The notes below the pieces were generated by a model that was not told the DNA's origin, did no database searches, and saw only the letters and a list, made by a program, of their open reading frames with translations. A program made the position numbers and the translations under genes. 64,000 bases of DNA, taken from contig NZ_FNXF01000018.1 of the NCBI RefSeq assembly GCF_900108485.1, positions 1 to 64,000 on the forward strand, in the 5' to 3' direction. The stretch's first letter is position 1, and each line of letters starts with the position of its first letter. This document shows positions 1 through 64,000 of this stretch, one piece after another. The stretch comes from Rheinheimera pacifica. Its GTDB lineage: Bacteria > Pseudomonadota > Gammaproteobacteria > Enterobacterales > Alteromonadaceae.

Positions 1-69
1 AGTGCCCACACAGATGATTGATTGCGAATTGTTAAAGAGCGTGCTTTGAACTCTCAAAGCGGGAGGCGT
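1..69 (-). other. rRNA operon leader (5' transcribed part, operon lies left of window)
   Basis: Read on the minus strand this is the transcribed leader that normally precedes 16S rRNA. It contains a perfect gammaproteobacterial boxA and ends in a GTGTGGGCACT-type element typical of rRNA leaders and spacers. The 16S gene itself must lie beyond position 1, so only the leader is visible. The assignment rests on boxA plus the three strong GC-discriminator promoters just upstream; no rRNA sequence proper is present. Confidence 0.75.
28..40 (-). promoter_or_regulatory. boxA antitermination site
   Basis: The minus strand reads GCTCTTTAACAAT, the boxA element bound by NusB/NusE (S10) that assembles the rRNA antitermination complex. 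It lies about 30 nt downstream of the proximal promoter, the expected position in an rRNA leader. Confidence 0.85.
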
Positions 70-97
70 ATGTTACACTTCCCAGTTTTTAAGTCAA
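70..97 (-). promoter_or_regulatory. rRNA promoter, proximal
   Basis: On the minus strand a -35 TTGACT (92-97) and a -10 TAACAT (70-75) are separated by 16 bp and followed by a GC-rich discriminator (ACGCCTCCC). A short spacer with a GC-rich discriminator is the signature of stringently and growth-rate controlled rRNA promoters. Confidence 0.7.
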
Positions 98-191
98 GCG
101 TGACGATGATTCTTCATTTAAAAACTCATCGTCACACCAGACTTCTTTACTCATTTCACCGCGTTAAACACCACCGTGAAGCGAGGGCGCC

Positions 192-219
192 ATTTTAGTG
201 ATTTAAGCGGGCCTGTCAA
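192..219 (-). promoter_or_regulatory. rRNA promoter, middle
   Basis: Minus strand: consensus -35 TTGACA (214-219), 16-bp spacer, -10 TAAAAT (192-197), then a GGCGCCCTC discriminator. It has the same architecture as the neighbouring promoters, about 122 bp upstream of the proximal one. Confidence 0.75.
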
Positions 220-299
220 GCGTCTTTTTGAAAGATTTTTGCGAACCGTCTTAACTCACCTGAGACACCCAAACTGCAGCACCCCGTGGCATGGCGCGC

Positions 300-327
300 A
301 TTATAGGGCCTTTTAGAATACCTGCAA
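300..327 (-). promoter_or_regulatory. rRNA promoter, distal
   Basis: Minus strand: consensus -10 TATAAT (300-305), 16-bp spacer, -35 TTGCAG (322-327) and a GCGCGCC discriminator. The AT-rich stretch upstream (about 330-400) could act as an UP element. It is the third promoter of the series. Confidence 0.65.
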
Positions 328-408
328 GCGGTTATTTAAGAAAACTTGTACTTTTAAGATCGTTCGCAGAAAAATTGCACAAAGCGGTATAAAAGCAAAC
401 AAAATGCG

Positions 409-1551
409 CTACTTTTTGACCTCCCTGATAACTACCGCAGCCTTAAGCCGATTTTTGCCATAACTAAAAGCTTTCATAAACACGCTGTGCTCTACCGGGA
501 TGTACTGCCGCTCGGCTGCCGACAGCCAGGGGATATCTTCAGTATCGGGATCATTAATATAGACAAAGTGTTCATCCACAGCACATACCACCACCCAGTG
601 CGGCGCTTTGCTTTTATCAAACTGCCAGGTGCTTATTAATACGACCAACAAAGCGCCATCCTGCAGTAACTGTTTTATCTTGCTGATACCAGGCTCAGAG
701 CGATGTAACACAATGCCACTTTGCTCAACCTTTTGCCGGTATGAATCGTGTACCCGCTGCAAAATCGCTTTTTTTACTTCGCTGCGCACAGTGTCAGTAA
801 ATAACGGTCCCTCTTTATTCAGGAAAATCTCAACCGCAAACCCCCGGCTGTGAGCAGCTAATGCCAACCCCCTGGGGCCACAACCGCCATGACCCGAGGT
901 CATAAAAATCGTTGTCGCCTCACGCCAGATATCTATTTCCAGCGAGGCTGGATCAAACTTGCCAGGTTGAAAGTAATTAAACGCCATCAGTAAGCAAGCC
1001 GGGCCACAAGTAAAAGGAGTAGTTTGCGGAATATAAGGTACTTGGCGGCTTAGAGAGGCACTATCAAACTGAATAATCTGTTTTTGCATGCAAATAGCGT
1101 CAGAGTGGTCTTCGTAGAAGTCATGCTTAATGGCAAATTCATGATAATTAAGTTTCTGGTATAACTTAATCGCAGCAGCATTATCATAGCGCACCTCCAA
1201 GCGCAGCAAAACACAACGCCTGGCCGCTGCGGTTTTTTCCGCATTTAGCATAAGAAACTCAGCTACTCCCTGCTTGCGATAAGCAGGTTCTACCGCTAGC
1301 GAATAGAGCCGAGCCAGGCTGGTGCCTCTTCTATATATAAGCAGAAAATATCCCGCTAGCTGGCCAGCCTGCTCTGCCACCAGTAAGTCGTTGCGGTTAT
1401 CGGCGATAAAACGCTTGAAACTGCGTAAACTGATACGGTCAGTTGTAAAACACTTCTGCTCTAATGCCATCAGAGCTGAAATATCTTTGGCAGTTGCACT
1501 TCTGCATGTCAGAACCGGCGAGCAGCTGCTTAATGCTGTTACTAAAGTCAT
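409..1551 (-). CDS. GNAT acetyltransferase fused to C39-like cysteine peptidase
   Basis: Two-domain protein of about 380 residues. The N-terminal part is a RimI-like GNAT domain with an acetyl-CoA-binding pyrophosphate loop (LAVEPAYRKQGVAEF). The C-terminal part is a C39/papain-like peptidase with Cys in TPFTCGPACLL, His in KAPHWVVV and a downstream Asp in YINDPD, so the triad looks intact. The start at 1551 is preferred because AAAGG sits six bases upstream; an upstream in-frame extension to 1614 has no good ribosome site. It is transcribed divergently from the RimK-like ligase, a pairing I recall from many gammaproteobacteria. The substrate is unknown; a joint role in building or trimming a peptide is inference. 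Confidence 0.8.
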   Translation of the reverse strand: MTLVTALSSCSPVLTCRSATAKDISALMALEQKCFTTDRISLRSFKRFIADNRNDLLVAEQAGQLAGYFLLIYRRGTSLARLYSLAVEPAYRKQGVAEFLMLNAEKTAAARRCVLLRLEVRYDNAAAIKLYQKLNYHEFAIKHDFYEDHSDAICMQKQIIQFDSASLSRQVPYIPQTTPFTCGPACLLMAFNYFQPGKFDPASLEIDIWREATTIFMTSGHGGCGPRGLALAAHSRGFAVEIFLNKEGPLFTDTVRSEVKKAILQRVHDSYRQKVEQSGIVLHRSEPGISKIKQLLQDGALLVVLISTWQFDKSKAPHWVVVCAVDEHFVYINDPDTEDIPWLSAAERQYIPVEHSVFMKAFSYGKNRLKAAVVIREVKK

Positions 1552-1703
1552 TGTTGCCTTTGGCCAATTTTTAACTAAGTTTAGGATAACACCAGCTAAA
1601 CAAATGAAAAGCAAACAAGAAATTTAACTGTTGTGATGCAATTTTCTTCGCAGTCTTTTTATCTGACATCACGACATGCTTTAGCAAAATTACAGGAGTG
1701 GCA

Positions 1704-3170
1704 ATGGCCAAGCTGATTATCGTAGTAGACAAAGCACAGGATTGGGCGCCATTTCATCAGTACGATGGCGTAATGACGCTACCGGCCTATCTGAAATGGT
1801 CTGTTAAAAATAAACAACGTACTCGCGTAATTAATTTATGCCGCCAGGCGCAATATTTAGGTACAGGCTATTACTGTTCATTGTTGGCAGAAGCTCGCAG
1901 CCACCATGTGGTGCCTTCAGTGCGCGCATTTAATAAATTTAATCGCCACGAAATAGCCGATATTGCAGAAGAGATCCCCGGCACAATTCTTAGCCAACTG
2001 AACAAGGCGCTGGTTGATGAAACCAGCACTCAGCTGATTTTTAATATTTACTTTGGCGAGACTGAGCACAAAGCCTTAAAGAAGGTGGCAAGCTATCTAT
2101 TTGACGCTTTTGCAGTGCCGATACTGCGCGTTGAGCTGCAAAAGAAAACCAACTGGCAGGTAAAGACATTAAAAATTGGCAGCGTACATAAACTGAACGA
2201 ACAAGAGCAAAGCATATTTGGCAATACATTAGAGCGCTACAGCCACAAGATCTGGCGGGTAGAACCGACCAACCGTAAATATAAATATGATCTGGCAGTA
2301 TTAGTTGACCCGAAAGAGAAGTTTCCGCCCTGCACGCCAAAATCGCTGGAACTGTTTAGTAAAGCGGCCAAAAAAGCCGCTATGGACACCGAGCAGATAG
2401 GCGCCAGAGATATTCACCGGCTGGCAGAATTTGATGGCCTGTTTATTCGCGAAACTACCGGTGTAAACCATCATACTTTCCATATGGCGCTAAAAGCCGA
2501 ACGCGAGGGCCTGGCGGTAATTGATGACCCTAACTCGATATTGCGCTGTGGCAATAAGGTGTATCTGCAAACGTTGTTCGAACAGCACAAAGTGCCGATG
2601 CCGGGTGGCATTATGTTGTTTAAGCAGGATGAAGATAACTTAGAGCGCGCAGCCGATACGTTGGGCTTACCACTGGTGCTGAAAATCCCTGATGGCAGCT
2701 TTTCCCGCGGGGTGGTGAAAGTAAAAACCCTGACCGAGTTACGCTCACAGCTGAGCGCCCTGTTTGAGCAAAGCGCTATTATTCTGGCTCAGCGTTATAC
2801 CTTTACCGAATATGATTGGCGTATTGGGGTGTTAAACGGCATGGCCATTTTTGCCTGTAAGTATTTTATGGCCCGCAACCACTGGCAAATTTATAAGCAT
2901 GGTAAGGCAAAAACTGAAAGCGGCGGCTTTAGCACCTGTGCCATTACTGAAGTACCGGCGCATGTATTGGATGCCGCTATCCGCGCCTGCGCCCCTATCG
3001 GCGATAGCTTATACGGCGTAGATATAAAACAAGATGGCGATAAAGTTTACGTGATAGAAGTAAACGATAACCCGAATATTGACGATGGCGTAGAAGATTT
3101 GTTTCTGGGCAATAAACTGTACGACATGATTGTAGAGGACTTTATCCGCCGCATCGAATTAAAACGGTAA
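1704..3170 (+). CDS. RimK-family ATP-grasp ligase with N-terminal RimK-like domain
   Basis: 488-residue protein: an N-terminal region of about 190 residues of the type that precedes some RimK ligases, then an ATP-grasp catalytic domain. Visible motifs are the lysine-containing LPLVLKIPDGSFSRGVVKV loop and the metal-binding end VYVIEVNDNPNIDDG. ATP-grasp enzymes of this group join an amino acid to a carboxylate through an acyl phosphate. Plain RimK, which adds glutamate to ribosomal protein S6, is much shorter (about 300 residues), so this is not orthologous RimK. ATG 1704 is chosen over GTG 1698 because AGGAG (1694-1698) is correctly spaced for it. The partner is the divergent GNAT/C39 gene; the substrate is unknown. 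Confidence 0.8.
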   Translation: MAKLIIVVDKAQDWAPFHQYDGVMTLPAYLKWSVKNKQRTRVINLCRQAQYLGTGYYCSLLAEARSHHVVPSVRAFNKFNRHEIADIAEEIPGTILSQLNKALVDETSTQLIFNIYFGETEHKALKKVASYLFDAFAVPILRVELQKKTNWQVKTLKIGSVHKLNEQEQSIFGNTLERYSHKIWRVEPTNRKYKYDLAVLVDPKEKFPPCTPKSLELFSKAAKKAAMDTEQIGARDIHRLAEFDGLFIRETTGVNHHTFHMALKAEREGLAVIDDPNSILRCGNKVYLQTLFEQHKVPMPGGIMLFKQDEDNLERAADTLGLPLVLKIPDGSFSRGVVKVKTLTELRSQLSALFEQSAIILAQRYTFTEYDWRIGVLNGMAIFACKYFMARNHWQIYKHGKAKTESGGFSTCAITEVPAHVLDAAIRACAPIGDSLYGVDIKQDGDKVYVIEVNDNPNIDDGVEDLFLGNKLYDMIVEDFIRRIELKR

Positions 3171-3183
3171 AATTTTAATGCAC

Positions 3184-3204
3184 AAAAGCGCCTGGAGCGC
3201 TTTT
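3184..3204 (+). terminator. hairpin terminator after the ATP-grasp gene
   Basis: AAAAGCGC and GCGCTTTT arms with a 5-nt loop lie 13 bp after the stop codon. The symmetrical A/T ends let it work in either direction; the T-tract is only four bases. Confidence 0.6.
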
Positions 3205-3253
3205 GGACAGCCGAAGGCTGGTCCCGAAGGGATGCCTGCATGGATTACAGGCA

Positions 3254-3277
3254 CAAAAAAACCGGCCTGGGCCGGTT
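3254..3277 (-). terminator. rho-independent terminator of tRNA-Leu
   Basis: Minus strand: AACCGGCC / GGCCGGTT stem with a 2-nt gap, followed by a run of seven Ts. It lies directly downstream of the tRNA-Leu gene. Confidence 0.85.
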
Positions 3278-3281
3278 GATT

Positions 3282-3367
3282 TGGTGCAGATGGAGAGACT
3301 CGAACTCTCACGCCTTGTGGGCACAAACACCTGAAGCTTGCGTGTCTACCAATTCCACCACATCTGC
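3282..3367 (-). tRNA. tRNA-Leu (CAG)
   Basis: 86-nt gene with encoded CCA. The acceptor GCAGATG (3367-3361) pairs with CATCTGC. The anticodon stem CAAGC/GTTTG carries loop TTCAGGT, giving anticodon CAG. A long variable arm and the GTTCGAGTC T-arm are typical of class II tRNA-Leu. It stands alone with its own terminator. Confidence 0.95.
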
Positions 3368-3490
3368 GTTATGTTTCACGCTCAGCGCTTAACATGGCGT
3401 GCAGTATAGCGACTTTATAAAACCAGTCAACTATGAAAACACACAATTTCTATCGTTTTGCATCGTTCGGACAAATACTAAGCAAGAAGC

Positions 3491-4441
3491 TTAGTATTTA
3501 GCCTTTTTCAGCAAACCAATCTCTTCTAAACGTTGCATTAAGTAGTCGTTAGAGTTAATTGGCTCGGGGTAACGATTGGGTCTGTCGGCACTGATACAGC
3601 TATCCAGCGTTTTTATTACGTAATCCGGGTTCGGGTGCATAAAAAACGGAATTGAATAGCGCGGCTCACCTGCTGCCAAACCTGCCGGGTTAACCACCCT
3701 GTGCGTAGTAGACGGCAGTACATGATTAGTCAGTCGTTGCAACATATCACCAATATTTACCACTATAGTGCCTTCAATAGTAGTAACCGGCAGCCAGCTG
3801 CCATCACGGCGCAGAATTTCCAAGCCGGCTTCATTAGATCCCACCAGCAAGGTAATAAGATTAATATCTTCATGCTGACCGGCGCGGATAGACTGAGTGC
3901 TGGTATCTTTAATCGGCGGATAATGGATAGGCCGCAAAATAGAGTTACCGTAGTTTACTTTATCAGCAAAGTAACTTTGCTCTTGATGCAAAAACAAAGC
4001 CAGTGCTTCCAACACGGTATTGCCAAGCTTTTCTAGCTCGCTATAAAGTGTATAAGTAGCTTTCTTAAAACCCTCAACCTCAGTTGGCCAAACGTTAGGA
4101 TATAAGCTTGGATGCGGCGGAGGGCCATCCAGCTCACGGCCAACATGCCAGAACTCTTTTAAATCAGGGTGATTAGAGTCTTTAGCTTTTTCAACGCCAA
4201 TAGCAGTATAACCGCGTGCCCCGCCCTGGCCCGGCTTATGGTATTTCGCCTTAACCTCATTCGGTAAAGCAAAAAACTGCTTAATTGCTGTGTAAGTATT
4301 TGCTACCACTTCATCCGGAATACCATGGCCACTAATGCCGCAGAATCCAAACTCAGTGTAGGCCTTGCCAATTTCGGCAACAAAGTTATCTTTGTCGGTG
4401 GCAAACCGTCTTATATCTAACGTTGGAACTTGCTGTGTCAT
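3491..4441 (-). CDS. 2-oxoglutarate/Fe(II) oxygenase, isopenicillin N synthase-like family
   Basis: 316 residues, the normal length for this family. The N-terminal non-haem dioxygenase part (DIRRFATDKDNFVAEIGKAY) is followed by the double-stranded beta-helix core. Iron ligands are visible: His and Asp of GQHEDINLITLL and the distal His of STTHRVVNP. The RYSIPFF segment supplies the Arg-x-Ser that binds the co-substrate carboxylate. It is the last gene of a tight operon with the nucleoside transporter (15 bp gap) and uridine kinase. Known relatives include fungal thymine-7-hydroxylase, so oxidation of a pyrimidine base or nucleoside is plausible, but this is inference from context. Confidence 0.8.
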   Translation of the reverse strand: MTQQVPTLDIRRFATDKDNFVAEIGKAYTEFGFCGISGHGIPDEVVANTYTAIKQFFALPNEVKAKYHKPGQGGARGYTAIGVEKAKDSNHPDLKEFWHVGRELDGPPPHPSLYPNVWPTEVEGFKKATYTLYSELEKLGNTVLEALALFLHQEQSYFADKVNYGNSILRPIHYPPIKDTSTQSIRAGQHEDINLITLLVGSNEAGLEILRRDGSWLPVTTIEGTIVVNIGDMLQRLTNHVLPSTTHRVVNPAGLAAGEPRYSIPFFMHPNPDYVIKTLDSCISADRPNRYPEPINSNDYLMQRLEEIGLLKKAKY

Positions 4442-4456
4442 ATAAAAGACCTGTTT

Positions 4457-5665
4457 TTAGCCTAAGGAAAAAAAGAACCCTGCAATAGCAGCGCTCATTA
4501 AGTTGGCCAATGTTGCTGCAAGCAGGGCTTTTAAACCCAACTCCGCAATATCAGCCCGGCGCCCCGGAGCCATACCGCCCAAGCCACCTAATAAAATAGC
4601 AATGGAAGAAAAGTTAGCAAAACCACACAGTGCAATAGTTACTATCACTTGAGTATGGGCGCTTAACTGTTCTTTCACCTGCACAAAGTCGAGGTATGCG
4701 ACAAATTCATTGATTACAAGTTTTTGGCCAATAAAACTCCCGGCCATCCGGGCTTCATCCCAGGATACGCCAAGGATAAATGCCAGCGGCTGAAATACAT
4801 AACCGAAAATAAGTTGCAGAGTCAGGTTGTCCATACCAAACCAACCACCAATGCCACCTACTATGCCGTTAACCAAAGCGATTAAACCGACAAAGGCCAG
4901 CAGCATAGCACCGACATTCAGCGCCAGTTGCATACCACTGGAGGCCCCCGCGGCAGCGGCATCAATTACATTAGTGTGTGGCTTATCCGCACTGATCTCA
5001 GTTAGCTCGTTTTTCGGCTGCTCGGTTTCGGGCAAAATCAACTTTGCCATTAAAAAACCGCCCGGTGCGGCCATAAAACTGGCGGCAATCAGGTATTTAA
5101 GTTCAATGCCCAAACCGGCATAGCCGGCCAGTACCGAGCCAGCCACAGAAGCTAAGCCACCAACCATAACGGCAAACAGTTCCGAGCGGGTCATGGTAGG
5201 GATAAAAGGCCGTACTATTAACGGCGCTTCGGTTTGGCCAACAAAGATGTTTGCTGCAGCCGACATAGACTCCGGCCGGCTGGTGCCAAGCAGCTTTTGC
5301 AAGCCGCCACCAATAATACGAATAACCCAAGTCATAATCCCAATGTGATACAGCACGGCAATTAATGATGAGAAGAAGATAATGATAGTCAGTACATGGA
5401 TAGCGAAAATAAAGCCTTGCGAGAACCTGCCTAAATCACCAAACAGAAATTGAATACCGGCATTGGCATAACCAATCACATTCGCTACTACCTGCGAAAT
5501 GTTATACAGCACGTCCTGACCAAAAGGCACATACAATACAAAGGCGCCTATTGCCAACTGAATAGCAAAAGCGCCGCCCACGGTACGCCAGTTAATACGG
5601 TTACGATTGGCAGAAGCCGCATACGCCACCAGTAACAGGGCAACAATGCCCACTAATCCCATCAT
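4457..5665 (-). CDS. nupC: concentrative nucleoside transporter (CNT/NupC family)
   Basis: 402-residue polytopic inner-membrane protein with the family layout: an N-terminal hydrophobic segment, then the Nucleos_tra2_C core containing [12 protein letters not shown] (the conserved substrate-site Q-T-E motif) and the C-terminal segment [18 protein letters not shown]. It imports nucleosides with H+ or Na+. It sits between udk (20 bp upstream) and the oxygenase, so imported uridine or cytidine can be phosphorylated at once. Two adjacent ATG codons (5665, 5662) are possible starts. The gene symbol is by family; the exact paralogue (nupC or nupX type) is not decided. Confidence 0.88.
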
Positions 5666-5685
5666 ACTTTATTCCCTGATTAATA

Positions 5686-6330
5686 TTATTCAGCCAGCAA
5701 CTGGCGAATTTTTGCTTTTATTATATCGATAGCAATCTGGTTTTTACCGCCACGGGTCACCACCAGATCGGCATGTTGCTTGGAAGGTGCGATAAATTCA
5801 AAAAAAGCTGGTCGTACCGAGTTTTCATATTGCTCAGTTACCGAGCTTAAACTGCGGCCGCGGTCTTCTAAATCACGCTTTATACGCCGTAGCAGGCAGA
5901 CATCCAGCGGCGTATCCATAAATACGGTAATATCAAACTGCTCTCTTAACTGCTCATCAGTCAGCAGCAAAATTCCTTCAACCAGAATCACTTTCGCCGG
6001 TTGCACCGCTATGGTTTCATCAGTACGGGTATGGTTTTTGTAACTGTATTGCGGCATTTGTATGGCTTTACCGGCACGCAACGCGCGTAAATGCGCAGCC
6101 AATAATTCATGTTCAAAAGCTGCAGGGTGGTCATAATTAGTTAACGTGCGCTGTTCAAACGACAAATGGCTCTGATCACGATAGTAGGCATCTTCCGACA
6201 AAATAGCGATACGCTCACCGCCTAATTCAGCCACCAGTTCCTGATATACCGTTGAAGCAAAAAGGCTTTTACCTGATGCGGAAGCACCGGCAATTGCGAT
6301 AATAGTATTTTTTCCCACTGACACGTTCAC
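5686..6330 (-). CDS. udk: uridine kinase
   Basis: 214 residues, standard length. Phosphorylates uridine and cytidine to UMP and CMP in pyrimidine salvage. Walker A is [30 protein letters not shown] and the [13 protein letters not shown] segment are typical of uridine kinases, and [10 protein letters not shown] is the Walker B strand. The frame opens with GTG at 6330, with further GTG codons just inside, so the start is uncertain by a few residues. First gene of the udk-nupC-oxygenase operon. Confidence 0.93.
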
Positions 6331-6383
6331 TTTTGCAGAAATAAGCTGCTGATTATCGCTAAAAAGCGCTGATTAAGGAATAA

Positions 6384-6413
6384 AAAAATGCCAGTCGGGC
6401 GACTGGCATTTTT
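6384..6413. terminator. bidirectional hairpin terminator
   Basis: ATGCCAGTCG / CGACTGGCAT perfect 10-bp stem with a 2-nt loop, flanked by A and T runs on both sides. It lies between the TonB receptor and udk, so the receptor and the salvage operon are probably separate transcripts. Confidence 0.85.
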
Positions 6414-6435
6414 ACTTTACTATTTATTAAACAAA

Positions 6436-9400
6436 TCAGAATTTATAGCTTAAACCAACCCGAACTTCCCACAGAGAAGGTTCGATACGGCGGTTTTCAG
6501 CTGTTGGCTGGTTGAAAGTATACACATATTGGCCATTAGCATTAACACTGGTGGTAACAGCTGACGTCTGTGAACTACCTTCTTTGACAATACCCCAGTC
6601 ATCGTTCAGGAAATTACCAACGTTCTCCATCACAAAGTAAACGCTACCTTTATGCTCTGGAGTAAAGCCCGGGAACTGTTGCTCAACACGAATATCGAAC
6701 TTATTCCACCAGCTACCGCTAAGAGCGTTTCGTGGCATGATGCTTCCGCGGTACCCTTCAAGCCCTTGCTCACTAACCCAAGCATTAAAATCAGCCTCAT
6801 AGGTCCCCTGACCGTCTGGCTTAGTTGCAAATACTACTCTGCTATCATTTAATGTTGGAACATACAGCAACTGGCGACTTGCATCGTTAAAACCTAAACC
6901 TGAACTTGAGCGGTCAAAGGTATAGCCATATGAATTGCTTTTCACAACCTGACCGAACAAGCTGAAACGAGTTTCGTAACCTGCAAAAAACTCATGAGCA
7001 TAAGTTAAATTCAGAGTAAAACGATGAGGGATCTCATAGTCAGATGTTGCTAAAGCTAAGTTTTCAGTATCTGAAGCAGAAACAAAATGGTAATTAGAAA
7101 ATGCCACCGAACTGTTCATAGGGTGCACATCTTTAGCATCAGTGTAAGCATAGGCCAATGCAACATCTACACCGTTATCAAAAGACTTAGTGCCTGATAA
7201 TGAGAATACAGTAGAACGGGCATCGTTATCTTTGCGGTTCGTTAACAGGAAGTCATTATTTGAACCTCGTCTGGACGTATATACCGGCCGCCCATCTGGC
7301 GCAGTACCGGTTTGGTCCAACGACAGATCTTTGATAATTGCTGAATTTTTCTTTCTGCTATGTAATAAATCGGCTGACACTACATAACCGCTATCGAAGC
7401 TGTAAGTACCGCCTAAAGCATACTTCCACTCAGATGGTATTTTAAAATCCGGATCGGTTACGTTAGTGCTAGAGTCGGCTGTTCCAGAACCAACCGCATC
7501 ATACAACGCTTGAGGTATATCATAACCAGGGCGACCTTCACCAATCAGGGCTACAGCATTAGGCCCTAACAGTTGCATATTCGTCCGGTTAACCTGAATA
7601 TTTCGAATACCGTCATTGGAGTAACTATTTGATATCCAAACATTCGGATTACCGCCAGAGTAGAGGCCCGCACCACCACGAATTTCAAGCTGCTCAGTGG
7701 CAACCCAGTTAATACCTAAACGAGGTTGCAACAGACTTTTGCCATCCAGATTTTGCTGGTTAGAATAACCGTAGCGGTTTTCAAAATTAGCATTATAAGT
7801 AGGTACGCTGTCACTGGTGTACCAGTCATAGCGCAAACCTGCTGTAATAGTCACGTCTGCATTAGGTAAACGATATTTATCCTGTGCATAAACCGTATGA
7901 ATATTATATTTAAATTCACCAGCAGCATCATTCGGATTATGCGATGAAGCATTACCGTAATAAGCTCTTGCTAAGCCATTTCTGAATGCGTCGATATTAG
8001 CAAAACGGTACTGACCAACACTGTTTTGTACGAATAAGTTAAAAACATCTAAGTTCTCGTACTCATAACCAAAATACAGTTCATGATCGTCCAGATAATA
8101 GGTACCCGCCAATTTGAAAGACAGGTTATCGTAATTTAAAACGTTAGACTGGCGTGAGTCATCCGGGCCCAGATATATAGTGGTGCCATTCACACCAAGG
8201 ATCTGCACTTCACCAAAGCCGCTTGCCGCGTCTATGGATAGCTGACGATTCCGCAACTCTGAGTAACCAAGGCGAACTTCAGTAGAAAAATCTGGCGTCC
8301 AGTCTGAGTACAAAGAAGTAACGTAAGCATTGAGCTCAGCACCACGCTCATAGAAGTGATTCGATAATGATAAACGATCAGAACCAGCATCAGATTGCGC
8401 TATCGCATAACCATCATTATAGTTATATAAGAAATTCAACCGGTGCAGATCATTGATGTTCCAGTCAACCTTCAACAATATCTTTTCGTCTTTAACTGGC
8501 ATGCTAGGAACTGCAGAACCAGGATCATAATTATAAATATCTTTTGAAATTGAAATAATTTCGTCTATCTGAGCTTGTGTTACACGGCCGTTCGCTAGCG
8601 GTGCATAATCGAATATTTCTGAACCTTCTAGCTTTTCATACGCAAAAAAAGCAAATAACTTATCTTGTACTATCGGGAAGCCAACATTCACACCGTAGCG
8701 TTTTTCGTTATAAGAGCCAAGGTTCTGCTTGTCGCCCTCTAATTTATCGCCTTTCATCGAATCGTTGGTGTAATCAACAAAAACGCTACCACTAACTTTG
8801 TTTGAACCTGATTTAGTAACTGCATTGATATTACAGGCGGTGAAACCACCATACTTAACATCAAATGGAGCCAGTTCAACAGCAACTTGGTCTATAGCAT
8901 CAAACGAAAATGGAATACGCTCTGTTGGATAACCACTGCTATTTAAACCAAAGTTGTCGTTCATACGAACGCCATCAACAGTCAAGCTGTTAGAACGTGG
9001 GCTGCCGCCGGCACATTGTATAGAACTGGCGTTTGTTTCATTGATATAAATACGAGGATCTGTGCGGATTACATCTTTAATATCGCGGTTAACTGAAGGC
9101 GCAACCTCAAGAGCGTAGCTATCAAAGCGTGCTGCCGGACCAGTATCACCGGTTAAACTGGAAATGGCGGTACCTGCGACCTGAATTCTCTCAACATTCG
9201 ATGCTTCTAACTGACGTTGTAATTGGAAAGTCTCACCTAATGTCAGGTATACATCATTAATGACGGTATCAGCATATACATCAGAATCGACGATAATCCG
9301 GTATGGGCCACCCACTCTCAAACCAGAAGCATTGAAAACACCACTGTCGTTTACAACAGCCTGACGGCTGGTACCTGATGGTACGTGTAAAATCGTTATT

Positions 9401-9531
9401 TTAGTACCAGCAGCAGGAGAGCCTTGCGGACTGTTAATCACACCGCGGATTGCTGATGACGTGTCAGCAAACGCAACGTTTGCCATGCCCATAGAGAGCG
9501 CGACAGCAATAGCTATATTTTTAATTTTCAT
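6436..9531 (-). CDS. TonB-dependent receptor, Oar-like (CarboxypepD_reg N-domain)
   Basis: 1031-residue outer-membrane protein. A signal peptide (about residues 1-22, ending VAFA) is followed by a carboxypeptidase-regulatory-like beta-sandwich (about 27-110), a plug domain with SLTVDGVRMNDN and INAVTKSGSN segments, and a large beta-barrel ending in aromatic VGLSYKF, the signal for BAM insertion. This matches Oar/RagA-like receptors that take up large or oligomeric substrates. The substrate is unknown. It faces a secreted EEP-fold hydrolase and precedes nucleoside salvage genes, suggesting nucleic-acid-derived nutrients, but the link is weak because a terminator separates it from udk. Confidence 0.88.
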   Translation of the reverse strand: MKIKNIAIAVALSMGMANVAFADTSSAIRGVINSPQGSPAAGTKITILHVPSGTSRQAVVNDSGVFNASGLRVGGPYRIIVDSDVYADTVINDVYLTLGETFQLQRQLEASNVERIQVAGTAISSLTGDTGPAARFDSYALEVAPSVNRDIKDVIRTDPRIYINETNASSIQCAGGSPRSNSLTVDGVRMNDNFGLNSSGYPTERIPFSFDAIDQVAVELAPFDVKYGGFTACNINAVTKSGSNKVSGSVFVDYTNDSMKGDKLEGDKQNLGSYNEKRYGVNVGFPIVQDKLFAFFAYEKLEGSEIFDYAPLANGRVTQAQIDEIISISKDIYNYDPGSAVPSMPVKDEKILLKVDWNINDLHRLNFLYNYNDGYAIAQSDAGSDRLSLSNHFYERGAELNAYVTSLYSDWTPDFSTEVRLGYSELRNRQLSIDAASGFGEVQILGVNGTTIYLGPDDSRQSNVLNYDNLSFKLAGTYYLDDHELYFGYEYENLDVFNLFVQNSVGQYRFANIDAFRNGLARAYYGNASSHNPNDAAGEFKYNIHTVYAQDKYRLPNADVTITAGLRYDWYTSDSVPTYNANFENRYGYSNQQNLDGKSLLQPRLGINWVATEQLEIRGGAGLYSGGNPNVWISNSYSNDGIRNIQVNRTNMQLLGPNAVALIGEGRPGYDIPQALYDAVGSGTADSSTNVTDPDFKIPSEWKYALGGTYSFDSGYVVSADLLHSRKKNSAIIKDLSLDQTGTAPDGRPVYTSRRGSNNDFLLTNRKDNDARSTVFSLSGTKSFDNGVDVALAYAYTDAKDVHPMNSSVAFSNYHFVSASDTENLALATSDYEIPHRFTLNLTYAHEFFAGYETRFSLFGQVVKSNSYGYTFDRSSSGLGFNDASRQLLYVPTLNDSRVVFATKPDGQGTYEADFNAWVSEQGLEGYRGSIMPRNALSGSWWNKFDIRVEQQFPGFTPEHKGSVYFVMENVGNFLNDDWGIVKEGSSQTSAVTTSVNANGQYVYTFNQPTAENRRIEPSLWEVRVGLSYKF

Positions 9532-9847
9532 ATCGTTTTTTCACCTGGTAGTTGTAGGTATTTATCTAAATCCATTTGAATACAGATGCTGCTTTCAATT
9601 TGGGAGACAATGGTAACTAAACCATATTACACTTTTCTTACGCCAATCCGATTTATGGGAACTTTTCGTTCCTCTCATTGTCATAGGCGGTTGCAATATA
9701 AGTGTAACATAGCTGGTCTGAGTTGCGCACTATGCTGGCAGAAATTGGCTAAAAAACCGACTTACTCAGTGTTTTCATCCATTTACTGGTTTTTATTGTG
9801 CCATCACTTTATCCTATAAGCCTGTCTGACTTACTCACCTTCACCTA
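9532..9847. promoter_or_regulatory. divergent promoter region between TonB receptor and EEP hydrolase
   Basis: 316 bp without a supportable gene; it must hold promoters for both divergent genes. A 77-codon plus-strand frame inside has no recognisable features. I saw no clear operator or riboswitch, only AT-rich stretches. Confidence 0.4.
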
Positions 9848-11035
9848 ATGAAAAAATTCTTATCTTCACTTGGCTTTAGTGCCTTAATCAGCCTTGGAGC
9901 TTCTTTAAATATGCACGCCACCGAAGTTACCTTCGCTACTTTTAATGTCAGTATGGAAGCGCAGAATTACTTACCTAAAGGCCAGAATGGCAGCCCGGCT
10001 GTATTGGCAGAATTGCTGCAAACCGATAACCAGCCGCAAATTCGTAATATCGCTAATATTATCCAGTTGGTGCGTCCCGATGTGCTGTTGTTGAACGAAT
10101 TTGACTACATCGCCGATAGTGATAAAGGTATAAAAGCTTTTATTAAAAACTACCTGAACCAACCGCAAGGCACAGCTGAGGCCATTAACTACCCCTACTT
10201 CTACTACAGCACAGTAAATACCGGCCAACCCAGTCCTTATGATTTAGACAACGATGGTAAAACTACCGGTGTTGGAGCAGACGCCTGGGGCTTCGGGTTT
10301 TACCCTGGCCAGTATGGTATGGTGCTGTTGTCTAAATACCCGATAGATACCGCCAAGATCCGCACTTTTCAGCAGTTTAAATGGAAAGATATGCCGGGTT
10401 TTATGCCAACCCAAAAAGCCGATGGCAGCCCCTGGTACAGCAAAGAGGCCTGGGCCGAGTTTCCGCTTTCATCTAAAAGCCACTGGGATATCCCGCTTAA
10501 TATTAATGGCAAAACGGTGCATGTATTAGCCAGCCACCCAACTCCACCGGTATTTGACGGAGAGGAAAACCGCAACGGTATTCGCAACCACGATGAAATC
10601 CGTTTGTGGGCTGATTACTTAACACCACAAAAAGCTGGCTATATTTACGATGACAACGGCCTCAAAGGCGGATTAGCAGAAAACGCCAGCTTTGTGCTGC
10701 TGGGCGATCAGAACGCTTCGGCTGATAACGAAGGCGATGCGTTAAATAGTGGTATTAACATGCTATATAAACACCCGCGCATTAACAGCAGTATGCCGCC
10801 AGCCAGCAAAGGCGGTGCAGAACATACGCCAGATAACCCAAAAGCGGCTTATCACACTGCCGATTGGCGGATGCGGGCCGACTATGTATTGCCGTCAAAA
10901 GCTGGTTTGGTGTTAAAAGACAGCGGTGTATTCTGGCCGGTAAAAGCCGATCCACTGTACCCACTTATAGGTTCACGCGGCGCCAGTTCGGACCATCGGC
11001 TGGTATGGGTAACAGTAGAATTAAGCGCTGACTAA
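9848..11035 (+). CDS. exported endonuclease/exonuclease/phosphatase (EEP) family protein
   Basis: 395 residues with a signal peptide (about 1-24, ending NMHA). The EEP fold motifs appear in order: TFNVSM (Asn of strand 1), VLLLNEFDYI (metal-binding Glu), MVLLSKYPI, the ASHPTPP region with NGIRNHDEIRLW, LLGDQNAS (Asp/Asn catalytic pair), MRADYVLPS and the terminal SSDHRLVWV (Asp-His). All catalytic positions look present. Such exported proteins hydrolyse phosphodiesters or phosphomonoesters (nucleic acids, phytate-like esters); which one cannot be told from sequence. It is divergent from an Oar-like receptor that could take up products. Confidence 0.82.
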   Translation: MKKFLSSLGFSALISLGASLNMHATEVTFATFNVSMEAQNYLPKGQNGSPAVLAELLQTDNQPQIRNIANIIQLVRPDVLLLNEFDYIADSDKGIKAFIKNYLNQPQGTAEAINYPYFYYSTVNTGQPSPYDLDNDGKTTGVGADAWGFGFYPGQYGMVLLSKYPIDTAKIRTFQQFKWKDMPGFMPTQKADGSPWYSKEAWAEFPLSSKSHWDIPLNINGKTVHVLASHPTPPVFDGEENRNGIRNHDEIRLWADYLTPQKAGYIYDDNGLKGGLAENASFVLLGDQNASADNEGDALNSGINMLYKHPRINSSMPPASKGGAEHTPDNPKAAYHTADWRMRADYVLPSKAGLVLKDSGVFWPVKADPLYPLIGSRGASSDHRLVWVTVELSAD

Positions 11036-11085
11036 TTCAGCGCTGTGTATCCTGTACTATGGCGAGAAGCCTAACAGGAAGCTGG

Positions 11086-12168
11086 TTAGAAACGTTGTAC
11101 CAGATTTTGTATATGCACCGTAACTTCTTCTCTGTCATGATATAAATGTTTAACCTGTAGCCGGTATTTGATACCGGCTTCTACCAGACGTTGTTCAAGT
11201 TGCTGCAAAATATCTGTTACCGTTTCATAGCGCTTTTTCATTGGCAGTTTAAGGTTGAAAATGGTTTCCTGACACCAGCCATTGATCAGCCAGTCAGCCA
11301 TGCGCTCTGCCACCCTTTGTGGTTGCTCTATCATGTCGCAAACCAGCCAGTGGTTATTCTTTTTCTGCGGCTCGTACTTAAAACCGTCCACCATTAAATG
11401 CCGTACCTGGCCGGTTTCCATTAATGACTCAGCCATAGGGCCGTTATCAATCGCGGTTACCATCATGCTGCGTTTTACCAGCTGATAAGTCCAGCCACCC
11501 GGGCTGGCACCAAGATCTACCGCATTCATACCACCAGACAAGCGCTTGTCCCACTCATGTTTGGGAATAAACTGAATAAAGGCTTCTTCAAGTTTTAGGG
11601 TACTGCGGCTTGGTGCTTCGTTGGGGAACTTCAGCCGCATAATGCCATTTTCTAGCGGGCTATTGTTCTCAGGGTACGACAAGCCGACATAACCCTGCTG
11701 ACCAGTTAACAAAAACAAGTGCAGCACAGGTGCGCGTTTTAGCTCTTTAGGCAATAACACCCCGGCCTTTCGCAATGACTGGCGCAGCGGTACCGTAAGT
11801 TTACGCGCCAGTGTGGATAGCGTTTTTCCGTCATTTGTTTCCGGATACTCCACTCTTATTTCACCACAACCACTTAGTTCAGCACTGAGTACGGCAGCTA
11901 TTACCGGCGCTATCCGATCTGCCGGCGGCAATTCAAGCAGATCGGCAAGCAGCAGGCTCCACTGACGGATAAAGATAAACTGCTCAAACGGATAATCACG
12001 ATAAAACTGCGCTAAGCTGTCCGCATCATAAGCTTCAAAAATAACGTAGGCGCTGTCCGTAGTTAACTTGCAGTAACCAAACACATTATGCAAAGCAGCT
12101 GTATGCTGAATTTCAGCTGCGCATTCTTTTTCAAAACCGGCGCGGCAGTACAGTAATAGTTGTTTCAT
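11086..12168 (-). CDS. rlmM: 23S rRNA (cytidine-2498-2'-O)-methyltransferase
   Basis: 360 residues. An N-terminal THUMP-like region is followed by a Rossmann methyltransferase with VDLGASPGGWTYQL (SAM motif I) and a catalytic Lys region around IFNLKLPMKKRYE. The start at 12168 has GGAG seven bases upstream; the frame also opens earlier but that extension overlaps the preceding gene. The gene order gcvA - (hydrolase) - DUF423 - rlmM matches enterobacterial gcvA-ygdD-rlmM. The upstream stop is two bases before the ATG, so translation is probably coupled. Confidence 0.93.
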   Translation of the reverse strand: MKQLLLYCRAGFEKECAAEIQHTAALHNVFGYCKLTTDSAYVIFEAYDADSLAQFYRDYPFEQFIFIRQWSLLLADLLELPPADRIAPVIAAVLSAELSGCGEIRVEYPETNDGKTLSTLARKLTVPLRQSLRKAGVLLPKELKRAPVLHLFLLTGQQGYVGLSYPENNSPLENGIMRLKFPNEAPSRSTLKLEEAFIQFIPKHEWDKRLSGGMNAVDLGASPGGWTYQLVKRSMMVTAIDNGPMAESLMETGQVRHLMVDGFKYEPQKKNNHWLVCDMIEQPQRVAERMADWLINGWCQETIFNLKLPMKKRYETVTDILQQLEQRLVEAGIKYRLQVKHLYHDREEVTVHIQNLVQRF

Positions 12169-12169
12169 G

Positions 12170-12544
12170 TTAACTCCGCCGCCAGGCACTTACGGCAAAC
12201 AGCAGCCAGGCAGCAATAAGCAACTGGCCGCCGATAGGCGCCAGCTGTGAATAATAAAACGGCAGTGCAAACACCCCTGCCAGTATAGTCCAGACAAAAA
12301 ACCACAGCCCCAGGTGCCAGACAACAGCCACCAGCTTAACCAATTTGGCTTCTGTACGCTGTTGCCCTAACGCCAGCAGCGCTAAGGCATGAAATGCCAG
12401 CATAGCTAACGCACTTACTACCTTAGCGATAGCCTCTGCACTTAGCTGTCCTTGCCATAAATGCATCAGCACAGCACTTAAACCCACTACTGCGCCACCA
12501 TACAAAGCGGTGACGCTATTACTTAGCTGCCAAAAGTATTTCAT
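12170..12544 (-). CDS. DUF423 small membrane protein
   Basis: About 124 residues with four hydrophobic segments (LYGGAVVGLSAVLMHLW, AMLAFHALALLAL, LWFFVWTILAGVFAL, LLIAAWLLFAVSAW), the DUF423/YgdD family pattern. Function unknown. Start 12544 is chosen because AGGA precedes it and family members begin near this point; it overlaps the end of the upstream hydrolase by 26 bp. Conserved neighbour of rlmM and gcvA. Confidence 0.85.
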   Translation of the reverse strand: MKYFWQLSNSVTALYGGAVVGLSAVLMHLWQGQLSAEAIAKVVSALAMLAFHALALLALGQQRTEAKLVKLVAVVWHLGLWFFVWTILAGVFALPFYYSQLAPIGGQLLIAAWLLFAVSAWRRS

Positions 12545-13157
12545 CAATGTTCCTGCTACAAAATTGTGCGGCTGCAGCAATGAGTTGTTGCTGGGTCAGG
12601 CCGCTTTTAACTCTGGGTTTAAAATCGTGATCGCCGTCTGCCAGCCAGTGTATATCCACTTTAGGCCATTGCATGTCTACCAGCTCGGCTGTTGTACCAA
12701 AAGGGTCCCGCTCGCCCTGGGCAATAAATAACGGGCAAGCCAGAGTAGTAAAATGCTCAGTGCGCCAGCTAAGCTTTTTCGGCGCATGAAACGGATAGCC
12801 AAAGGCAAATACCGCTTTTACATTACTATGTTGGCTTAGCATACTGGCCACACGGCCGCCCATCGATTTACCGCCAATAAACAAAGGTAAATCCGGTGGG
12901 CAGTTACCGGCTTGCTGGTTAAATTGCTGCATTAATAACGGCATTCTTTCCGGCAAACTGCGTTTACCCGTATCGATAAAGCGCTGCATGTAAGCAAAAT
13001 TAAAGCGCCAAACCTCTATATTATTAACTGCCAGTTGCTGTGCCAGCTGTTGCATAAAACTACTGTCGGCACCGGCGCCCGCACCATGTGCCAGTAACAA
13101 ACGGGCTTTAGCCGCAGCAGCGGTATTTATCAGCACCTTAGTCAAGGGCAACGGCAT
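12519..13157 (-). CDS. alpha/beta-hydrolase-like protein (KANL3/Tex30 type)
   Basis: About 212 residues. The segment LLLAHGAGAGADSSFM carries the oxyanion-hole HGAGA, GGKSMGGRVAS is a nucleophile-elbow (G-x-S-x-G), IAQGERDPFGT supplies the acid and DGDHDFKPR the His. This is the small bacterial KANL3/Tex30-like hydrolase family whose substrate is not established. The start is uncertain: ATG 13157 is preferred over TTG 13178, and neither has a good ribosome site. It overlaps the gcvA 3' end by 20 bp, so it is probably co-transcribed and translationally coupled. Confidence 0.8.
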   Translation of the reverse strand: MPLPLTKVLINTAAAAKARLLLAHGAGAGADSSFMQQLAQQLAVNNIEVWRFNFAYMQRFIDTGKRSLPERMPLLMQQFNQQAGNCPPDLPLFIGGKSMGGRVASMLSQHSNVKAVFAFGYPFHAPKKLSWRTEHFTTLACPLFIAQGERDPFGTTAELVDMQWPKVDIHWLADGDHDFKPRVKSGLTQQQLIAAAAQFCSRNIDEILLAAK

Positions 13158-14073
13158 TAGTAAACTGCTGCTCGGCAAAAGCGGCCTGCTCGGCTTCTAC
13201 CATCGATACCATCCACTGGCGAAAAGCGGTAATTTTACCAAGCTCAGTCTGGCTTTCCCGGCACACCAGGTAGTAAGCATCTTTGGAGATAAGTACATGG
13301 TTAAACGGCACTATTAAGCGGCCGGAGTTTATATCTGGCCGTGCCAGCACGTTATGCGCCAGCGCTACGCCCTGGCCATGAATGGCTGCCTGCAACACCA
13401 TGGAAGAGTGGCTGAAAATAGGCCCCTGGTTGACATTAAAATGTTTAAAGCCCTGTGTAGTAAACCAGGCCTTCCATGCACGGCGTGAGCCGTCATGCAG
13501 TAAATTGTGATATTGCAAATCCGTGGGTTCTGCCAGGGGTTTAGGGCTGTTTAGCAGCAACGGTGAACATACCGGCAGTAAATATTCCGTATGCAGTTTA
13601 TCTGCGTGCAAATTGCGCCAGGTGCCACGGCCATAATATATCGCCACGTCAACGTCATCTGTCAGTGAGCCTTCGTCCAGATCAACCGCTTTAATTCGTA
13701 CATCTATATCGGGGTGCTGTTCACTAAACTGGTTAAGCCGGGGTACCAGCCACTGAATAGCAAAACTGGGCTGCAGGCTTACCGTTAACGAGCCTTTAGC
13801 CCCACGCGCCAGCAACTTTTCAGTAGACTCATGCAGTTGCAGAAAAATCTCTTTAATATCCAGAAAATAGCTTTGGCCTTCTTCTGTCAGCAGTAAAGAG
13901 CGGTTTTTTCGCATAAACAGCTTAAGGCCAAGATGATCTTCCAGCGCTTTAATCTGATGGCTGATAGCGGCCTGAGTAACGTACATCTCTTCCGCTGCCT
14001 TGGTAAAACTTAAATGGCGGGCGGCCGTTTCAAAGGCTTTTAATGCGTTAAGCGGTGGCAGGCGACGCGCCAT
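13138..14073 (-). CDS. gcvA: LysR-type regulator GcvA
   Basis: 311 residues. The winged-helix domain opens with RRLPPLNALKAFETAARHLS and continues through YVTQAAISHQIKALE, the GcvA signature; residues about 95-300 form the periplasmic-binding-protein-like effector domain. In E. coli GcvA activates the glycine cleavage operon gcvTHP and controls gcvB; gcvTHP is not in this window. First gene of a four-gene minus-strand run ending with rlmM. Confidence 0.88.
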   Translation of the reverse strand: MARRLPPLNALKAFETAARHLSFTKAAEEMYVTQAAISHQIKALEDHLGLKLFMRKNRSLLLTEEGQSYFLDIKEIFLQLHESTEKLLARGAKGSLTVSLQPSFAIQWLVPRLNQFSEQHPDIDVRIKAVDLDEGSLTDDVDVAIYYGRGTWRNLHADKLHTEYLLPVCSPLLLNSPKPLAEPTDLQYHNLLHDGSRRAWKAWFTTQGFKHFNVNQGPIFSHSSMVLQAAIHGQGVALAHNVLARPDINSGRLIVPFNHVLISKDAYYLVCRESQTELGKITAFRQWMVSMVEAEQAAFAEQQFTNAVALD

Positions 14074-14168
14074 AATGTCTCTTAGATTATTAAATCTGAT
14101 GATTAAAATTTCTAATCCGAATTATAACGCCGTCGTCGCCAAGACGCCAGCGGGGAGCTAAGCTAAGT

Positions 14169-14441
14169 TTACTTCTCTACCGGCTTGTAGCCCTCAATTT
14201 CAACGTCTTCGCCTTTAAATAGGAAGGCTTCCATTTGTGCTTCCAAAAACTGACGATGTTCCGGGTTCATCATGTTCAGTTTTTTTTCATTAATAAGCAT
14301 AATTTGCTTTGCCTGCCACAGTGCAAAAGCTTCTTTGCTGATACTGTTAAAAATCTTTTTACCCAGCTCGCCTGGATACAGCTGAAAATCCAGCCCGGCG
14401 GCTTCTTTGTTTAAATACTCGCAAAATACGGTACGGCTCAT
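14169..14441 (-). CDS. yggX: Fe(II)-trafficking / oxidative damage protection protein
   Basis: 90 residues, the exact family length, starting [14 protein letters not shown] with the conserved Cys7. It protects iron-sulfur proteins such as MutY from oxidative damage and takes part in iron trafficking. Its ATG overlaps the mutY TGA (ATGA), giving translational coupling; mutY-yggX is the classic arrangement and makes sense because MutY carries a 4Fe-4S cluster. Confidence 0.95.
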
Positions 14442-15523
14442 AGGTGTTTGTCCTTTTTGTCCGGGTTTGCAGCCAATAACTGCTGAAACAGTTGTTTTGC
14501 CGGAGCCGACAAACCAACTTGAGGAATGGTGCTTATTGTAAACCAAGTGGGCGCAGATTGCTCCTGCACTGCCACAGGGGCATGTTGTAGTGTTACCCGC
14601 AGTGGCTGGATCCATAAATGAAAATGGCTGAAAGTATGGCGAAAGCCTGCCAGCTCTTCCCTGCTTTCAACATCGAGCGCATTTAATGCGATGTATTGCT
14701 CACGCTCTGTTGCAGAAGCAAACTCAATAAAGCCAAACAATCCGCCCCACAGGCCAGACGCCGGGCGCTGCGACAACAACACTTTATCGTCGTGCTGTAA
14801 TAACAACCAGAAACTCTGTTTTTCCGGCAGAGCTTTCTTCGCTTTTTTGCCAGGGTACAAAGCCTGTTCACCGGCCAGTGCAGCTTTGCACTTTAATTTC
14901 AGAGGACACTCTACACAGCGCGGCTTACTGCGGCTGCAAAGCGTAGCGCCAAGATCCATCATCGCCTGATTAAATTCAGCCACTGTCTCTGCGGGCGTTA
15001 CCTGCTCTGCCAACTGCCATAACTGCTGCTCTACCTTTTTATCACCGGGCCAACCGGATATAGCGGCAAAGCGCGCCAGCACCCGCTTACAGTTACCATC
15101 CAAAATAGGATAGTGCTGCCCTAGCGCTAAAGATAACACCGCCCCCGCCGTCGAGCGCCCCACGCCTGGCAATGCCAGCACCTGTGCAAACTCTGTCGGA
15201 AATGTTCCGTTGTGCTGTGCCGCTACCATTTGCGCTGCTTTATGCAGGTTGCGTGCTCTGGCGTAATACCCTAGCCCGGTCCATAAATGCAGTACTTCAT
15301 CAAGCGGCGCCTGCGCCAGAGCATTAATATCGGCAAAGCGCGCGGTAAAACGCTGAAAATAAGGAATTACCGTGGCCACCTGCGTTTGCTGCAGCATCAC
15401 TTCACTGAGCCAGGTTTTATAAGGGCTTTTATTCAACTGCCAGGGCAGTGTTTTGCGCCCGTGCTGCTGATACCAGCTAACCAGCTGATTTGAAAACCAA
15501 ACTGCATCCTGTTGCTGCAACAT
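14438..15523 (-). CDS. mutY: A/G-specific adenine DNA glycosylase
   Basis: 361 residues. Removes adenine mispaired with 8-oxoguanine. The helix-hairpin-helix [17 protein letters not shown] is followed by catalytic Asp in the [18 protein letters not shown] region, and the 4Fe-4S cluster cysteines are spaced C-x6-C-x2-C-x5-C in [17 protein letters not shown]. The C-terminal third is the NUDIX-like domain that reads 8-oxoG. The frame extends upstream to 15766, but homologues begin at [12 protein letters not shown], so 15523 is used. Divergent from trmB, as in enterobacteria. Confidence 0.95.
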
Positions 15524-15652
15524 AACCGCCTCAGTACTAAAGATTGCGCGCAGTATAAGCAGCCCTGTTTGCCTTGCCAACCATAATCGCGGTTGAGCAA
15601 AGCACCTAATACAAGGATAATACGCGCCGTTAACGATTATGCGGAGCAACAG

Positions 15653-16378
15653 ATGACAGACAGTAACGGCCAGCAGCACGACGAACAGGCTGAAAATACC
15701 ACCTATATGCGCAGGATCCGCTCTTTTGTCCTGCGCGAAGGCCGCCTGACCAAAGGGCAACAACATGCGCTGGACACCTACTGGGCCGACTATGGCTTAA
15801 CTTACCAGAGCCAGCCACTGCAGCTGAACGAGATCTTCGGCCGTGACGCAAAAAAAGTGCTGGAAATCGGCTTTGGTATGGGTAAGTCGTTAGTGCAAAT
15901 GGCGCAAGCTGCACCAGAAAGCGACTTTATCGGTATTGAAGTACACCGCCCCGGCGTTGGCGCTTGTTTATCTGAAGCAGTAGCGCAACAGGTTAAAAAC
16001 CTTAAAGTATTTGAACATGATGCAGTAGAAGTGCTGGAACACAGCATTGCCGACAATAGCCTGGATACTGTGCAGCTGTTTTTCCCTGATCCCTGGCATA
16101 AAAAACGCCACCATAAACGCCGCATAGTGCAAAGTGATTTTGTGCAACTGCTACGGCGCAAGTTAAAACCAGGCGGCGTGTTTCATATGGCAACCGACTG
16201 GCAAAACTATGCTGAACATATGCTTGAAGTTATGCTGGCAGCTGAAGGTTTTACTAATTTATCTGCCGATAACACCTACGTTGAGCGGCCAGAACACCGC
16301 CCGCTGACTAAATTCGAACAACGTGGCCAGCGTCTGGGCCATGGTGTTTGGGATCTGATGTTTAAAAAGGAAAGCTAA
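15653..16378 (+). CDS. trmB: tRNA (guanine-N7-)-methyltransferase
   Basis: 241 residues. Makes m7G46 in tRNA. SAM motif [16 protein letters not shown] and the signature [16 protein letters not shown] are intact. Start 15653 has GGAG seven bases upstream; the open frame also begins at TTG 15593, but that part has no homology I recognise. The stop codon abuts the ATG of rsmC, so the two methyltransferases form an operon. Confidence 0.95.
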
Positions 16379-17398
16379 ATGCTAGCAACAGCCAGTCAAC
16401 TGGTATTACGTAACATCAATGATCTTAAGGGCAAGGTATTAGTGGTTGAGCCAATGGCCGACAGCCTGGCAACAGAGCTGCGCCATCTGGCACCTGAGCT
16501 TGAGTTAAGCTGTTATAGCACAGATGCTGCAGCTGCAGCCTGTTGGGCTCATGACAGCGTAACACTGTATACCGATGTCAGCCCGCAGTTTACCGGCACT
16601 TTTGATACTGTGGTGCTGTTTTACCCGAAAAGCAAAGATCAGCTTGCTTTTACGCTGGCCCAACTTAAACCGGCTCTTAGCGCTACTACAGCAGTGTTTG
16701 TTACCGGCGATAACAAAGGCGGCATTAAAAGCCTGGCCAGCCATGCGCAAAAGTTGGGGCTGGGTGCCAATAAACTGGATAATGCCAAGCACTGCTTATG
16801 GTTTTCATTATTTGGTGATTTCAGCCGCTTAGCTGCCGTAGCAGCCAGCAGCTTTAGCATTAACGCAGCGGGTGAAACCCTTACACTGCATTCGCTACCC
16901 GGCGTATTTAACCACGGTAAGCTGGATATCGGCACCGCATTGTTACTGGATAACCTGCCAGACGTAAGCCAGGGCAAGGTGCTCGATTTTGCCTGTGGTT
17001 GTGGTGTTATTGGCGCAATGTTAAAGCGAAAACATCCGGCGATAGAGCTTTTCAGCTCTGACATCAGTAGTTTAGCCGTGAAGGCTACTGAACTGACACT
17101 GGCAGCAAACCAGCTTAGTGGCACAGTGATAGCCGCTGACGGATTACCTGATATACCAAAACAATTCGATTGTATTGTCAGCAACCCGCCATTTCACACG
17201 GGTATTAAAACCGACTACAGTATTGTTGATACCTTTATCCGTCAAAGCTCAGCCAGGCTTAGCGCCAATGGCAGCCTGACAATAGTAGCTAACAGCCATC
17301 TGGCCTATATGGAGTTACTGCAACAGGCGTTTAAAAAGGTTACATTAAAAGCCAAAGCTAACGGCTTTGCGGTATACCGGGCTACTAATCAAAGTTAA
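16379..17398 (+). CDS. rsmC: 16S rRNA (guanine-1207-N2)-methyltransferase
   Basis: 339 residues, the usual two-domain length: a degenerate N-terminal methyltransferase-like domain that helps bind RNA, and a catalytic C-terminal domain with VLDFACGCGVIGAML (SAM) and IVSNPPFHTG (the NPPF motif of N2-guanine methyltransferases). It begins directly after the trmB stop. Confidence 0.93.
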   Translation: MLATASQLVLRNINDLKGKVLVVEPMADSLATELRHLAPELELSCYSTDAAAAACWAHDSVTLYTDVSPQFTGTFDTVVLFYPKSKDQLAFTLAQLKPALSATTAVFVTGDNKGGIKSLASHAQKLGLGANKLDNAKHCLWFSLFGDFSRLAAVAASSFSINAAGETLTLHSLPGVFNHGKLDIGTALLLDNLPDVSQGKVLDFACGCGVIGAMLKRKHPAIELFSSDISSLAVKATELTLAANQLSGTVIAADGLPDIPKQFDCIVSNPPFHTGIKTDYSIVDTFIRQSSARLSANGSLTIVANSHLAYMELLQQAFKKVTLKAKANGFAVYRATNQS

Positions 17399-17408
17399 AG
17401 GAATTTTT

Positions 17409-17720
17409 ATGCGCAAACTGGCTGCTGTGTTAATACTGCTCTGGTTAACACCAGCAATAGCAGCAGACAGTTTGACCTGCATTCAAAACCCGAACCGGGT
17501 AAAAGCCTGCCCTAATCTATTGTACCGTGTCGCGCAATTACCGCAGATGAGCGCACCTGGCGTTGTCTGTATATGTGCGACAGACTTTGCGCCGCTGTTA
17601 CACCAGCCCACCGACGATGCAGAAAAAGTGCGGCAGAATATGACCAGACGCCAGATGGAGGTAATATACGGCGAGAAACTGCAGGCTGTGCTGGATGTAT
17701 TGCAGCGGCGCACTAACTAA
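17409..17720 (+). CDS. small exported protein of unknown function
   Basis: 103 residues with a clear signal peptide (MRKLAAVLILLWLTPAIAA). The mature part has four cysteines (LTCIQ, KACPN, VVCICATD) that could form two disulfides in the periplasm, and ends in a basic helical stretch. Ten bp after rsmC, so probably co-transcribed. I do not recognise the family. Confidence 0.65.
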   Translation: MRKLAAVLILLWLTPAIAADSLTCIQNPNRVKACPNLLYRVAQLPQMSAPGVVCICATDFAPLLHQPTDDAEKVRQNMTRRQMEVIYGEKLQAVLDVLQRRTN

Positions 17721-17746
17721 ACAGACAGATGTTATTCAGATGACGG

Positions 17747-18145
17747 CTAATCAGGCAGTAACACTAAGCGCTCACTAAAAGCTCCCAGGCTTTCCTCATG
17801 CTGCGGCATTAACACCGGCACTAGAAATAATTCGCCCTGCTCTACCCAGTAAATAGCATTTTGCTGAAATTGCTGTGCCAACTGCAGTGCAATGCTTTTG
17901 TCACACAACACTATCCAGCTTTTTTCCTGAAAACTTAAGTCAGGTGCACTGCCGATAACAGAGCGATAAGGTAAACGCTGCAAATTCAAACAGGCTTGTA
18001 ATTCTTTGTCGCGGCGTAAATTAAGATAAGGATGTTCAGTGTTCCCGGCGGGGTTTTGGGCGCTGATAATGGCGAAGTCAGCATCGCATTTCAGTGCCTG
18101 ATGGCATAGAAAAATACTCGTTTTATAACTTTCCCACAGGCTCAT
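17747..18145 (-). CDS. DUF3293 protein
   Basis: About 132 residues from MSLWESYKTSIF. The pattern of an N-terminal W-x-x-Y-x-x-T-x-F, a central FAIISAQNPAG and NLRRDKELQACL fits the DUF3293 family, whose function is unknown. An upstream ATG at 18166 would add seven residues. Convergent with the small exported protein, with a 26 bp gap and no obvious terminator. Confidence 0.7.
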   Translation of the reverse strand: MSLWESYKTSIFLCHQALKCDADFAIISAQNPAGNTEHPYLNLRRDKELQACLNLQRLPYRSVIGSAPDLSFQEKSWIVLCDKSIALQLAQQFQQNAIYWVEQGELFLVPVLMPQHEESLGAFSERLVLLPD

Positions 18146-18289
18146 AACCAGACCTAAAAGTAACAAGTGCTTCTACTATAAACTGCTTTACTAAATTTAC
18201 CAGCGCAGTTTGCTAAATTCCGTTAATGTGCATAACATCAATGCAGACGTTGCTCTGCAAGCTAACGATAAATTGGTCGAGATAACCGA

Positions 18290-19927
18290 ATGATTGCAAT
18301 AGATAAAACCACTTCAATTAAAAATGCATTGATTTGGGTGATTATGCTGATTTGCAGTCTTACGCTGTGTCTGGCCATGATTGTCTCCGCCACTCAGGAT
18401 GTTAAATTACAGCGTAAAAAACTGGTATCACAGCTAGAAGGTTACATCAGCATTATTGCATTTAACGCCAGCAGCAGTATTTTGCAGGACAATGCTGACA
18501 TTGAGGAAAACCGCTTAAGCTCATTTGCCGCGGTTAATATTTTGCACAATATACATATTTATAAAAAACAGCCCGACAGTAATGCGTTAAGTTTTTTTGC
18601 CAGCTACAACCGCAGAGATATAGGCCCTTACCCGGTACAATTTGACCGCATCCAGCAGTTTATAACACCGGTGATCAGCAGCAACTATATAGAAATAACC
18701 AAACCCATTAGTTATGAGGGCAACTTGCTGGGCTATGTGTATGTCCGTGCCAGCCAGGAAGAGCTCAGCTCTTACATTCAAACCCGGATCCTGCTTGATA
18801 TTCTGATCGCACTGGTAGCACTGATCAGTGCATTTTTTATCAGCTCGCGTTTGCAGCGCCGTTTTACCGCACCGATAGAAACCTTACTTAGTGTGGTGCA
18901 AAAGGTAGCCAAAGAGAAAAACTATCAAATCCGGGCGCCGGTGGCCCCGATCAAAGAATACAATATGCTCAGCCGCGCCTTTAACACTATGCTGGACAGA
19001 ATTGAGCAGCAAATCAGCAAACTGCAACAGGCCGAACAGGAAAACCGTCAGCTAACCCTTAGCCTTGAGCAAAAAATCGGCCAGCGCACCGAGGCTTTAA
19101 AAACATCAAACCAGGAACTGCTAAATACTCTGGCAACACTGCATCAGTATCAGAACCAGATAGTTGAAACCGAAAAAATGGCCAGCCTTGGCCAGATGGT
19201 GGCAGGGGTTGCGCATGAAGTAAACACCCCCATTGGTTTAGGTGTTACAGCATCAACGCTGCTGCAGGACAAGCTGACAGATATTCAAAAAGCCTTTGAT
19301 GAAAAAAAGCTGACTTCATCCCAGCTGGCGAAATTTTTGTCTGAAAGCAAAGAAAACCTAGGCATTATTTACCGCAATATGGAGCGGGCAGCCAGCCTGA
19401 TCTCCAGCTTTAAACGGGTAGCTGTTGATCAGTCAAATGAGAACCGCCGCCAGTTCAACATGTTACAACTAATTAATGAAGTATTACTGTCGCTGCGGCC
19501 AAACCTGAAAAAAACCCAACACCAGATTTTAATTGATTGCCCGGCAGAACTCGAACTGGACAGCAAACCCGGCCCGATTAATCAAATTTTGATTAACCTG
19601 ATTATGAACAGCCTGATCCACGCCTTTGAACATATAGAACAAGGCGAAATGCATATTGCGGTTCAGGTAAAAGATAATCGCTGTTTTCTCAGCTACAGTG
19701 ATAATGGCGCCGGGGTACCGGAATCGATTAAAAAACGTATTTTCGACCCCTTTGTCACCACCAAACGCGGTGAAGGTGGCAGTGGCCTGGGTTTGCATTT
19801 GGTTTATAATTTAGTTACTCAGGCTCTTAACGGCAAAATTCAGTTAGAAAGCACGCTCGGTGCTGGTATTCAAATTCAGATAGATTTCCCCGTGATAGTA
19901 AAAACTGCACGGCTGGCGCAGAAATAA
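18290..19927 (+). CDS. membrane sensor histidine kinase (orphan)
   Basis: 545 residues. TM1 (about 12-32), a periplasmic sensor of about 130 residues, TM2 (about 168-186), HAMP (about 190-243), a coiled coil rich in Gln/Glu, then HisKA with phospho-acceptor His309 in GVAHEVNTPIGLG. The HATPase domain has N-box NLIMNSLIHAF, DNGAGVP and GGSGLGLHLV. The H-box variant with VNTPIG is typical of stand-alone kinases without an adjacent regulator. arcA follows 180 bp later but ArcA has its own kinase, so a partner relation is unlikely though possible. Confidence 0.85.
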   Translation: MIAIDKTTSIKNALIWVIMLICSLTLCLAMIVSATQDVKLQRKKLVSQLEGYISIIAFNASSSILQDNADIEENRLSSFAAVNILHNIHIYKKQPDSNALSFFASYNRRDIGPYPVQFDRIQQFITPVISSNYIEITKPISYEGNLLGYVYVRASQEELSSYIQTRILLDILIALVALISAFFISSRLQRRFTAPIETLLSVVQKVAKEKNYQIRAPVAPIKEYNMLSRAFNTMLDRIEQQISKLQQAEQENRQLTLSLEQKIGQRTEALKTSNQELLNTLATLHQYQNQIVETEKMASLGQMVAGVAHEVNTPIGLGVTASTLLQDKLTDIQKAFDEKKLTSSQLAKFLSESKENLGIIYRNMERAASLISSFKRVAVDQSNENRRQFNMLQLINEVLLSLRPNLKKTQHQILIDCPAELELDSKPGPINQILINLIMNSLIHAFEHIEQGEMHIAVQVKDNRCFLSYSDNGAGVPESIKKRIFDPFVTTKRGEGGSGLGLHLVYNLVTQALNGKIQLESTLGAGIQIQIDFPVIVKTARLAQK

Positions 19928-20107
19928 ACAACTATAACTGATGCTACTTTGGTCGAATGGAACATTAGCTGCGACTAATTGTTAACAAAAGAACTTGTTA
20001 ACAATTGGACAGATGGTTATAATTACGTATTATTTGACAAATCGACGTCATCTATAACACGCTTAAGCATTATAAATTTCACAAAATTCACATAAGGTTT
20101 AACTCCA

Positions 20108-20815
20108 ATGCAAACACCTGTGATTCTCATAGTTGAAGACGAAGAAGTAACCCGTTTAAATCTGGTTAGCCTGTTTCAGGGAGAGGGCTATGATGTTATC
20201 GAGGCGGTAAACGGCGAGGAGATGAACCAGAAGCTTACTGAAAATCAGGTAAATCTGGTCGTCATGGATATTAACCTGCCAGGTAAAAATGGCCTGATCC
20301 TGGCCCGCGAACTGCGTCAGCGCGAAAATATCGGTTTAATTTTCCTGACCGGCCGCGACAGTGAAGTAGACCGCATTCTGGGATTGGAAATTGGTGCAGA
20401 CGATTACCTGACCAAACCATTTAACCCACGCGAATTAACTATCCGTGCCCGCAACCTGTTAAGCCGCACGGTGGCTCAGCCGGTAGTTGAAGAGCATAAA
20501 AGCATAGTTAAGTTTAATGGCTGGACACTGGATGAAAACAGCCGCAACCTGACTTCGCCCAAAGGCGTTGCCCGCCGTTTGCCCAAAGGCGAATATCGTG
20601 CGCTACGTTTAATGCTGGATACACCGGGCAAGATTTTCACCCGTGAGCAGTTAATCCGCCATATGACAGGCCGTGATTTACGCCCGAATGACCGTACTGT
20701 AGATGTAACTATCCGCCGTATCCGTAAGCATTTTGAATCTGATATTGAAAGCCCTGAGTTAATCAGCACCATCCATGGTGAAGGTTACCGCTTCGTGGGT
20801 AAACTGGAAAAGTAA
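20108..20815 (+). CDS. arcA: two-component response regulator ArcA
   Basis: 235 residues, OmpR/PhoB class. The receiver has the acidic pair in VEDEEVTR, phospho-Asp54 in VVMDINLPG and Lys in YLTKPF; the winged-helix DNA-binding domain ends in [14 protein letters not shown]. ArcA represses aerobic respiratory genes when oxygen is low. Its kinase gene arcB lies tail to tail with it, only 4 bp between stops, unlike E. coli where the two are far apart. Confidence 0.93.
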
Positions 20816-20819
20816 GCCC

Positions 20820-23111
20820 TTAAGCGTTTTCAATATATTCCGACAGAGCAGCCAGGTGCTGCTCTGTTTTTAAATGAAAGTCTACCAGTTGCCGCTCTAA
20901 CCCCTGCCAGTTAATTTGTTCCTGCTCCATCCGCTTGGCCTGTTGCTGCACCCATAACAAACCAACCGATGCTGCTGCACCTTTTAGCTTGTGCGCCGCT
21001 TCCTGAAAATCTTTTTCCTGCCGTTGTACTGCTGTTTCCATTAGCTTATTCATATAGCCAGGCAATAACTGGGCAAATAGCTGGGCACTGCGTTTCATGG
21101 CATCTTTACCCAGCGACTGAATGTAGTCATTCAGGGTGCCAACATCCAGAACCTGGTTTTCATTGCTTACACTGGCCGGTTTTACCTGTTGCAACCGCAC
21201 TGCGCTGGGTGAAAATAGCCGTGCCAGCATTAAATCCAGCTTAGTGGTGTTGATAGGTTTGGCCAGTGCACCGTCTACCTGCACACCATCCAGTTGCTGT
21301 TCAGCTTTACGCACATTGGCACTTAATACCACTATAGGCAGAGCTGATAAATGTTCCTCATCGCGGATATAACGGGCGATTTGCTCGCCGCCCATATCGG
21401 GCAGTTGCATATCCAGCAACACCAAATCAATATCATCTTCGGTTTCAAGCAAGGCAATAGCATCTTCACCGGTTTCAGCATGAATAACACTATGGCCACG
21501 TTGCTCCAGCAACCCTATAGCAATTTCGGCATTTAGCGGCACATCTTCTATCAGCAGTATGGTCAGCTCTGGGCAGCTTATTGCCTGTTGTTGTTCTTGC
21601 TGTACTAGTTCTGTAGGCAATAGCACCGCAAAGCTACTGCCCTTACCTACTTCGCTGCTAACACTGATATTACCCTGCATTGCCTCAACCAGCGCCCGCG
21701 ACACGGATAAGCCTATGCCGGAGCCAATAATACTTAAGCGGCGGCCATCATTAGATTTGTAGTACATATCAAAGATGCGCTCCTGCTCTTGAGCAGCGAT
21801 ACCAATACCAGTGTCTTCGATATTAAAATGCAGCCGGTTATTTATTGCATCCAGTTTGCAATACAGGCTTACAGAGCCTGCAGCGGTAAATTTCACCGCA
21901 TTATTAAGCAAATTCCACAGCACCTGGCGCAACCGGGTTGGATCCATTCTTAAATAAACATCCAGCTCGCCTTCACAACTTAGTTTGAATTCCAGCCCTT
22001 TTTGCTGGCACAGCAACTCGGCAAAATTTGCGATGTCATTGATAAACTGCCGGAATGACACGCTATGGTAAACAATGTCGAGATCCTGCCGGTCAATTTT
22101 GTCCAGATCGATAATATCGTTAAAAATATTACCCAGTGTTTCCGCGCTGCTGAAAATGGTATTGGCCCAGCCATGTTGCTGCTTGCTGAGTTTACTCTCC
22201 AGTAAACGCCGGCTTAAACCCACAATACCGTTTAGCGGCGTTCTGAGCTCATGGCTTAACGTAGCAATAAATTTACCTTTATCCAAATAAGCTTTCTCCA
22301 GCGCCTGCTCGGCCAGCTTACGCGAGGTAATATCCCGGCCAAAACCCAGTAAACCGATATAACGGCCATAGCGGTCATAAAATGGCACTTTACGCATTTC
22401 AAACCACAGCACCTGGCCATCATCTTTGACAAATTCGACGTCTAATGTCAGTTCTGAGGGCTGTGGTGTATTGCTTTCGTGTTCAGTGAGGATAGCGGCC
22501 TGAGCACTGTCAGCGGTGTATATTTCTGCCGGGTAATGGCCAATAAGCTCACGGGCTGTTTTACCCATAATAGCTTCAAACATTTTATTGCAACTGGCAA
22601 AACGGCCGGTTTCGTCGCGGTAGTAGAATAAGTCAGGCGAGCTGTCAACGATTGAGCGGATCAGCAGGCTTTGCTCTTCCAGTTCTATCTGGGCTTTTTT
22701 ACGTTCGGCAATTTCTTTGCGCAGTTCATCAATCGCCCGGCGCTTAGCCTGAAAGGCTTTTTTCCGCTCTTCAATCTCAAAATTTAACTGGCGGATATTA
22801 TCCTGCATACCTTCGTTCAGTAACCGCTCCTGATGAGCAGAATCAATCAGGTAAGACAAGGCAGCATCAAGGTGCAGTACCAGATAAAAAATAAAGCTGA
22901 TAAACACCGGCCCCAACGCCAGGGTAAATAACAGCGCGCCATTTAGCAGGGTAAAATCTATTTGATTATGCAGCACCAGCTCAAGGCAAATACTAAATAA
23001 CGCAGCAAGAATAAGCAGTACCAGCTGGCAAAATAATGCCAGCTGCAGCTTACCCCATTTACGGATCCAGGCCGCAAAGATCCTGACGTGTGGATGAACC
23101 GGACCTTGCAT
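20820..23111 (-). CDS. arcB: hybrid sensor kinase ArcB
   Basis: 763 residues with full ArcB architecture: two transmembrane helices near the N terminus (about 24-45 and 58-80), a linker coiled coil (95-150), a PAS domain (about 150-265), HisKA with His287 in LSHELRTPLNG, HATPase with GSGIGLSVSRALVEAM, a receiver with Asp567 in LVLLDMQLPDMGG, and an HPt domain with His707 in AAHKLKGAAASVG. It senses quinone redox state and phosphorylates ArcA through the His-Asp-His relay. The three relay residues are present. It starts 25 bp after the end of the cyanophycinase-like gene on the same strand, so some read-through is possible. Confidence 0.93.
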   Translation of the reverse strand: MQGPVHPHVRIFAAWIRKWGKLQLALFCQLVLLILAALFSICLELVLHNQIDFTLLNGALLFTLALGPVFISFIFYLVLHLDAALSYLIDSAHQERLLNEGMQDNIRQLNFEIEERKKAFQAKRRAIDELRKEIAERKKAQIELEEQSLLIRSIVDSSPDLFYYRDETGRFASCNKMFEAIMGKTARELIGHYPAEIYTADSAQAAILTEHESNTPQPSELTLDVEFVKDDGQVLWFEMRKVPFYDRYGRYIGLLGFGRDITSRKLAEQALEKAYLDKGKFIATLSHELRTPLNGIVGLSRRLLESKLSKQQHGWANTIFSSAETLGNIFNDIIDLDKIDRQDLDIVYHSVSFRQFINDIANFAELLCQQKGLEFKLSCEGELDVYLRMDPTRLRQVLWNLLNNAVKFTAAGSVSLYCKLDAINNRLHFNIEDTGIGIAAQEQERIFDMYYKSNDGRRLSIIGSGIGLSVSRALVEAMQGNISVSSEVGKGSSFAVLLPTELVQQEQQQAISCPELTILLIEDVPLNAEIAIGLLEQRGHSVIHAETGEDAIALLETEDDIDLVLLDMQLPDMGGEQIARYIRDEEHLSALPIVVLSANVRKAEQQLDGVQVDGALAKPINTTKLDLMLARLFSPSAVRLQQVKPASVSNENQVLDVGTLNDYIQSLGKDAMKRSAQLFAQLLPGYMNKLMETAVQRQEKDFQEAAHKLKGAAASVGLLWVQQQAKRMEQEQINWQGLERQLVDFHLKTEQHLAALSEYIENA

Positions 23112-23135
23112 CAGGCTGTTACCTCATATGATGTG

Positions 23136-24986
23136 TTACTGCACAGGTTGAACATCAACCCTGAAATTACGATACGAACAGTACTGCACCTCTTTATCCT
23201 GCAACTGGTAAACGCCCTGCCGGGCATACGACGAATGATCTTTATACAGGCTTATTTGTTGACCCTGGCCAACCTTTACCGCCTTACCATCGGCCTGGCG
23301 GCTTTGAGTTAAACAAAGCAAATGTGCCAGTTGCTTATAGTTGTCGCGTTCAAACAACTCGCCAGACGCCAGCATAGGCGCCTGCATATTATTCGGTGCA
23401 AACTTCCAGGCGGCAAAACGGGTGCGTAACACACCGTCTTTTATCTCCATCGCATCGCCGCGGGTCAGGTAATGTGTGTTAACTTGCTTAATGACTGTTG
23501 CACTACCCTCGCCTGCATTTTGCATACCTTGCGTATCAACGACATACACTCCAGCCGCCCCTAACACAGACATTTTCACTTCTGGCTCGCTGTCTGAATT
23601 GCTAAAACCAACCAGCATTGCCGTAGCTTCATCAATCCCAAAGCCAAAACGGGTTTGCGTATCGTTCAGTAAACGAATTAAACGCCCCTGGCGGCCACGT
23701 TCAGAAAAATGTGTATCCAGTACTCCCCAGGAAAACAAGCCGAGACCACCAGTTGAGGTAAAAGTAAGATGATTTTCTGCCAGACCATTACTACAACTTT
23801 GATCTTTGTCGCAGCCAGGCTGTGGTGCTGGCAAATCAAAAGCGCCAAAGCGCATAGCATTATAGCTGTCGCCATTGCTAATCATCGGCGTTATACGGCC
23901 CTGATATGAGCCTCCTGACATCACAGCAGTACCAGCACTGGTGCCGGCAACAATAATCTGGCCCGCATCTAGCATTGATTGTATTTGCTTTAGTTCAGCC
24001 GATACACTGCCATCTTCCAGCCTGAGGGCCTGCAATGTCAGGCTTTGATCACCACCATTAATAAAAATAGCGTCTGCCCGGCGGATCTGCTCAACAGCTG
24101 CTGCAGTGCCTTGCTGACAAAACTCCCTCAGCTGCTGCATCAAATCAGGATAAACCCGCTCCCGCTGATAAGTACCATGATAAGCCGCCAGATATTGCGG
24201 TAATTGCGCGCATGACGGTTTATTGTCCACGCGGTTTTGTTGGGCAGCCTGATAGGCGGCGTTAATGGGTAACCAACTGACGTCTGCACCAGCTTCTGTA
24301 AATAAATTAGTGTAAAAATCGACCGCTGCAAATGGATCACGGCTGGAAGCGGTAACCACTAACACACGGGGCTTTCGCGCAGGCCCTGCCACCTGCTGAG
24401 CTAACTCAACGATTTTCCGATACAGCTCTATGGAAAATGCATCGCTGGTTTGTGCCAGATTGGCGTATTCTTTTTGCCTTTGCGGTGTGCGTCGCCGAGT
24501 AGTGTTATCTTGCGCTGTCGCCATTACCTGAAGCTGATCAAGTACAAAGTTGCGCTCACGATCACTTAGTTGGCTATAGTTTTCTTTTCCTGATACCCAG
24601 ATACCGTCAATTTCTATTTCTGCCGAGCGCCACAACCTTAGCAGTTCACGCTCGGACACTTGTTCGTTGTTTATTCTGCTACGAACAAACTCCAGCAATG
24701 CCAGCGTTTGTTGTTGTTCTATTGCGCGCTCCGGGTTCCAAAAACTGTCACCGGCAATATTGTTCAGATGTGCTGTCGATACGCTAAATAAATCCGCAGA
24801 CTTCGCTGCAGCAGAAAATAAATCTGGCGCCGAGCAACCCCGGGTATTTACAGAGGTACAACTTTGCAAGCCACCGCCAACTAACACCAAAGAGTAATCG
24901 GGAAATTTTTTACTGGCCCCCGTGGTTGCAGCAGAAACAGAGCAAGCCAACAGGCTGGCAGTGATATAAAAGCTCAGTGATCTCAT
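23136..24986 (-). CDS. exported cyanophycinase-like peptidase (S51 family)
   Basis: 616 residues with an N-terminal signal peptide (MRSLSFYITASLLACSVSAA). The S51/cyanophycinase core shows VLVGGG, FINGGDQ, the nucleophile Ser350 in AGTSAGTAVMSGG, DTHFSERGRQGRLIRLL and GIDEATAMLV. Cyanophycinase cuts multi-L-arginyl-poly-L-aspartate into beta-Asp-Arg dipeptides. The protein is longer than cyanobacterial CphB (about 270 residues), with an additional region between the N-terminal GGG strand and the core. Start 24986 has an AAGAG-type ribosome site; the frame extends 36 bp upstream. Divergent from a TonB receptor, permease and isoaspartyl dipeptidase, which supports cyanophycin use. Polymer specificity is inferred. 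Confidence 0.82.
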   Translation of the reverse strand: MRSLSFYITASLLACSVSAATTGASKKFPDYSLVLVGGGLQSCTSVNTRGCSAPDLFSAAAKSADLFSVSTAHLNNIAGDSFWNPERAIEQQQTLALLEFVRSRINNEQVSERELLRLWRSAEIEIDGIWVSGKENYSQLSDRERNFVLDQLQVMATAQDNTTRRRTPQRQKEYANLAQTSDAFSIELYRKIVELAQQVAGPARKPRVLVVTASSRDPFAAVDFYTNLFTEAGADVSWLPINAAYQAAQQNRVDNKPSCAQLPQYLAAYHGTYQRERVYPDLMQQLREFCQQGTAAAVEQIRRADAIFINGGDQSLTLQALRLEDGSVSAELKQIQSMLDAGQIIVAGTSAGTAVMSGGSYQGRITPMISNGDSYNAMRFGAFDLPAPQPGCDKDQSCSNGLAENHLTFTSTGGLGLFSWGVLDTHFSERGRQGRLIRLLNDTQTRFGFGIDEATAMLVGFSNSDSEPEVKMSVLGAAGVYVVDTQGMQNAGEGSATVIKQVNTHYLTRGDAMEIKDGVLRTRFAAWKFAPNNMQAPMLASGELFERDNYKQLAHLLCLTQSRQADGKAVKVGQGQQISLYKDHSSYARQGVYQLQDKEVQYCSYRNFRVDVQPVQ

Positions 24987-25353
24987 TATTCTCTTTCTTA
25001 TTTTAAGCGCAGAAGTATACAACTACCACGACCACAGATAGGTACCAAAAAATTAATACGGCATAGATTATCCTGTATTGACTTCTTTGCCAATTAGCAG
25101 TAATTCTATTGCTGTTGTTTAACTGATCACACATCATTTTGGTAGCGATATGTTAAAGAAAGCCTTCGCGCTTAGCTTATATCACTACTCGTCCTACTAC
25201 CTGTCGGAGTGGTTTAACGAGTAGACACACGTCAGACACTAAACCGTGTCTGGCAGGTCTCTATTCCTGCACCACAACAACTAACATAAATAATTATAAG
25301 CACACCAATTCGGACCATACCGAAGGCTGTGCCATGTTAAGACAGGTGTATCT
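24987..25353. promoter_or_regulatory. divergent control region of the cyanophycinase / TonB receptor genes
   Basis: 367 bp without a gene, between divergent starts. It contains a hairpin-forming inverted repeat at 25231-25254 (CAGACAC / GTGTCTG, extendable to 9 bp with one wobble, 6-nt loop) and a looser ACTCGT / ACGAGT pair around 25187-25222. No T-run follows, so these are more likely operator or mRNA-leader structures than terminators. Confidence 0.45.
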
Positions 25354-28287
25354 ATGCGCAAACTATCTCCTTTAGCGCTGGCTGTTGCCAGCAGCTTTTT
25401 CACAACTCCACTGGTTTTCGCTGCTGACGAAGTAGCAAAAGCAGAACAGAAAATTGAAAAAATCGAAATCACAGGCTCACGCATTCGTGGTGTAGATTTA
25501 GAGGGTACGCAACCCCTTACAGTCATTTCAGCTGATGATATTAAGAACTCCGGCGCCAGCTCAGTATATGAACTGCTTAAAGACTTAGGCCAGGTTCGCG
25601 GTGGTACCGGCACTTTTTCCACTTCAGAAAGTGGTGCAACGTCGACCTCCACACCGGCCGGTCAAGCTGCCGCCTCTTTGCGGGGTTTAGGCCCTTCTTC
25701 TACGTTGACGCTGATTAACGGACGCAGAGTTGCAGCATCGTCTTTTGCTGCCGGCACGCAAAATTTTGTTGATGTAAACAGTATCCCGCTGGCGGCAATT
25801 GAGCGCGTTGAAATTCTGGCTACCGGCGCCTCGGCTATTTATGGCGCTGATGCAGTAGCCGGTGTAATAAACTACATTCTGAAAAAAGACTACGAGGGGG
25901 CCGAAGTTACCCTGTCTTATGCAAACAGCACGGCATCATCAAATGATGCGAAAGTTAATGCTAACCTGCTATTTGGTACCAACTTTGCCGGTGGCAATTT
26001 AACCTTGTTTGCCGACCTTTTCGATCGCAAAGGCTATATGGCATCAGACAGAGCTTTCACCTCACAGCCGGCTTTGCAAAGTAACTACTCTTACCTGCCT
26101 AAATTGCGTGACGGCGCCAATATAAACTTCTATTCAGCACGCAACGGTGATGAAATTGGCAATCCAAACTGCACCAACCCGTTAGTCACTACCGAGTTTG
26201 GTGAAGAAATTTGTGCTTACTACGCAAATCAGGACGACCAACTGGAAAGCCCGTTTGAAAGCCAATCTGCCGGGTTTATTTTTACCAAAGATATAAACGG
26301 CTTAGTTTGGAATACCGACTTTTTCTACAGCACAACAAAATCAACAGCGATTTCCTCACCGGCACCAATAGAGCAGGTGGAGCAAATAAATCCGGATCAC
26401 GGTGCCTGGATTCCGGAAACCGCGCTGGATATTTACCCGTCGGAATATGCCGACTTTTTATTTGACGAACTGTGGATAGACCCGTTTAACACTGTCGCAG
26501 GCCAACGCTTATGGGGGTTCCAGTACAGTGCCCGCTTTAATGATCCCCGTACCATAGAAAACAAAACAGATTCGTTCCGTCTAACCAGCTCAATTGCCGG
26601 AGACGTGGCTGACTGGCAGTGGGAAACGGCAATCCTGCTGTCACAATCGCAATCTAAACAAAAAGCCATAGCCGGTATTTACAACCGCTATAAATATAGC
26701 GCTCTGGTGCATGGTGAGTTGTGTAGCAACGGTGCTATCGCCGACTTTGATCCGGACAGTGGCTTAAATTGCTCTGCAGGCAATTTGCTGAGCGCTTTTA
26801 ATCCTCTGCTGCAAAATGATGCTGCTAATGACGCCTTGCTATCAAATGCGCAAGAAGTACCAACACGCGATGGTAAAAGTACCGTGTTCGGCTGGGATCT
26901 GCGTTTTAGCGGCGACTTGATGCAGTTTAATGATGACGTTATCCGCGCGGCATTTGGTGTAGAAGCACGCAAAGAAAAAATCACTGATACGCCATCGTTA
27001 AACGCCAGAGCACGGCCGGAAAACCGTTATCTGGTTGATGTGTTCGGTTTTGGCTCCAGCTTATCAGCCGCTGACAGAACCCAGGCTGCCGCCTATGCCG
27101 AGGTTTATGCACCGTTAAGCAGCACTGTTGAACTGCAACTGGCTGGCCGGTACGACTATTACGACGATTTTGGCAGCACCTTTAACCCTAAAGTGGGCCT
27201 TACCTGGCGTCCGCTGGACAGCTTAGCTGTTCGTGGTTCATGGGCTACCTCTTTCAGAGCACCATCACTGACGCAAGCAGGTGTAAAACTAAGAACAACC
27301 ACAGCCACCTATGATTGCAGTGCAAATCAAACTGTTTCAGATCTTTACTGTGAAGGTTTCGGCGATGTGCGCCGTCCCAACGTGCTGGAGCTGGGCAACC
27401 CGGATTTACAAGCTGAAACCTCAGAATCACGTAGCGTAGGTTTTGCCTGGAGCCCAACTCAGGATACCACCTTAACGGTGGATTATTGGCAGTTTAGCCA
27501 TAAAAAGCTGGTAGACACTGATCTGACAGCCATGTTAGCAAGAACAGCAACAGACGCATCCGTGCGCCATTGCGGCCTGGTGCCGGAAGGTGCAACGGGT
27601 ATCGCTTATAACCCGGACTTGTGTTTGGTAACAGATCAAGCAGGCCTCACCGTAGAAGATGATGGTGCAAATATGCAGCAAATACTCGCGGCCTGGGTAG
27701 ACTTCGATGCGCCTCGTTTTGATGAATTGCCATTGCTACGCGACCATGTAATCCAGTTAGAAAATGTTGGCCAACAAGATGTTAAAGGTATAGATTTTCG
27801 CTTTTCACACACCCTGGATCTTATTGGCGGGCGCTTAGGCTTAGATGCAGACTGGACGCACTATATTAGTTTTGACCGCAATAAAGCCGGCTCTAATGAA
27901 ATCGAGTCGCTAATTGGTACTTTCCGTTACCCTGAAAACATCGCCAGTGCGCGTATTTTCTGGAGCGGTGAAGCGCTTTATTTAGGGCTGACCGCACTTT
28001 ACACCTCATCTTACAACGACGACATCAGCAGACTCAGACGTCGCAATATTAATGAGTTAAATGATTTGGGTTTGTTAGATGAAAATGGTGAGCGTGAAGT
28101 TGCAGCCTGGACCACATTACGCGCCAATATAGGCTACGATTTTGACAATGCCAGTATTAACTTTACTGTTGATAACCTGCTAGACCGCGACCCGCCGGCT
28201 GTTTACGGCTCAGCGCGCGGTTTTGATTCAATTAACCACAACGCTTTTGGCCGCAACTATAAACTATCTTTTAGTTACTTTTTTTAA
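25354..28287 (+). CDS. TonB-dependent receptor, putative beta-aspartyl peptide uptake
   Basis: 977 residues. Signal peptide (about 1-23, ending VFAA), TonB-box-like segment (KIEKIEITGSRI), a plug domain with SLRGLGPSSTLTLINGRR and EILATGASAIYGADAVAGVIN, and a barrel ending in FGRNYKLSFSYFF with terminal Phe. The plug type is that of large Alteromonadales/Caulobacter-like receptors for oligomers. It is divergent from an exported cyanophycinase and upstream of a permease and isoaspartyl dipeptidase, so transport of cyanophycin fragments is the simplest reading; specificity itself is not visible in sequence. Confidence 0.85.
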   Translation: MRKLSPLALAVASSFFTTPLVFAADEVAKAEQKIEKIEITGSRIRGVDLEGTQPLTVISADDIKNSGASSVYELLKDLGQVRGGTGTFSTSESGATSTSTPAGQAAASLRGLGPSSTLTLINGRRVAASSFAAGTQNFVDVNSIPLAAIERVEILATGASAIYGADAVAGVINYILKKDYEGAEVTLSYANSTASSNDAKVNANLLFGTNFAGGNLTLFADLFDRKGYMASDRAFTSQPALQSNYSYLPKLRDGANINFYSARNGDEIGNPNCTNPLVTTEFGEEICAYYANQDDQLESPFESQSAGFIFTKDINGLVWNTDFFYSTTKSTAISSPAPIEQVEQINPDHGAWIPETALDIYPSEYADFLFDELWIDPFNTVAGQRLWGFQYSARFNDPRTIENKTDSFRLTSSIAGDVADWQWETAILLSQSQSKQKAIAGIYNRYKYSALVHGELCSNGAIADFDPDSGLNCSAGNLLSAFNPLLQNDAANDALLSNAQEVPTRDGKSTVFGWDLRFSGDLMQFNDDVIRAAFGVEARKEKITDTPSLNARARPENRYLVDVFGFGSSLSAADRTQAAAYAEVYAPLSSTVELQLAGRYDYYDDFGSTFNPKVGLTWRPLDSLAVRGSWATSFRAPSLTQAGVKLRTTTATYDCSANQTVSDLYCEGFGDVRRPNVLELGNPDLQAETSESRSVGFAWSPTQDTTLTVDYWQFSHKKLVDTDLTAMLARTATDASVRHCGLVPEGATGIAYNPDLCLVTDQAGLTVEDDGANMQQILAAWVDFDAPRFDELPLLRDHVIQLENVGQQDVKGIDFRFSHTLDLIGGRLGLDADWTHYISFDRNKAGSNEIESLIGTFRYPENIASARIFWSGEALYLGLTALYTSSYNDDISRLRRRNINELNDLGLLDENGEREVAAWTTLRANIGYDFDNASINFTVDNLLDRDPPAVYGSARGFDSINHNAFGRNYKLSFSYFF

Positions 28288-28298
28288 GCTCTCGTAGC

Positions 28299-28325
28299 AA
28301 AGGGAGAGTTCACTCTCCCTTTTTT
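28299..28325 (+). terminator. hairpin terminator after TonB receptor
   Basis: AGGGAGAG / CTCTCCCT stem, 4-nt loop, followed by TTTTT. It lies 11 bp past the receptor stop and just ahead of the permease, so downstream genes may receive only part of the transcripts, or have their own promoter. Confidence 0.8.
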
Positions 28326-28347
28326 CGCGCTTGATATAGGTTAAGTT

Positions 28348-29832
28348 ATGACTTTAACAAATAAAAAGCCAGCATCGATGCCAGATGCTTTTGTCATCCT
28401 GTTTTTTGTGATGATTCTGGCCGCTATCGCATCGCACTTGGTACCGGCCGGCGCTTTTACGCTGCTTGAACCCGCACCAGTGGCTGAAGGCGCCACCAAG
28501 CTGAAGGGCAAATTAGATCCCAATAGTTTTAGCTTCGCCAGCGACAGCCAACAAGGGGTGCCATTGTTTGCGGAGGGTGGCGGCATTGGCTTTTTTAACT
28601 ATGCCTTTGAAGGCCTGGTGTCGGGCAATAAATGGGGCTCGGCCATTGGCGTAGTGGCCTTTATCCTGCTTACCGGTGGTGCCTTTGGCATCATTATGAA
28701 AACCGGCGCTATCCATAACGGCATTCTGGCGCTGATAGACAAAACCAAACGGATGGAGTTTTTATTTATTCCGCTGATGTTTGGCCTGTTTTCATTGGGC
28801 GGCGCCGTTTTTGGTATGGGCGAAGAAGCTATCGCTTTTTGCATCGTGCTGCTGCCACTGATGCTGGCGCTGGGCTATGACGCTATTACCACTGTATTGG
28901 TTACTTATGTTGCTACCCAAATTGGTTTTGCTACCTCCTGGATGAACCCGTTTAATGTGGCTATTGCCCAGGGAATTGCAGAAATTCCGTTACTGTCCGG
29001 CAGTGATTTGCGCATTGGCATGTGGGCAGTATTTACGCTGTTTGGTATTGTTTTTACCATGCGCTATGCCGCTAAGGTGAAAGCCAGGCCAGAGCTATCG
29101 TTAAGCTATGCTACGGATCAGAAGCTGCGGGCGCAGCAAAGCGCCGACGCCAAAAACGACTATAGCCTGCTTGATACGCTAATTCTGCTGGCGTTTTTCG
29201 CCGGCTTAATCTGGATTATCTGGGGCGTAACAACGCGCCAATACTATATTCCGGAAATTGCCAGCCAGTTTTTTACCATAGGTATTGTCATTGCCGTGAT
29301 TGCCGTACTGGGTAAACGCCTGAGCATGAATGAAGCCGCGGAAGGTTTTAAACACGGCGCAGCCGAGTTATTACCCGCAGCGCTTATCGTGGGTATGGCC
29401 AAAGGCATAGTGTTATTGCTCGGTGGCGATAACCCCGAATCACCGTCGGTATTAAACACCCTGCTATATTACAGTGGCCAGCTACTTGGCGATTTGCCGG
29501 CTTTTTTATCCGCCTGGTTAATGCTGATTATCCAGTCGGTGATTAACTTCTTCATTGCTTCCGGCTCCGGCCAGGCCGCACTGACTATGCCGCTGATAGC
29601 ACCATTGGCCGATTTAGTCGGACTTTCGCGCCAGATTGCGGTATTGGCCTTTCAATTGGGTGATGGCTTAACCAACTGTATTATTCCTACATCGGCGGCC
29701 TTAATCGGCTGTTTGGGCGTGGTACGACTTGACTGGACACTATGGTTTCGCTTTGTCTGGAAATTACAACTATGGCTATTCGCTTTAGCCAGTGCCTTTA
29801 TGTTTCTGGCCGTGGCCATAGGTTATCAATAG
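28348..29832 (+). CDS. YfcC-family inner-membrane permease (DcuC/ArcD superfamily)
   Basis: 494 residues, about 12 hydrophobic segments. The family-typical sequences FSLGGAVFGMGEEAIAF, ATSWMNPFNVAIAQGIAEIP and the C-terminal ASGSGQAALTMPLIAPLADL place it in the YfcC branch of the DcuC/arginine-ornithine antiporter superfamily. Related members move amino acids, C4-dicarboxylates or dipeptides. Lying between a TonB receptor and an isoaspartyl dipeptidase, it is the obvious candidate to bring beta-aspartyl dipeptides across the inner membrane. The cargo is inference. Confidence 0.85.
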   Translation: MTLTNKKPASMPDAFVILFFVMILAAIASHLVPAGAFTLLEPAPVAEGATKLKGKLDPNSFSFASDSQQGVPLFAEGGGIGFFNYAFEGLVSGNKWGSAIGVVAFILLTGGAFGIIMKTGAIHNGILALIDKTKRMEFLFIPLMFGLFSLGGAVFGMGEEAIAFCIVLLPLMLALGYDAITTVLVTYVATQIGFATSWMNPFNVAIAQGIAEIPLLSGSDLRIGMWAVFTLFGIVFTMRYAAKVKARPELSLSYATDQKLRAQQSADAKNDYSLLDTLILLAFFAGLIWIIWGVTTRQYYIPEIASQFFTIGIVIAVIAVLGKRLSMNEAAEGFKHGAAELLPAALIVGMAKGIVLLLGGDNPESPSVLNTLLYYSGQLLGDLPAFLSAWLMLIIQSVINFFIASGSGQAALTMPLIAPLADLVGLSRQIAVLAFQLGDGLTNCIIPTSAALIGCLGVVRLDWTLWFRFVWKLQLWLFALASAFMFLAVAIGYQ

Positions 29833-29862
29833 CCGCAGTGCGGCAGCTTTGAGGTTATTATT

Positions 29863-31068
29863 TTGAAACAAGTTTTGAACGCAAATTTGCACGCAATCAT
29901 ACTGATAAAAAATGCCGAAGTACTCTCGCCACAGCCACTTGGCAAACTGGATGTCGTGATAGCCTGTAGCAGCATTGCCGCCGTTGGCAAAGACTTTAAC
30001 CTGGCCGGCAGTAACCTGCCGGTGACCGTTATTGATGGCAACGAGTTTTATTTAACGCCGGGTTTTGTTGACTCTTTAGTGCATTTTATCGGCGGTGGCG
30101 GCGAAGGCGGTTTTGCTACCCGCACGCCGGAAATGCAATTAACCGATGCTACCCTGGGCGGTGTCACCACTGCTATTGGTGTATTAGGTACCGATGCTAC
30201 CACCCGCACCTTAACCAACTTACTGGCCAAAGCCCATGCGCTGGATATTGAAGGTATTAGCACTTACTGCCATACCGGCTCGTACGAAATACCCTGTCGT
30301 ACCCTTACCGGCAATATTACAGATGACTTAATTCTGATCGACAAATTTATCGGCGTCGGTGAAATTGCTATCAGCGATCACCGCTCATCGCAGCCCACCA
30401 CTGATGAAATCCGTAAAGTCGCTGCCGCAGCGCGTATTGGCGGCATTTTGGCTGGTAAAAGCGGTATTGTCAGTGTGCATATGGGCGCCGGCGAGCGTAT
30501 TTTACAGCCGGTTTATCAGGCCGTAGCCGGTACCGAATTAAAGCTGAAACAGTTTTACCCCACCCATATGAACCGCAACCGCCGTGTATTTGAAGCCGGG
30601 TTGGAGTTTGCCACTAAGGGCGGCGTAATTGACTTTACCACCAGCACCACCGAGTTCGATTTAAAGCATGGAGAAGTGGCCGCAGCGGCTGCGCTGGCAG
30701 AAGCGCTGGCATTTGGTATTAAGCCGATGCAGTTGACGCTAAGCTCAGATGGCAATGCCAGCCTGCCGATATACAATGACGACGGTGATTTACTCGGCTT
30801 GCAGGTAGGTACAGTGCAAAGCCTGTATCAATCGGCCAGAGAGGCGATAACGCAGCATAAGGTCAACATAGCCGATGCTATCTGTAGCATTACTGCGGCG
30901 CCGGCAGCAATATTGGGTTTAACACGCAAGGGCCGTGTAGCAACAAACCTGGATGCCGATGTGGTGCTGTTGCGCCGGGATAATCTGCAGATTGATACTG
31001 TAATCGCCAAAGGCCAGATTTTAGTTCAGCAAGGAAAAGCACTGGTAAAGGGCACCTTTGAGCGCTAA
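29863..31068 (+). CDS. iadA: isoaspartyl dipeptidase (beta-aspartyl peptidase), altered metal site
   Basis: 401 residues, amidohydrolase superfamily, TTG start. IadA splits beta-aspartyl dipeptides, including beta-Asp-Arg from cyanophycin. The family segment IGGGGEGGFATRTPE is intact, as are His206 (VHMGAGER), His235 (PTHMNRNRR) and Asp296 (SSDGNAS). Two metal-ligand positions differ from E. coli IadA (numbering from memory): the first His of the H-x-H motif is Leu72 (DSLVHF), and the carbamylated Lys is replaced by Glu167 (GVGEIAISDHRSS). The Glu variant occurs in other family members; the Leu is odd. It follows the permease by 30 bp. Confidence 0.85.
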   Translation: MKQVLNANLHAIILIKNAEVLSPQPLGKLDVVIACSSIAAVGKDFNLAGSNLPVTVIDGNEFYLTPGFVDSLVHFIGGGGEGGFATRTPEMQLTDATLGGVTTAIGVLGTDATTRTLTNLLAKAHALDIEGISTYCHTGSYEIPCRTLTGNITDDLILIDKFIGVGEIAISDHRSSQPTTDEIRKVAAAARIGGILAGKSGIVSVHMGAGERILQPVYQAVAGTELKLKQFYPTHMNRNRRVFEAGLEFATKGGVIDFTTSTTEFDLKHGEVAAAAALAEALAFGIKPMQLTLSSDGNASLPIYNDDGDLLGLQVGTVQSLYQSAREAITQHKVNIADAICSITAAPAAILGLTRKGRVATNLDADVVLLRRDNLQIDTVIAKGQILVQQGKALVKGTFER

Positions 31069-31125
31069 AAGCAAATAAGACAAATTCGCATAAATATGGC
31101 GCCTTTAGCCATAGCTATCGACGCT

Positions 31126-31150
31126 AAAAAGCTGCTGCGGCAGCTTTTTT
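31126..31150 (+). terminator. hairpin terminator after iadA
   Basis: AAAAAGCTGC / GCAGCTTTTT arms with a 4-nt loop ending in a run of seven Ts, 57 bp after the stop. It closes the permease-dipeptidase operon. Confidence 0.85.
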
Positions 31151-31472
31151 TATTGCTGCCGCAGGTATAATTGGCAAAAATATCGCCAATTCATGTAATT
31201 AATTTTCAGTTTTATAACGTTACTTTCTGCGCCGGGTTGCCAGTAATGCACTACAAAGTTAACTTGCAATTAGCCGGATTTCGCGGTATACCTGTCAACT
31301 CTTTAAACGTTTAGATGGCTAAACATTTCTAGAGCAAAAACACTACAACGCATTGACCTCTGAAAGAGTAACCGTTATTTTCTTTCAGCAGCAGCAAAAA
31401 CCAAAAATTAGAATAATAATTCAAAAATAATAAATATTTATTTAAATATCAGGACAAGTGTGGAGGTTAGTC
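31151..31472 (+). promoter_or_regulatory. gltB upstream region
   Basis: About 320 bp without a gene, increasingly AT-rich towards gltB. It must contain the gltBD promoter, but I cannot single out convincing -35/-10 boxes. A strong GGAGG (31462-31466) precedes the gltB ATG. A small palindrome TTTAG/CTAAA is near 31309-31324. Confidence 0.4.
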
Positions 31473-34400
31473 ATGGCGTTGTATCAGCACAGTCAGGCAA
31501 GAGAGAACTGTGGCTTCGGTCTGATCGCACATCTGGAAGGCGCGGCCAGCCACCGGATCGTCAGAACCGCAATAAACGGCCTTGACCGTATGCAGCACCG
31601 CGGCGGTATATCTGCCGACGGTAAAACAGGTGATGGTTGCGGTTTATTAATGCAAAAACCGGACAGCTTCTTCCGCGCTATAGCCGAAGAAAATGGCTGG
31701 AATCTGGCAAAGAAATACGGCGTCGGCATGATTTTTTTCAGCCAGGACCCGGTAAAAGCTGCCTTAGCGAAAAAAATTATTGAGCAGGAAATTGCCCGCG
31801 AAACCCTGACCTTAGTGGCCTGGCGTGTCGTGCCTATAGACAGTAGTGTGCTGGGCCCGTTAGCGCTTAGCTCTATGCCAGGCATAGAGCAGGTTATTGT
31901 TAATGCGCCGCACGGCTGGGGCGATCACGACTTAGAGCGCCGGCTGTACATGCTGCGCCGCCGCATTGAAAAACAATTAAGCGACGATGCTGATTTTTAT
32001 ATTCCCAGCTTCTCGTCATTAGTTACCGTATTTAAAGGCCTGATGATGCCGGCCGATTTGCCGCGTTATTATCTCGACTTAGCTGATATCCGCATGGAAA
32101 CCGCCATTTGCGTGTTCCACCAGCGTTTTTCTACCAATACCATGCCGCGCTGGCAACTGGCGCAGCCGTTTCGCTTTTTAGCCCATAACGGCGAGATTAA
32201 TACCATTACCGGTAACCGCCAGTGGGCCCGCGCACGGCAGTATAAATTTGCCTCGCCGCTGCTAAGCGATTTACACGATGCCGCGCCCTTTGTCAGCCAA
32301 AGCGGCTCCGATTCCAGCTCGCTGGACAATATGCTGGAGCTGTTATTAGCCGGTGGCATGGATTTATTCCGTGCCATGCGTTTGTTAGTGCCGCCGGCCT
32401 GGCAAGGCAACCGCGTAATGGATGATAACTTAAAGGCGTTTTACGAGTTTAACTCCATGCATATGGAGCCGTGGGACGGCCCGGCCGGTATCGTAATGAC
32501 CAATGGTCAGCATGTCGCCTGTAACCTCGACCGCAACGGCCTGCGCCCTGCCCGCTTTGTTATTACCCGCGATAAGCTGATTACGCTGGCTTCAGAAGTA
32601 GGCATTTGGGATTACACCCCGGATGAAGTGGTAGAAAAAGGCCGCGTTGGCCCGGGCGAAATGCTGGCAGTAGATACCACCACCGGCAAAATCTGGCGCT
32701 CCAACGAAATAGACAGCGACTTAATGGCACGTCATACCTACCGTGACTGGCTAAATGCCAACGTGCAGCGGTTGGTACCGTACGAGAAATACGAGACCGA
32801 TTTAATCGGCAAGCGGGTATTTTCTGATGACGACATGCTGGTGTACCACAAGCTGTTTAACTACAGCTATGAAGAAATTGATCAGGTAATGACAGTGCTG
32901 GCCAAAGACGGCCAGGAAGCGGTGGGCTCTATGGGTGATGATACGCCGATGGCGGTATTATCGCGCAAGCCGCGCACCTTATTTGATTACTTCCGCCAGC
33001 AGTTTGCTCAGGTCACTAACCCGCCGATCGATCCACTGCGTGAATCACACGTAATGTCGCTGGCCACCAGTATCGGCCGTGAGCATAACGTATTTAAAGA
33101 AACGGCCGGTTACGCCCGCCGCATTCAGTTTGAATCGCCGGTGATGATGTACTCCGACTTAAAGCAGTTAAAACAAGCCGATGAGAAGTACTACAAGCAT
33201 CAGATTTTTTCGCTGAACTTCGACCCGGCGCTGCAAAGCCTGCAACAAGCGGTAGAGCAACTATGCGCCGACGTTATCACTGCCGTGCGCGACAATAACG
33301 TCGTGCTGGTCATGTTAACTGACCGGCGTATTGAGCAAGGCAAGCTGCCGATCCCTGCTGCTATGGCGGTAGGCGCGGTGCAACATGCACTGGTTAATGC
33401 GCAGCTGCGCTGTGACTCCAACATTATTGTTGAAACCGCCTCAGCGCGCGACTCGCACCATTTTGCCGTGCTGATTGGTTTAGGTGCTACCGGCATTTAT
33501 CCATTTTTGGCCTATGAGACTGTAGAGCAACTGGTAGAAAAAGGTGTAATTAACCTTACCGCACGCCAGGCAGTGCTGAATTACCGTAAAGGCATTAATA
33601 AAGGCCTGTACAAAATTATGTCGAAAATGGGCATTTCAACAGTGGCCAGCTATCGCTGCTCTAACCTGTTTGAAGCCGTCGGCATTGATAAAACCGTAAT
33701 GCAACTTTGTTTTGCCGATGTCCCGTCACGTTTGGGCGGCGCCGGCTTTAGCGACTTTGAACAAGATGTACAGCAACTGGCCAAAGTGGCCTGGTTAAAA
33801 CGTAAACCGCTGAACCACGGTGGTTTATTAAAGTATGTACATGACGGCGAATACCACGCCTATAACCCGGATGTGGTGCAAACGCTGCAAAAAGCCGTGC
33901 GCTCGGGTAAGTATGAAGATTACCAGCAGTACAGCAGTATTGTGAACGAGCGGCCGGTAGCACATTTGCGCGATTTATTTAAGCTGAATGATGCCACGCC
34001 TGTGCCGCTGGAGCAGGTAGAGAGCGAGCAAAACCTGTATCCGCGTTTTGACAGCGCCGCTATGTCTATCGGTGCCTTAAGCCCGGAAGCGCATGAGGCC
34101 TTAGCCATAGCGATGAACCGCTTAGGCGGGCGGTCTAACTCGGGTGAAGGCGGTGAAGATCCGCGCCGCTTTGGCACCGAGAAAAACTCGAAAATTAAGC
34201 AAGTTGCCTCCGGCCGCTTTGGCGTAACGCCGCATTACCTGGTAAATGCTGAGGTTATTCAAATCAAGGTAGCCCAGGGTGCTAAGCCTGGCGAAGGTGG
34301 CCAGTTACCCGGTGAAAAAGTTACCGCCGAAATTGCCCGGCTGCGCTACTCGGTGCCTGGCGTAACGCTGATATCACCACCGCCGCACCATGATATTTAC

Positions 34401-35933
34401 TCAATTGAAGATTTAGCCCAGCTGATTTTCGATTTAAAGCAGGTGAATCCGCAGGCGCTGATTTCAGTGAAATTAGTGTCAGAGCCCGGCATCGGTACCA
34501 TTGCCGCCGGCGTGGCCAAAGCCTATGCCGATCTGATTACCGTATCCGGTTACGACGGCGGCACCGGCGCCAGCCCGTTAACCTCAGTGAAATACGCCGG
34601 TAGCCCGTGGGAACTGGGTTTAGCCGAAGTGCACCAGGCCTTGGTGGAAAACGGCCTGCGCGACCGCGTACGGCTGCAGGTAGACGGCGGCTTAAAAACC
34701 GGGCTGGACGTAATTAAAGCTGCCATCTTAGGCGCCGAAAGCTTTGGTTTTGGCACCGGCCCTATGGTGGCGCTGGGCTGTAAGTTTTTACGTATTTGCC
34801 ATTTAAACAACTGCGCCACCGGCGTGGCGACACAAGATGCGACATTGCGGCGAGATCACTTTACCGGCTTGCCGGAAATGGTAATGAACTACTTTAAGTT
34901 CTTAGCCTTTGAAGTACGCGAGCTGATGGCACAGCTGGGGGTAACTGAGCTGACCCAACTGATAGGCCGCACCGATTTGCTGGCAATGAAAGACAGTGAA
35001 ACGCAAAAACAAGCCAAGCTGGATTTAACGCCGATATTGCAAGCCAGTGGCGTCAAATCTGACAAGGCGCTGTTTTGTGTGCAAAACAATACACCGTTTG
35101 ACGAAGGCAAGTTAAATCAGGACCTGGTAAAACGCTGCGAGCAAATGGTACTAAATAAAAGCGGTGGCCGGTTAAACCTGAGTATCCGTAACACCGACCG
35201 CTCGGTTGGCGCGGCGCTGTCCGGCTTTATTGCCAGGCAGCATGGTAACCAGGGTATGGCAACCGATCCTATCCGTATCCGCTTTACCGGTACCGCTGGC
35301 CAAAGCTTTGGCGTATGGAATGCCGGTGGCCTGCATATGTCACTGCAGGGCGATGCCAACGATTACGTTGGTAAAGGCATGACCGGCGGCATGCTGGCCA
35401 TTTTCCCGGCCAAGGGCGCCAGCTTTGCTAAAAACGGCTTTACCATTGCCGGTAATACCTGTTTATACGGCGCCACCGGCGGCCGGCTATATGCCGCAGG
35501 CCAGGTCGGCGAGCGTTTTGCCGTACGAAATTCGGGCGCTTTAGCCGTGGTAGAAGGCACCGGCGATAACTGCTGCGAATATATGACCGGCGGCGTGGTC
35601 GTAGTACTGGGCTGCACCGGGGTGAACTTTGGTGCCGGTATGACCGGCGGCTTTGCTTATCTGCTGGATGAGCAAAACGATTTAGAGCTTAGGTTAAACC
35701 CCGAGCTGGTCGAGGCGCTGGACGTTAGCACGCCGATACTGCAGGAACACCTGCGCAGCCTGTTGCACCAGCACGTAGAAGAAACCGGCAGCGACAAAGC
35801 ACAGAAAATCTTAAACGACTTTAACCGTTATTTAAGTCAATTTAAGCTGGTTAAACCAAAAACCAGCGATGTAAACACCTTGCTGGGACACCGCGCACGC
35901 TCGTCAGCCGAGCTGCGGGTTCAGGCGATGTAG
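31473..35933 (+). CDS. gltB: glutamate synthase (NADPH) large subunit
   Basis: About 1486 residues, full length. It begins with a short propeptide ending before the N-terminal nucleophile Cys (ARENCGFGLIAHLEG) of the class II glutaminase domain. Then come the central domain, the FMN/3Fe-4S synthase domain (PGEGGQLPGEKV, SGYDGGTGASPLTS and the cysteine cluster CKFLRICHLNNCATG) and a C-terminal GXGXG beta-helix (MTGGMLAIFP, YMTGGVVVVLG). It makes glutamate from glutamine and 2-oxoglutarate. ATG 31473 is chosen over GTG 31458 because GGAGG is correctly placed for it. Forms the enzyme with gltD, 9 bp downstream. Confidence 0.97.
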   Translation: MALYQHSQARENCGFGLIAHLEGAASHRIVRTAINGLDRMQHRGGISADGKTGDGCGLLMQKPDSFFRAIAEENGWNLAKKYGVGMIFFSQDPVKAALAKKIIEQEIARETLTLVAWRVVPIDSSVLGPLALSSMPGIEQVIVNAPHGWGDHDLERRLYMLRRRIEKQLSDDADFYIPSFSSLVTVFKGLMMPADLPRYYLDLADIRMETAICVFHQRFSTNTMPRWQLAQPFRFLAHNGEINTITGNRQWARARQYKFASPLLSDLHDAAPFVSQSGSDSSSLDNMLELLLAGGMDLFRAMRLLVPPAWQGNRVMDDNLKAFYEFNSMHMEPWDGPAGIVMTNGQHVACNLDRNGLRPARFVITRDKLITLASEVGIWDYTPDEVVEKGRVGPGEMLAVDTTTGKIWRSNEIDSDLMARHTYRDWLNANVQRLVPYEKYETDLIGKRVFSDDDMLVYHKLFNYSYEEIDQVMTVLAKDGQEAVGSMGDDTPMAVLSRKPRTLFDYFRQQFAQVTNPPIDPLRESHVMSLATSIGREHNVFKETAGYARRIQFESPVMMYSDLKQLKQADEKYYKHQIFSLNFDPALQSLQQAVEQLCADVITAVRDNNVVLVMLTDRRIEQGKLPIPAAMAVGAVQHALVNAQLRCDSNIIVETASARDSHHFAVLIGLGATGIYPFLAYETVEQLVEKGVINLTARQAVLNYRKGINKGLYKIMSKMGISTVASYRCSNLFEAVGIDKTVMQLCFADVPSRLGGAGFSDFEQDVQQLAKVAWLKRKPLNHGGLLKYVHDGEYHAYNPDVVQTLQKAVRSGKYEDYQQYSSIVNERPVAHLRDLFKLNDATPVPLEQVESEQNLYPRFDSAAMSIGALSPEAHEALAIAMNRLGGRSNSGEGGEDPRRFGTEKNSKIKQVASGRFGVTPHYLVNAEVIQIKVAQGAKPGEGGQLPGEKVTAEIARLRYSVPGVTLISPPPHHDIYSIEDLAQLIFDLKQVNPQALISVKLVSEPGIGTIAAGVAKAYADLITVSGYDGGTGASPLTSVKYAGSPWELGLAEVHQALVENGLRDRVRLQVDGGLKTGLDVIKAAILGAESFGFGTGPMVALGCKFLRICHLNNCATGVATQDATLRRDHFTGLPEMVMNYFKFLAFEVRELMAQLGVTELTQLIGRTDLLAMKDSETQKQAKLDLTPILQASGVKSDKALFCVQNNTPFDEGKLNQDLVKRCEQMVLNKSGGRLNLSIRNTDRSVGAALSGFIARQHGNQGMATDPIRIRFTGTAGQSFGVWNAGGLHMSLQGDANDYVGKGMTGGMLAIFPAKGASFAKNGFTIAGNTCLYGATGGRLYAAGQVGERFAVRNSGALAVVEGTGDNCCEYMTGGVVVVLGCTGVNFGAGMTGGFAYLLDEQNDLELRLNPELVEALDVSTPILQEHLRSLLHQHVEETGSDKAQKILNDFNRYLSQFKLVKPKTSDVNTLLGHRARSSAELRVQAM

Positions 35934-37355
<1,422 letters not shown>

Positions 37356-37443
37356 AGCCTGTAGATACAGCAGCAGGTGTAACAACCTGCTGTTGCTTGT
37401 GCCATCTGCAGCAGCGGACTGTTAAAGCGAGGTTAGGAGAAAT

Positions 37444-37598
37444 GCTCGAACCGGCTTACCCACGTTGACACGCCGTAAACCCATCCCTGGGGGCTCGTCT
37501 CAGCCCGTCCGGGGCTTCAACGGTCAGCTTAGAGTAAGCCTAATCTCGCTTTATCGTTTCAGGCTGCAGGTTCAAAAAGCGGGCAAACCGGTTCGAGC
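37444..37598. repeat. intergenic structured element bounded by an inverted repeat
   Basis: Arms GCTCGAACCGG (37444-37454) and CCGGTTCGAGC (37588-37598) match perfectly over 11 bp and continue to 18 bp with two mismatches. The interior contains further small palindromes, including GCCCGTCCGGGGC (37502-37514) and a CCCATCCCTGGGGG stretch of a style I associate with dispersed intergenic repeats in this group of bacteria. It lies in the 289-bp gap between gltD and rraA and contains no gene. A dispersed repeat or a structured leader of rraA are the options. Confidence 0.55.
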
Positions 37599-37644
37599 CA
37601 TACCACCCGAACCATCTGCTTCACGAGCACAAAGGAGTCGAACA

Positions 37645-38127
37645 ATGCCCCCATTCACCCTACCCGATTTATGCGACGCCCATGCGGCTTACATCCGCGT
37701 AGCAGAACCCATCTTTAGCAACTACGGTGGCAAAACCGCCTTTGGCGGGCAAATTGTTACGGTGAAATGCTTTGAAGATAACTCCAAAGTAAAACAGCTG
37801 GTAGCAACACCGGGCCAGGGCAAGGTGTTGGTAGTCGACGGTGGCGGCTCTAAACGCCATGCGCTGCTCGGTGATATGCTGGCAGAACAAGCGGCCGCAA
37901 ACGGCTGGGAAGGTATTATTATCAACGGCTGTATTCGCGATATAGACGAGATACGCCAAACCGCACTCGGCGTGCAGGCGCTGGGTATTCACCCGCTGAA
38001 AACCGATAAGCGTGATTTGGGCGATATTAACCTGATGGTAACCTTCGCCGGGGTAGATTTTACCCCCGGCCAGTTTGTTTATGCCGATAATAATGGCGTA
38101 TTGGTGGCGACTAAAGCCCTGCTGTAA
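37645..38127 (+). CDS. rraA: RraA family protein (RNase E regulator / aldolase-like)
   Basis: 160 residues, the RraA length. [40 protein letters not shown] and [12 protein letters not shown] are family signatures; the G-x-x-x-D...R-D pattern also occurs in 4-hydroxy-4-methyl-2-oxoglutarate aldolases. E. coli RraA binds and inhibits RNase E. Start 37645 has AAGGAG at ideal spacing; the upstream open frame lies within a repeat element and is not coding. The 3' end overlaps the convergent 72-codon gene by 17 bp. Confidence 0.88.
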
Positions 38128-38329
38128 CCAACTGCTTTATCTTCAGTGCTTTTTCAAAATGGTCCAGCCGGTGGGTTTGGATCCACCAGGTTGCCGCTTC
38201 CATTAATAGCGCCGGGTCGTCGTTTTTATTGGCGAAAAAGGCGTAAAACGACACGCCGACTGTCTCGCCTTTGGCGAGTATTTTCTTGTCACAAACGGCA
38301 ATAATTTTTTGTCTTAATGCATCGCGCAT
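38111..38329 (-). CDS. 72-residue conserved protein (DUF6500-like), copy 1
   Basis: [20 protein letters not shown] opens a 72-residue soluble protein with a central aromatic [13 protein letters not shown] and a C-terminal helix [14 protein letters not shown] recall this as DUF6500, function unknown; the name is from memory. A second copy at 49393-49611 differs at 6 of 72 positions. It overlaps the rraA 3' end and follows the NTF2-like gene by 19 bp, so it probably belongs to that transcript. Confidence 0.7.
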
Positions 38330-38348
38330 AGTGCGGCAATTCCTGCGG

Positions 38349-38723
38349 TTAAAATGGATTACAAGCGGTGCCCTGATGAAAAACCATCTGCCATTTTTCA
38401 CCATCAAAACGGTAGAGTGAGCTGCGCACTGAGTAGCTTGGGCTATTATCATCGGCGCGCTGTATTGTGGCGCGGTACGTAAGCTGCGCCAGGCCATCGG
38501 CTAACACGCGGCATTCAAAATCTTGCTGGGTAATAACTGGCGGCGCTTCAGTTGGCTGGCGCTCAAGCACATCGGCTTTACCAAAACAGCGGCCACTGGC
38601 ACCAATTTCATAGAAGTCATCGGCTAAATAGCGGTTAAGCAGTTCGGCAGATAACCGCGTAGCGGGCTGTACCAGTAGTTGTTCAAGTTGAATTAATTGT
38701 TGTTTAACGGTATCGCTATGCAA
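38349..38723 (-). CDS. DUF4440/NTF2-like small protein
   Basis: 124 residues with the SnoaL/NTF2-like layout: an N-terminal helix (QLIQLEQLLVQP), YLADDFYEIGASGRCF, a central strand region and C-terminal VRSSLYRFDGEKWQMVFHQG. Family members bind or convert small molecules, or are structural; no function is assigned. Its downstream neighbour is the 72-residue gene. Confidence 0.75.
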   Translation of the reverse strand: MHSDTVKQQLIQLEQLLVQPATRLSAELLNRYLADDFYEIGASGRCFGKADVLERQPTEAPPVITQQDFECRVLADGLAQLTYRATIQRADDNSPSYSVRSSLYRFDGEKWQMVFHQGTACNPF

Positions 38724-38852
38724 TTTTTAAAATCTCCTATAAAGCAGATCTAGATCTCAGTACTGGCCAAGGCGACGTTACACCAAACTGGGTTGTTTAT
38801 GCGGATAATAATACCAAGACTTTAATATGAGAACCCACACCCGAGCAGCAAA

Positions 38853-38877
38853 GGCAAAAGACAAGACCTGACCCTGA
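38853..38877 (+). repeat. left 25-bp inverted repeat flanking the retron cassette
   Basis: GGCAAAAGACAAGACCTGAC followed by CCTGA (25 bp). Its inverted partner at 42833-42857 matches 24 of 25 bases. The repeats enclose ptuB, ptuA, the reverse transcriptase, the ncRNA and a small ORF, about 4.0 kb. The sequence style (AAGACCTGACCCTGA) resembles repeats often found beside REP-associated tyrosine transposase genes, from memory; no transposase gene is present here. Confidence 0.8.
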
Positions 38878-38912
38878 GATTTTTAATTCAAACATTAATA
38901 TTGAATTAAATA

Positions 38913-39686
38913 TTATTCACTTATCAGCTTTTGAATTGCTATATTTTCTCTCAAAATGATATTTCTTGTAGTCTGAAATTCCTTTGATGGATAAGAGGAC
39001 CAAAAAACAGCAAATTTTGCAAGTCGCTCAATATCATTAGTTTTTCTAGCCTGTTTAACTTGCCTTTCAAAACCAAAGAATATTTCTCTACGAGCAGCGC
39101 AAAGTCTTGAACAGTTTAAATTCAATACTTCAAGTGTTTTCCTAACTAAATTTAACGTCGAATCGTGTTTGTTATGTTCAATATTATTAGATTCACAATA
39201 TTGAACATTAGCGAACAATTCGCCCGAAGATTTATCGAATGAAAAGAAATTATGCTCATGCGGAAGGTGTAGAGGATTAATAATTACGCCACTCCAGTCT
39301 CTATTGAGATGTCTATACTTGGTCTCGAGACGAGCTTTGTGAGCATCACAGCTAAGATTTTCAGGAAGCCTGTAACCACGCAACTCTGAATTATCATGGT
39401 CAGAGCCGCCTATGCACACGCCGAAAATATTAAACCAGTCAGTATGATGTCTTATGTTCAATGACTTAGAAACAAAGTGCTCAATACGCTTGTTTAGTGG
39501 AGTGATGCCGGTATTGACTTCACAGTAAGCGCAAAGTTGATTTTGATCACTGAAGACTATATTTTGCACTTCTTTATAATCTTTACCACCATTCCAGTTC
39601 CGAAAACAATTCCAATCAGCGTTAGGGTTTATACCTGAAAATATTGTTAGAGGATTGGGAGGCAACGACTTATTTATCTTGATCAA
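38913..39686 (-). CDS. retron-associated HNH endonuclease (PtuB-like)
   Basis: 257 residues. CAYCE and the His of RIEHFVSKS form the zinc/HNH start, followed by TDWFNIFGVCIGGSDHDN, the PtuB pattern of Septu and retron-Ec78 systems. In those systems PtuB is the nuclease held in check by the ATPase and retron RT-msDNA, and released on phage attack. Its start overlaps the ATPase end by 17 bp, so expression is coupled. It is AT-rich compared with flanking genes. Function is transferred from family and context. Confidence 0.85.
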   Translation of the reverse strand: MIKINKSLPPNPLTIFSGINPNADWNCFRNWNGGKDYKEVQNIVFSDQNQLCAYCEVNTGITPLNKRIEHFVSKSLNIRHHTDWFNIFGVCIGGSDHDNSELRGYRLPENLSCDAHKARLETKYRHLNRDWSGVIINPLHLPHEHNFFSFDKSSGELFANVQYCESNNIEHNKHDSTLNLVRKTLEVLNLNCSRLCAARREIFFGFERQVKQARKTNDIERLAKFAVFWSSYPSKEFQTTRNIILRENIAIQKLISE

Positions 39687-41295
39687 TTTCCTTTTCCCAT
39701 TCCCGATTTTCTATATACTGTCTAAGCTGAACAAGAACCTCGTAGTCACTTCCAAAATTACCCTGAAGTCTACTGTATAATTCCTTTGCTCTTTCTGACT
39801 CATACTCATCTGAGTACACAAGCTTCTCATACTCGTCTAATATTTTGGTAAATTCATCTTCAGGGGGGCGAACTTCAACTTCAAAAAGATTTTTCAAAAC
39901 CCAAGATGATACGGCCCCTTGTACTCCTTGAGGCGCACTATATTTTTTCCCATCTTTCAACAACCAAATATTATCACTTGATACCGCATGACAAACTTGT
40001 GGGCTATGTGTAGTTATTATGAACTGAATATTCTTAAACGTTGATTGTAACCTCGAAACAATAACCTGTTGCCACGATGGGTGAAGGTGTAGATCGATTT
40101 CATCTATTAAAACAACTCCCACTCCATCTAAAGGGTTATCACGTTCCGGATTTAGTAATGTAAGTCTTCTTGCAATATCGGCAACTAACGCGAGCAAGCT
40201 CTTTTCACCTTGCGATAGTTGCAATACGCTTAACTGCTCATTATTCTTTTTAATACTCAAATCTAAAGGATTTCTCTGAATTTTCAAATCCGAAAATCCA
40301 GGTAAAAAATTATATATAGCATCCTTAACAAAATTAAGCATTCTCTCATTTGTATTCTCTGTTGAAATAGAGTTAAGCCTACTACGCAATTCTTCAATAT
40401 CTTTTCTATACTTATCGATAGTAGATTTAACATTATCATTTAGATTTTCAAATTCAGAAAATATAGACTGCAATAACGGACTATTTAATTCAGCTTCTTT
40501 CTCGGAAATTTTTATCTTTATTTCATTTAGACTATTTTCGTTTTTCTCTTCTGTAACCTCTTTGAACCACTTAAAAAACAAACGAAAATCGGCTTTTCCG
40601 GTTAGACTTTTACTATATCCTCTAGCTTTACTCCAAATATAGCTATCAAGTATCTCCTCTGACTTTTCTATGTCTTTTGTAGTGACATCATTTGCCCTTT
40701 CTACGTTATATGAAGCAAGTAAAGGCAGAGGAAAGTTATCAGTCGTTGAGTTTGCAATTCTAAAGATGTTACCCAAATCATTAAGATCTGTAAATCTGCT
40801 TTTCCTTATTGTTTGACTCAAAGGTCTGCTTTGCGACAACTCCACACCAACATTTAATTCATCGATTAAAAAATTAATTGCTATAGTTGAATATTCTGAT
40901 TTTGATTTTATTTCTAATTCGTCAATCTGATCACCATTATATGATCTAGTAGTAAGCCTTGAAGAAAGATGACTAAGTGTCTTTTGTATAGCTTCCAGAA
41001 TAGTAGATTTACCTGAACCATTATTACCAACAAGGATAGTGCAGCCGTGTTTATTCAACTGCAAATCTACGTCACCAAACCCTTTAAAATTAATCAGTCT
41101 AACAGAGCTAATTCTGAACGTATAATTATCAAGTTGCTTAATGAATTTACTCTTAAAATAATCAGCCTTTTCAGAGTCCTTATCTACACCAATCCCTTCG
41201 TCGTACATTTTAAACAATTGATAAGATGCAGAAAACTCGCCCGCGTCTGACTTTAAAAAAAGCTTTTTATGCTTAGCGATTTCATTCATGACCAT
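39670..41295 (-). CDS. retron-associated SMC/ABC-like ATPase (PtuA-like)
   Basis: 541 residues. The N-terminal region has a Sel1/TPR-like stretch (ASYQLFKMYDEGIGVDKDSE), as known from retron-Ec78 ATPases. Then Walker A ILVGNNGSGKSTILEAI, a coiled-coil middle (about 240-320), ABC signature LSQGEKSLLALVADIA, Walker B VVLIDEIDLHLHPSWQ and a switch-His region FIITTHSPQVCH. It would bind the HNH nuclease and sense loss or alteration of the retron complex. ATG 41295 or 41289 are both possible; the reverse transcriptase stop is one or a few bases upstream. Confidence 0.87.
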   Translation of the reverse strand: MVMNEIAKHKKLFLKSDAGEFSASYQLFKMYDEGIGVDKDSEKADYFKSKFIKQLDNYTFRISSVRLINFKGFGDVDLQLNKHGCTILVGNNGSGKSTILEAIQKTLSHLSSRLTTRSYNGDQIDELEIKSKSEYSTIAINFLIDELNVGVELSQSRPLSQTIRKSRFTDLNDLGNIFRIANSTTDNFPLPLLASYNVERANDVTTKDIEKSEEILDSYIWSKARGYSKSLTGKADFRLFFKWFKEVTEEKNENSLNEIKIKISEKEAELNSPLLQSIFSEFENLNDNVKSTIDKYRKDIEELRSRLNSISTENTNERMLNFVKDAIYNFLPGFSDLKIQRNPLDLSIKKNNEQLSVLQLSQGEKSLLALVADIARRLTLLNPERDNPLDGVGVVLIDEIDLHLHPSWQQVIVSRLQSTFKNIQFIITTHSPQVCHAVSSDNIWLLKDGKKYSAPQGVQGAVSSWVLKNLFEVEVRPPEDEFTKILDEYEKLVYSDEYESERAKELYSRLQGNFGSDYEVLVQLRQYIENREWEKEIDQDK

Positions 41296-41296
41296 T

Positions 41297-42235
41297 TCAG
41301 CCTTCAGAGGAGTATTTATTTATTAATTCCAATGTCGTTACCCCGTATTTTTTTTGAAGCTTGCGAATAAATCCAACATCGACATGTCTTGCATAAGATA
41401 TTAAACCTTTAAGATGATATATGTCAGATATGTCTAACTTGCCAAACTTGAACTTATGAGTAAGCGCTGATATATATCTTTTCTTATCTCGACCGATTGA
41501 AATTTTATTATCATTAGTAAGTGTAACACCAGTCACTCGGCGGTTATGGGCCTTCGAAGAGAATATTGTCTTTAACTCATTAACATTCATTTTGTTACTA
41601 AAATTATTTCGCAACAATCTTCTTACGTCCGCCATGACACTAAAAATCACGTCTTTCTCTTTTGTCGAAAAAGTCATATCATCAGCATATCTAGTGTAAG
41701 AAACCCCCTTCTTATCACATATTATTGAAATATCATTATCAAATTTTGACATTATTACATTTGATATAAATGGTGAACTAGGAGCTCCAATACTCAGTAT
41801 CAGGCGTCCATTTTTTCTTCTCGATCTATTCCAAAAAAAAATTTGCTCTAAAACGTATTTATCAACATCATTTATCTCTATGTGTTGTTGCTTAAGTGTC
41901 TTAAATAGCATATGAGGTGTAATACTATTGAAAAAGTTTTCTAAATCAACCTTCAGCAAGTAACTCGAGTTTACATGTGATAATGCATTTTCTTTTACGC
42001 CCTTACCTATTCTGTAAGCCGCTGCGTTGGGGTGAATTTTAACGTGCGGCTCTATTAATCCCACCAAAGTCTTTTGAATTTTTTTTAGGGTAGGTGTAGG
42101 TTGCGCAATAGTTCTGAAACCTATTGTCCTTTTAGGAATTTTATATACTTTATAGTGGAGTGGTGGTTTCGAGCTAAGAAACGCGTCAAAATCACAGAAT
42201 TCAGCCTTAAGTATTCCGTATATTCCTGATTTCAT
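41297..42235 (-). CDS. retron reverse transcriptase
   Basis: 312 residues. Group II/retron RT motifs: the NAAAYRIGKGV stretch (retron NAxxH-like region), LLKVDLENFF (motif A Asp), LSIGAPSSPFISN, catalytic SYTRYADDMTFS, and RVTGVTLTND (the VTG motif that retrons use to recognise their ncRNA). There are no maturase or endonuclease domains, consistent with a retron rather than a group II intron. The hairpin-rich non-coding stretch upstream (42259-42470) is the expected msr-msd template. First protein gene of the RT-ATPase-HNH operon. Confidence 0.93.
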   Translation of the reverse strand: MKSGIYGILKAEFCDFDAFLSSKPPLHYKVYKIPKRTIGFRTIAQPTPTLKKIQKTLVGLIEPHVKIHPNAAAYRIGKGVKENALSHVNSSYLLKVDLENFFNSITPHMLFKTLKQQHIEINDVDKYVLEQIFFWNRSRRKNGRLILSIGAPSSPFISNVIMSKFDNDISIICDKKGVSYTRYADDMTFSTKEKDVIFSVMADVRRLLRNNFSNKMNVNELKTIFSSKAHNRRVTGVTLTNDNKISIGRDKKRYISALTHKFKFGKLDISDIYHLKGLISYARHVDVGFIRKLQKKYGVTTLELINKYSSEG

Positions 42236-42258
42236 TCTGACTTCTTTAAAGTAAAATT

Positions 42259-42282
42259 GCGATGCAGGAATACCTGCATCGC
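42259..42282 (-). terminator. hairpin between retron ncRNA and RT gene (terminator/attenuator)
   Basis: GCGATGCAGG / CCTGCATCGC perfect 10-bp stem with a 4-nt loop. On the minus strand it is followed by AATTTTACTTT. It lies after the a2 end of the predicted ncRNA and 24 bp before the RT start, so it could end the ncRNA while allowing some read-through. Confidence 0.6.
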
Positions 42283-42288
42283 TGGAAC

Positions 42289-42470
42289 GCTCTTTACTAG
42301 TTAGCCGCGGAACAAAATTTTTGATCCGAAAGGCGAAGTGAGGGACGAACTACGAATTGAGGCTCAAAAATTTTGTTCCGCAACCGCAAATCTGCCCAAT
42401 AATTTAGAGTTCGGCGCAACGCCGAACTAGATCAATCCTTGCAGGACTAATCCTGAAAACACTAAAGAGC
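42289..42470 (-). ncRNA. predicted retron msr-msd RNA
   Basis: Read on the minus strand from 42470: a1 GCTCTTTA; hairpin CAGGA-TTAG-TCCTG (42455-42442); hairpin AGTTCGGCG-TTG-CGCCGAACT (42428-42408); then the msd candidate, a perfect 18-bp stem (arms 42364-42381 and 42307-42324, starting GCGGAACAAAATTTTTGA) with a 39-nt loop; then a2 TAAAGAGC, fully complementary to a1. This order of a1, short msr hairpins, long msd stem-loop and a2 directly upstream of an RT is the standard retron layout. The exact branching G and msDNA ends cannot be fixed from sequence alone. Confidence 0.8.
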
Positions 42471-42478
42471 CCGAAAAG

Positions 42479-42505
42479 TCTATACCAACCGCTGCAAGCA
42501 TTCAA
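42479..42505 (-). promoter_or_regulatory. candidate promoter of the retron ncRNA
   Basis: Minus strand: TTGAAT (42505-42500), 15-bp spacer, TATAGA (42484-42479). The expected transcription start, six to nine bases on, falls at the a1 segment. The spacer is short, so the call is tentative. Confidence 0.4.
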
Positions 42506-42637
42506 TGAGAGTGACGTAATTACATTCGCTGATACAGGAATAAACTTCCGTCACAAGGTGAGGTTGCTTTTTGCAGCAAGTGAGTTTGCCATTTTTACGT
42601 TAGAGTACCGCCACTTTGTTCAAGTAAGGGCCTGTCG

Positions 42638-42802
42638 ATGGATAAACAACATTTATATACCGACGACGAAGTAAAAATTTTACCAGCGTGGCATCAACAC
42701 GCCTCGCTGGAAACTGAGCGTGCTTTAAAAGGAGGGAAAGAGATAATACTTTGCTGGCAACAAGCTAAAAAGCTGCTGCGCAAGCAAATGCAGCAACCAT
42801 AG
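42638..42802 (+). CDS. small ORF of unknown function (54 aa)
   Basis: 54 codons starting MDKQHLYTDDEVKILPAWHQ and ending in a basic helix (QQAKKLLRKQMQQP). The ribosome site is weak. Its 3' two-thirds recurs as a degenerate copy at 44191-44311 with an in-frame stop, and most base changes between copies do not speak clearly for or against coding. It lies just inside the right inverted repeat of the retron cassette. Could be a relic rather than an active gene. Confidence 0.4.
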   Translation: MDKQHLYTDDEVKILPAWHQHASLETERALKGGKEIILCWQQAKKLLRKQMQQP

Positions 42803-42822
42803 TCGCCAGCGAAAATTTGGCA
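42702..42822 (+). repeat. 121-bp segment, copy A (partner at 44191-44311)
   Basis: Direct repeat of 121 bp without gaps, roughly 84% identical to copy B by hand alignment (about 19 mismatches). It starts CCTCGCTGGAAACT and ends AAAATTTGGCA. The two copies bracket the toxin-antitoxin-like genes and the right retron repeat. Copy A forms the 3' part of the 54-codon ORF. Confidence 0.75.
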
Positions 42823-42832
42823 GACTTTAACT

Positions 42833-42857
42833 TCAGGGTCAGGTCTTGCCTTTTGCC
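42833..42857 (-). repeat. right 25-bp inverted repeat flanking the retron cassette
   Basis: The minus strand reads GGCAAAAGGCAAGACCTGAC followed by CCTGA. It matches the left repeat (38853-38877) at 24 of 25 positions, in opposite orientation. Confidence 0.8.
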
Positions 42858-42984
42858 ACCGAATACTCTTGCCGGTATATCAGCCCTAGAACAACCACCA
42901 CTTTTACCTTAAACTTAAACACCGTCAAGCATTTAAATCGGCAAAGCCTTTTGCTGATATTGATAACCGACAGCCCAGGTAGAC

Positions 42985-43293
42985 CTAACCAGGCTGGGCG
43001 TGATTGATTGTTTGCACAGTAATTTGCAGCCCCAGCGCTTTGGCTACTTTAGCAACAGTAGCAAAGGTTGGGTTACCGTCCGGCGAAAAAGCTTTATACA
43101 GCCCTTCGCGGCTAATACCGGTATCACGCGCCAGCTGGCTCATGTTTTTCGCTTTGGCAATTACACCTAACGCATGCACAATAAACGCCGGATCATCACC
43201 CGCTTCTTCAATACAGGCTTCAAGATACAACTGAATATCTTCGTCAGTTTTTAAATGCTCTGCGCTGTTCCAGCGCATGGTTTTAATAGCCAT
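42985..43293 (-). CDS. addiction-module antidote-like HTH protein
   Basis: 102 residues. The N-terminal SAEHLKTDEDIQLYLEACIEE and helix-turn-helix MSQLARDTGISREGLYKAFS, followed by NPTFATVAKVAKALGL, match the putative addiction module antidote family usually encoded right after a RelE/ParE-type toxin. Here no such toxin gene adjoins it; the next gene upstream on the strand is another HTH antitoxin. Ribosome site GAGGTGTAGGTT precedes the ATG. It is therefore an orphan antitoxin or a regulator. Confidence 0.8.
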   Translation of the reverse strand: MAIKTMRWNSAEHLKTDEDIQLYLEACIEEAGDDPAFIVHALGVIAKAKNMSQLARDTGISREGLYKAFSPDGNPTFATVAKVAKALGLQITVQTINHAQPG

Positions 43294-43331
43294 AACCTAC
43301 ACCTCAGCCCATATCGTTTGACTACAGCAGT

Positions 43332-43655
43332 TTACGCCACTGATTTGGCAATATTCTGCGCAACAACATAGGCTTTGTACTGGGCGTCAATTCGAAAAAA
43401 CACCTCTACCGGCGCGTTATAAACCCGCTTTATCTTGGTAGCCAGGTCAATGCTTAACTCACTTTCACCGTTGATAAAACGGGTGATGGTAGATTTGGCT
43501 ACATTTAGATCGCGGGCGGCATCAGCAGCTGTCAGGTTTTTACGCTGCAGATAGCGTTTAAAATGTGCGCCGGCCCCTTTTGGCGGGCCAATCAGGCCCT
43601 TCTCGCGCAGGTTTTCACTAGTCAGTAATTCAGTACTGTTTTTCATTTCATTCAT
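43332..43655 (-). CDS. HigA-family antitoxin-like HTH protein
   Basis: 107 residues. GPPKGAGAHFKRYLQRKNLT leads into helix-turn-helix ADAARDLNVAKSTITRFING and SELSIDLATKIKRVYNAPVEVFFRI, the HigA/XRE addiction-module pattern. Its partner could be the 92-codon gene 56 bp upstream on the same strand, because in hig systems the toxin gene comes first. ATG 43655 or 43646 can start it. Confidence 0.8.
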   Translation of the reverse strand: MNEMKNSTELLTSENLREKGLIGPPKGAGAHFKRYLQRKNLTAADAARDLNVAKSTITRFINGESELSIDLATKIKRVYNAPVEVFFRIDAQYKAYVVAQNIAKSVA

Positions 43656-43711
43656 TACCTTTGCAAATAAAGTGCATTGAAATTACGCAACCCACTTAGT
43701 GTAAACACAAC

Positions 43712-43990
43712 TTAGCCGCAGCGTATAAGCTCTATCAGCAGCATTTCTTCGCCTTCACTTTGCCCAAGCAGTCCTGCTACCACAAACTGAAAATTTTCCT
43801 TTATCGACACACTGAAACTGTTGCCCTCTAACACCATATCGCCCAGCAAGACCTCTTTGGCTTCCTGCAGTGATATCGCATTAACAAGAATATCAATTAC
43901 GTCTGTTACTTCCTCCCGCGCAAGCGCGGACAGGCTATTGATAGCTGCCGCTGTACTTGCTTCCTTTCCCGGTTTAACAACTACCCGCAA
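43712..43990 (-). CDS. small protein, candidate toxin of the HigA neighbour
   Basis: 92 residues starting with TTG, supported by a near-perfect ribosome site AAGGAGGT (44003-43996) six bases upstream. The N-terminal half is helical (AAAINSLSALAREEVTDVID); the C-terminal half is strand-rich (SFSVSIKENFQFVVAGLL, MLLIELIRCG), which could fit a diverged RelE/HigB fold, but catalytic residues typical of RelE (Arg/Lys/Tyr at the C terminus) are not evident. Position ahead of a HigA-type gene is the main argument for toxin. I do not recognise the family directly. Confidence 0.5.
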   Translation of the reverse strand: MRVVVKPGKEASTAAAINSLSALAREEVTDVIDILVNAISLQEAKEVLLGDMVLEGNSFSVSIKENFQFVVAGLLGQSEGEEMLLIELIRCG

Positions 43991-44190
43991 TAGTCACCTC
44001 CTTGTTCGCGGTCTTTATCAGCGACATGAATATTCTAGACTCAAGTTGCGCAACCCGCAACCACGGATAGCATTTTGATCGCGACTAAGCAGCTGGTGGT
44101 TTGAGTTATCAACCGCTGTTGCTGCGCTTCAGGCAGCTTATTTACTCCGAACAGACATTGCAGCAGACAGCAAATGCCGTCAAAGAAGGG

Positions 44191-44311
44191 CCTTGCTGGA
44201 AACTTAGCGCTCAGTAAAAGAGGGGAAAGAGGTAATGCTTTGCTGGCAGCAAGCTAAAAAGCTACTGCGTAAGCAAATGCAGCAACGAGCACCGCCAGAG
44301 AAAATTTGGCA
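44191..44311 (+). pseudogene. degenerate copy B of the 121-bp segment / small ORF
   Basis: Matches 42702-42822 over 121 bp without gaps. In the frame used by the 54-codon ORF the fourth codon here is TAG and the natural stop is lost, so this copy is not coding. The rest of the 598-bp gap between 43990 and 44589 holds no gene I can support. Confidence 0.65.
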
Positions 44312-44588
44312 TGTTGATTTACGCTTGATTGGCTCTTTACCTGGTAACTTGGAGCTGTAGGATAAAAGCTTTTACTATCACGTCAGTCATTGTTTATCGG
44401 CTTAAAAGCAGTGGCACTCCCCCCAATCACGCTTTCTTTCACCTTAGAGACTGTCATATTTTTTTACAGTTGATAAAATTTAGAAAATTAAAATACAAAG
44501 ACCAATTAATTATCAACAACTTAATCCTATGGCAAGATAACTGCATATTAACAATTGCCATTTTTTAAAACAATTAGGTTATCTGATT

Positions 44589-45206
44589 ATGAAAAATTTC
44601 AATCTTGCTGTTTTAACCATTACGTTCTTGTTAGCTTTTACCTCACGTAGCATCAATGCAGCCATTATAGTGTTTGACTCATCCATTCACCGTACAAACA
44701 GTTTCAGTTATTCTTTAGACGAGGGGGCATTTACTGCTGACTTTTTTAATCCCGTTAACGAAGCTGATGGAAGAGGTTTTTGGTATTTCGAACGTGGCCT
44801 TTTTATCGGATCTTCTGCTACCACTCTCTCCTTTGATGTGATGTTCAACCAAGACGTTGTTTGGAGTGAATATGACCGGCTTTTCTTTACTGACGAAGAA
44901 GATCTTGGGGTGACACTTGTCGGCAATGGCGTATCTATTTCCAATCTTTTTCAGGGGTCAACTAATGGCACAAATTCATTTGTTTCGCCGATAACATTTC
45001 TTGCTAATGAAGTTTACCGCTTTACGTCGAACTACCACTGTGAGTTCAGCGTTTGCGGCGGCTACGTCGTAAATAACTTGGTGATTAACTTAGCAGAACA
45101 AAATGCAGATGAAGTTCCCGCACCTTCAACACTAATCTTACTGATAATGGGTCTGGCTAGCATTCGCTTAGCTCGCCGCAAAAACACGTCTTGCAAACCC
45201 CTCTGA
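44589..45206 (+). CDS. PEP-CTERM-type exported protein
   Basis: 205 residues: signal peptide (about 1-24, ending SINA), a beta-rich mature domain with one Cys pair (YHCEFSVCGG), and a C-terminal sorting region VPAPSTLILLIMGLASIRLA followed by RRK. A Pro-rich motif, one transmembrane helix and a basic tail are the exosortase-recognition signal. The motif is VPAPS rather than canonical VPEPS. Such proteins are cleaved and attached outside the cell, often with exopolysaccharide. No exosortase gene lies in the window. Confidence 0.75.
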   Translation: MKNFNLAVLTITFLLAFTSRSINAAIIVFDSSIHRTNSFSYSLDEGAFTADFFNPVNEADGRGFWYFERGLFIGSSATTLSFDVMFNQDVVWSEYDRLFFTDEEDLGVTLVGNGVSISNLFQGSTNGTNSFVSPITFLANEVYRFTSNYHCEFSVCGGYVVNNLVINLAEQNADEVPAPSTLILLIMGLASIRLARRKNTSCKPL

Positions 45207-45400
45207 GTTTGCCGAAGCAATGCGGGCAGAGTCATTGATATTATTGCAATTACTATTTTCTTTTAAAATCAATGACTCTTACCCTTTTTACTAACGCAGA
45301 TTGGGCTACGTACAACTTTCACCAACCTTCATCGCCGTTTGCTTTAACCCTGCTATCCGCTAAGCTGCTTTACACCCTTTAACCTGGTGCCGGATAGACC

Positions 45401-46177
45401 ATGCGTATGCTGTTTACTCTGACAGGCTATGTGCTGGCGGGCTATTGCCTGCTGTGTTTATTGCTGTATCTGCTGCAGCGGCAGTTGATTTATTTCCCCG
45501 TGCCGGCACAGTTACCGCCAACCGAGCCGCTGTTGCTGCAACAAGCAGATGCCACTGTGCTGGTAAGCCAAAAGCCGCGCGAAACCAGCCAGGCGCTGCT
45601 GTATTTTGGCGGCAATGCCGAGGATGTTAGTGTGGCTTTGCCGGAGTTTGCTGCGGCGTTTCCCAACCATGCTATTTATCTTATGCACTATCGTGGTTAT
45701 GGCGGCAGTTCCGGCAAGCCTTCGGAGCAGGCACTGGTAGCGGATGCGCTGGCGCTATATGACCAGCTGCAGACTAAACATAGTGATATTACTGTGCTGG
45801 GCCGCAGCTTAGGTTCTGGCGTAGCGGTGCAACTGGCGGCACAGCGTAAGGTAGCGCAACTGGTGTTAATTACCCCGTTTGACAGCCTTAGCGCCCTGGC
45901 ACGGCGGCAGTTTCCGCTATTTCCGGTTAAGTGGTTGCTAAAAGATACCTACAACTCTGTGGCCTATGCGCCTGGCATTTACAGCCCCACGCTGATCTTG
46001 CTGGCAGAACAAGATGAAATTATCGGCCGGGCCCACAGCGAGGCGCTGTATCAGGCGTTTGCGCCCGGTATTGCCAGAGTAAAAAGCTATAGCGGCAGCC
46101 ACAATAGTGAACTAGCGGCCAGCCAGCTTGCTGCCTGGCTTGCTACTGCAACACCTTCAGCCGCATTATCAAATTAG
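45401..46177 (+). CDS. membrane-anchored alpha/beta hydrolase
   Basis: 258 residues. One N-terminal transmembrane anchor (GYVLAGYCLLCLLLYLL) precedes an alpha/beta-hydrolase fold: YFGGNAEDV oxyanion region, MHYRGYGGSSGKPSE, nucleophile Ser in VLGRSLGSGVAV, acid in LLAEQDEIIG and His in YSGSHNSEL. This is the ABHD17/YfhR-like group; substrates are unknown. Single gene on the plus strand. Confidence 0.83.
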   Translation: MRMLFTLTGYVLAGYCLLCLLLYLLQRQLIYFPVPAQLPPTEPLLLQQADATVLVSQKPRETSQALLYFGGNAEDVSVALPEFAAAFPNHAIYLMHYRGYGGSSGKPSEQALVADALALYDQLQTKHSDITVLGRSLGSGVAVQLAAQRKVAQLVLITPFDSLSALARRQFPLFPVKWLLKDTYNSVAYAPGIYSPTLILLAEQDEIIGRAHSEALYQAFAPGIARVKSYSGSHNSELAASQLAAWLATATPSAALSN

Positions 46178-46240
46178 CCAGCCTCAAAACAGCTACCACT
46201 TTTACCTTAAACTTAAACAGCGCAAAGAATTTAAACCGCC

Positions 46241-46789
46241 TTATACGGGTTTTGCCGGCCCGGTGCGGTATTTACGCCAACCTGCTACCACAGTTGCAAT
46301 GACAAAACGGCTAAGCCAGGACAGCAGTGCTAACGCGGCGGCTATCATCAGCGGCAGTATGCCGCCGAAGGTAAACGTCATCGCCACGACAAAGCCACTG
46401 ATATAGTGCAGCCGGTAAAGCGGAAACAACACGGCACAGGGCAGTAAGCCGAAAAACAGCAGTGTTGTTATTGTCATCTGGCCCAGCGCAAAACTGGCGG
46501 CAAACACCGCACCGTAGCAGGCGGCGCCGATAAGCCCCGGCAATAAGCTGACCGGTACTGTCGCCAGGCGCGATATATGCGCCGGTTGGCGCTGCGCATA
46601 GGTTGCCAGCGCTAAACCCAGCAGCGGCAAAGTGATAAGTTCAAACCAGTTTGAAATCGCCGGCAGCGTGGCGTCATTGAATAAATGATGGCTTTGCACG
46701 CCAGTGGACAGATGTTCAATCGTCAGATGCATAGCTGCCAGCAGCAAGGCTACCAGCGGCAACAATACGGCCCTCCGGTAGGCGCTCAT
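46241..46789 (-). CDS. membrane protein of unknown function
   Basis: 182 residues with about five hydrophobic segments (LLPLVALLLAAMHL, LITLPLLGLALAT, LLPGLIGAACYGAVFAASFAL, TITTLLFFGLLPCAVLF, GILPLMIAAALALLSWL). I do not recognise the family. Its ATG overlaps the TGA of the upstream DUF4386 gene by four bases (ATGA), so the two are co-translated. Confidence 0.65.
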   Translation of the reverse strand: MSAYRRAVLLPLVALLLAAMHLTIEHLSTGVQSHHLFNDATLPAISNWFELITLPLLGLALATYAQRQPAHISRLATVPVSLLPGLIGAACYGAVFAASFALGQMTITTLLFFGLLPCAVLFPLYRLHYISGFVVAMTFTFGGILPLMIAAALALLSWLSRFVIATVVAGWRKYRTGPAKPV

Positions 46790-47493
46790 TGTGCCAGCCC
46801 TTTAACGTTTGCGCCTTTTACTATCATCCACAGGCTAAGTGCCAACTCCCCGACTAACACCGGCAGCATGATCCAAGGGAATAACTTACCGGCAAAATCA
46901 GGTGCCAGCAGCAGTGCCAGGGTATTCACCAGATAACAGACACCGGCCAGGCCCAACATCAGGCCGAGTATTTTGGGAAATAGCTGCGATTTAACAATCA
47001 GATAGCCGCGGATAACACAGGCCAGCGCAAAAAACAGTAAGCCAATGGCAAAACCGTAGCCGTGCAGCTGTATCGCCACATAAGCTAAGGCGTCGCGCTG
47101 CTCTGCAGAAAACGCGGTTAAATACATGCCACTGCCAGCCAGCAACAGCGGCACTATTAACGTAAGCTTATTGGCGACCAGTACGGCGGTTTGGATCAGG
47201 TTAAAACCGGTGGCGGTTAAATTAAGCGCGGCATTCACCCGCTTAAATAACAGATAAAACAGCACAATAATCGGGATGTCTAACAGCTGCATACAGAGAT
47301 CAGCCACGATGCCGCTGCGCCAAAGCAGTGCTGAAGCGCCAATTTGTGCGGCGGTAGTAGCGGCATCGCCCGCGGCAACCAGGCTGCCACGCACTTGTGT
47401 TTCAGAAAACAGACCTAAACCGATTATCAATAAATAACAGCAGCCGGCAAAACGCACATAGCGCTGTGACACTACAGCAGTAGCTGAGCTCAT
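46786..47493 (-). CDS. DUF4386 membrane protein
   Basis: 235 residues, six or so transmembrane segments. RYVRFAGCCYLLIIGLGLFS, the ALLWRSGIVADLCMQLLDIP region and LNLTATGFNLIQTAVLVANK fit the DUF4386 family, function unknown. Forms a two-gene unit with the following membrane protein. Confidence 0.78.
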   Translation of the reverse strand: MSSATAVVSQRYVRFAGCCYLLIIGLGLFSETQVRGSLVAAGDAATTAAQIGASALLWRSGIVADLCMQLLDIPIIVLFYLLFKRVNAALNLTATGFNLIQTAVLVANKLTLIVPLLLAGSGMYLTAFSAEQRDALAYVAIQLHGYGFAIGLLFFALACVIRGYLIVKSQLFPKILGLMLGLAGVCYLVNTLALLLAPDFAGKLFPWIMLPVLVGELALSLWMIVKGANVKGLAQ

Positions 47494-47809
47494 CGTTCAC
47501 GCATCCTTGTAACTGGAGTAATTGGGTACCGCTCTGGCGGCGGCTGACATGATGCTGCGCGGAAAACCCGTTTTTGCCTACTGCCTTATTGTTACAAGGT
47601 ATTTCTGCAGTAACAGCACCACCTTGTTCAGCGTACACTGCCAGTCAAGTATGACCTTATCATCAACCGCTTTAGAAAAAGCGAGATACATTTCAATATT
47701 CTTCAGCGGGTATACTGATGGCGTCATACAGCGCCACATTGGTACTGCTTACAGCAATCGCATAAGCGCGCCGGGGGAAACTAACGAGCTGCTGATTTAG
47801 TACTGATAT
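47494..47809. other. 316-bp gap without recognised gene
   Basis: Lies between the FtrA-like gene end and the DUF4386 start, both on the minus strand, so it should hold the DUF4386 promoter. A 37-codon minus-strand frame occurs near 47577-47690 but has no supporting feature. Nothing else stands out. Confidence 0.3.
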
Positions 47810-48745
47810 CTAACTGCCACAAAAAGTACGTTTATACTGCATGGGCGAGATAGACAGGTATTTTCTGAAGTTATGCCGCAGTGTTACGGCATTTTCAAAG
47901 CCGGAGCGCGCTGCAATTTCATCAATAGACAAGTCGGTAATTTCCAACAGCGATTTGGCGACTTCCAGCTTGCGCTCACTTAGCCATTGCAGCGCTGTTA
48001 TGTTGTAGTTCTTGTTAAACTGCCGGTCAAAAGTGCGCCGGGTCATACTGGCCTTTTTTGCTATGTCATCAATGGTTATTACTGATGAAAGGTTATTGGT
48101 TGCCCAATCCAGTGCTTGTGAAATACCGGTTTTGGTCAGGGTAACCGGCTTTTCAACAAACTGCGCCTGGCCACCACTACGATGGGCGGGCAGCACCAGG
48201 CGCCGGGCTACACTGTTGGCACGGTGATAACCAAAGTCGCGGCGAATGACCTCTATACCCAAATCAATACCTGCCGCGCTACCGGCCGAACAGCCAACCA
48301 TACCGTCATATTCGTACAAAATATTGTCCTGGTAACGGATGTGGGGAAAGCGTTGTTTAAACTGTTCGGCATAGCGCCAATGCGTAGTAGCAACCCGGTT
48401 ATCTAATAACCCCGCCGCGGCCAATAAAAACGAGCCGGAGCAAAAGCTAATAATCCGGCCGCCGCGTTGATGATGCTCAAGCAACCCGGCAATTAACTTT
48501 TCTTCAGGTTGTATTACCCCAACCGGAAAGCTGGGTATAACCAGCAAATCTGACAGCGGCAGAGTATCCACCATGTCGCACAACAGCGTACTACCAGCCA
48601 GGCCGGTGTAGCGCTGGCTCGACAACGAAACTATTTGCGTACGGTACCAGTCGGTAAATTCTGGTCGCGGCATGGCAAATAACTCTACCGCACAGCCTAG
48701 CTCAAATAATGACAATTGTTCGGTTAATAGTATGGTTACCCGCAT
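47810..48745 (-). CDS. ftrA: AraC-family regulator with DJ-1/PfpI domain (FtrA-like)
   Basis: 311 residues. The N-terminal DJ-1/PfpI domain has the nucleophile-elbow-like SFCSGSFLLAAAGLL and GCSAGSAAGIDLGIEVIRRD; the C-terminal AraC domain has two helix-turn-helix units (DDIAKKASMTRRTFDRQF and IDEIAARSGFENAVTLRHNF). This is the GlxA/FtrA group. It is divergent from a rhodanese-domain gene 119 bp away, a pairing common for FtrA, so it probably controls that gene. The symbol is by similarity from memory. Confidence 0.8.
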   Translation of the reverse strand: MRVTILLTEQLSLFELGCAVELFAMPRPEFTDWYRTQIVSLSSQRYTGLAGSTLLCDMVDTLPLSDLLVIPSFPVGVIQPEEKLIAGLLEHHQRGGRIISFCSGSFLLAAAGLLDNRVATTHWRYAEQFKQRFPHIRYQDNILYEYDGMVGCSAGSAAGIDLGIEVIRRDFGYHRANSVARRLVLPAHRSGGQAQFVEKPVTLTKTGISQALDWATNNLSSVITIDDIAKKASMTRRTFDRQFNKNYNITALQWLSERKLEVAKSLLEITDLSIDEIAARSGFENAVTLRHNFRKYLSISPMQYKRTFCGS

Positions 48746-48864
48746 GCTGCTATCTCAAATGAATTATGTCTGGATATTATCGAACATTGTCTATTTAGAC
48801 AATTCCGCAAAATCCGGCCACGACTGATAATGCAGACTCCAAACCATGAGATGAGAGACCAAAC

Positions 48865-49263
48865 ATGCATTCAACAGTTGTCAGACCTAAGCCAGCCACC
48901 AGCGCAGAAGCACTGGCACATTTTCAACGTTTAATGGCATTTGAAACAGACTGTTGGGATGTGCACTATGCGCTTAACCATAATCTGCAGGACTTTGTGC
49001 TGCTCGACGTGCGCTCATTAGATACGGCAAAAAAAGGCTATATTGCCGGGGCTACGTTACTGCCCTATCCAACCATTAATGAAACCACCCTGAGCAGCTA
49101 TCCTGACGATACCGTTTTTGTTGTATATTGCGCCGGCCCGCACTGCAACGCGACCGAGAAAGCCGCCGTAAAGCTGGCTAGGTTAGGCCGCGCGGTCAAA
49201 AAAATGATAGGCGGCGTAACAGGCTGGATTGATGAAGGCTTTGAGCTTATCAGTGATGTCTGA
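48865..49263 (+). CDS. rhodanese-like sulfurtransferase domain protein
   Basis: 132 residues, a single rhodanese domain: FVLLDVRSLDTAKKGYIAGA, then the active-site loop VVYCAGPHCNATEKAA with catalytic Cys, and a C-terminal MIGGVTGWIDEGFEL. The loop C-A-G-P-H-C-N carries a second Cys. Likely moves sulfane sulfur or senses reactive species. Divergent from the FtrA-like regulator. Confidence 0.85.
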   Translation: MHSTVVRPKPATSAEALAHFQRLMAFETDCWDVHYALNHNLQDFVLLDVRSLDTAKKGYIAGATLLPYPTINETTLSSYPDDTVFVVYCAGPHCNATEKAAVKLARLGRAVKKMIGGVTGWIDEGFELISDV

Positions 49264-49392
49264 TGTTGTAATAAGGCCGGCACAGTTGCAAGACTGTGCC
49301 ATGACGATGCCGGTGGATTGAGTATTATGCATGTACAAGCAAGATGGTTAGCCCTGGTCGGTGAGACGTTTGCTGCTCACGTGCAGGCCGTT

Positions 49393-49611
49393 TCAAAGCC
49401 CGGCCATAACCAGCTGCTTTATTTTTAACGCTTTCTCAAAATGGTCTAAGCGGTGGGTTTGGATCCACCAGGTAGCCGCTTCCATCAGTAGCGCCGGGTC
49501 GTCATTTTGGTTGGCAAAAAAGGCGTAAAAAGACAGCCCTACGGTTTCACCTTTGGTGAGTATTTTTTTATCACAAACAGCAATAATCTTTTCTCTTAAC
49601 GTATCGCGCAT
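49393..49611 (-). CDS. 72-residue conserved protein (DUF6500-like), copy 2
   Basis: Same length and 66 of 72 residues identical to the gene at 38111-38329 (differences at positions 4, 7, 19, 26, 35 and 69). DNA similarity runs across the whole gene. It stands alone beside the tRNA-Asp cluster, with no NTF2-like neighbour, so it looks like a duplicated or separately acquired copy. Function unknown. Confidence 0.7.
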   Translation of the reverse strand: MRDTLREKIIAVCDKKILTKGETVGLSFYAFFANQNDDPALLMEAATWWIQTHRLDHFEKALKIKQLVMAGL

Positions 49612-49643
49612 AGACTACCAATAATGATGTTGCTGCAGAAAAC

Positions 49644-49664
49644 AAAAAACCAGCGTAATGCTGG
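49644..49664 (-). terminator. terminator after the tRNA-Asp relic
   Basis: Minus strand: CCAGC-ATTAC-GCTGG hairpin followed by six Ts. Nearly the same as the terminator at 49782-49802, supporting duplication of a tRNA-plus-terminator unit. Confidence 0.75.
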
Positions 49665-49671
49665 CTTAAAA

Positions 49672-49770
49672 TGGCAAAGCTTTCGGGACTCGGCCGCGCG
49701 CTTTGTGGCTTTTGGCATGACAGGCCGGCTAAGCTTGTAATAGAGAGCAACCGGCTGAACTACTGCTCAG
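49672..49770 (-). pseudogene. decayed tRNA-Asp gene copy
   Basis: Aligned with the intact tRNA-Asp genes, this stretch keeps GGGACTCG of the T-arm, GACAGGCCGG of the anticodon arm with GTC, and ACCGGCTGAACTAC of the D-arm. It has a mutated acceptor, a disrupted variable/T region and about 20 additional bases between anticodon and D-arm. It cannot fold as a working tRNA. Confidence 0.7.
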
Positions 49771-49781
49771 GCTAAAAAAAC

Positions 49782-49802
49782 AAAAAACCAGCTTAATGCT
49801 GG
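49782..49802 (-). terminator. terminator after tRNA-Asp
   Basis: Minus strand: CCAGC-ATTAA-GCTGG hairpin followed by TTTTTT, eight bases beyond the CCA end of the tRNA-Asp at 49810-49886. Confidence 0.85.
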
Positions 49803-49809
49803 CTTAAAG

Positions 49810-49886
49810 TGGCGGAGCGGACGGGACTCGAACCCGCGACCCCCGGCGTGACAGGCCGGTATTCTAACCGACTGAACTACCGCTCC
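49810..49886 (-). tRNA. tRNA-Asp (GTC), copy 1
   Basis: 77 nt with encoded CCA. Acceptor GGAGCGG pairs with CCGCTCC; anticodon loop CTGTCAC within CCGGC arms gives GTC; T-loop GTTCGAGTC is standard. Identical to copy 2 by eye; 28 bp separate the two. Confidence 0.96.
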
Positions 49887-49914
49887 GGAATCAGACAAGC
49901 AGTGTAAGGCTTAG

Positions 49915-49991
49915 TGGCGGAGCGGACGGGACTCGAACCCGCGACCCCCGGCGTGACAGGCCGGTATTCTAACCGACTGAACTACCGCTCC
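49915..49991 (-). tRNA. tRNA-Asp (GTC), copy 2
   Basis: 77 nt with encoded CCA and the same acceptor, anticodon (GTC) and T-arm as copy 1. It is first in the minus-strand order: copy 2, copy 1, terminator, relic, terminator. Confidence 0.96.
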
Positions 49992-50099
49992 GCACCAATT
50001 GCGCTGCAGAATTTCGTTTGGGTATCCTGCAGTGCGGCGGGAATGATACGGATTAGCCGAAAGGCCGTCAACACCTTTTTTGCCGCTTTTGCCTAATCC

Positions 50100-51557
50100 T
50101 TAATCATCCGGTAAGGTCAGATCCAGAATGTCATCCATATCGTTGTTTTTTTGTGCATTCGTGCTGTTTTTATCTGTTGCAGGCTTATTTTTTTCCGCTG
50201 TTGCCGCAACGGGCTGAGCCTTGGCGTCTTTTTTACGCCAGAACTGTAAATCGGCTAATTTCTTGTCTGTCATTACAAACCAGATAGCAAAACCACCACC
50301 AAACAGAATAAATAAGTTAGCACCAATGACCAACCCCCAGGGAAACTCAGGCACAGGCTCGGCTTGCTCGGCGGCAATTTCATCTTTAACTTTCTGCGGC
50401 AAATCTGCCAGTACCGGCGCGTCTAATACCGGCCGGTTAACCACAAAACTCACTTCGGGCAAATTAAGCATAAATTCGCGGCCATCTTGCATCTCGCCAA
50501 AAGCGGCCACCTCTAAAATGTAGCTACCATGGCCACGGTTATGCAGTTTAAGCTCCCGTGGTGAGGTGCCAGGCTCATTCAGCGCAAACGACTCTATCTC
50601 GCCACTGGGATAACGTACTCTGCCCTGCAGCAACACTGACGCGGCATTCACACTATCGTCGGTTACCCGAAACAACACCTGATGCGGTATAGCCTGCTGC
50701 TGAGGTTTATCGTCAGCCAGCGCAGCCGCTGCGGTAATATCTGCTACTATTGGCGCGGGCTTTAAAACCACGGGAGCCTGCTCTACTTCACGAGTGTATA
50801 AAGGTGTGCGCACTATATATTTAGGCGTCCATTCACCGGCCACAAACTTTAGCTGAAACTCGCCGGTAAAAATGCCGTCACGGGAGCGCTCATCATAGCC
50901 TTTACCGTCATCACGAAATTGCGCTACCTGCACCACGCCGCGGCCAAAGTTGTCGTAGTCAGCATTATTGGTGCTGACAAAGATCACTTCCAGCGCCAGT
51001 ACTTCGTTAAAGTCTTTGGCTGTAATAGGCTGATCGCCATTGGTTAAGCGTGCGGTGATCTTAACGGTTTCGCCTACCATCAGGTTGGTAGGTAACGGCT
51101 CTACGTTTAGTTGAATGTCGCTTAGCAACATAATACGGCTTTCAGGCAGCAGGCGGCCAATGGCCTGCCAGGGACCCGGCATCGGGTTTTTAATCTGAAT
51201 TAAATCGTAACTGCTGGCGTCATGCCAGCGCACCTGCTGGGCTTCAGCAGTATTAAAATGAATTTTGCTGCCATCCGGCTTTACCAGCACTACAGATGCC
51301 GAGCCGCGGCGGCGAAACAACAGCAGGGTAATTTCGTCTACTTTATCATCAATACGAAAACGGTTATCAAACAGCGAAATCTGGTTTTTTGTAGGTAAAT
51401 CACTTAATAGCGTAAAACCACTTTCGTGCAGGGTTTTCTCATCAACAGCCTCTGTGACTTCTGTTACCGGAGCCACAGCGTCAGGCGGCGCGTCTTGCAT
51501 GGCGCTAAGCGGGAGGCTGCAAAGCAATAAACCTAATGCTGCTATCAGTTTCGCCAC
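50100..51557 (-). CDS. TIGR03503 family exported membrane protein
   Basis: About 485 residues. Signal peptide (AKLIAALGLLLCSLPLSAM), a large extracytoplasmic region (FDNRFRIDDKVDEITLLLFR; RDDGKGYDERSRDGIFTGEF, which resembles von Willebrand-linked accessory domains), one transmembrane segment near the C terminus (FPWGLVIGANLFILFGGGFA) and an acidic Lys/Asn-rich cytoplasmic tail. Matches TIGR03503, an Alteromonadales/Vibrionales family of unknown function. GTG 51557 has GGGAGG nine bases upstream; a TTG at 51563 is also possible. It overlaps the dnaQ 3' end. Confidence 0.75.
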   Translation of the reverse strand: MAKLIAALGLLLCSLPLSAMQDAPPDAVAPVTEVTEAVDEKTLHESGFTLLSDLPTKNQISLFDNRFRIDDKVDEITLLLFRRRGSASVVLVKPDGSKIHFNTAEAQQVRWHDASSYDLIQIKNPMPGPWQAIGRLLPESRIMLLSDIQLNVEPLPTNLMVGETVKITARLTNGDQPITAKDFNEVLALEVIFVSTNNADYDNFGRGVVQVAQFRDDGKGYDERSRDGIFTGEFQLKFVAGEWTPKYIVRTPLYTREVEQAPVVLKPAPIVADITAAAALADDKPQQQAIPHQVLFRVTDDSVNAASVLLQGRVRYPSGEIESFALNEPGTSPRELKLHNRGHGSYILEVAAFGEMQDGREFMLNLPEVSFVVNRPVLDAPVLADLPQKVKDEIAAEQAEPVPEFPWGLVIGANLFILFGGGFAIWFVMTDKKLADLQFWRKKDAKAQPVAATAEKNKPATDKNSTNAQKNNDMDDILDLTLPDD

Positions 51558-52246
51558 AGGCAACTGCCTCCCTTTTTTTGTACCAGATCCAGCCGGCTTT
51601 CATGCGCGGCCAGTTCCTCTGCAGTTGCCTGCAGCACCTTTAACCGGCCGCTGCGCTGTATTGCCACCGGGCCACCGTCGCCGTCTGTGCCGTCTTGCTC
51701 GTTTGCCAGGTTTAAACTTACCTGGCCGCCGGTCATCAGCAGATAAACATCCGCTAAAATTTCAGCATCCAGTAAAGCGCCGTGCAGGGTACGATGGCTG
51801 TTATTAATATCATAACGGCGGCACAGTGCATCGAGGTTGTTCTTTTGGCCTGGGTGCAGTTCCCGCGCCATTAATAAGGTATCCAGAATGGCGCAATAGT
51901 CGCCAACCGGTGCCAGTTGCGGATGCAACAGGGAAAACTCGTGATTAATAAAGCCGACGTCAAACGCAGCGTTATGGATCACCAGCTCGGCACCATGAAT
52001 ATAGTCATAAAAATTTCTGGCGATATCACGAAATTTGGGTTCATGTTTTAACCGCTCGTTGGTAATACCGTGCACGGCAACGGCTTCAGCGTCAATAATC
52101 CGCTCGGGGTTAATGTAAACATGAAAATTATTGCCGGTAAAACGCCGGTTTATCAGCTCTACGCAACCTATTTCAATAATACGGTGGCCGTCTTTGGGGT
52201 TTAGACCAGTAGTTTCAGTGTCGAGAATAATTTGTCTTTTAGCCAT
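51545..52246 (-). CDS. dnaQ: DNA polymerase III epsilon subunit (proofreading exonuclease)
   Basis: 233 residues. DEDDh exonuclease: ILDTETTGL (Asp, Glu), VIHNAAFDVGFINHE (Asp) and HRTLHGALLDAEILADVYL (His, Asp). The C-terminal tail contacts the alpha subunit. Divergent from rnhA with a 65-bp gap, the classic dnaQ/rnhA arrangement with overlapping promoters. Confidence 0.95.
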   Translation of the reverse strand: MAKRQIILDTETTGLNPKDGHRIIEIGCVELINRRFTGNNFHVYINPERIIDAEAVAVHGITNERLKHEPKFRDIARNFYDYIHGAELVIHNAAFDVGFINHEFSLLHPQLAPVGDYCAILDTLLMARELHPGQKNNLDALCRRYDINNSHRTLHGALLDAEILADVYLLMTGGQVSLNLANEQDGTDGDGGPVAIQRSGRLKVLQATAEELAAHESRLDLVQKKGGSCLWRN

Positions 52247-52311
52247 GGCAGTTTCGTTTTTTACAGCATTTGGGTTAGATTATACGCCGTTTTGGTTTGA
52301 GGAAAGGCTTT

Positions 52312-52788
52312 ATGCGCAAAACAGTTGCGATCTATACCGACGGCTCCTGCCTGGGTAACCCCGGCCCGGGCGGCTACGGTGCTGTGCTGCTGTATAAACA
52401 GCATCGCAAAGAGTTAAGCGGCGGCTACAAACTTACCACCAATAACCGTATGGAGCTGTTAGCCGCTATTGTTGCGCTGGAGAGTTTAAAAGATAGTTGC
52501 GATGTGGATTTAACCACCGACAGCCAGTATGTGCGTTTGGGTATTACGCAATGGCTGGCCGGCTGGAAGCGTAATAACTGGAAAACCAGCCAGAGACAGC
52601 CGGTGAAAAATCAGGATTTATGGCAGCGGCTGGATACTGCCGCCTCAGCCCACAAAGTTAACTGGCACTGGGTAAAAGGCCATGCCGGCCACCCGGAGAA
52701 CGAGCGTTGTGATGTATTAGCCCGCAGCGCGGCAGAGGCGAAACCCACTACTGTAGATACGGCGTTTGAGTTAAGCGCTAAAACTTAA
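52312..52788 (+). CDS. rnhA: ribonuclease HI
   Basis: 158 residues. Cuts RNA in RNA-DNA hybrids. The acidic catalytic set is visible: Asp in [15 protein letters not shown], Glu in [10 protein letters not shown], Asp in LTTDSQYVR and Asp in [21 protein letters not shown] holds the catalytic-loop His. Start 52312 is preferred over an in-frame ATG at 52297 because GAGGAAAGG is better placed and homologues begin here. Confidence 0.95.
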
Positions 52789-52795
52789 TCAAATC

Positions 52796-52909
52796 GTCAA
52801 CTGCTTGCGCTGCAACACTCGCCTTGGCTCATCACAGCAACTCGCTACCGCTTGCGCGTTCGCTCAGACACTCTGTGATGACCAAATCGAGGCTCCAGCC
52901 GCAGTTGAC
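52796..52909. repeat. 114-bp nested palindromic element
   Basis: Outer arms GTCAACTGC (52796-52804) and GCAGTTGAC (52901-52909) are perfect complements; inner arms TCATCACAG (52829-52837) and CTGTGATGA (52873-52881) likewise. The rest is C/G-rich with repeated TTGCGC. No open frame. It could be a miniature repeat element or a folded RNA downstream of rnhA. Confidence 0.55.
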
Positions 52910-52969
52910 TGGATAGGCGAATTAATTAGGCAATAGCTTTTACACCCGCTTAAGCAGTTGACCTACACC

Positions 52970-53554
52970 CTACTCGCCAGCTTTTATCGGTGCTTCAGTA
53001 CCGGCATTTGCGGCTAACATTTTTTCCAGTTCAGCGATAAAAGCTTTATCGTCCGGCGCGGTGCGGCTGCCGAAATGCTTTACTGTTTGCTCGTCGCTGC
53101 TTACCAGATACTTATTAAAATTCCAGCTTGGTGCTTCCCCGGTTTTGGCAATTAAAGCTTTAAATACCGGGTTGGCATCATCGCCTTTTACCTTAGAGCT
53201 GGCAAACATCGGAAATTTTACGCCGTAAGTTAAGTAACACACCTCTGCCGTTTTTTCGGCATCGTCATATTCCTGCATAAAGCTGTCCGACGGAAACCCC
53301 AGTATCACTAAACCTTTGTCCTGATACTTTTGATGTAAAGCCTCAAGGCCTTCAAACTGTTTGGTAAAACCACATTTACTGGCCGTATTCACCACCAGCA
53401 GGGTTTTGCCTTTGTAGCTGTCGCATAAATCTACGCTCTCACGCGTATTTAACTGCTGCATAGAATGGCCGAGAATTTCACCACACTGGTTAGCCGTAGC
53501 AGGCATAGCCAGTAAACCGCAAGCTAAGGCTACGGCGCTTAGTAATGTTTTCAT
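52970..53554 (-). CDS. exported glutathione peroxidase-like protein
   Basis: 194 residues with signal peptide (MKTLLSAVALACGLLAMPATA). The thiol-peroxidase fold is evident: NTASKCGFTKQFEGLEALH with the peroxidatic Cys (Cys in place of selenocysteine), ILGFPSDSFMQ and the WNFNKYLV tetrad Trp-Asn. Many such Cys-type enzymes use thioredoxin rather than glutathione. Divergent from a glutathione-synthetase-like gene, 183 bp away. Confidence 0.85.
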   Translation of the reverse strand: MKTLLSAVALACGLLAMPATANQCGEILGHSMQQLNTRESVDLCDSYKGKTLLVVNTASKCGFTKQFEGLEALHQKYQDKGLVILGFPSDSFMQEYDDAEKTAEVCYLTYGVKFPMFASSKVKGDDANPVFKALIAKTGEAPSWNFNKYLVSSDEQTVKHFGSRTAPDDKAFIAELEKMLAANAGTEAPIKAGE

Positions 53555-53737
53555 TTTTCATCTCCTGTAGGGTTCGCACTTAAGGCCAACAACTGTTACG
53601 CAGCATAACCTAAAGCCGATCTGTTTGCCCAAACCGATAAAAATTCACGTGTGTTTTTTTTGCTATCCGCTATCATCCGCTTCCTTTTTTTGGCGGCTCT
53701 CGTATGCTAAGCCAGAACAGCTTACTCAAGGATCGCT

Positions 53738-54778
53738 ATGCGCATTTGTTTTTTAATGTACCCGTGGGACAAAGTTTATCCAGACGGCGACAGCACCATT
53801 CGGATGATCCACGAAGCGGTCAGCCGCGGCCATACGGTAGCCATTACCCATGCTACCAACTTAACCGTGCGGGATAGTATTGCCCAGGCGTTTTGCAAAG
53901 TGTTTGTTAAAGGCCAGAAAGTATCCAGCAATATCGCCAGCTTTTATCGTAACGCGCAGTTTAATCAGCAAAAGCTGCCGTTAGCGGCCTTTGATGCCAT
54001 TTTTATCCGGTTAAACCCGCCACTAGACCCGATAGTGCTTAATTTTTTGGACTCGGTGCGCGAAGACACCTTTATTATGAATGATTTAGATGGTGTGCGT
54101 ATTGCCAACAACAAGATGTATACCGCGTCCTTGCACGATCCGGACAACGAGTTTATTCCGGTGACGCATGTATCAAAAAACAAGGATTATCTGGCGCGGG
54201 TGCTGGCAGAGTCTCCCAACGATAAAATGATTTTAAAACCACTAAATGGCTATGGTGGCAAAGGCGTTATTTTGCTGGAAAAATCTGCCGCGCAAAGCGC
54301 CCGCTCGTTACTGGATTTTTATATTGGCGACACCGAGCGCGGCAATTACGTTATTTTGCAGGAATATGTTGAAGGCGCTGAACTGGGCGATATCCGTATT
54401 TTAATGCTAAACGGTAAACCTATAGGTGCTATGCGCCGTATTCCGCCGGCAGATGATGTACGTTCTAACGTGCATGCCGGCGGCACTGTGGTTAAACATC
54501 AACTAACCGAACAGGAAAAACGCTTGTGTGCTCATATAGGCCCTAAGCTTGCCCGCGACGGTTTATTTTTTGCTGGCATAGACGTAATTAACGGCAAATT
54601 GATTGAAGTCAATGTAATGAGCCCTGGCGGTATTGCCCGGATTAACCGGTTAAATAGCGTGCGCCTGCAAGAGAAAGTTATTGATTTTATTGAGCATATG
54701 GTAAGCAGTAAAACCCAGTTATCGCCACGTAAGCAGGTGTTCAGGCCACTGCTGAGTGATGCTGAAACTGTTATTTGA
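53738..54778 (+). CDS. glutathione synthetase-like ATP-grasp enzyme
   Basis: 346 residues. N-terminal pre-ATP-grasp domain (CFLMYPWDKVYPDGDSTIRM; FIRLNPPLDP, matching the R-x-x-P-P of GshB), then the ATP-grasp domain with MILKPLNGYGGKGVILLEKS, IGAMRRIPP, SNVHAGGTVV and INGKLIEVNVMSPGGI. It condenses gamma-Glu-Cys with glycine, or a close variant. It is diverged from E. coli GshB, so it may be a second, clade-specific type. The neighbouring peroxidase gives glutathione context. Confidence 0.82.
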   Translation: MRICFLMYPWDKVYPDGDSTIRMIHEAVSRGHTVAITHATNLTVRDSIAQAFCKVFVKGQKVSSNIASFYRNAQFNQQKLPLAAFDAIFIRLNPPLDPIVLNFLDSVREDTFIMNDLDGVRIANNKMYTASLHDPDNEFIPVTHVSKNKDYLARVLAESPNDKMILKPLNGYGGKGVILLEKSAAQSARSLLDFYIGDTERGNYVILQEYVEGAELGDIRILMLNGKPIGAMRRIPPADDVRSNVHAGGTVVKHQLTEQEKRLCAHIGPKLARDGLFFAGIDVINGKLIEVNVMSPGGIARINRLNSVRLQEKVIDFIEHMVSSKTQLSPRKQVFRPLLSDAETVI

Positions 54779-54866
54779 AAAATTTTTATCGTCTGTAAAA
54801 AAATAATTCACTGTTTAAAACCGGTAAATCTCGGTAAATAAGCAAAAAAAAATCTGAGGTGCGCTT

Positions 54867-55061
54867 ATGTCACAGGTAGAAAGCAACGATTTTGAACTGG
54901 ATGACTTAACGGATGAAGTTGAGATCGTCAAAGATGTATCATCAAAAGATCAAAAAGCAAAACAAAAGCTGGAGGCCCGGCGGCGCATAGATGATCTGCT
55001 GGAGCAAAAACGCTTGCGTCAGTTACTGGATGACTGGGATCTGGATGATACAGAGGCATAA
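54867..55061 (+). CDS. PA3496-family small acidic protein
   Basis: 64 residues, very acidic N-terminal half (NDFELDDLTDEVEIVKD) and a charged helix EARRRIDDLLEQKRLRQLL, the pattern of the PA3496 family linked to envelope integrity. Ribosome site GAGGTGCGCTT. It is followed directly by a strong terminator. Confidence 0.75.
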   Translation: MSQVESNDFELDDLTDEVEIVKDVSSKDQKAKQKLEARRRIDDLLEQKRLRQLLDDWDLDDTEA

Positions 55062-55094
55062 AAAAAACGGGCGTGTTAAGCGCCCGTTTTTTTT
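55060..55094. terminator. bidirectional terminator between PA3496-like gene and fabB
   Basis: ACGGGCG / CGCCCGT stem with a 7-nt loop flanked by seven As and eight Ts. It serves both convergent genes. Confidence 0.9.
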
Positions 55095-55117
55095 ATCTGT
55101 AGTGCCAGCCGGGGCTA

Positions 55118-56332
55118 TTAACCACGGTACTTTTGCATAACTAAAGTGGCATTAGTACCACCAAAACCAAAGCTGTTCGACATCACGGTATTAAGCTCAG
55201 CCGGGGTGGCTTTAGTAACAATATTCAGCCCCTGCGCGGCTTCATCCAGCTCACCGATATTAATTGAAGGCGCGATAAAGCTGTGTTTCATCATCAGCAG
55301 TGAATATATTGCTTCATGCACGCCGGCAGCACCCAGCGCATGGCCGGTCATCGCTTTGGTCGCACTGATAGCTGGTGATTTACCGGCAAATACTTCCTGA
55401 ATAGCACCCAGCTCTTTTACATCACCTACCGGCGTGCTGGTACCATGCGTATTAACGTAATCTACCTGAGCCGTGACATTCTGCAGGGCCATCTGCATAC
55501 AACGCACGGCGCCTTCCCCACTTGGCGCTACCATGTCATAGCCGTCAGACGTTGCGCCATAACCTGTTACTTCAGCATAAATAGTGGCACCACGGGCTAA
55601 GGCATGCTCCAGCTCTTCAACCACGACCATGCCACCGCCACCACTGATCACAAAGCCATCGCGGTTCGCATCATAAGTACGCGATGCCTGCTCAGGGGAG
55701 TCGTTGTACTTGGTAGACAACGCGCCCATCGCATCAAATTCCATTGCCAGCGTCCAGTGTACTTCCTCACCGCCACCGGCAAATACCACGTCCTGCTTGC
55801 CCAGCTGGATCAACTCTACCGCATGGCCAATACAGTGCGCACTGGTGGCACAGGCCGAGCTGATAGAATAGTTAACACCTTTAATTTTAAACGGTGTCGC
55901 CAGACAGGCTGAACAGGTACTGGACATGGTTTTTGGCACCGCATAAGGGCCAACCCGCTTTACGCCTTTTTCACGCAAAATATCAGCCGCTTCAACCTGT
56001 ACTTTAGATGACGCACCGCCAGAGCCCGCCACCAAACCAATACGCGGGCTGGAAATTTGCTCTTCGGTAAAACCGGCGTCTGTCATGGCTTCTTGCATAG
56101 CAAGGTAAGCATAGGCTGCAGCATCACCCATAAAACGCATAGCTTTACGGTCAATCAGTTCACTGGGTTCCAGTTTGATATTACCCCATACCTGCGAGCG
56201 CAGGCCCAGCTCAGCAAATTCTTCTGATCGGGTAATGCCTGAGCGCCCGGCCTGTAACGAGGCCAGTACTTCGTCTTTGTTATTACCAATACTGGACACA
56301 ATACCAATACCTGTGATTACCGCTCTTTTCAT
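55118..56332 (-). CDS. fabB: 3-oxoacyl-ACP synthase I
   Basis: 404 residues. Chain elongation in fatty acid synthesis, needed for unsaturated acids. Catalytic Cys in [11 protein letters not shown], His in [13 protein letters not shown] and His in [16 protein letters not shown]. Starts at [10 protein letters not shown] (56332); the longer open frame upstream is not conserved. Divergent from mnmC, the same order as E. coli. Confidence 0.95.
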
Positions 56333-56505
56333 GCTTTCTCCATCGACCAGCCAATTGCCGGCAAGGTTAAAATAATACTGTGCGCTATTGTACGGACTTT
56401 GTTCTGCAAAGTGGTCAGCTTTCAGCGCACACTTGTACTCTGTTTTCAATTTTGCGATAGCTTAGGGTAAACTACAAGCCGAATATTGTGGTGGACCCGC
56501 CTTCT

Positions 56506-58368
56506 ATGTCTCAGCTTACACACGCCAAAATACATTTTAATGAACAAGGTACGCCCGTGGCGTCAGATTTTGATGACGTCTATTTTTCCAATGACGGTGG
56601 CATGGCTGAAACCAGCTACGTATTTTTGCAGCAAAATGGCTTACCAGAGCGCTGGCACACACATTCAGGGCCCGCCTTCCATATTATTGAAACCGGCTTT
56701 GGCACCGGCGCCAACTTTCTGCTGAGCTGGCTGCGCTTTCGTCAATACCGCCAGCTGTTTCCAGATGCTGTCTGCCAACGCCTGTATTTCAGTAGTTTTG
56801 AAAAATTCCCGCTTAGCCATGCCGATCTAACCCAGGCGCTAGCAGTACACACCGAGCTTAAACAGCAGTGCCAGCAACTGCTGGACGCTTATCCGCTGTG
56901 TATTGGCGGTTGTCACCGGCTTAGCTTTGATAATGGCAGCGTAGTACTGGATTTATGGTTTGGCGATGTAAATACCCTGCTGCCACAGCTTAATGCCAAA
57001 GCAGATGCTATTTACCTTGATGGTTTTGCCCCCAGCAAAAACCCGGATATGTGGCAGCAGCAGCTGTTTACCGGCCTGGCCCGGCTAAGTGGTAATGGCA
57101 GCACAGTGTCTACCTTTACCTCTGCCGGGCTGGTAAAGCGTGGCCTGCAACAGGCAGGTTTTACGGTGAGTAAAATTAAAGGCTTTGGCCGCAAGCGTGA
57201 AATGCTGACGGCCATAATGGCAACGGATACCGCTACACCTACCCAGCCAAACAATGAAATTACCATTATAGGCGGCGGTATAGCATCGCTTTGCACAGCT
57301 TTGGCACTGACTCAGCGCGGTGTGGCCGTGCATCTTATTTGTGAAGATGACAGGGTGGCACGCCAGGCGTCACAAAACCGCCAGGGCGCGGTATACCCCA
57401 ACCTGCATGCGAACCTGACCGATGACAGCCAGTTACACGCTCAGGCCTTTTTGTTTGCCCGGCGCTTTTATCAGCACTGGCAACAACAAGGGCTGAGTTT
57501 TGCCATGGACTGGTGTGGCTTACTGCATCTGGCCAGCAATACGCTGCTACAACAGCGCCAGCAAAAACTGATAGATAAAGCGCTATGGCCAACTAAACTG
57601 GTGCAGGCCGTAAATGCCAGCGAAGCCTCTGCCATTGCCGGGCTTGAACTGCCCCACAGCGGCATTTACTTGCCGCTGGCCGGCTGGTTAAGCCCGCAAC
57701 AGTTCTGCCTGCAGGCGCTGCAATATTTACAACAGCAAAAGTTATTTCGCTTTAGCCCTGATTGTAAAGTACGGGCGATAAGGCAACATAATAGCGGATG
57801 GCATTTAGATACCGCAGCCGGAGAATATCAGGCCGCAGTTTTAGTATTAGCCTGTGGTAGCAAACTGGCAGAATTTGCCCCAACAGCACAGTTGCCGCTG
57901 AATAAAATCCGCGGCCAGGTCAGTTATGTGCAAGCCAGCGCTATGGCGCCACTTAAAACGGTGCTGTGTCATAAAGGTTATATTACGCCGCAGTGGCAAA
58001 ACCTGCACAGTGTTGGCGCTACTTTTGACCGTAACGCAACAGAAGCCTTTATCAGCGCGCAGGATAACAGCGAAAACGTAGAATTGGTGCGCCAGCAACT
58101 GCAGCAACCCGCCTGGTTTGCAAAGGCTGAAGTAACAGACGCCACAGCGGCATTTCGAGCTACTGTGCCGGATCATCTGCCCCTGGTTGGCCCTTTGGCT
58201 GAACAGCAAAACCTTTACCTGATAGGTGCTATGGGCGCCAGAGGTATTATGCTGTCGCCATTGCTGGCCGAGCTATTGGTGTGCCAGATTTGTGCTGAAC
58301 CGCTGCCGTTATCACAACAGCTGTGTGAGCGGCTGGCCGCTACCCGTTTTCATAGCGACACGCTTTAA
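56506..58368 (+). CDS. mnmC: bifunctional tRNA wobble-uridine methyltransferase/oxidoreductase MnmC
   Basis: 620 residues. The N-terminal MnmD methyltransferase (about 1-235; IIETGFGTGANFLLSWL and AIYLDGFAPSKNPDMW) and the C-terminal FAD-dependent MnmC1 oxidoreductase (ITIIGGGIASLCTALAL) finish 5-methylaminomethyl-2-thiouridine at position 34 of some tRNAs. ATG 56506 is taken as start; GTG 56488 is in frame. Both domains are complete. Confidence 0.95.
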   Translation: MSQLTHAKIHFNEQGTPVASDFDDVYFSNDGGMAETSYVFLQQNGLPERWHTHSGPAFHIIETGFGTGANFLLSWLRFRQYRQLFPDAVCQRLYFSSFEKFPLSHADLTQALAVHTELKQQCQQLLDAYPLCIGGCHRLSFDNGSVVLDLWFGDVNTLLPQLNAKADAIYLDGFAPSKNPDMWQQQLFTGLARLSGNGSTVSTFTSAGLVKRGLQQAGFTVSKIKGFGRKREMLTAIMATDTATPTQPNNEITIIGGGIASLCTALALTQRGVAVHLICEDDRVARQASQNRQGAVYPNLHANLTDDSQLHAQAFLFARRFYQHWQQQGLSFAMDWCGLLHLASNTLLQQRQQKLIDKALWPTKLVQAVNASEASAIAGLELPHSGIYLPLAGWLSPQQFCLQALQYLQQQKLFRFSPDCKVRAIRQHNSGWHLDTAAGEYQAAVLVLACGSKLAEFAPTAQLPLNKIRGQVSYVQASAMAPLKTVLCHKGYITPQWQNLHSVGATFDRNATEAFISAQDNSENVELVRQQLQQPAWFAKAEVTDATAAFRATVPDHLPLVGPLAEQQNLYLIGAMGARGIMLSPLLAELLVCQICAEPLPLSQQLCERLAATRFHSDTL

Positions 58369-58451
58369 ATACCGGCAGGTATAATGCTGGGCAAAGGCAA
58401 TAAAAGTTTGCTAAGGTAGCGCAGAATAATAAATAAAAATAAGGACAAAAC

Positions 58452-58778
58452 ATGCGTCTAGCCGTTTTATTATGTCTGGCGTTATTCAATTACGGGCACA
58501 GCGCTGCCGCTAAAGATTTTTACCAGATCCCGCTGCCGGAAGATGCCCGTGAATTTGCCCGGCTTGATAATAAACTGCCTGCAGTGCTCAGTTACTTTAG
58601 CCAGCAAAGCGAAACCACACTACGCGATTTTTATATCCAGCAACTGGGGCAGCCTGATTCAATACAAAGCAGGTATGGCCGCGAACATTTATATTTTACG
58701 CTCAATGGTAACCAGGTACGGGTGCTGATCTCAAGCCGCGATAACTGGCGCCAGGTTGATGTTATGGTGCAAAACTAA
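58452..58778 (+). CDS. small exported protein of unknown function
   Basis: 108 residues with a signal peptide ([20 protein letters not shown]). The mature part is soluble: [20 protein letters not shown], then [17 protein letters not shown] and a C-terminal strand pattern. Ribosome site AAGGAC is upstream. No family recognised. It sits tail to tail with motY, 5 bp apart. Confidence 0.6.
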
Positions 58779-58783
58779 GCCGG

Positions 58784-59653
58784 TTAAGGCTTAGTCAGCT
58801 GCAACACTACCCTGCGGTTTTGTTTGCGTTCTAAGGCGGTATCGTTTGGCGCTACGTGGCGTCGTTCACCAAAACCTTCTACCTGAACTTTATCCTCACT
58901 TAGCCCGGCGGCAACAAAAAAGCTTTTTACTTTCTCCGCCCGCTTTACCGATAACTGCTCGTTCATCCAGCGCCCGCCATAACTGTCGGTGTAGCCCTGA
59001 ATTTCCACATAAGCGATATCCTGATCATATTTCAGGTATTCAGCGATCTGCGCCAGCCTGCGCTCCGATTCCCGGGTTAACTTGTCGCCGCCACTTTCAT
59101 AGCTCAGAACGGTAAAAGCAATATCATCAAAGCCATACGGCAATAAACGCGACACACACTGATTAAACTGATGGTAATTTGCCGGAAACTGCACCGGGTT
59201 CATCGCCGCCACTACTTTATCGTAAGGGCTGTACCAGTCGCTGAAGTAAAACGTCGGACTAAAGCCCTGCTCCAGTTCAGTCAGTAAGGTCCAGGCCGTT
59301 TTTTTCGGTAGGTCGCCATTGTATTGCTTTAATAACTTCATGCTGGCCACCGCTTTAGCAGGGGTGCCCGGACGCCAGGCCGGCGGCACTGACAGTACCT
59401 CAGCTAAACCATAGTTATCGGGCAGGCGTAGCATTTGCAATTCAAAATCCAGGTTCAGCCCTTTACTGGCCACACTGCGAAATACCGCCTGGCCAAACTG
59501 CGGAATTTCATGCTGCAGCTGACACTCCAACGGGGTGTTTTTACTTAATTGCCAGACTGATTGCTCAATACTGGCAGAATATTGACGCAACTGTGGCTGC
59601 GCCAACACACTGGCACTGCACAACAGGCTGCTGATCATTAATAAAGTTCGCAT
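58784..59653 (-). CDS. motY: sodium-type flagellar motor protein MotY
   Basis: 289 residues. Signal peptide (about 1-18), a MotY-type N-terminal domain ([35 protein letters not shown]), and a C-terminal OmpA-like peptidoglycan-binding domain ([38 protein letters not shown]). It forms the T ring that anchors the Na+-driven polar flagellar stator. Divergent from rnt, as in Vibrio. Start 59653 is preferred over an ATG or GTG further upstream. Confidence 0.88.
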
Positions 59654-59786
59654 TTTCTGGCTTTCCACCACTGTCGGTAAGCAATTTATGGCAATTTGGC
59701 TTTATGTTAAGCAAACACTATGCCGCAACAAGACGCTGACGCAATTCTTTGGCATAATAGCCGCTGATTGGCAAACTGGCGATGTT

Positions 59787-60455
59787 ATGACACAACCAAG
59801 ATCACAGCTGGCGCAGCGCTTCCGCGGTTACTACCCTGTAGTTATCGACGTGGAAACCGCAGGCTTTAATGCAAAAACAGATGCTTTACTGGAAATAGCC
59901 GCCACCTTGCTGGATATGGACGATGACGGCAATTTAATTCCGCTGCAAACACTGCACTTTCACGTTGAGCCCTTCGAGGGGGCAAATCTGGATGCCAGCT
60001 CACTGGCATTTAACGGTATAGATCCCTTTAACCCATTGCGTGGCGCAGTGCCAGAGCGCGAAGCCATTACGGAAATATGTAAAGCGGTGCGCAAAGCGCA
60101 GAAAGACGCCGACTGCCAGCGCAGCGTTATAGTGGCGCACAATGCTGCCTTTGATCAGAGCTTTTTTAACGCCGCAGTGGAAAGGCTTAACTTTAAACGC
60201 TCGCCCTTTCATGCGTTTGTGTCATTCGATACCACCAGTTTGTCGGCATTAGCATTGGGGCAAACTGTACTTGCCAAAGCCTGCCAGGCGGCAGGTATTG
60301 AATTTAATAACAAAGAAGCGCACAGCGCTTTGTATGATACCGAACGCACTGCTGAGCTGTTTTGTTATATTGTTAATAGCTGGAAACAACTTGGCGGCTG
60401 GCCGCTGGCGCAGGTAGTGGAAGCAAGCCGCGAAGACACCAGTGAACCGGTGTGA
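59787..60455 (+). CDS. rnt: ribonuclease T
   Basis: 222 residues. DEDDh exoribonuclease that trims tRNA 3' ends and other stable RNAs. [10 protein letters not shown] (Asp, Glu), [13 protein letters not shown] (Asp) and [16 protein letters not shown] (His, Asp). Start at [12 protein letters not shown]; the open frame upstream lies in the motY/rnt spacer. Order rnt-grxD-sodB matches enterobacteria. Confidence 0.95.
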
Positions 60456-60490
60456 AACACAAGCAGCCCGGACTCGCCGCTTAACCGTCA

Positions 60491-60528
60491 AAATATAAAG
60501 GCCGCAATAAGAAGCGGCCTTTATATTT
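60491..60528. terminator. bidirectional terminator between rnt and grxD
   Basis: Perfect 15-bp stem (AAATATAAAGGCCGC and its complement, 8-nt loop) with A/T-rich ends, between convergent rnt and grxD. Confidence 0.85.
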
Positions 60529-60542
60529 ACCACAGCAAGATT

Positions 60543-60884
60543 TTACTCTGCGGCGGTATCGGTTTTGTATTTAGCAGCAGTTTCTTTAATCAATGGCTGC
60601 AACTCACCACGCTGAAACATTTCCAGCACGATATCACAACCACCAACCAGTTCACCGTCTACCCACAACTGTGGAAAAGTAGGCCAATTGGCATATTTGG
60701 GTAATTCAGCACGGATATCCGGGTTTTGCAAAATATCTACAAAAGCAAATTGTTCGCCACAGGCAATCAGCGCCTGTGAAGCCTGCGCCGAAAACCCACA
60801 GCTTGGGAATTTAGGCGAGCCTTTCATAAATAACAGGATCGGATTCTCAGCAATTTGCTGCTTAATTTTATCTAACGTTTCCAT
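60543..60884 (-). CDS. grxD: monothiol glutaredoxin Grx4
   Basis: 113 residues. The active site CGFS lies in KFPSCGFSAQASQAL; WPTFPQLWVDGELVGGCDI binds glutathione. Carries 2Fe-2S clusters and takes part in iron-sulfur trafficking. Start METLDKIKQQI; an ATG two codons earlier is also possible. Divergent from sodB. Confidence 0.95.
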   Translation of the reverse strand: METLDKIKQQIAENPILLFMKGSPKFPSCGFSAQASQALIACGEQFAFVDILQNPDIRAELPKYANWPTFPQLWVDGELVGGCDIVLEMFQRGELQPLIKETAAKYKTDTAAE

Positions 60885-61123
60885 TAACACCTCACAACAT
60901 GAGCATTTTCAGACTGGCAGACATTTTACGCTGTTCTGTCGTAACTGGCACTTGAGATCTGAGAAAAAATCCCCACCTCTGTTGCTACAACCCTAAGCGC
61001 TGATTATCACATCCGGCTACACTGGATCAGCCAATAATCAATACTGTAAAACTTGAGTATTTTAGTCAGGTTTTGTAGTCTACGCCATGCAGACATCATA
61101 AACAACGCCAACGGAGAACGACA

Positions 61124-61708
61124 ATGGCCTTTGAATTACCAGCATTACCTTATGCAAAAGACGCTTTAGCGCCACACATTTCCGCAGAAACTCTGGAATA
61201 CCACTACGGCAAGCACCACAATACCTACGTGGTAAAACTAAATGGTTTGATTGAAGGCACCCCCTTTGCCGGTAAATCTCTGGAAGAAATCGTGCGTACC
61301 TCTGAAGGTGGCATTTTCAACAACGCCGCTCAGGTATGGAACCACACTTTCTACTGGCACTGCTTGTCACCAAACGGTGGCGGCGAGCCAACAGGTGCGT
61401 TAGCCGATGCTATCAATGCTAAATGGGGCTCTTTTGCTGCATTTAAAACCGCCTTTAACGACAAAGCCGTGAACAACTTTGGTTCAAGCTGGACCTGGTT
61501 AGTGAAAAAAGCTAATGGCAGCGTGGATATCGTTAACACCAGCAATGCCGCCACGCCTTTAACAGATACCAGCGTAACGCCTGTCATGACTGTAGATTTG
61601 TGGGAACACGCCTACTACATTGACTACCGCAATGCCCGCCCTACTTATCTGGATGCATTCTGGGCACTGGTTAACTGGAAATTCGCCAGCGAAAACTTTG
61701 CCAAGTAA
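61124..61708 (+). CDS. sodB: superoxide dismutase, iron type
   Basis: 194 residues, usual FeSOD length. Metal ligands: His27 (LEYHYGKHH), His in [11 protein letters not shown], Asp and His in [13 protein letters not shown]. The [13 protein letters not shown] and [10 protein letters not shown] segments point to iron rather than manganese type. Cytoplasmic, no signal peptide. Ribosome site GGAGAAC. Confidence 0.96.
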
Positions 61709-61727
61709 GACTTAGCAGTATTAAATA

Positions 61728-61752
61728 AACCCGGCCTATGCCGGGTTTTTTG
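61728..61752 (+). terminator. sodB terminator
   Basis: AACCCGGC-CTAT-GCCGGGTT followed by TTTT, 20 bp after the sodB stop. Confidence 0.9.
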
Positions 61753-61936
61753 TCCACCAAGCTTTACATTTTCCCGCAGTACACCAACTAAACCATTTTG
61801 CCCTCAGCCACTATAGCCTGAAGAAATTTATAGATTTTTCTGTCAATTAGTCAGGCGGGAATCCGCTTTACTGTCTAACCTTAAGATAACAGCTTGGCTG
61901 CCACCCTTTTCCGATGTTTAAAAGCTGGAGGTGCAT

Positions 61937-63859
61937 ATGAGTATTTTCGAGCACTATAAATCACGCTACGAAGCTGCGAAAGAAGAAGAATATAGCATCC
62001 AGGAATTCCTGGCATTATGCAAAAACGACAAAAGCTGTTACGCCAGTGCAGCCGAGCGTTTGTTGCTGGCTATAGGTAAACCCGAACTGACCGATACTGC
62101 GCAAGATCCACAGTTAAGCAGGCTGTTCTCCAACCGGGTAATAGCACGCTACCCGGCATTTTCCGAATTTTATGGTATGGAAGATGCCATCGAACAAATT
62201 GTGTCTTACCTGAAGCATTCGGCGCAGGGGCTGGAAGAGCGCAAACAAATTTTGTATTTACTCGGCCCGGTGGGCGGCGGTAAGTCGTCACTGGCCGAAA
62301 AGCTGAAACATTTAATGCAGCAAATTCCGATTTATTACTTAAAAGGCTCACCGGTGTACGACCATCCGCTGTGCCTGTTCGACGTTAACGAAGATGGCAA
62401 TATTCTGCAGCAGGAATACGGCATTCCCAGACGCTACCTGCGCAATATTATGTCACCCTGGGCCAGTAAACGGCTGCACGAATATAACGGCGATATCAGC
62501 CAGTTTAAGGTGGTGAAAAAATACCCGTCTATATTGGATCAGCTGGCCATTGCCAAAACCGAGCCCGGCGATGAAAACAATCAGGATATTGCCTCACTGG
62601 TAGGTAAAGTGGATATCCGCCAGTTGGAACACTTCGCCCAGAATGACCCCGATGCTTATAGCTACTCTGGTGCACTTTGTCGCGCTAATCAGGGCCTGAT
62701 GGAATTTGTTGAGATGTTCAAAGCACCGATTAAGGTACTGCACCCTTTGCTGACAGCAACGCAGGAAGGTAACTACAATGGCACCGAGGGTTTAGCGGCG
62801 TTGCCGTTTGACGGCATTATACTGGCACACAGCAATGAATCTGAGTGGCAAACCTTTCGCAATAACAAGAACAATGAAGCCTTTCTTGATCGGGTTTACA
62901 TTGTAAAAGTACCTTACTGCCTGCGGGTTAGCGAAGAGAAGCGTATATATCAAAAGCTACTGGAACACAGCGAGCTGAATACTGCACCTTGTGCACCGGG
63001 CACCTTAAGCTCCCTGGCACAGTTTGCAGTGTTGTCCCGGTTGAAAAACCCCGATAACTCCAGCATTTACTCCAAAATGCGTGTTTACGATGGGGAAAGC
63101 TTAAAAGACACCGATCCTAAGGCAAAATCGTATCAGGAGTACCGCGACTATGCCGGCGTCGATGAAGGCATGACAGGCTTATCAACCCGTTTTGCTTTTA
63201 AAATTTTATCGCGGGTATTTAACTTCGACAGCACAGAAGTGGCCGCCAACCCGGTACACCTGTTTTATGTGCTGGAACAGCAGATAGAGCGTGAGCAATT
63301 CCCTGCCGATGTGGCAGAGCGGTATCTGGAGCATTTAAAAGGCTATTTGATCCCTAAATACATTGAATTTATAGGTAAAGAAATTCAAACCGCGTATTTA
63401 GAATCCTATTCCGAGTACGGGCAGAATATCTTTGATCGCTACGTGATTTATGCTGATTTCTGGATCCAGGATCAGGAATACCGCGATCCTGAAACCGGCC
63501 AGTTATTTGACCGCTCAGCACTGAATGCAGAGCTGGAAAAGATCGAAAAACCTGCCGGCATCAGTAACCCGAAAGATTTCCGCAATGAAATAGTTAACTT
63601 TGTGCTTAGAGCCAAAGCGAAAAACAATGGCAAAAACCCAACCTGGACCAGCTACGAGAAGCTGCGCACTGTGATAGAGAAGAAAATGTTCTCCAGCACA
63701 GAAGAGTTGCTGCCGGTAATTTCGTTTAATGCCAAAACCTCAACCGATGATCAGAAAAAACACGATGATTTTGTCAACCGGATGATGGAAAAAGGCTATA
63801 CCCGTAAGCAGGTAAGGTTGTTGTCAGAGTGGTATCTGCGCGTACGTAAATCGCAGTAA
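61937..63859 (+). CDS. prkA: PrkA-type serine protein kinase (YeaG)
   Basis: 640 residues. An N-terminal AAA-type ATPase domain (about 15-380) with Walker A YLLGPVGGGKSSLAEKL, then a C-terminal PrkA kinase-like domain (about 390-640; YIEFIGKEIQTAYLESY, NIFDRYVIYADFWIQDQEYR). Linked to nutrient-stress and sustained nitrogen-starvation responses. ATG 61937 follows CTGGAGG; GTG 61931 is in frame. It leads the prkA-yeaH operon, 17 bp before the next start. Confidence 0.95.
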   Translation: MSIFEHYKSRYEAAKEEEYSIQEFLALCKNDKSCYASAAERLLLAIGKPELTDTAQDPQLSRLFSNRVIARYPAFSEFYGMEDAIEQIVSYLKHSAQGLEERKQILYLLGPVGGGKSSLAEKLKHLMQQIPIYYLKGSPVYDHPLCLFDVNEDGNILQQEYGIPRRYLRNIMSPWASKRLHEYNGDISQFKVVKKYPSILDQLAIAKTEPGDENNQDIASLVGKVDIRQLEHFAQNDPDAYSYSGALCRANQGLMEFVEMFKAPIKVLHPLLTATQEGNYNGTEGLAALPFDGIILAHSNESEWQTFRNNKNNEAFLDRVYIVKVPYCLRVSEEKRIYQKLLEHSELNTAPCAPGTLSSLAQFAVLSRLKNPDNSSIYSKMRVYDGESLKDTDPKAKSYQEYRDYAGVDEGMTGLSTRFAFKILSRVFNFDSTEVAANPVHLFYVLEQQIEREQFPADVAERYLEHLKGYLIPKYIEFIGKEIQTAYLESYSEYGQNIFDRYVIYADFWIQDQEYRDPETGQLFDRSALNAELEKIEKPAGISNPKDFRNEIVNFVLRAKAKNNGKNPTWTSYEKLRTVIEKKMFSSTEELLPVISFNAKTSTDDQKKHDDFVNRMMEKGYTRKQVRLLSEWYLRVRKSQ

Positions 63860-63876
63860 CGTAAGCCGGAGGTAGT

Positions 63877-64000
63877 ATGGCGCACTTTATAGACAGACGG
63901 CTGAATGGTAAGAATAAAAGCGCGGTAAACCGCCAGCGCTTTATTCGCCGCTACAAGCAACAAATTAAAAAAGCCGTGTCGGACGCCATCAGCAAACGCA
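63877..64000 (+). CDS. yeaH: YeaH/YhbH family protein, 5' part only
   Basis: The first 41 codons, starting [20 protein letters not shown] and running into the window end, match the start of DUF444/YeaH proteins. Ribosome site CCGGAGGT is well placed. It lies 17 bp after prkA, and the usual order is prkA-yeaH-spoVR. The rest of the gene is outside the window. Confidence 0.85.

Follow-up and report, generated by a model that had tools for sequence, protein, structure and literature searches.

A probable cyanophycin scavenging gene set in Rheinheimera pacifica and its relatives, and broken S51 proteins at loci that lack its transport and dipeptidase genes

Cyanophycin (multi-Arg-poly-Asp) is a cyanobacterial nitrogen store. 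The window analysed here, a stretch of 64,000 nucleotides from Rheinheimera pacifica (contig NZ_FNXF01000018.1), contains four adjacent genes that a preliminary description had grouped into one set: those of an S51 peptidase-like protein, a TonB-dependent receptor (TBDT), a YfcC-type permease and an isoaspartyl dipeptidase-like protein (IadA). ORF listing and family searches confirmed all four. The features of the locus are:

20820..23111, minus strand: arcB-like hybrid kinase gene, 24 bp downstream of the S51 gene
23136..24986, minus strand: long S51 cyanophycinase-like protein, predicted to be exported, 616 aa from ATG
23136-25022, minus strand: longer start variant of the S51 protein, 628 aa from TTG at 25022
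24987..25353, no strand: intergenic region between the divergent S51 and TBDT genes, with no ArgR-like box above shuffles and no convincing common palindrome
25354..28287, plus strand: TBDT, plug and barrel
28302..28317, plus strand: hairpin followed by a T-run between the TBDT gene and yfcC (consensus match only)
28348..29832, plus strand: YfcC-type permease of the DcuC family (NF008611)
29863..31068, plus strand: IadA-like isoaspartyl dipeptidase, Type I, with Leu72 for the first His of HxH (TIGR01975)
31126..31149, plus strand: terminator-like hairpin between iadA and gltB (consensus match only)
31458..37355, plus strand: gltB and gltD, flanking genes outside the counted set, conserved as neighbours in part of the family

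In several Rheinheimera homologues of the S51 protein the start codon corresponds to the internal ATG of the window gene, which gives the 616-aa form; residues are numbered below by the 628-aa form. The protein scores 31.9 bits against the Pfam S51 family (cut-off 23.9) and 104.7 bits against the NCBIfam cyanophycinase model TIGR02069, under the equivalog cut-off of 126.6, and is therefore termed cyanophycinase-like; a CphE-type protein of 440 aa (L071) passes the same cut-off with 175.6 bits. The preliminary description's exported S51 cyanophycinase-like protein is supported by the presence of the catalytic triad Ser362 (in GTSAG), His438 and Glu465 and the predicted pocket residues Gln326, Asp436, Thr437 (the Thr of CphE-type enzymes) and Arg442/Arg444/Arg447, nine residues corresponding to those described for CphE and CphB in the available text of PMC3235067. 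All nine are intact in 73/73 live long forms (the window protein and 72 others) and complete in every long S51 beside YfcC/IadA except one fragment of 251 aa (L118), a form being called dead if any of Gln326, Ser362, His438 or Glu465 is changed. Six cysteines are also conserved (55, 63, 271, 302, 404 and 410). The S51 profile matches the solved cyanophycinases 7uqv, 3en0 and 7uqw at 1.4e-20 to 1.2e-18 and an alpha-aspartyl dipeptidase at 0.0028, and hhalign of the long S51 with the short S51 proteins linked to CphA1 gave 99.8%; an AlphaFold2 model built from the window protein and 13 Rheinheimera sequences has a mean pLDDT of 45, too low for use. The second S51 match in the window's own genome is PepE. 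LLAC or ILAC is present in most Rheinheimera copies and absent in R. aquimaris and R. nanhaiensis, and a loose lipobox-like pattern matches 10/73 live and 5/29 dead long S51 proteins (a count that includes L082, in whose place the window stands in the 102-row test below). A type I signal appears likelier than a lipoprotein anchor.

The TBDT matches plug (PF07715) and barrel (PF00593) families and scores below the cut-off of all 21 NCBIfam models listed. Its membership of the set, as first proposed, holds in the window and recurs in relatives, but the receptor is not essential: at the survey thresholds it is missing from eight places with S51, YfcC and IadA, five of them clean, and it is also absent from R. 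aquimaris and R. lutimaris. Of the eight, G033 has a TBDT about 20 kb away, G072 has one of 31% adjoining, and G094 is decayed. The TBDT has been exchanged between species, and some active sets are without it. The permease scores 711 bits against NF008611 (curated cut-off 500).

The IadA scores 487.8 bits against TIGR01975 (cut-off 331.25), but the preliminary description's statement that IadA chemistry is established may not carry over to this protein, in whose metal site the HxH motif is replaced by Leu72-x-His74. The same Leu is found in the window protein and in 61/61 set-linked relatives, so that the set IadA is, as judged from these alignments, an atypical LxH subfamily. The remaining zinc and substrate residues (His74, Glu81, Tyr141, Glu167, Arg174, His206, His235, Arg238 and Asp296) are intact and are conserved in all 61 set-linked rows. 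An LxH dipeptidase may still be active, since the zinc contacts given for CpsIadA in the available text of PMC5517026 name, of the HxH motif, the second His alone.

The arcB-like gene lies on the strand of the S51 gene with arcA adjoining; its product scores 797 bits against NF008302, under the cut-off of 838, while ArcA is over its own cut-off. The adjacency of S51 and arcB is retained in Rheinheimera and some other genera whether the S51 is live or dead, and in many sets the S51 gene has no arcB neighbour. On the other side, gltBD had been read as following the set and fitting nitrogen use. Membership of gltBD in the unit is unlikely: these genes are probably outside it, behind a terminator, because the hairpin at 31126-31149 intervenes and many relatives carry the set with no gltB at the surveyed locus. 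The hairpin and T-run at 28302..28317 form a possible partial terminator. Terminator-like consensus sites are commoner in the region than expected (20 versus 10.3) and promoter-like sites show no excess over shuffled sequence (7 versus 11.7). Among 63 divergent regions, ArgR-like boxes were no commoner than in shuffles and no convincing common regulatory motif was found; a palindrome, AATTA-N4-TAATT, occurs in nine divergent regions against 0.2 by mononucleotide shuffle. An Rfam search of positions 20000-45000 gave no match at gathering level.

The full four-gene set lies within 12 kb in 46/196 genomes of the same family, and the arrangement is thus not due to chance; the co-occurrence in relatives that had been proposed as a check is borne out. 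Among 86 IadA places, 55 are near a long S51, 22 near CphA1, none near both and nine near neither, and YfcC of at least 48% identity is near a long S51 in 59/64 places and near CphA1 in 0/64, where YfcC and S51 places were chosen by hand-set limits and G156, in two pieces, enters the YfcC count twice. Neither the YfcC nor the TBDT of the set was found near CphA1 in the 196 genomes. The window has clustered S51, IadA-type and transporter genes and its genome has no CphA1 by TIGR02068 at E <= 1e-60, both of which are marks of a cyanophycin utilization locus; the latter result makes storage of CphA1-made cyanophycin unlikely in this genome. Natural exchanges of parts support the pathway proposed below: the three genomes with TBDT, YfcC and IadA but no long S51 (G111, G157 and G192) all have an intact CphE-type S51 elsewhere, and the four with S51, YfcC and TBDT but no set IadA all have an IadA of canonical type elsewhere (G156, a split contig, being set aside). 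Such replacement and loss events serve as built-in controls.

The active site of the long S51 is broken in 29/102 copies: Ser is lost in 25, Ser or His in 28 and both in 21. This count is confined to S51 matches of at least 200 bits, so that L123 (432 aa, 124.6 bits, unassigned), the separate second piece of L120 and the short or CphE-type forms fall outside it, and the 102-row test leaves out nine duplicate loci, the fragment L118 and L082 at a contig edge. Live S51 accompanies the transport/dipeptidase module in 66 cases and stands without it in seven, and dead S51 accompanies it in none and stands without it in 29 (n=102); two of the seven live exceptions (G033 and G075) have the module elsewhere, and L080, scored here as lacking the module, has it in the locus survey by virtue of a 31% paralog. 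The tree requires at least eight changes of state. The association is weak after correction for relatedness: of eight independent pairs, 5.4 on average agree, none oppose and the rest tie, and with four to six informative pairs the median p is 0.06 (range 0.03-0.125). Among close species of Rheinheimera the stretch from arcB to gltB has two haplotypes, one with live S51 and the module and the other with dead S51 and no module.

The broken genes might be pseudogenes in the course of being lost, as the IadA remnant beside an intact S51 in G146, the two of 29 copies shorter than 500 aa (L120 with a separate second piece) and the counted-dead L067, in which Ser, His and Glu are present and the GGDQ part alone is altered, would allow; this is unlikely given that 27/29 are open frames of at least 500 aa, stop to stop, and that dN/dS is 0.046-0.188 in nine pairs of dead copies, whose dS reaches 2.8, ratios as for retained exported pseudo-enzymes. 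Since broken copies are kept under purifying selection, the S51, which is mostly broken yet retained where the module is absent, probably has a second, non-catalytic role. There is about an even chance that the long S51 is bifunctional, an exported cyanophycinase with a non-catalytic function that alone remains under selection when the module is gone, giving rise repeatedly to pseudo-cyanophycinases. The second function may be, for instance, binding of polymer, peptide or an envelope partner, or, in some members of the family, may involve a signal passed through the neighbouring ArcB. If this is true, a secreted degradative enzyme has been converted many times to a retained pseudo-enzyme in step with the absence of the downstream pathway, an unusual case.

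The gene set, its conservation, the conserved residues, the separation from CphA1 clusters and the replacement events are all read directly from the sequences, and make it quite probable that the four genes are an extracellular cyanophycin scavenging cassette, with the S51 probably taking a second role where the module is absent. We infer cyanophycin as the substrate and import as the direction of transport. The exported long S51, a CphE relative of about 600 aa with conserved cysteines, would hydrolyse cyanophycin to beta-Asp-Arg beyond the inner membrane, either outside the cell or in the periplasm; the TBDT would aid passage of polymer pieces or dipeptide through the outer membrane; the YfcC permease would carry the dipeptide across the inner membrane; and the IadA, if active with LxH, would split it to Asp and Arg. 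General salvage of isoaspartyl peptides, in which the main substrates are beta-aspartyl bonds in aged proteins or in beta-Asp polymers and peptides other than cyanophycin, would suit the promiscuity seen in assays of IadA and IaaA from cyanophycin clusters (PMC10206079) and the sub-threshold TIGR02069 score, but is improbable, a little more so than decay of the broken genes, in view of the CphE pocket (Gln, Asp, Thr and three Arg) in 73/73 live long forms and the CphE-type S51 that is found where the long one is missing. Least probable is a mainly non-catalytic S51, acting in the envelope or in signalling, perhaps with the adjoining ArcB, and only secondarily linked to the module, which the purifying selection on dead forms, their mostly conserved scaffold Cys and Trp and the S51-arcB adjacency would fit, but not the nine residues intact wherever the module stands (the 251-aa fragment excepted) or the many sets with no arcB next to S51.

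In a scavenging cassette, the TBDT and YfcC are concrete candidates for the transport steps, and the set IadA represents a subfamily of dipeptidases in which the metal motif is altered. The concept has already been published, both as a utilization locus (cited in PMC10206079) and in a proposal of cyanophycin as a substrate of TBDTs (PMC3400609); what is new here is that 29/102 long S51 proteins have a broken active site and none of them has the module. The cyanophycin utilization locus that Ben Hania et al. (cited in PMC10206079) described for strain L21-Spi-D4 resembles the window in joining cyanophycinase, iadA and a transporter for cyanophycin scavenging, whereas the window, relative to the description there, has a TBDT, a YfcC-type permease, an S51 of about 600 aa and an LxH IadA. 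A TBDT gene near a cyanophycinase gene, as in the window, is reported in Citromicrobium JLT1363, where cyanophycin was proposed as a TBDT substrate (PMC3400609); the available main text of that paper contains neither "isoaspartyl" nor "YfcC", and the window has both genes. Type I IadA (CpsIadA, PMC5517026, PDB 5xgw) shares with the set IadA a Glu for the carbamylated Lys and the other listed ligands, but the set IadA differs in the Leu that replaces the first His. An S51 "cyanophycinase" of 49 kDa is reported from the growth medium of a Rheinheimera-like Arsukibacterium, where LC-MS/MS detected it (PMC4767292); its size is that of CphE, not of the long form. The extracellular CphE of Pseudomonas, as described in PMC3235067, shares with the window protein the S51 family, a signal peptide, GXSXG/His/Glu, Thr for Gln173 of CphB and the pocket residues; its gene of 1260 bp (about 420 codons) compares with 616 aa in the window, the long form having extra regions and the six conserved cysteines.

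The preliminary description placed four genes in this part of the window, and that observation is correct: all four open reading frames are present, with products assigned to the S51, TonB-dependent receptor (TBDT), YfcC and IadA families.

23136-24986, minus strand, S51 protein
25354-28287, plus strand, TBDT
28348-29832, plus strand, YfcC
29863-31068, plus strand, IadA

The start of the S51 protein is more likely the ATG at 24986, which gives 616 aa and is shared by several Rheinheimera homologues. YfcC scores 711 bits against NF008611 (cut-off 500), IadA 488 bits against TIGR01975 (cut-off 331), and the S51 protein 104.7 against a cyanophycinase equivalog cut-off of 126.6. The chemistry of the S51 protein looks like that of a cyanophycinase in profile and residue comparisons. 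A profile of 29 long (~600-aa) S51 forms matches the solved cyanophycinases 7uqv (1.4e-20), 3en0 (1.3e-19) and 7uqw (1.2e-18), and the same profile aligns with short S51s linked to CphA1, the marker of cyanophycin-storage clusters, at an hhalign probability of 99.8%. The catalytic and pocket-forming residues known for CphE and CphB, as listed in PMC3235067, are all kept in the window S51, which has Thr where CphE departs from CphB. With long S51s called dead if any of Gln326, Ser362, His438 or Glu465 (628-aa numbering) is changed and live otherwise, 69 of the 73 live proteins and 22 of the 29 dead ones retain all six cysteines, which fits an exported S51 protein, and a hydrophobic N-terminal stretch exceeds the chosen threshold in 66/73 and 25/29, respectively.

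A search by name, which reaches close relatives only, found 12 relatives (11 records from Rheinheimera plus a gammaproteobacterial MAG). Co-occurrence of the four genes in relatives, a check set beforehand, was found in 46 of 196 genomes of the same family, counting full sets within 12 kb. Of 86 IadA places above the cut-off in these 196 genomes, 55 have a long S51 close by and 22 have CphA1, no place has both and nine have neither; YfcC places at 48% identity or more are near a long S51 in 59/64 cases and TBDT places in 51/56, none of either being near CphA1. These counts indicate two systems, a CphA1 storage cluster and a scavenging set, and four genomes possess both. The storage cluster, as read out at three loci (L062-L064), consists of CphA1, a second CphA-like gene, a short S51 and IadA, without the YfcC and TBDT transporters. 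In a class-wide sample, 20 of 369 genomes match the long-S51 profile and only three exceed 300 bits: the window's own, a second member of its family and a genome from a different family. The set is likely to be a cyanophycin-scavenging pathway.

Natural replacements argue that what the set would need is cyanophycinase plus isoaspartyl dipeptidase activity. G111, G157 and G192, all from a single genus, have the order gltB-folE2-IadA-YfcC-TBDT-arcB without S51 between TBDT and arcB (folE2 identified by NCBIfam in G157 and judged alike by eye in the others), and each encodes elsewhere a CphE-type S51 of 422-450 aa with every motif and an N-terminus that is signal-like by eye; the genus has four further sampled members (G045, G083, G137, G176), all with the long S51 and no CphE-type match. 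Conversely, G093, G160, G011 and G060 (the last two from one genus) have S51-YfcC-TBDT without a neighbouring IadA and a canonical HxH IadA elsewhere; a fifth case, G156, is split over contigs.

Other amidohydrolases bind metal through both histidines of the HxH motif. Leu replaces the first of these in the window IadA and in 61/61 S51-linked homologues, all 61 retaining the nine other ligand or substrate positions; the first His is kept in 6/6 CphA1-linked and three stand-alone IadAs and, by alignment, in the solved IadAs 1onw, 7cf6, 5xgw and 8dqn. The window IadA, with Glu167, is of Type I as defined in PMC5517026. The LxH enzyme is likely to be active, because the other ligands are kept and the zinc contacts listed in that paper include just the second His.

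The complete outside-to-inside route proposed in the preliminary description holds as to its four genes and their conservation, but its TBDT step is not constant. No TBDT accompanies the active S51-YfcC-IadA genes of R. aquimaris and R. lutimaris or, in the 196-genome count, those of G083, G137, G176 and the second sets of G045 and G097, with three further places doubtful. Between the window and strain EpRS3, dS is 2.9 for TBDT versus 0.24 for S51, 0.37 for IadA and 0.64 for YfcC, a pattern that fits replacement of a surface receptor. The TBDT is an accessory that evolves separately from the rest of the set; speculatively, phages or bacteriocins perhaps drive its exchange. The TBDTs at 25354-28287 and at loci L010, L009 and L050 have been exchanged independently of adjoining genes. 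A second layout, a same-strand tandem of S51, YfcC and IadA that lacks the TBDT, occurs at L054 (4024-8422), L100 and L103, the last without a YfcC match.

In R. hassiensis, R. oceanensis, R. pacifica and strain D18, an S51 whose catalytic Ser is Gly or Asn lies between arcB and gltB without the transport and dipeptidase module; D18 has a second row, S51-YfcC-IadA (L054), with an intact S51. Broken long S51s so placed, at about 9980-11884, were seen at loci L004, L007, L011 and L012, and dead S51s without the module recur across genera. The count covers 102 long S51s with stop-to-stop lengths of 432-686 aa and excludes L118, a fragment of 251 aa that adjoins YfcC/IadA: 66 are live with the module, seven live without, 29 dead without and none dead with it. 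Ser is missing in 25 of the 29 dead, and Ser or His in 28; L067 is counted dead though it retains Ser, His and Glu. Fisher's test on a near-identical table (65/7/1/29), ignoring relatedness, gives p 9e-18, and eight independent pairs give an average of 5.4 in agreement, none opposed and the rest tied (median p 0.06). Trees need 8 to 10-11 changes between live and dead, a count that itself gives no direction. With estimates rough at dS above 1 and pairs overlapping, dN/dS is 0.046-0.188 for dead-dead S51 pairs (nine), 0.034-0.243 for live-live (10/12 computable) and 0.027-0.043 for arcB (5/7). Cys55 and Cys63 are retained in 28/29 dead S51s, Arg447 in 28/29, and Cys271, Cys302, Trp250, Gly462 and Asp464 in 29/29. 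The low dN/dS, these scaffold residues and the N-terminal stretch lead us to read the dead S51s as having kept a second function. In the window, S51 and arcB (20820-23111) share a strand with a 24 bp gap, and the adjacency occurs in a number of genomes with S51 live or dead. The arcB tree groups R. oceanensis and R. pacifica with the window and locus L003 (96/94 support), whereas in the S51 tree these two and R. hassiensis form a clade (100/100) distinct from the window's (100/99); the conflict suggests that the stretch between arcB and gltB was probably exchanged by recombination. The unexpected pseudo-enzyme history of S51 deserves follow-up.

Elsewhere in the window, a low-GC island at 38913-42470 (GC 0.33 at 40001-42000) carries a type I-A-like retron.

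38913-39686, minus strand, PtuB/HNH
39670-41295, minus strand, PtuA-type ATPase
41297-42235, minus strand, retron reverse transcriptase
42391-42470, minus strand, msr RNA candidate (46.7 bits, below the gathering score of 52)

A literature search on cyanophycinase, TBDT and Rheinheimera, with most subscription papers outside its coverage, returned no report of the set or of inactive cyanophycinases. Among known systems, clusters of cyanophycinase with dipeptidases have been counted (Sharon and Schmeing 2023, PMC10206079), and Ben Hania's cyanophycin utilization locus, as cited there, includes a transporter. Cyanophycin has been put forward as a TBDT substrate (Tang 2012, PMC3400609), putative secreted cyanophycinase or external cyanophycin use is mentioned for Pseudoalteromonas tunicata (PMC2536512) and Thalassotalea (PMC7564069), and a 49 kDa S51 cyanophycinase is listed in the growth medium of Arsukibacterium (PMC4767292).
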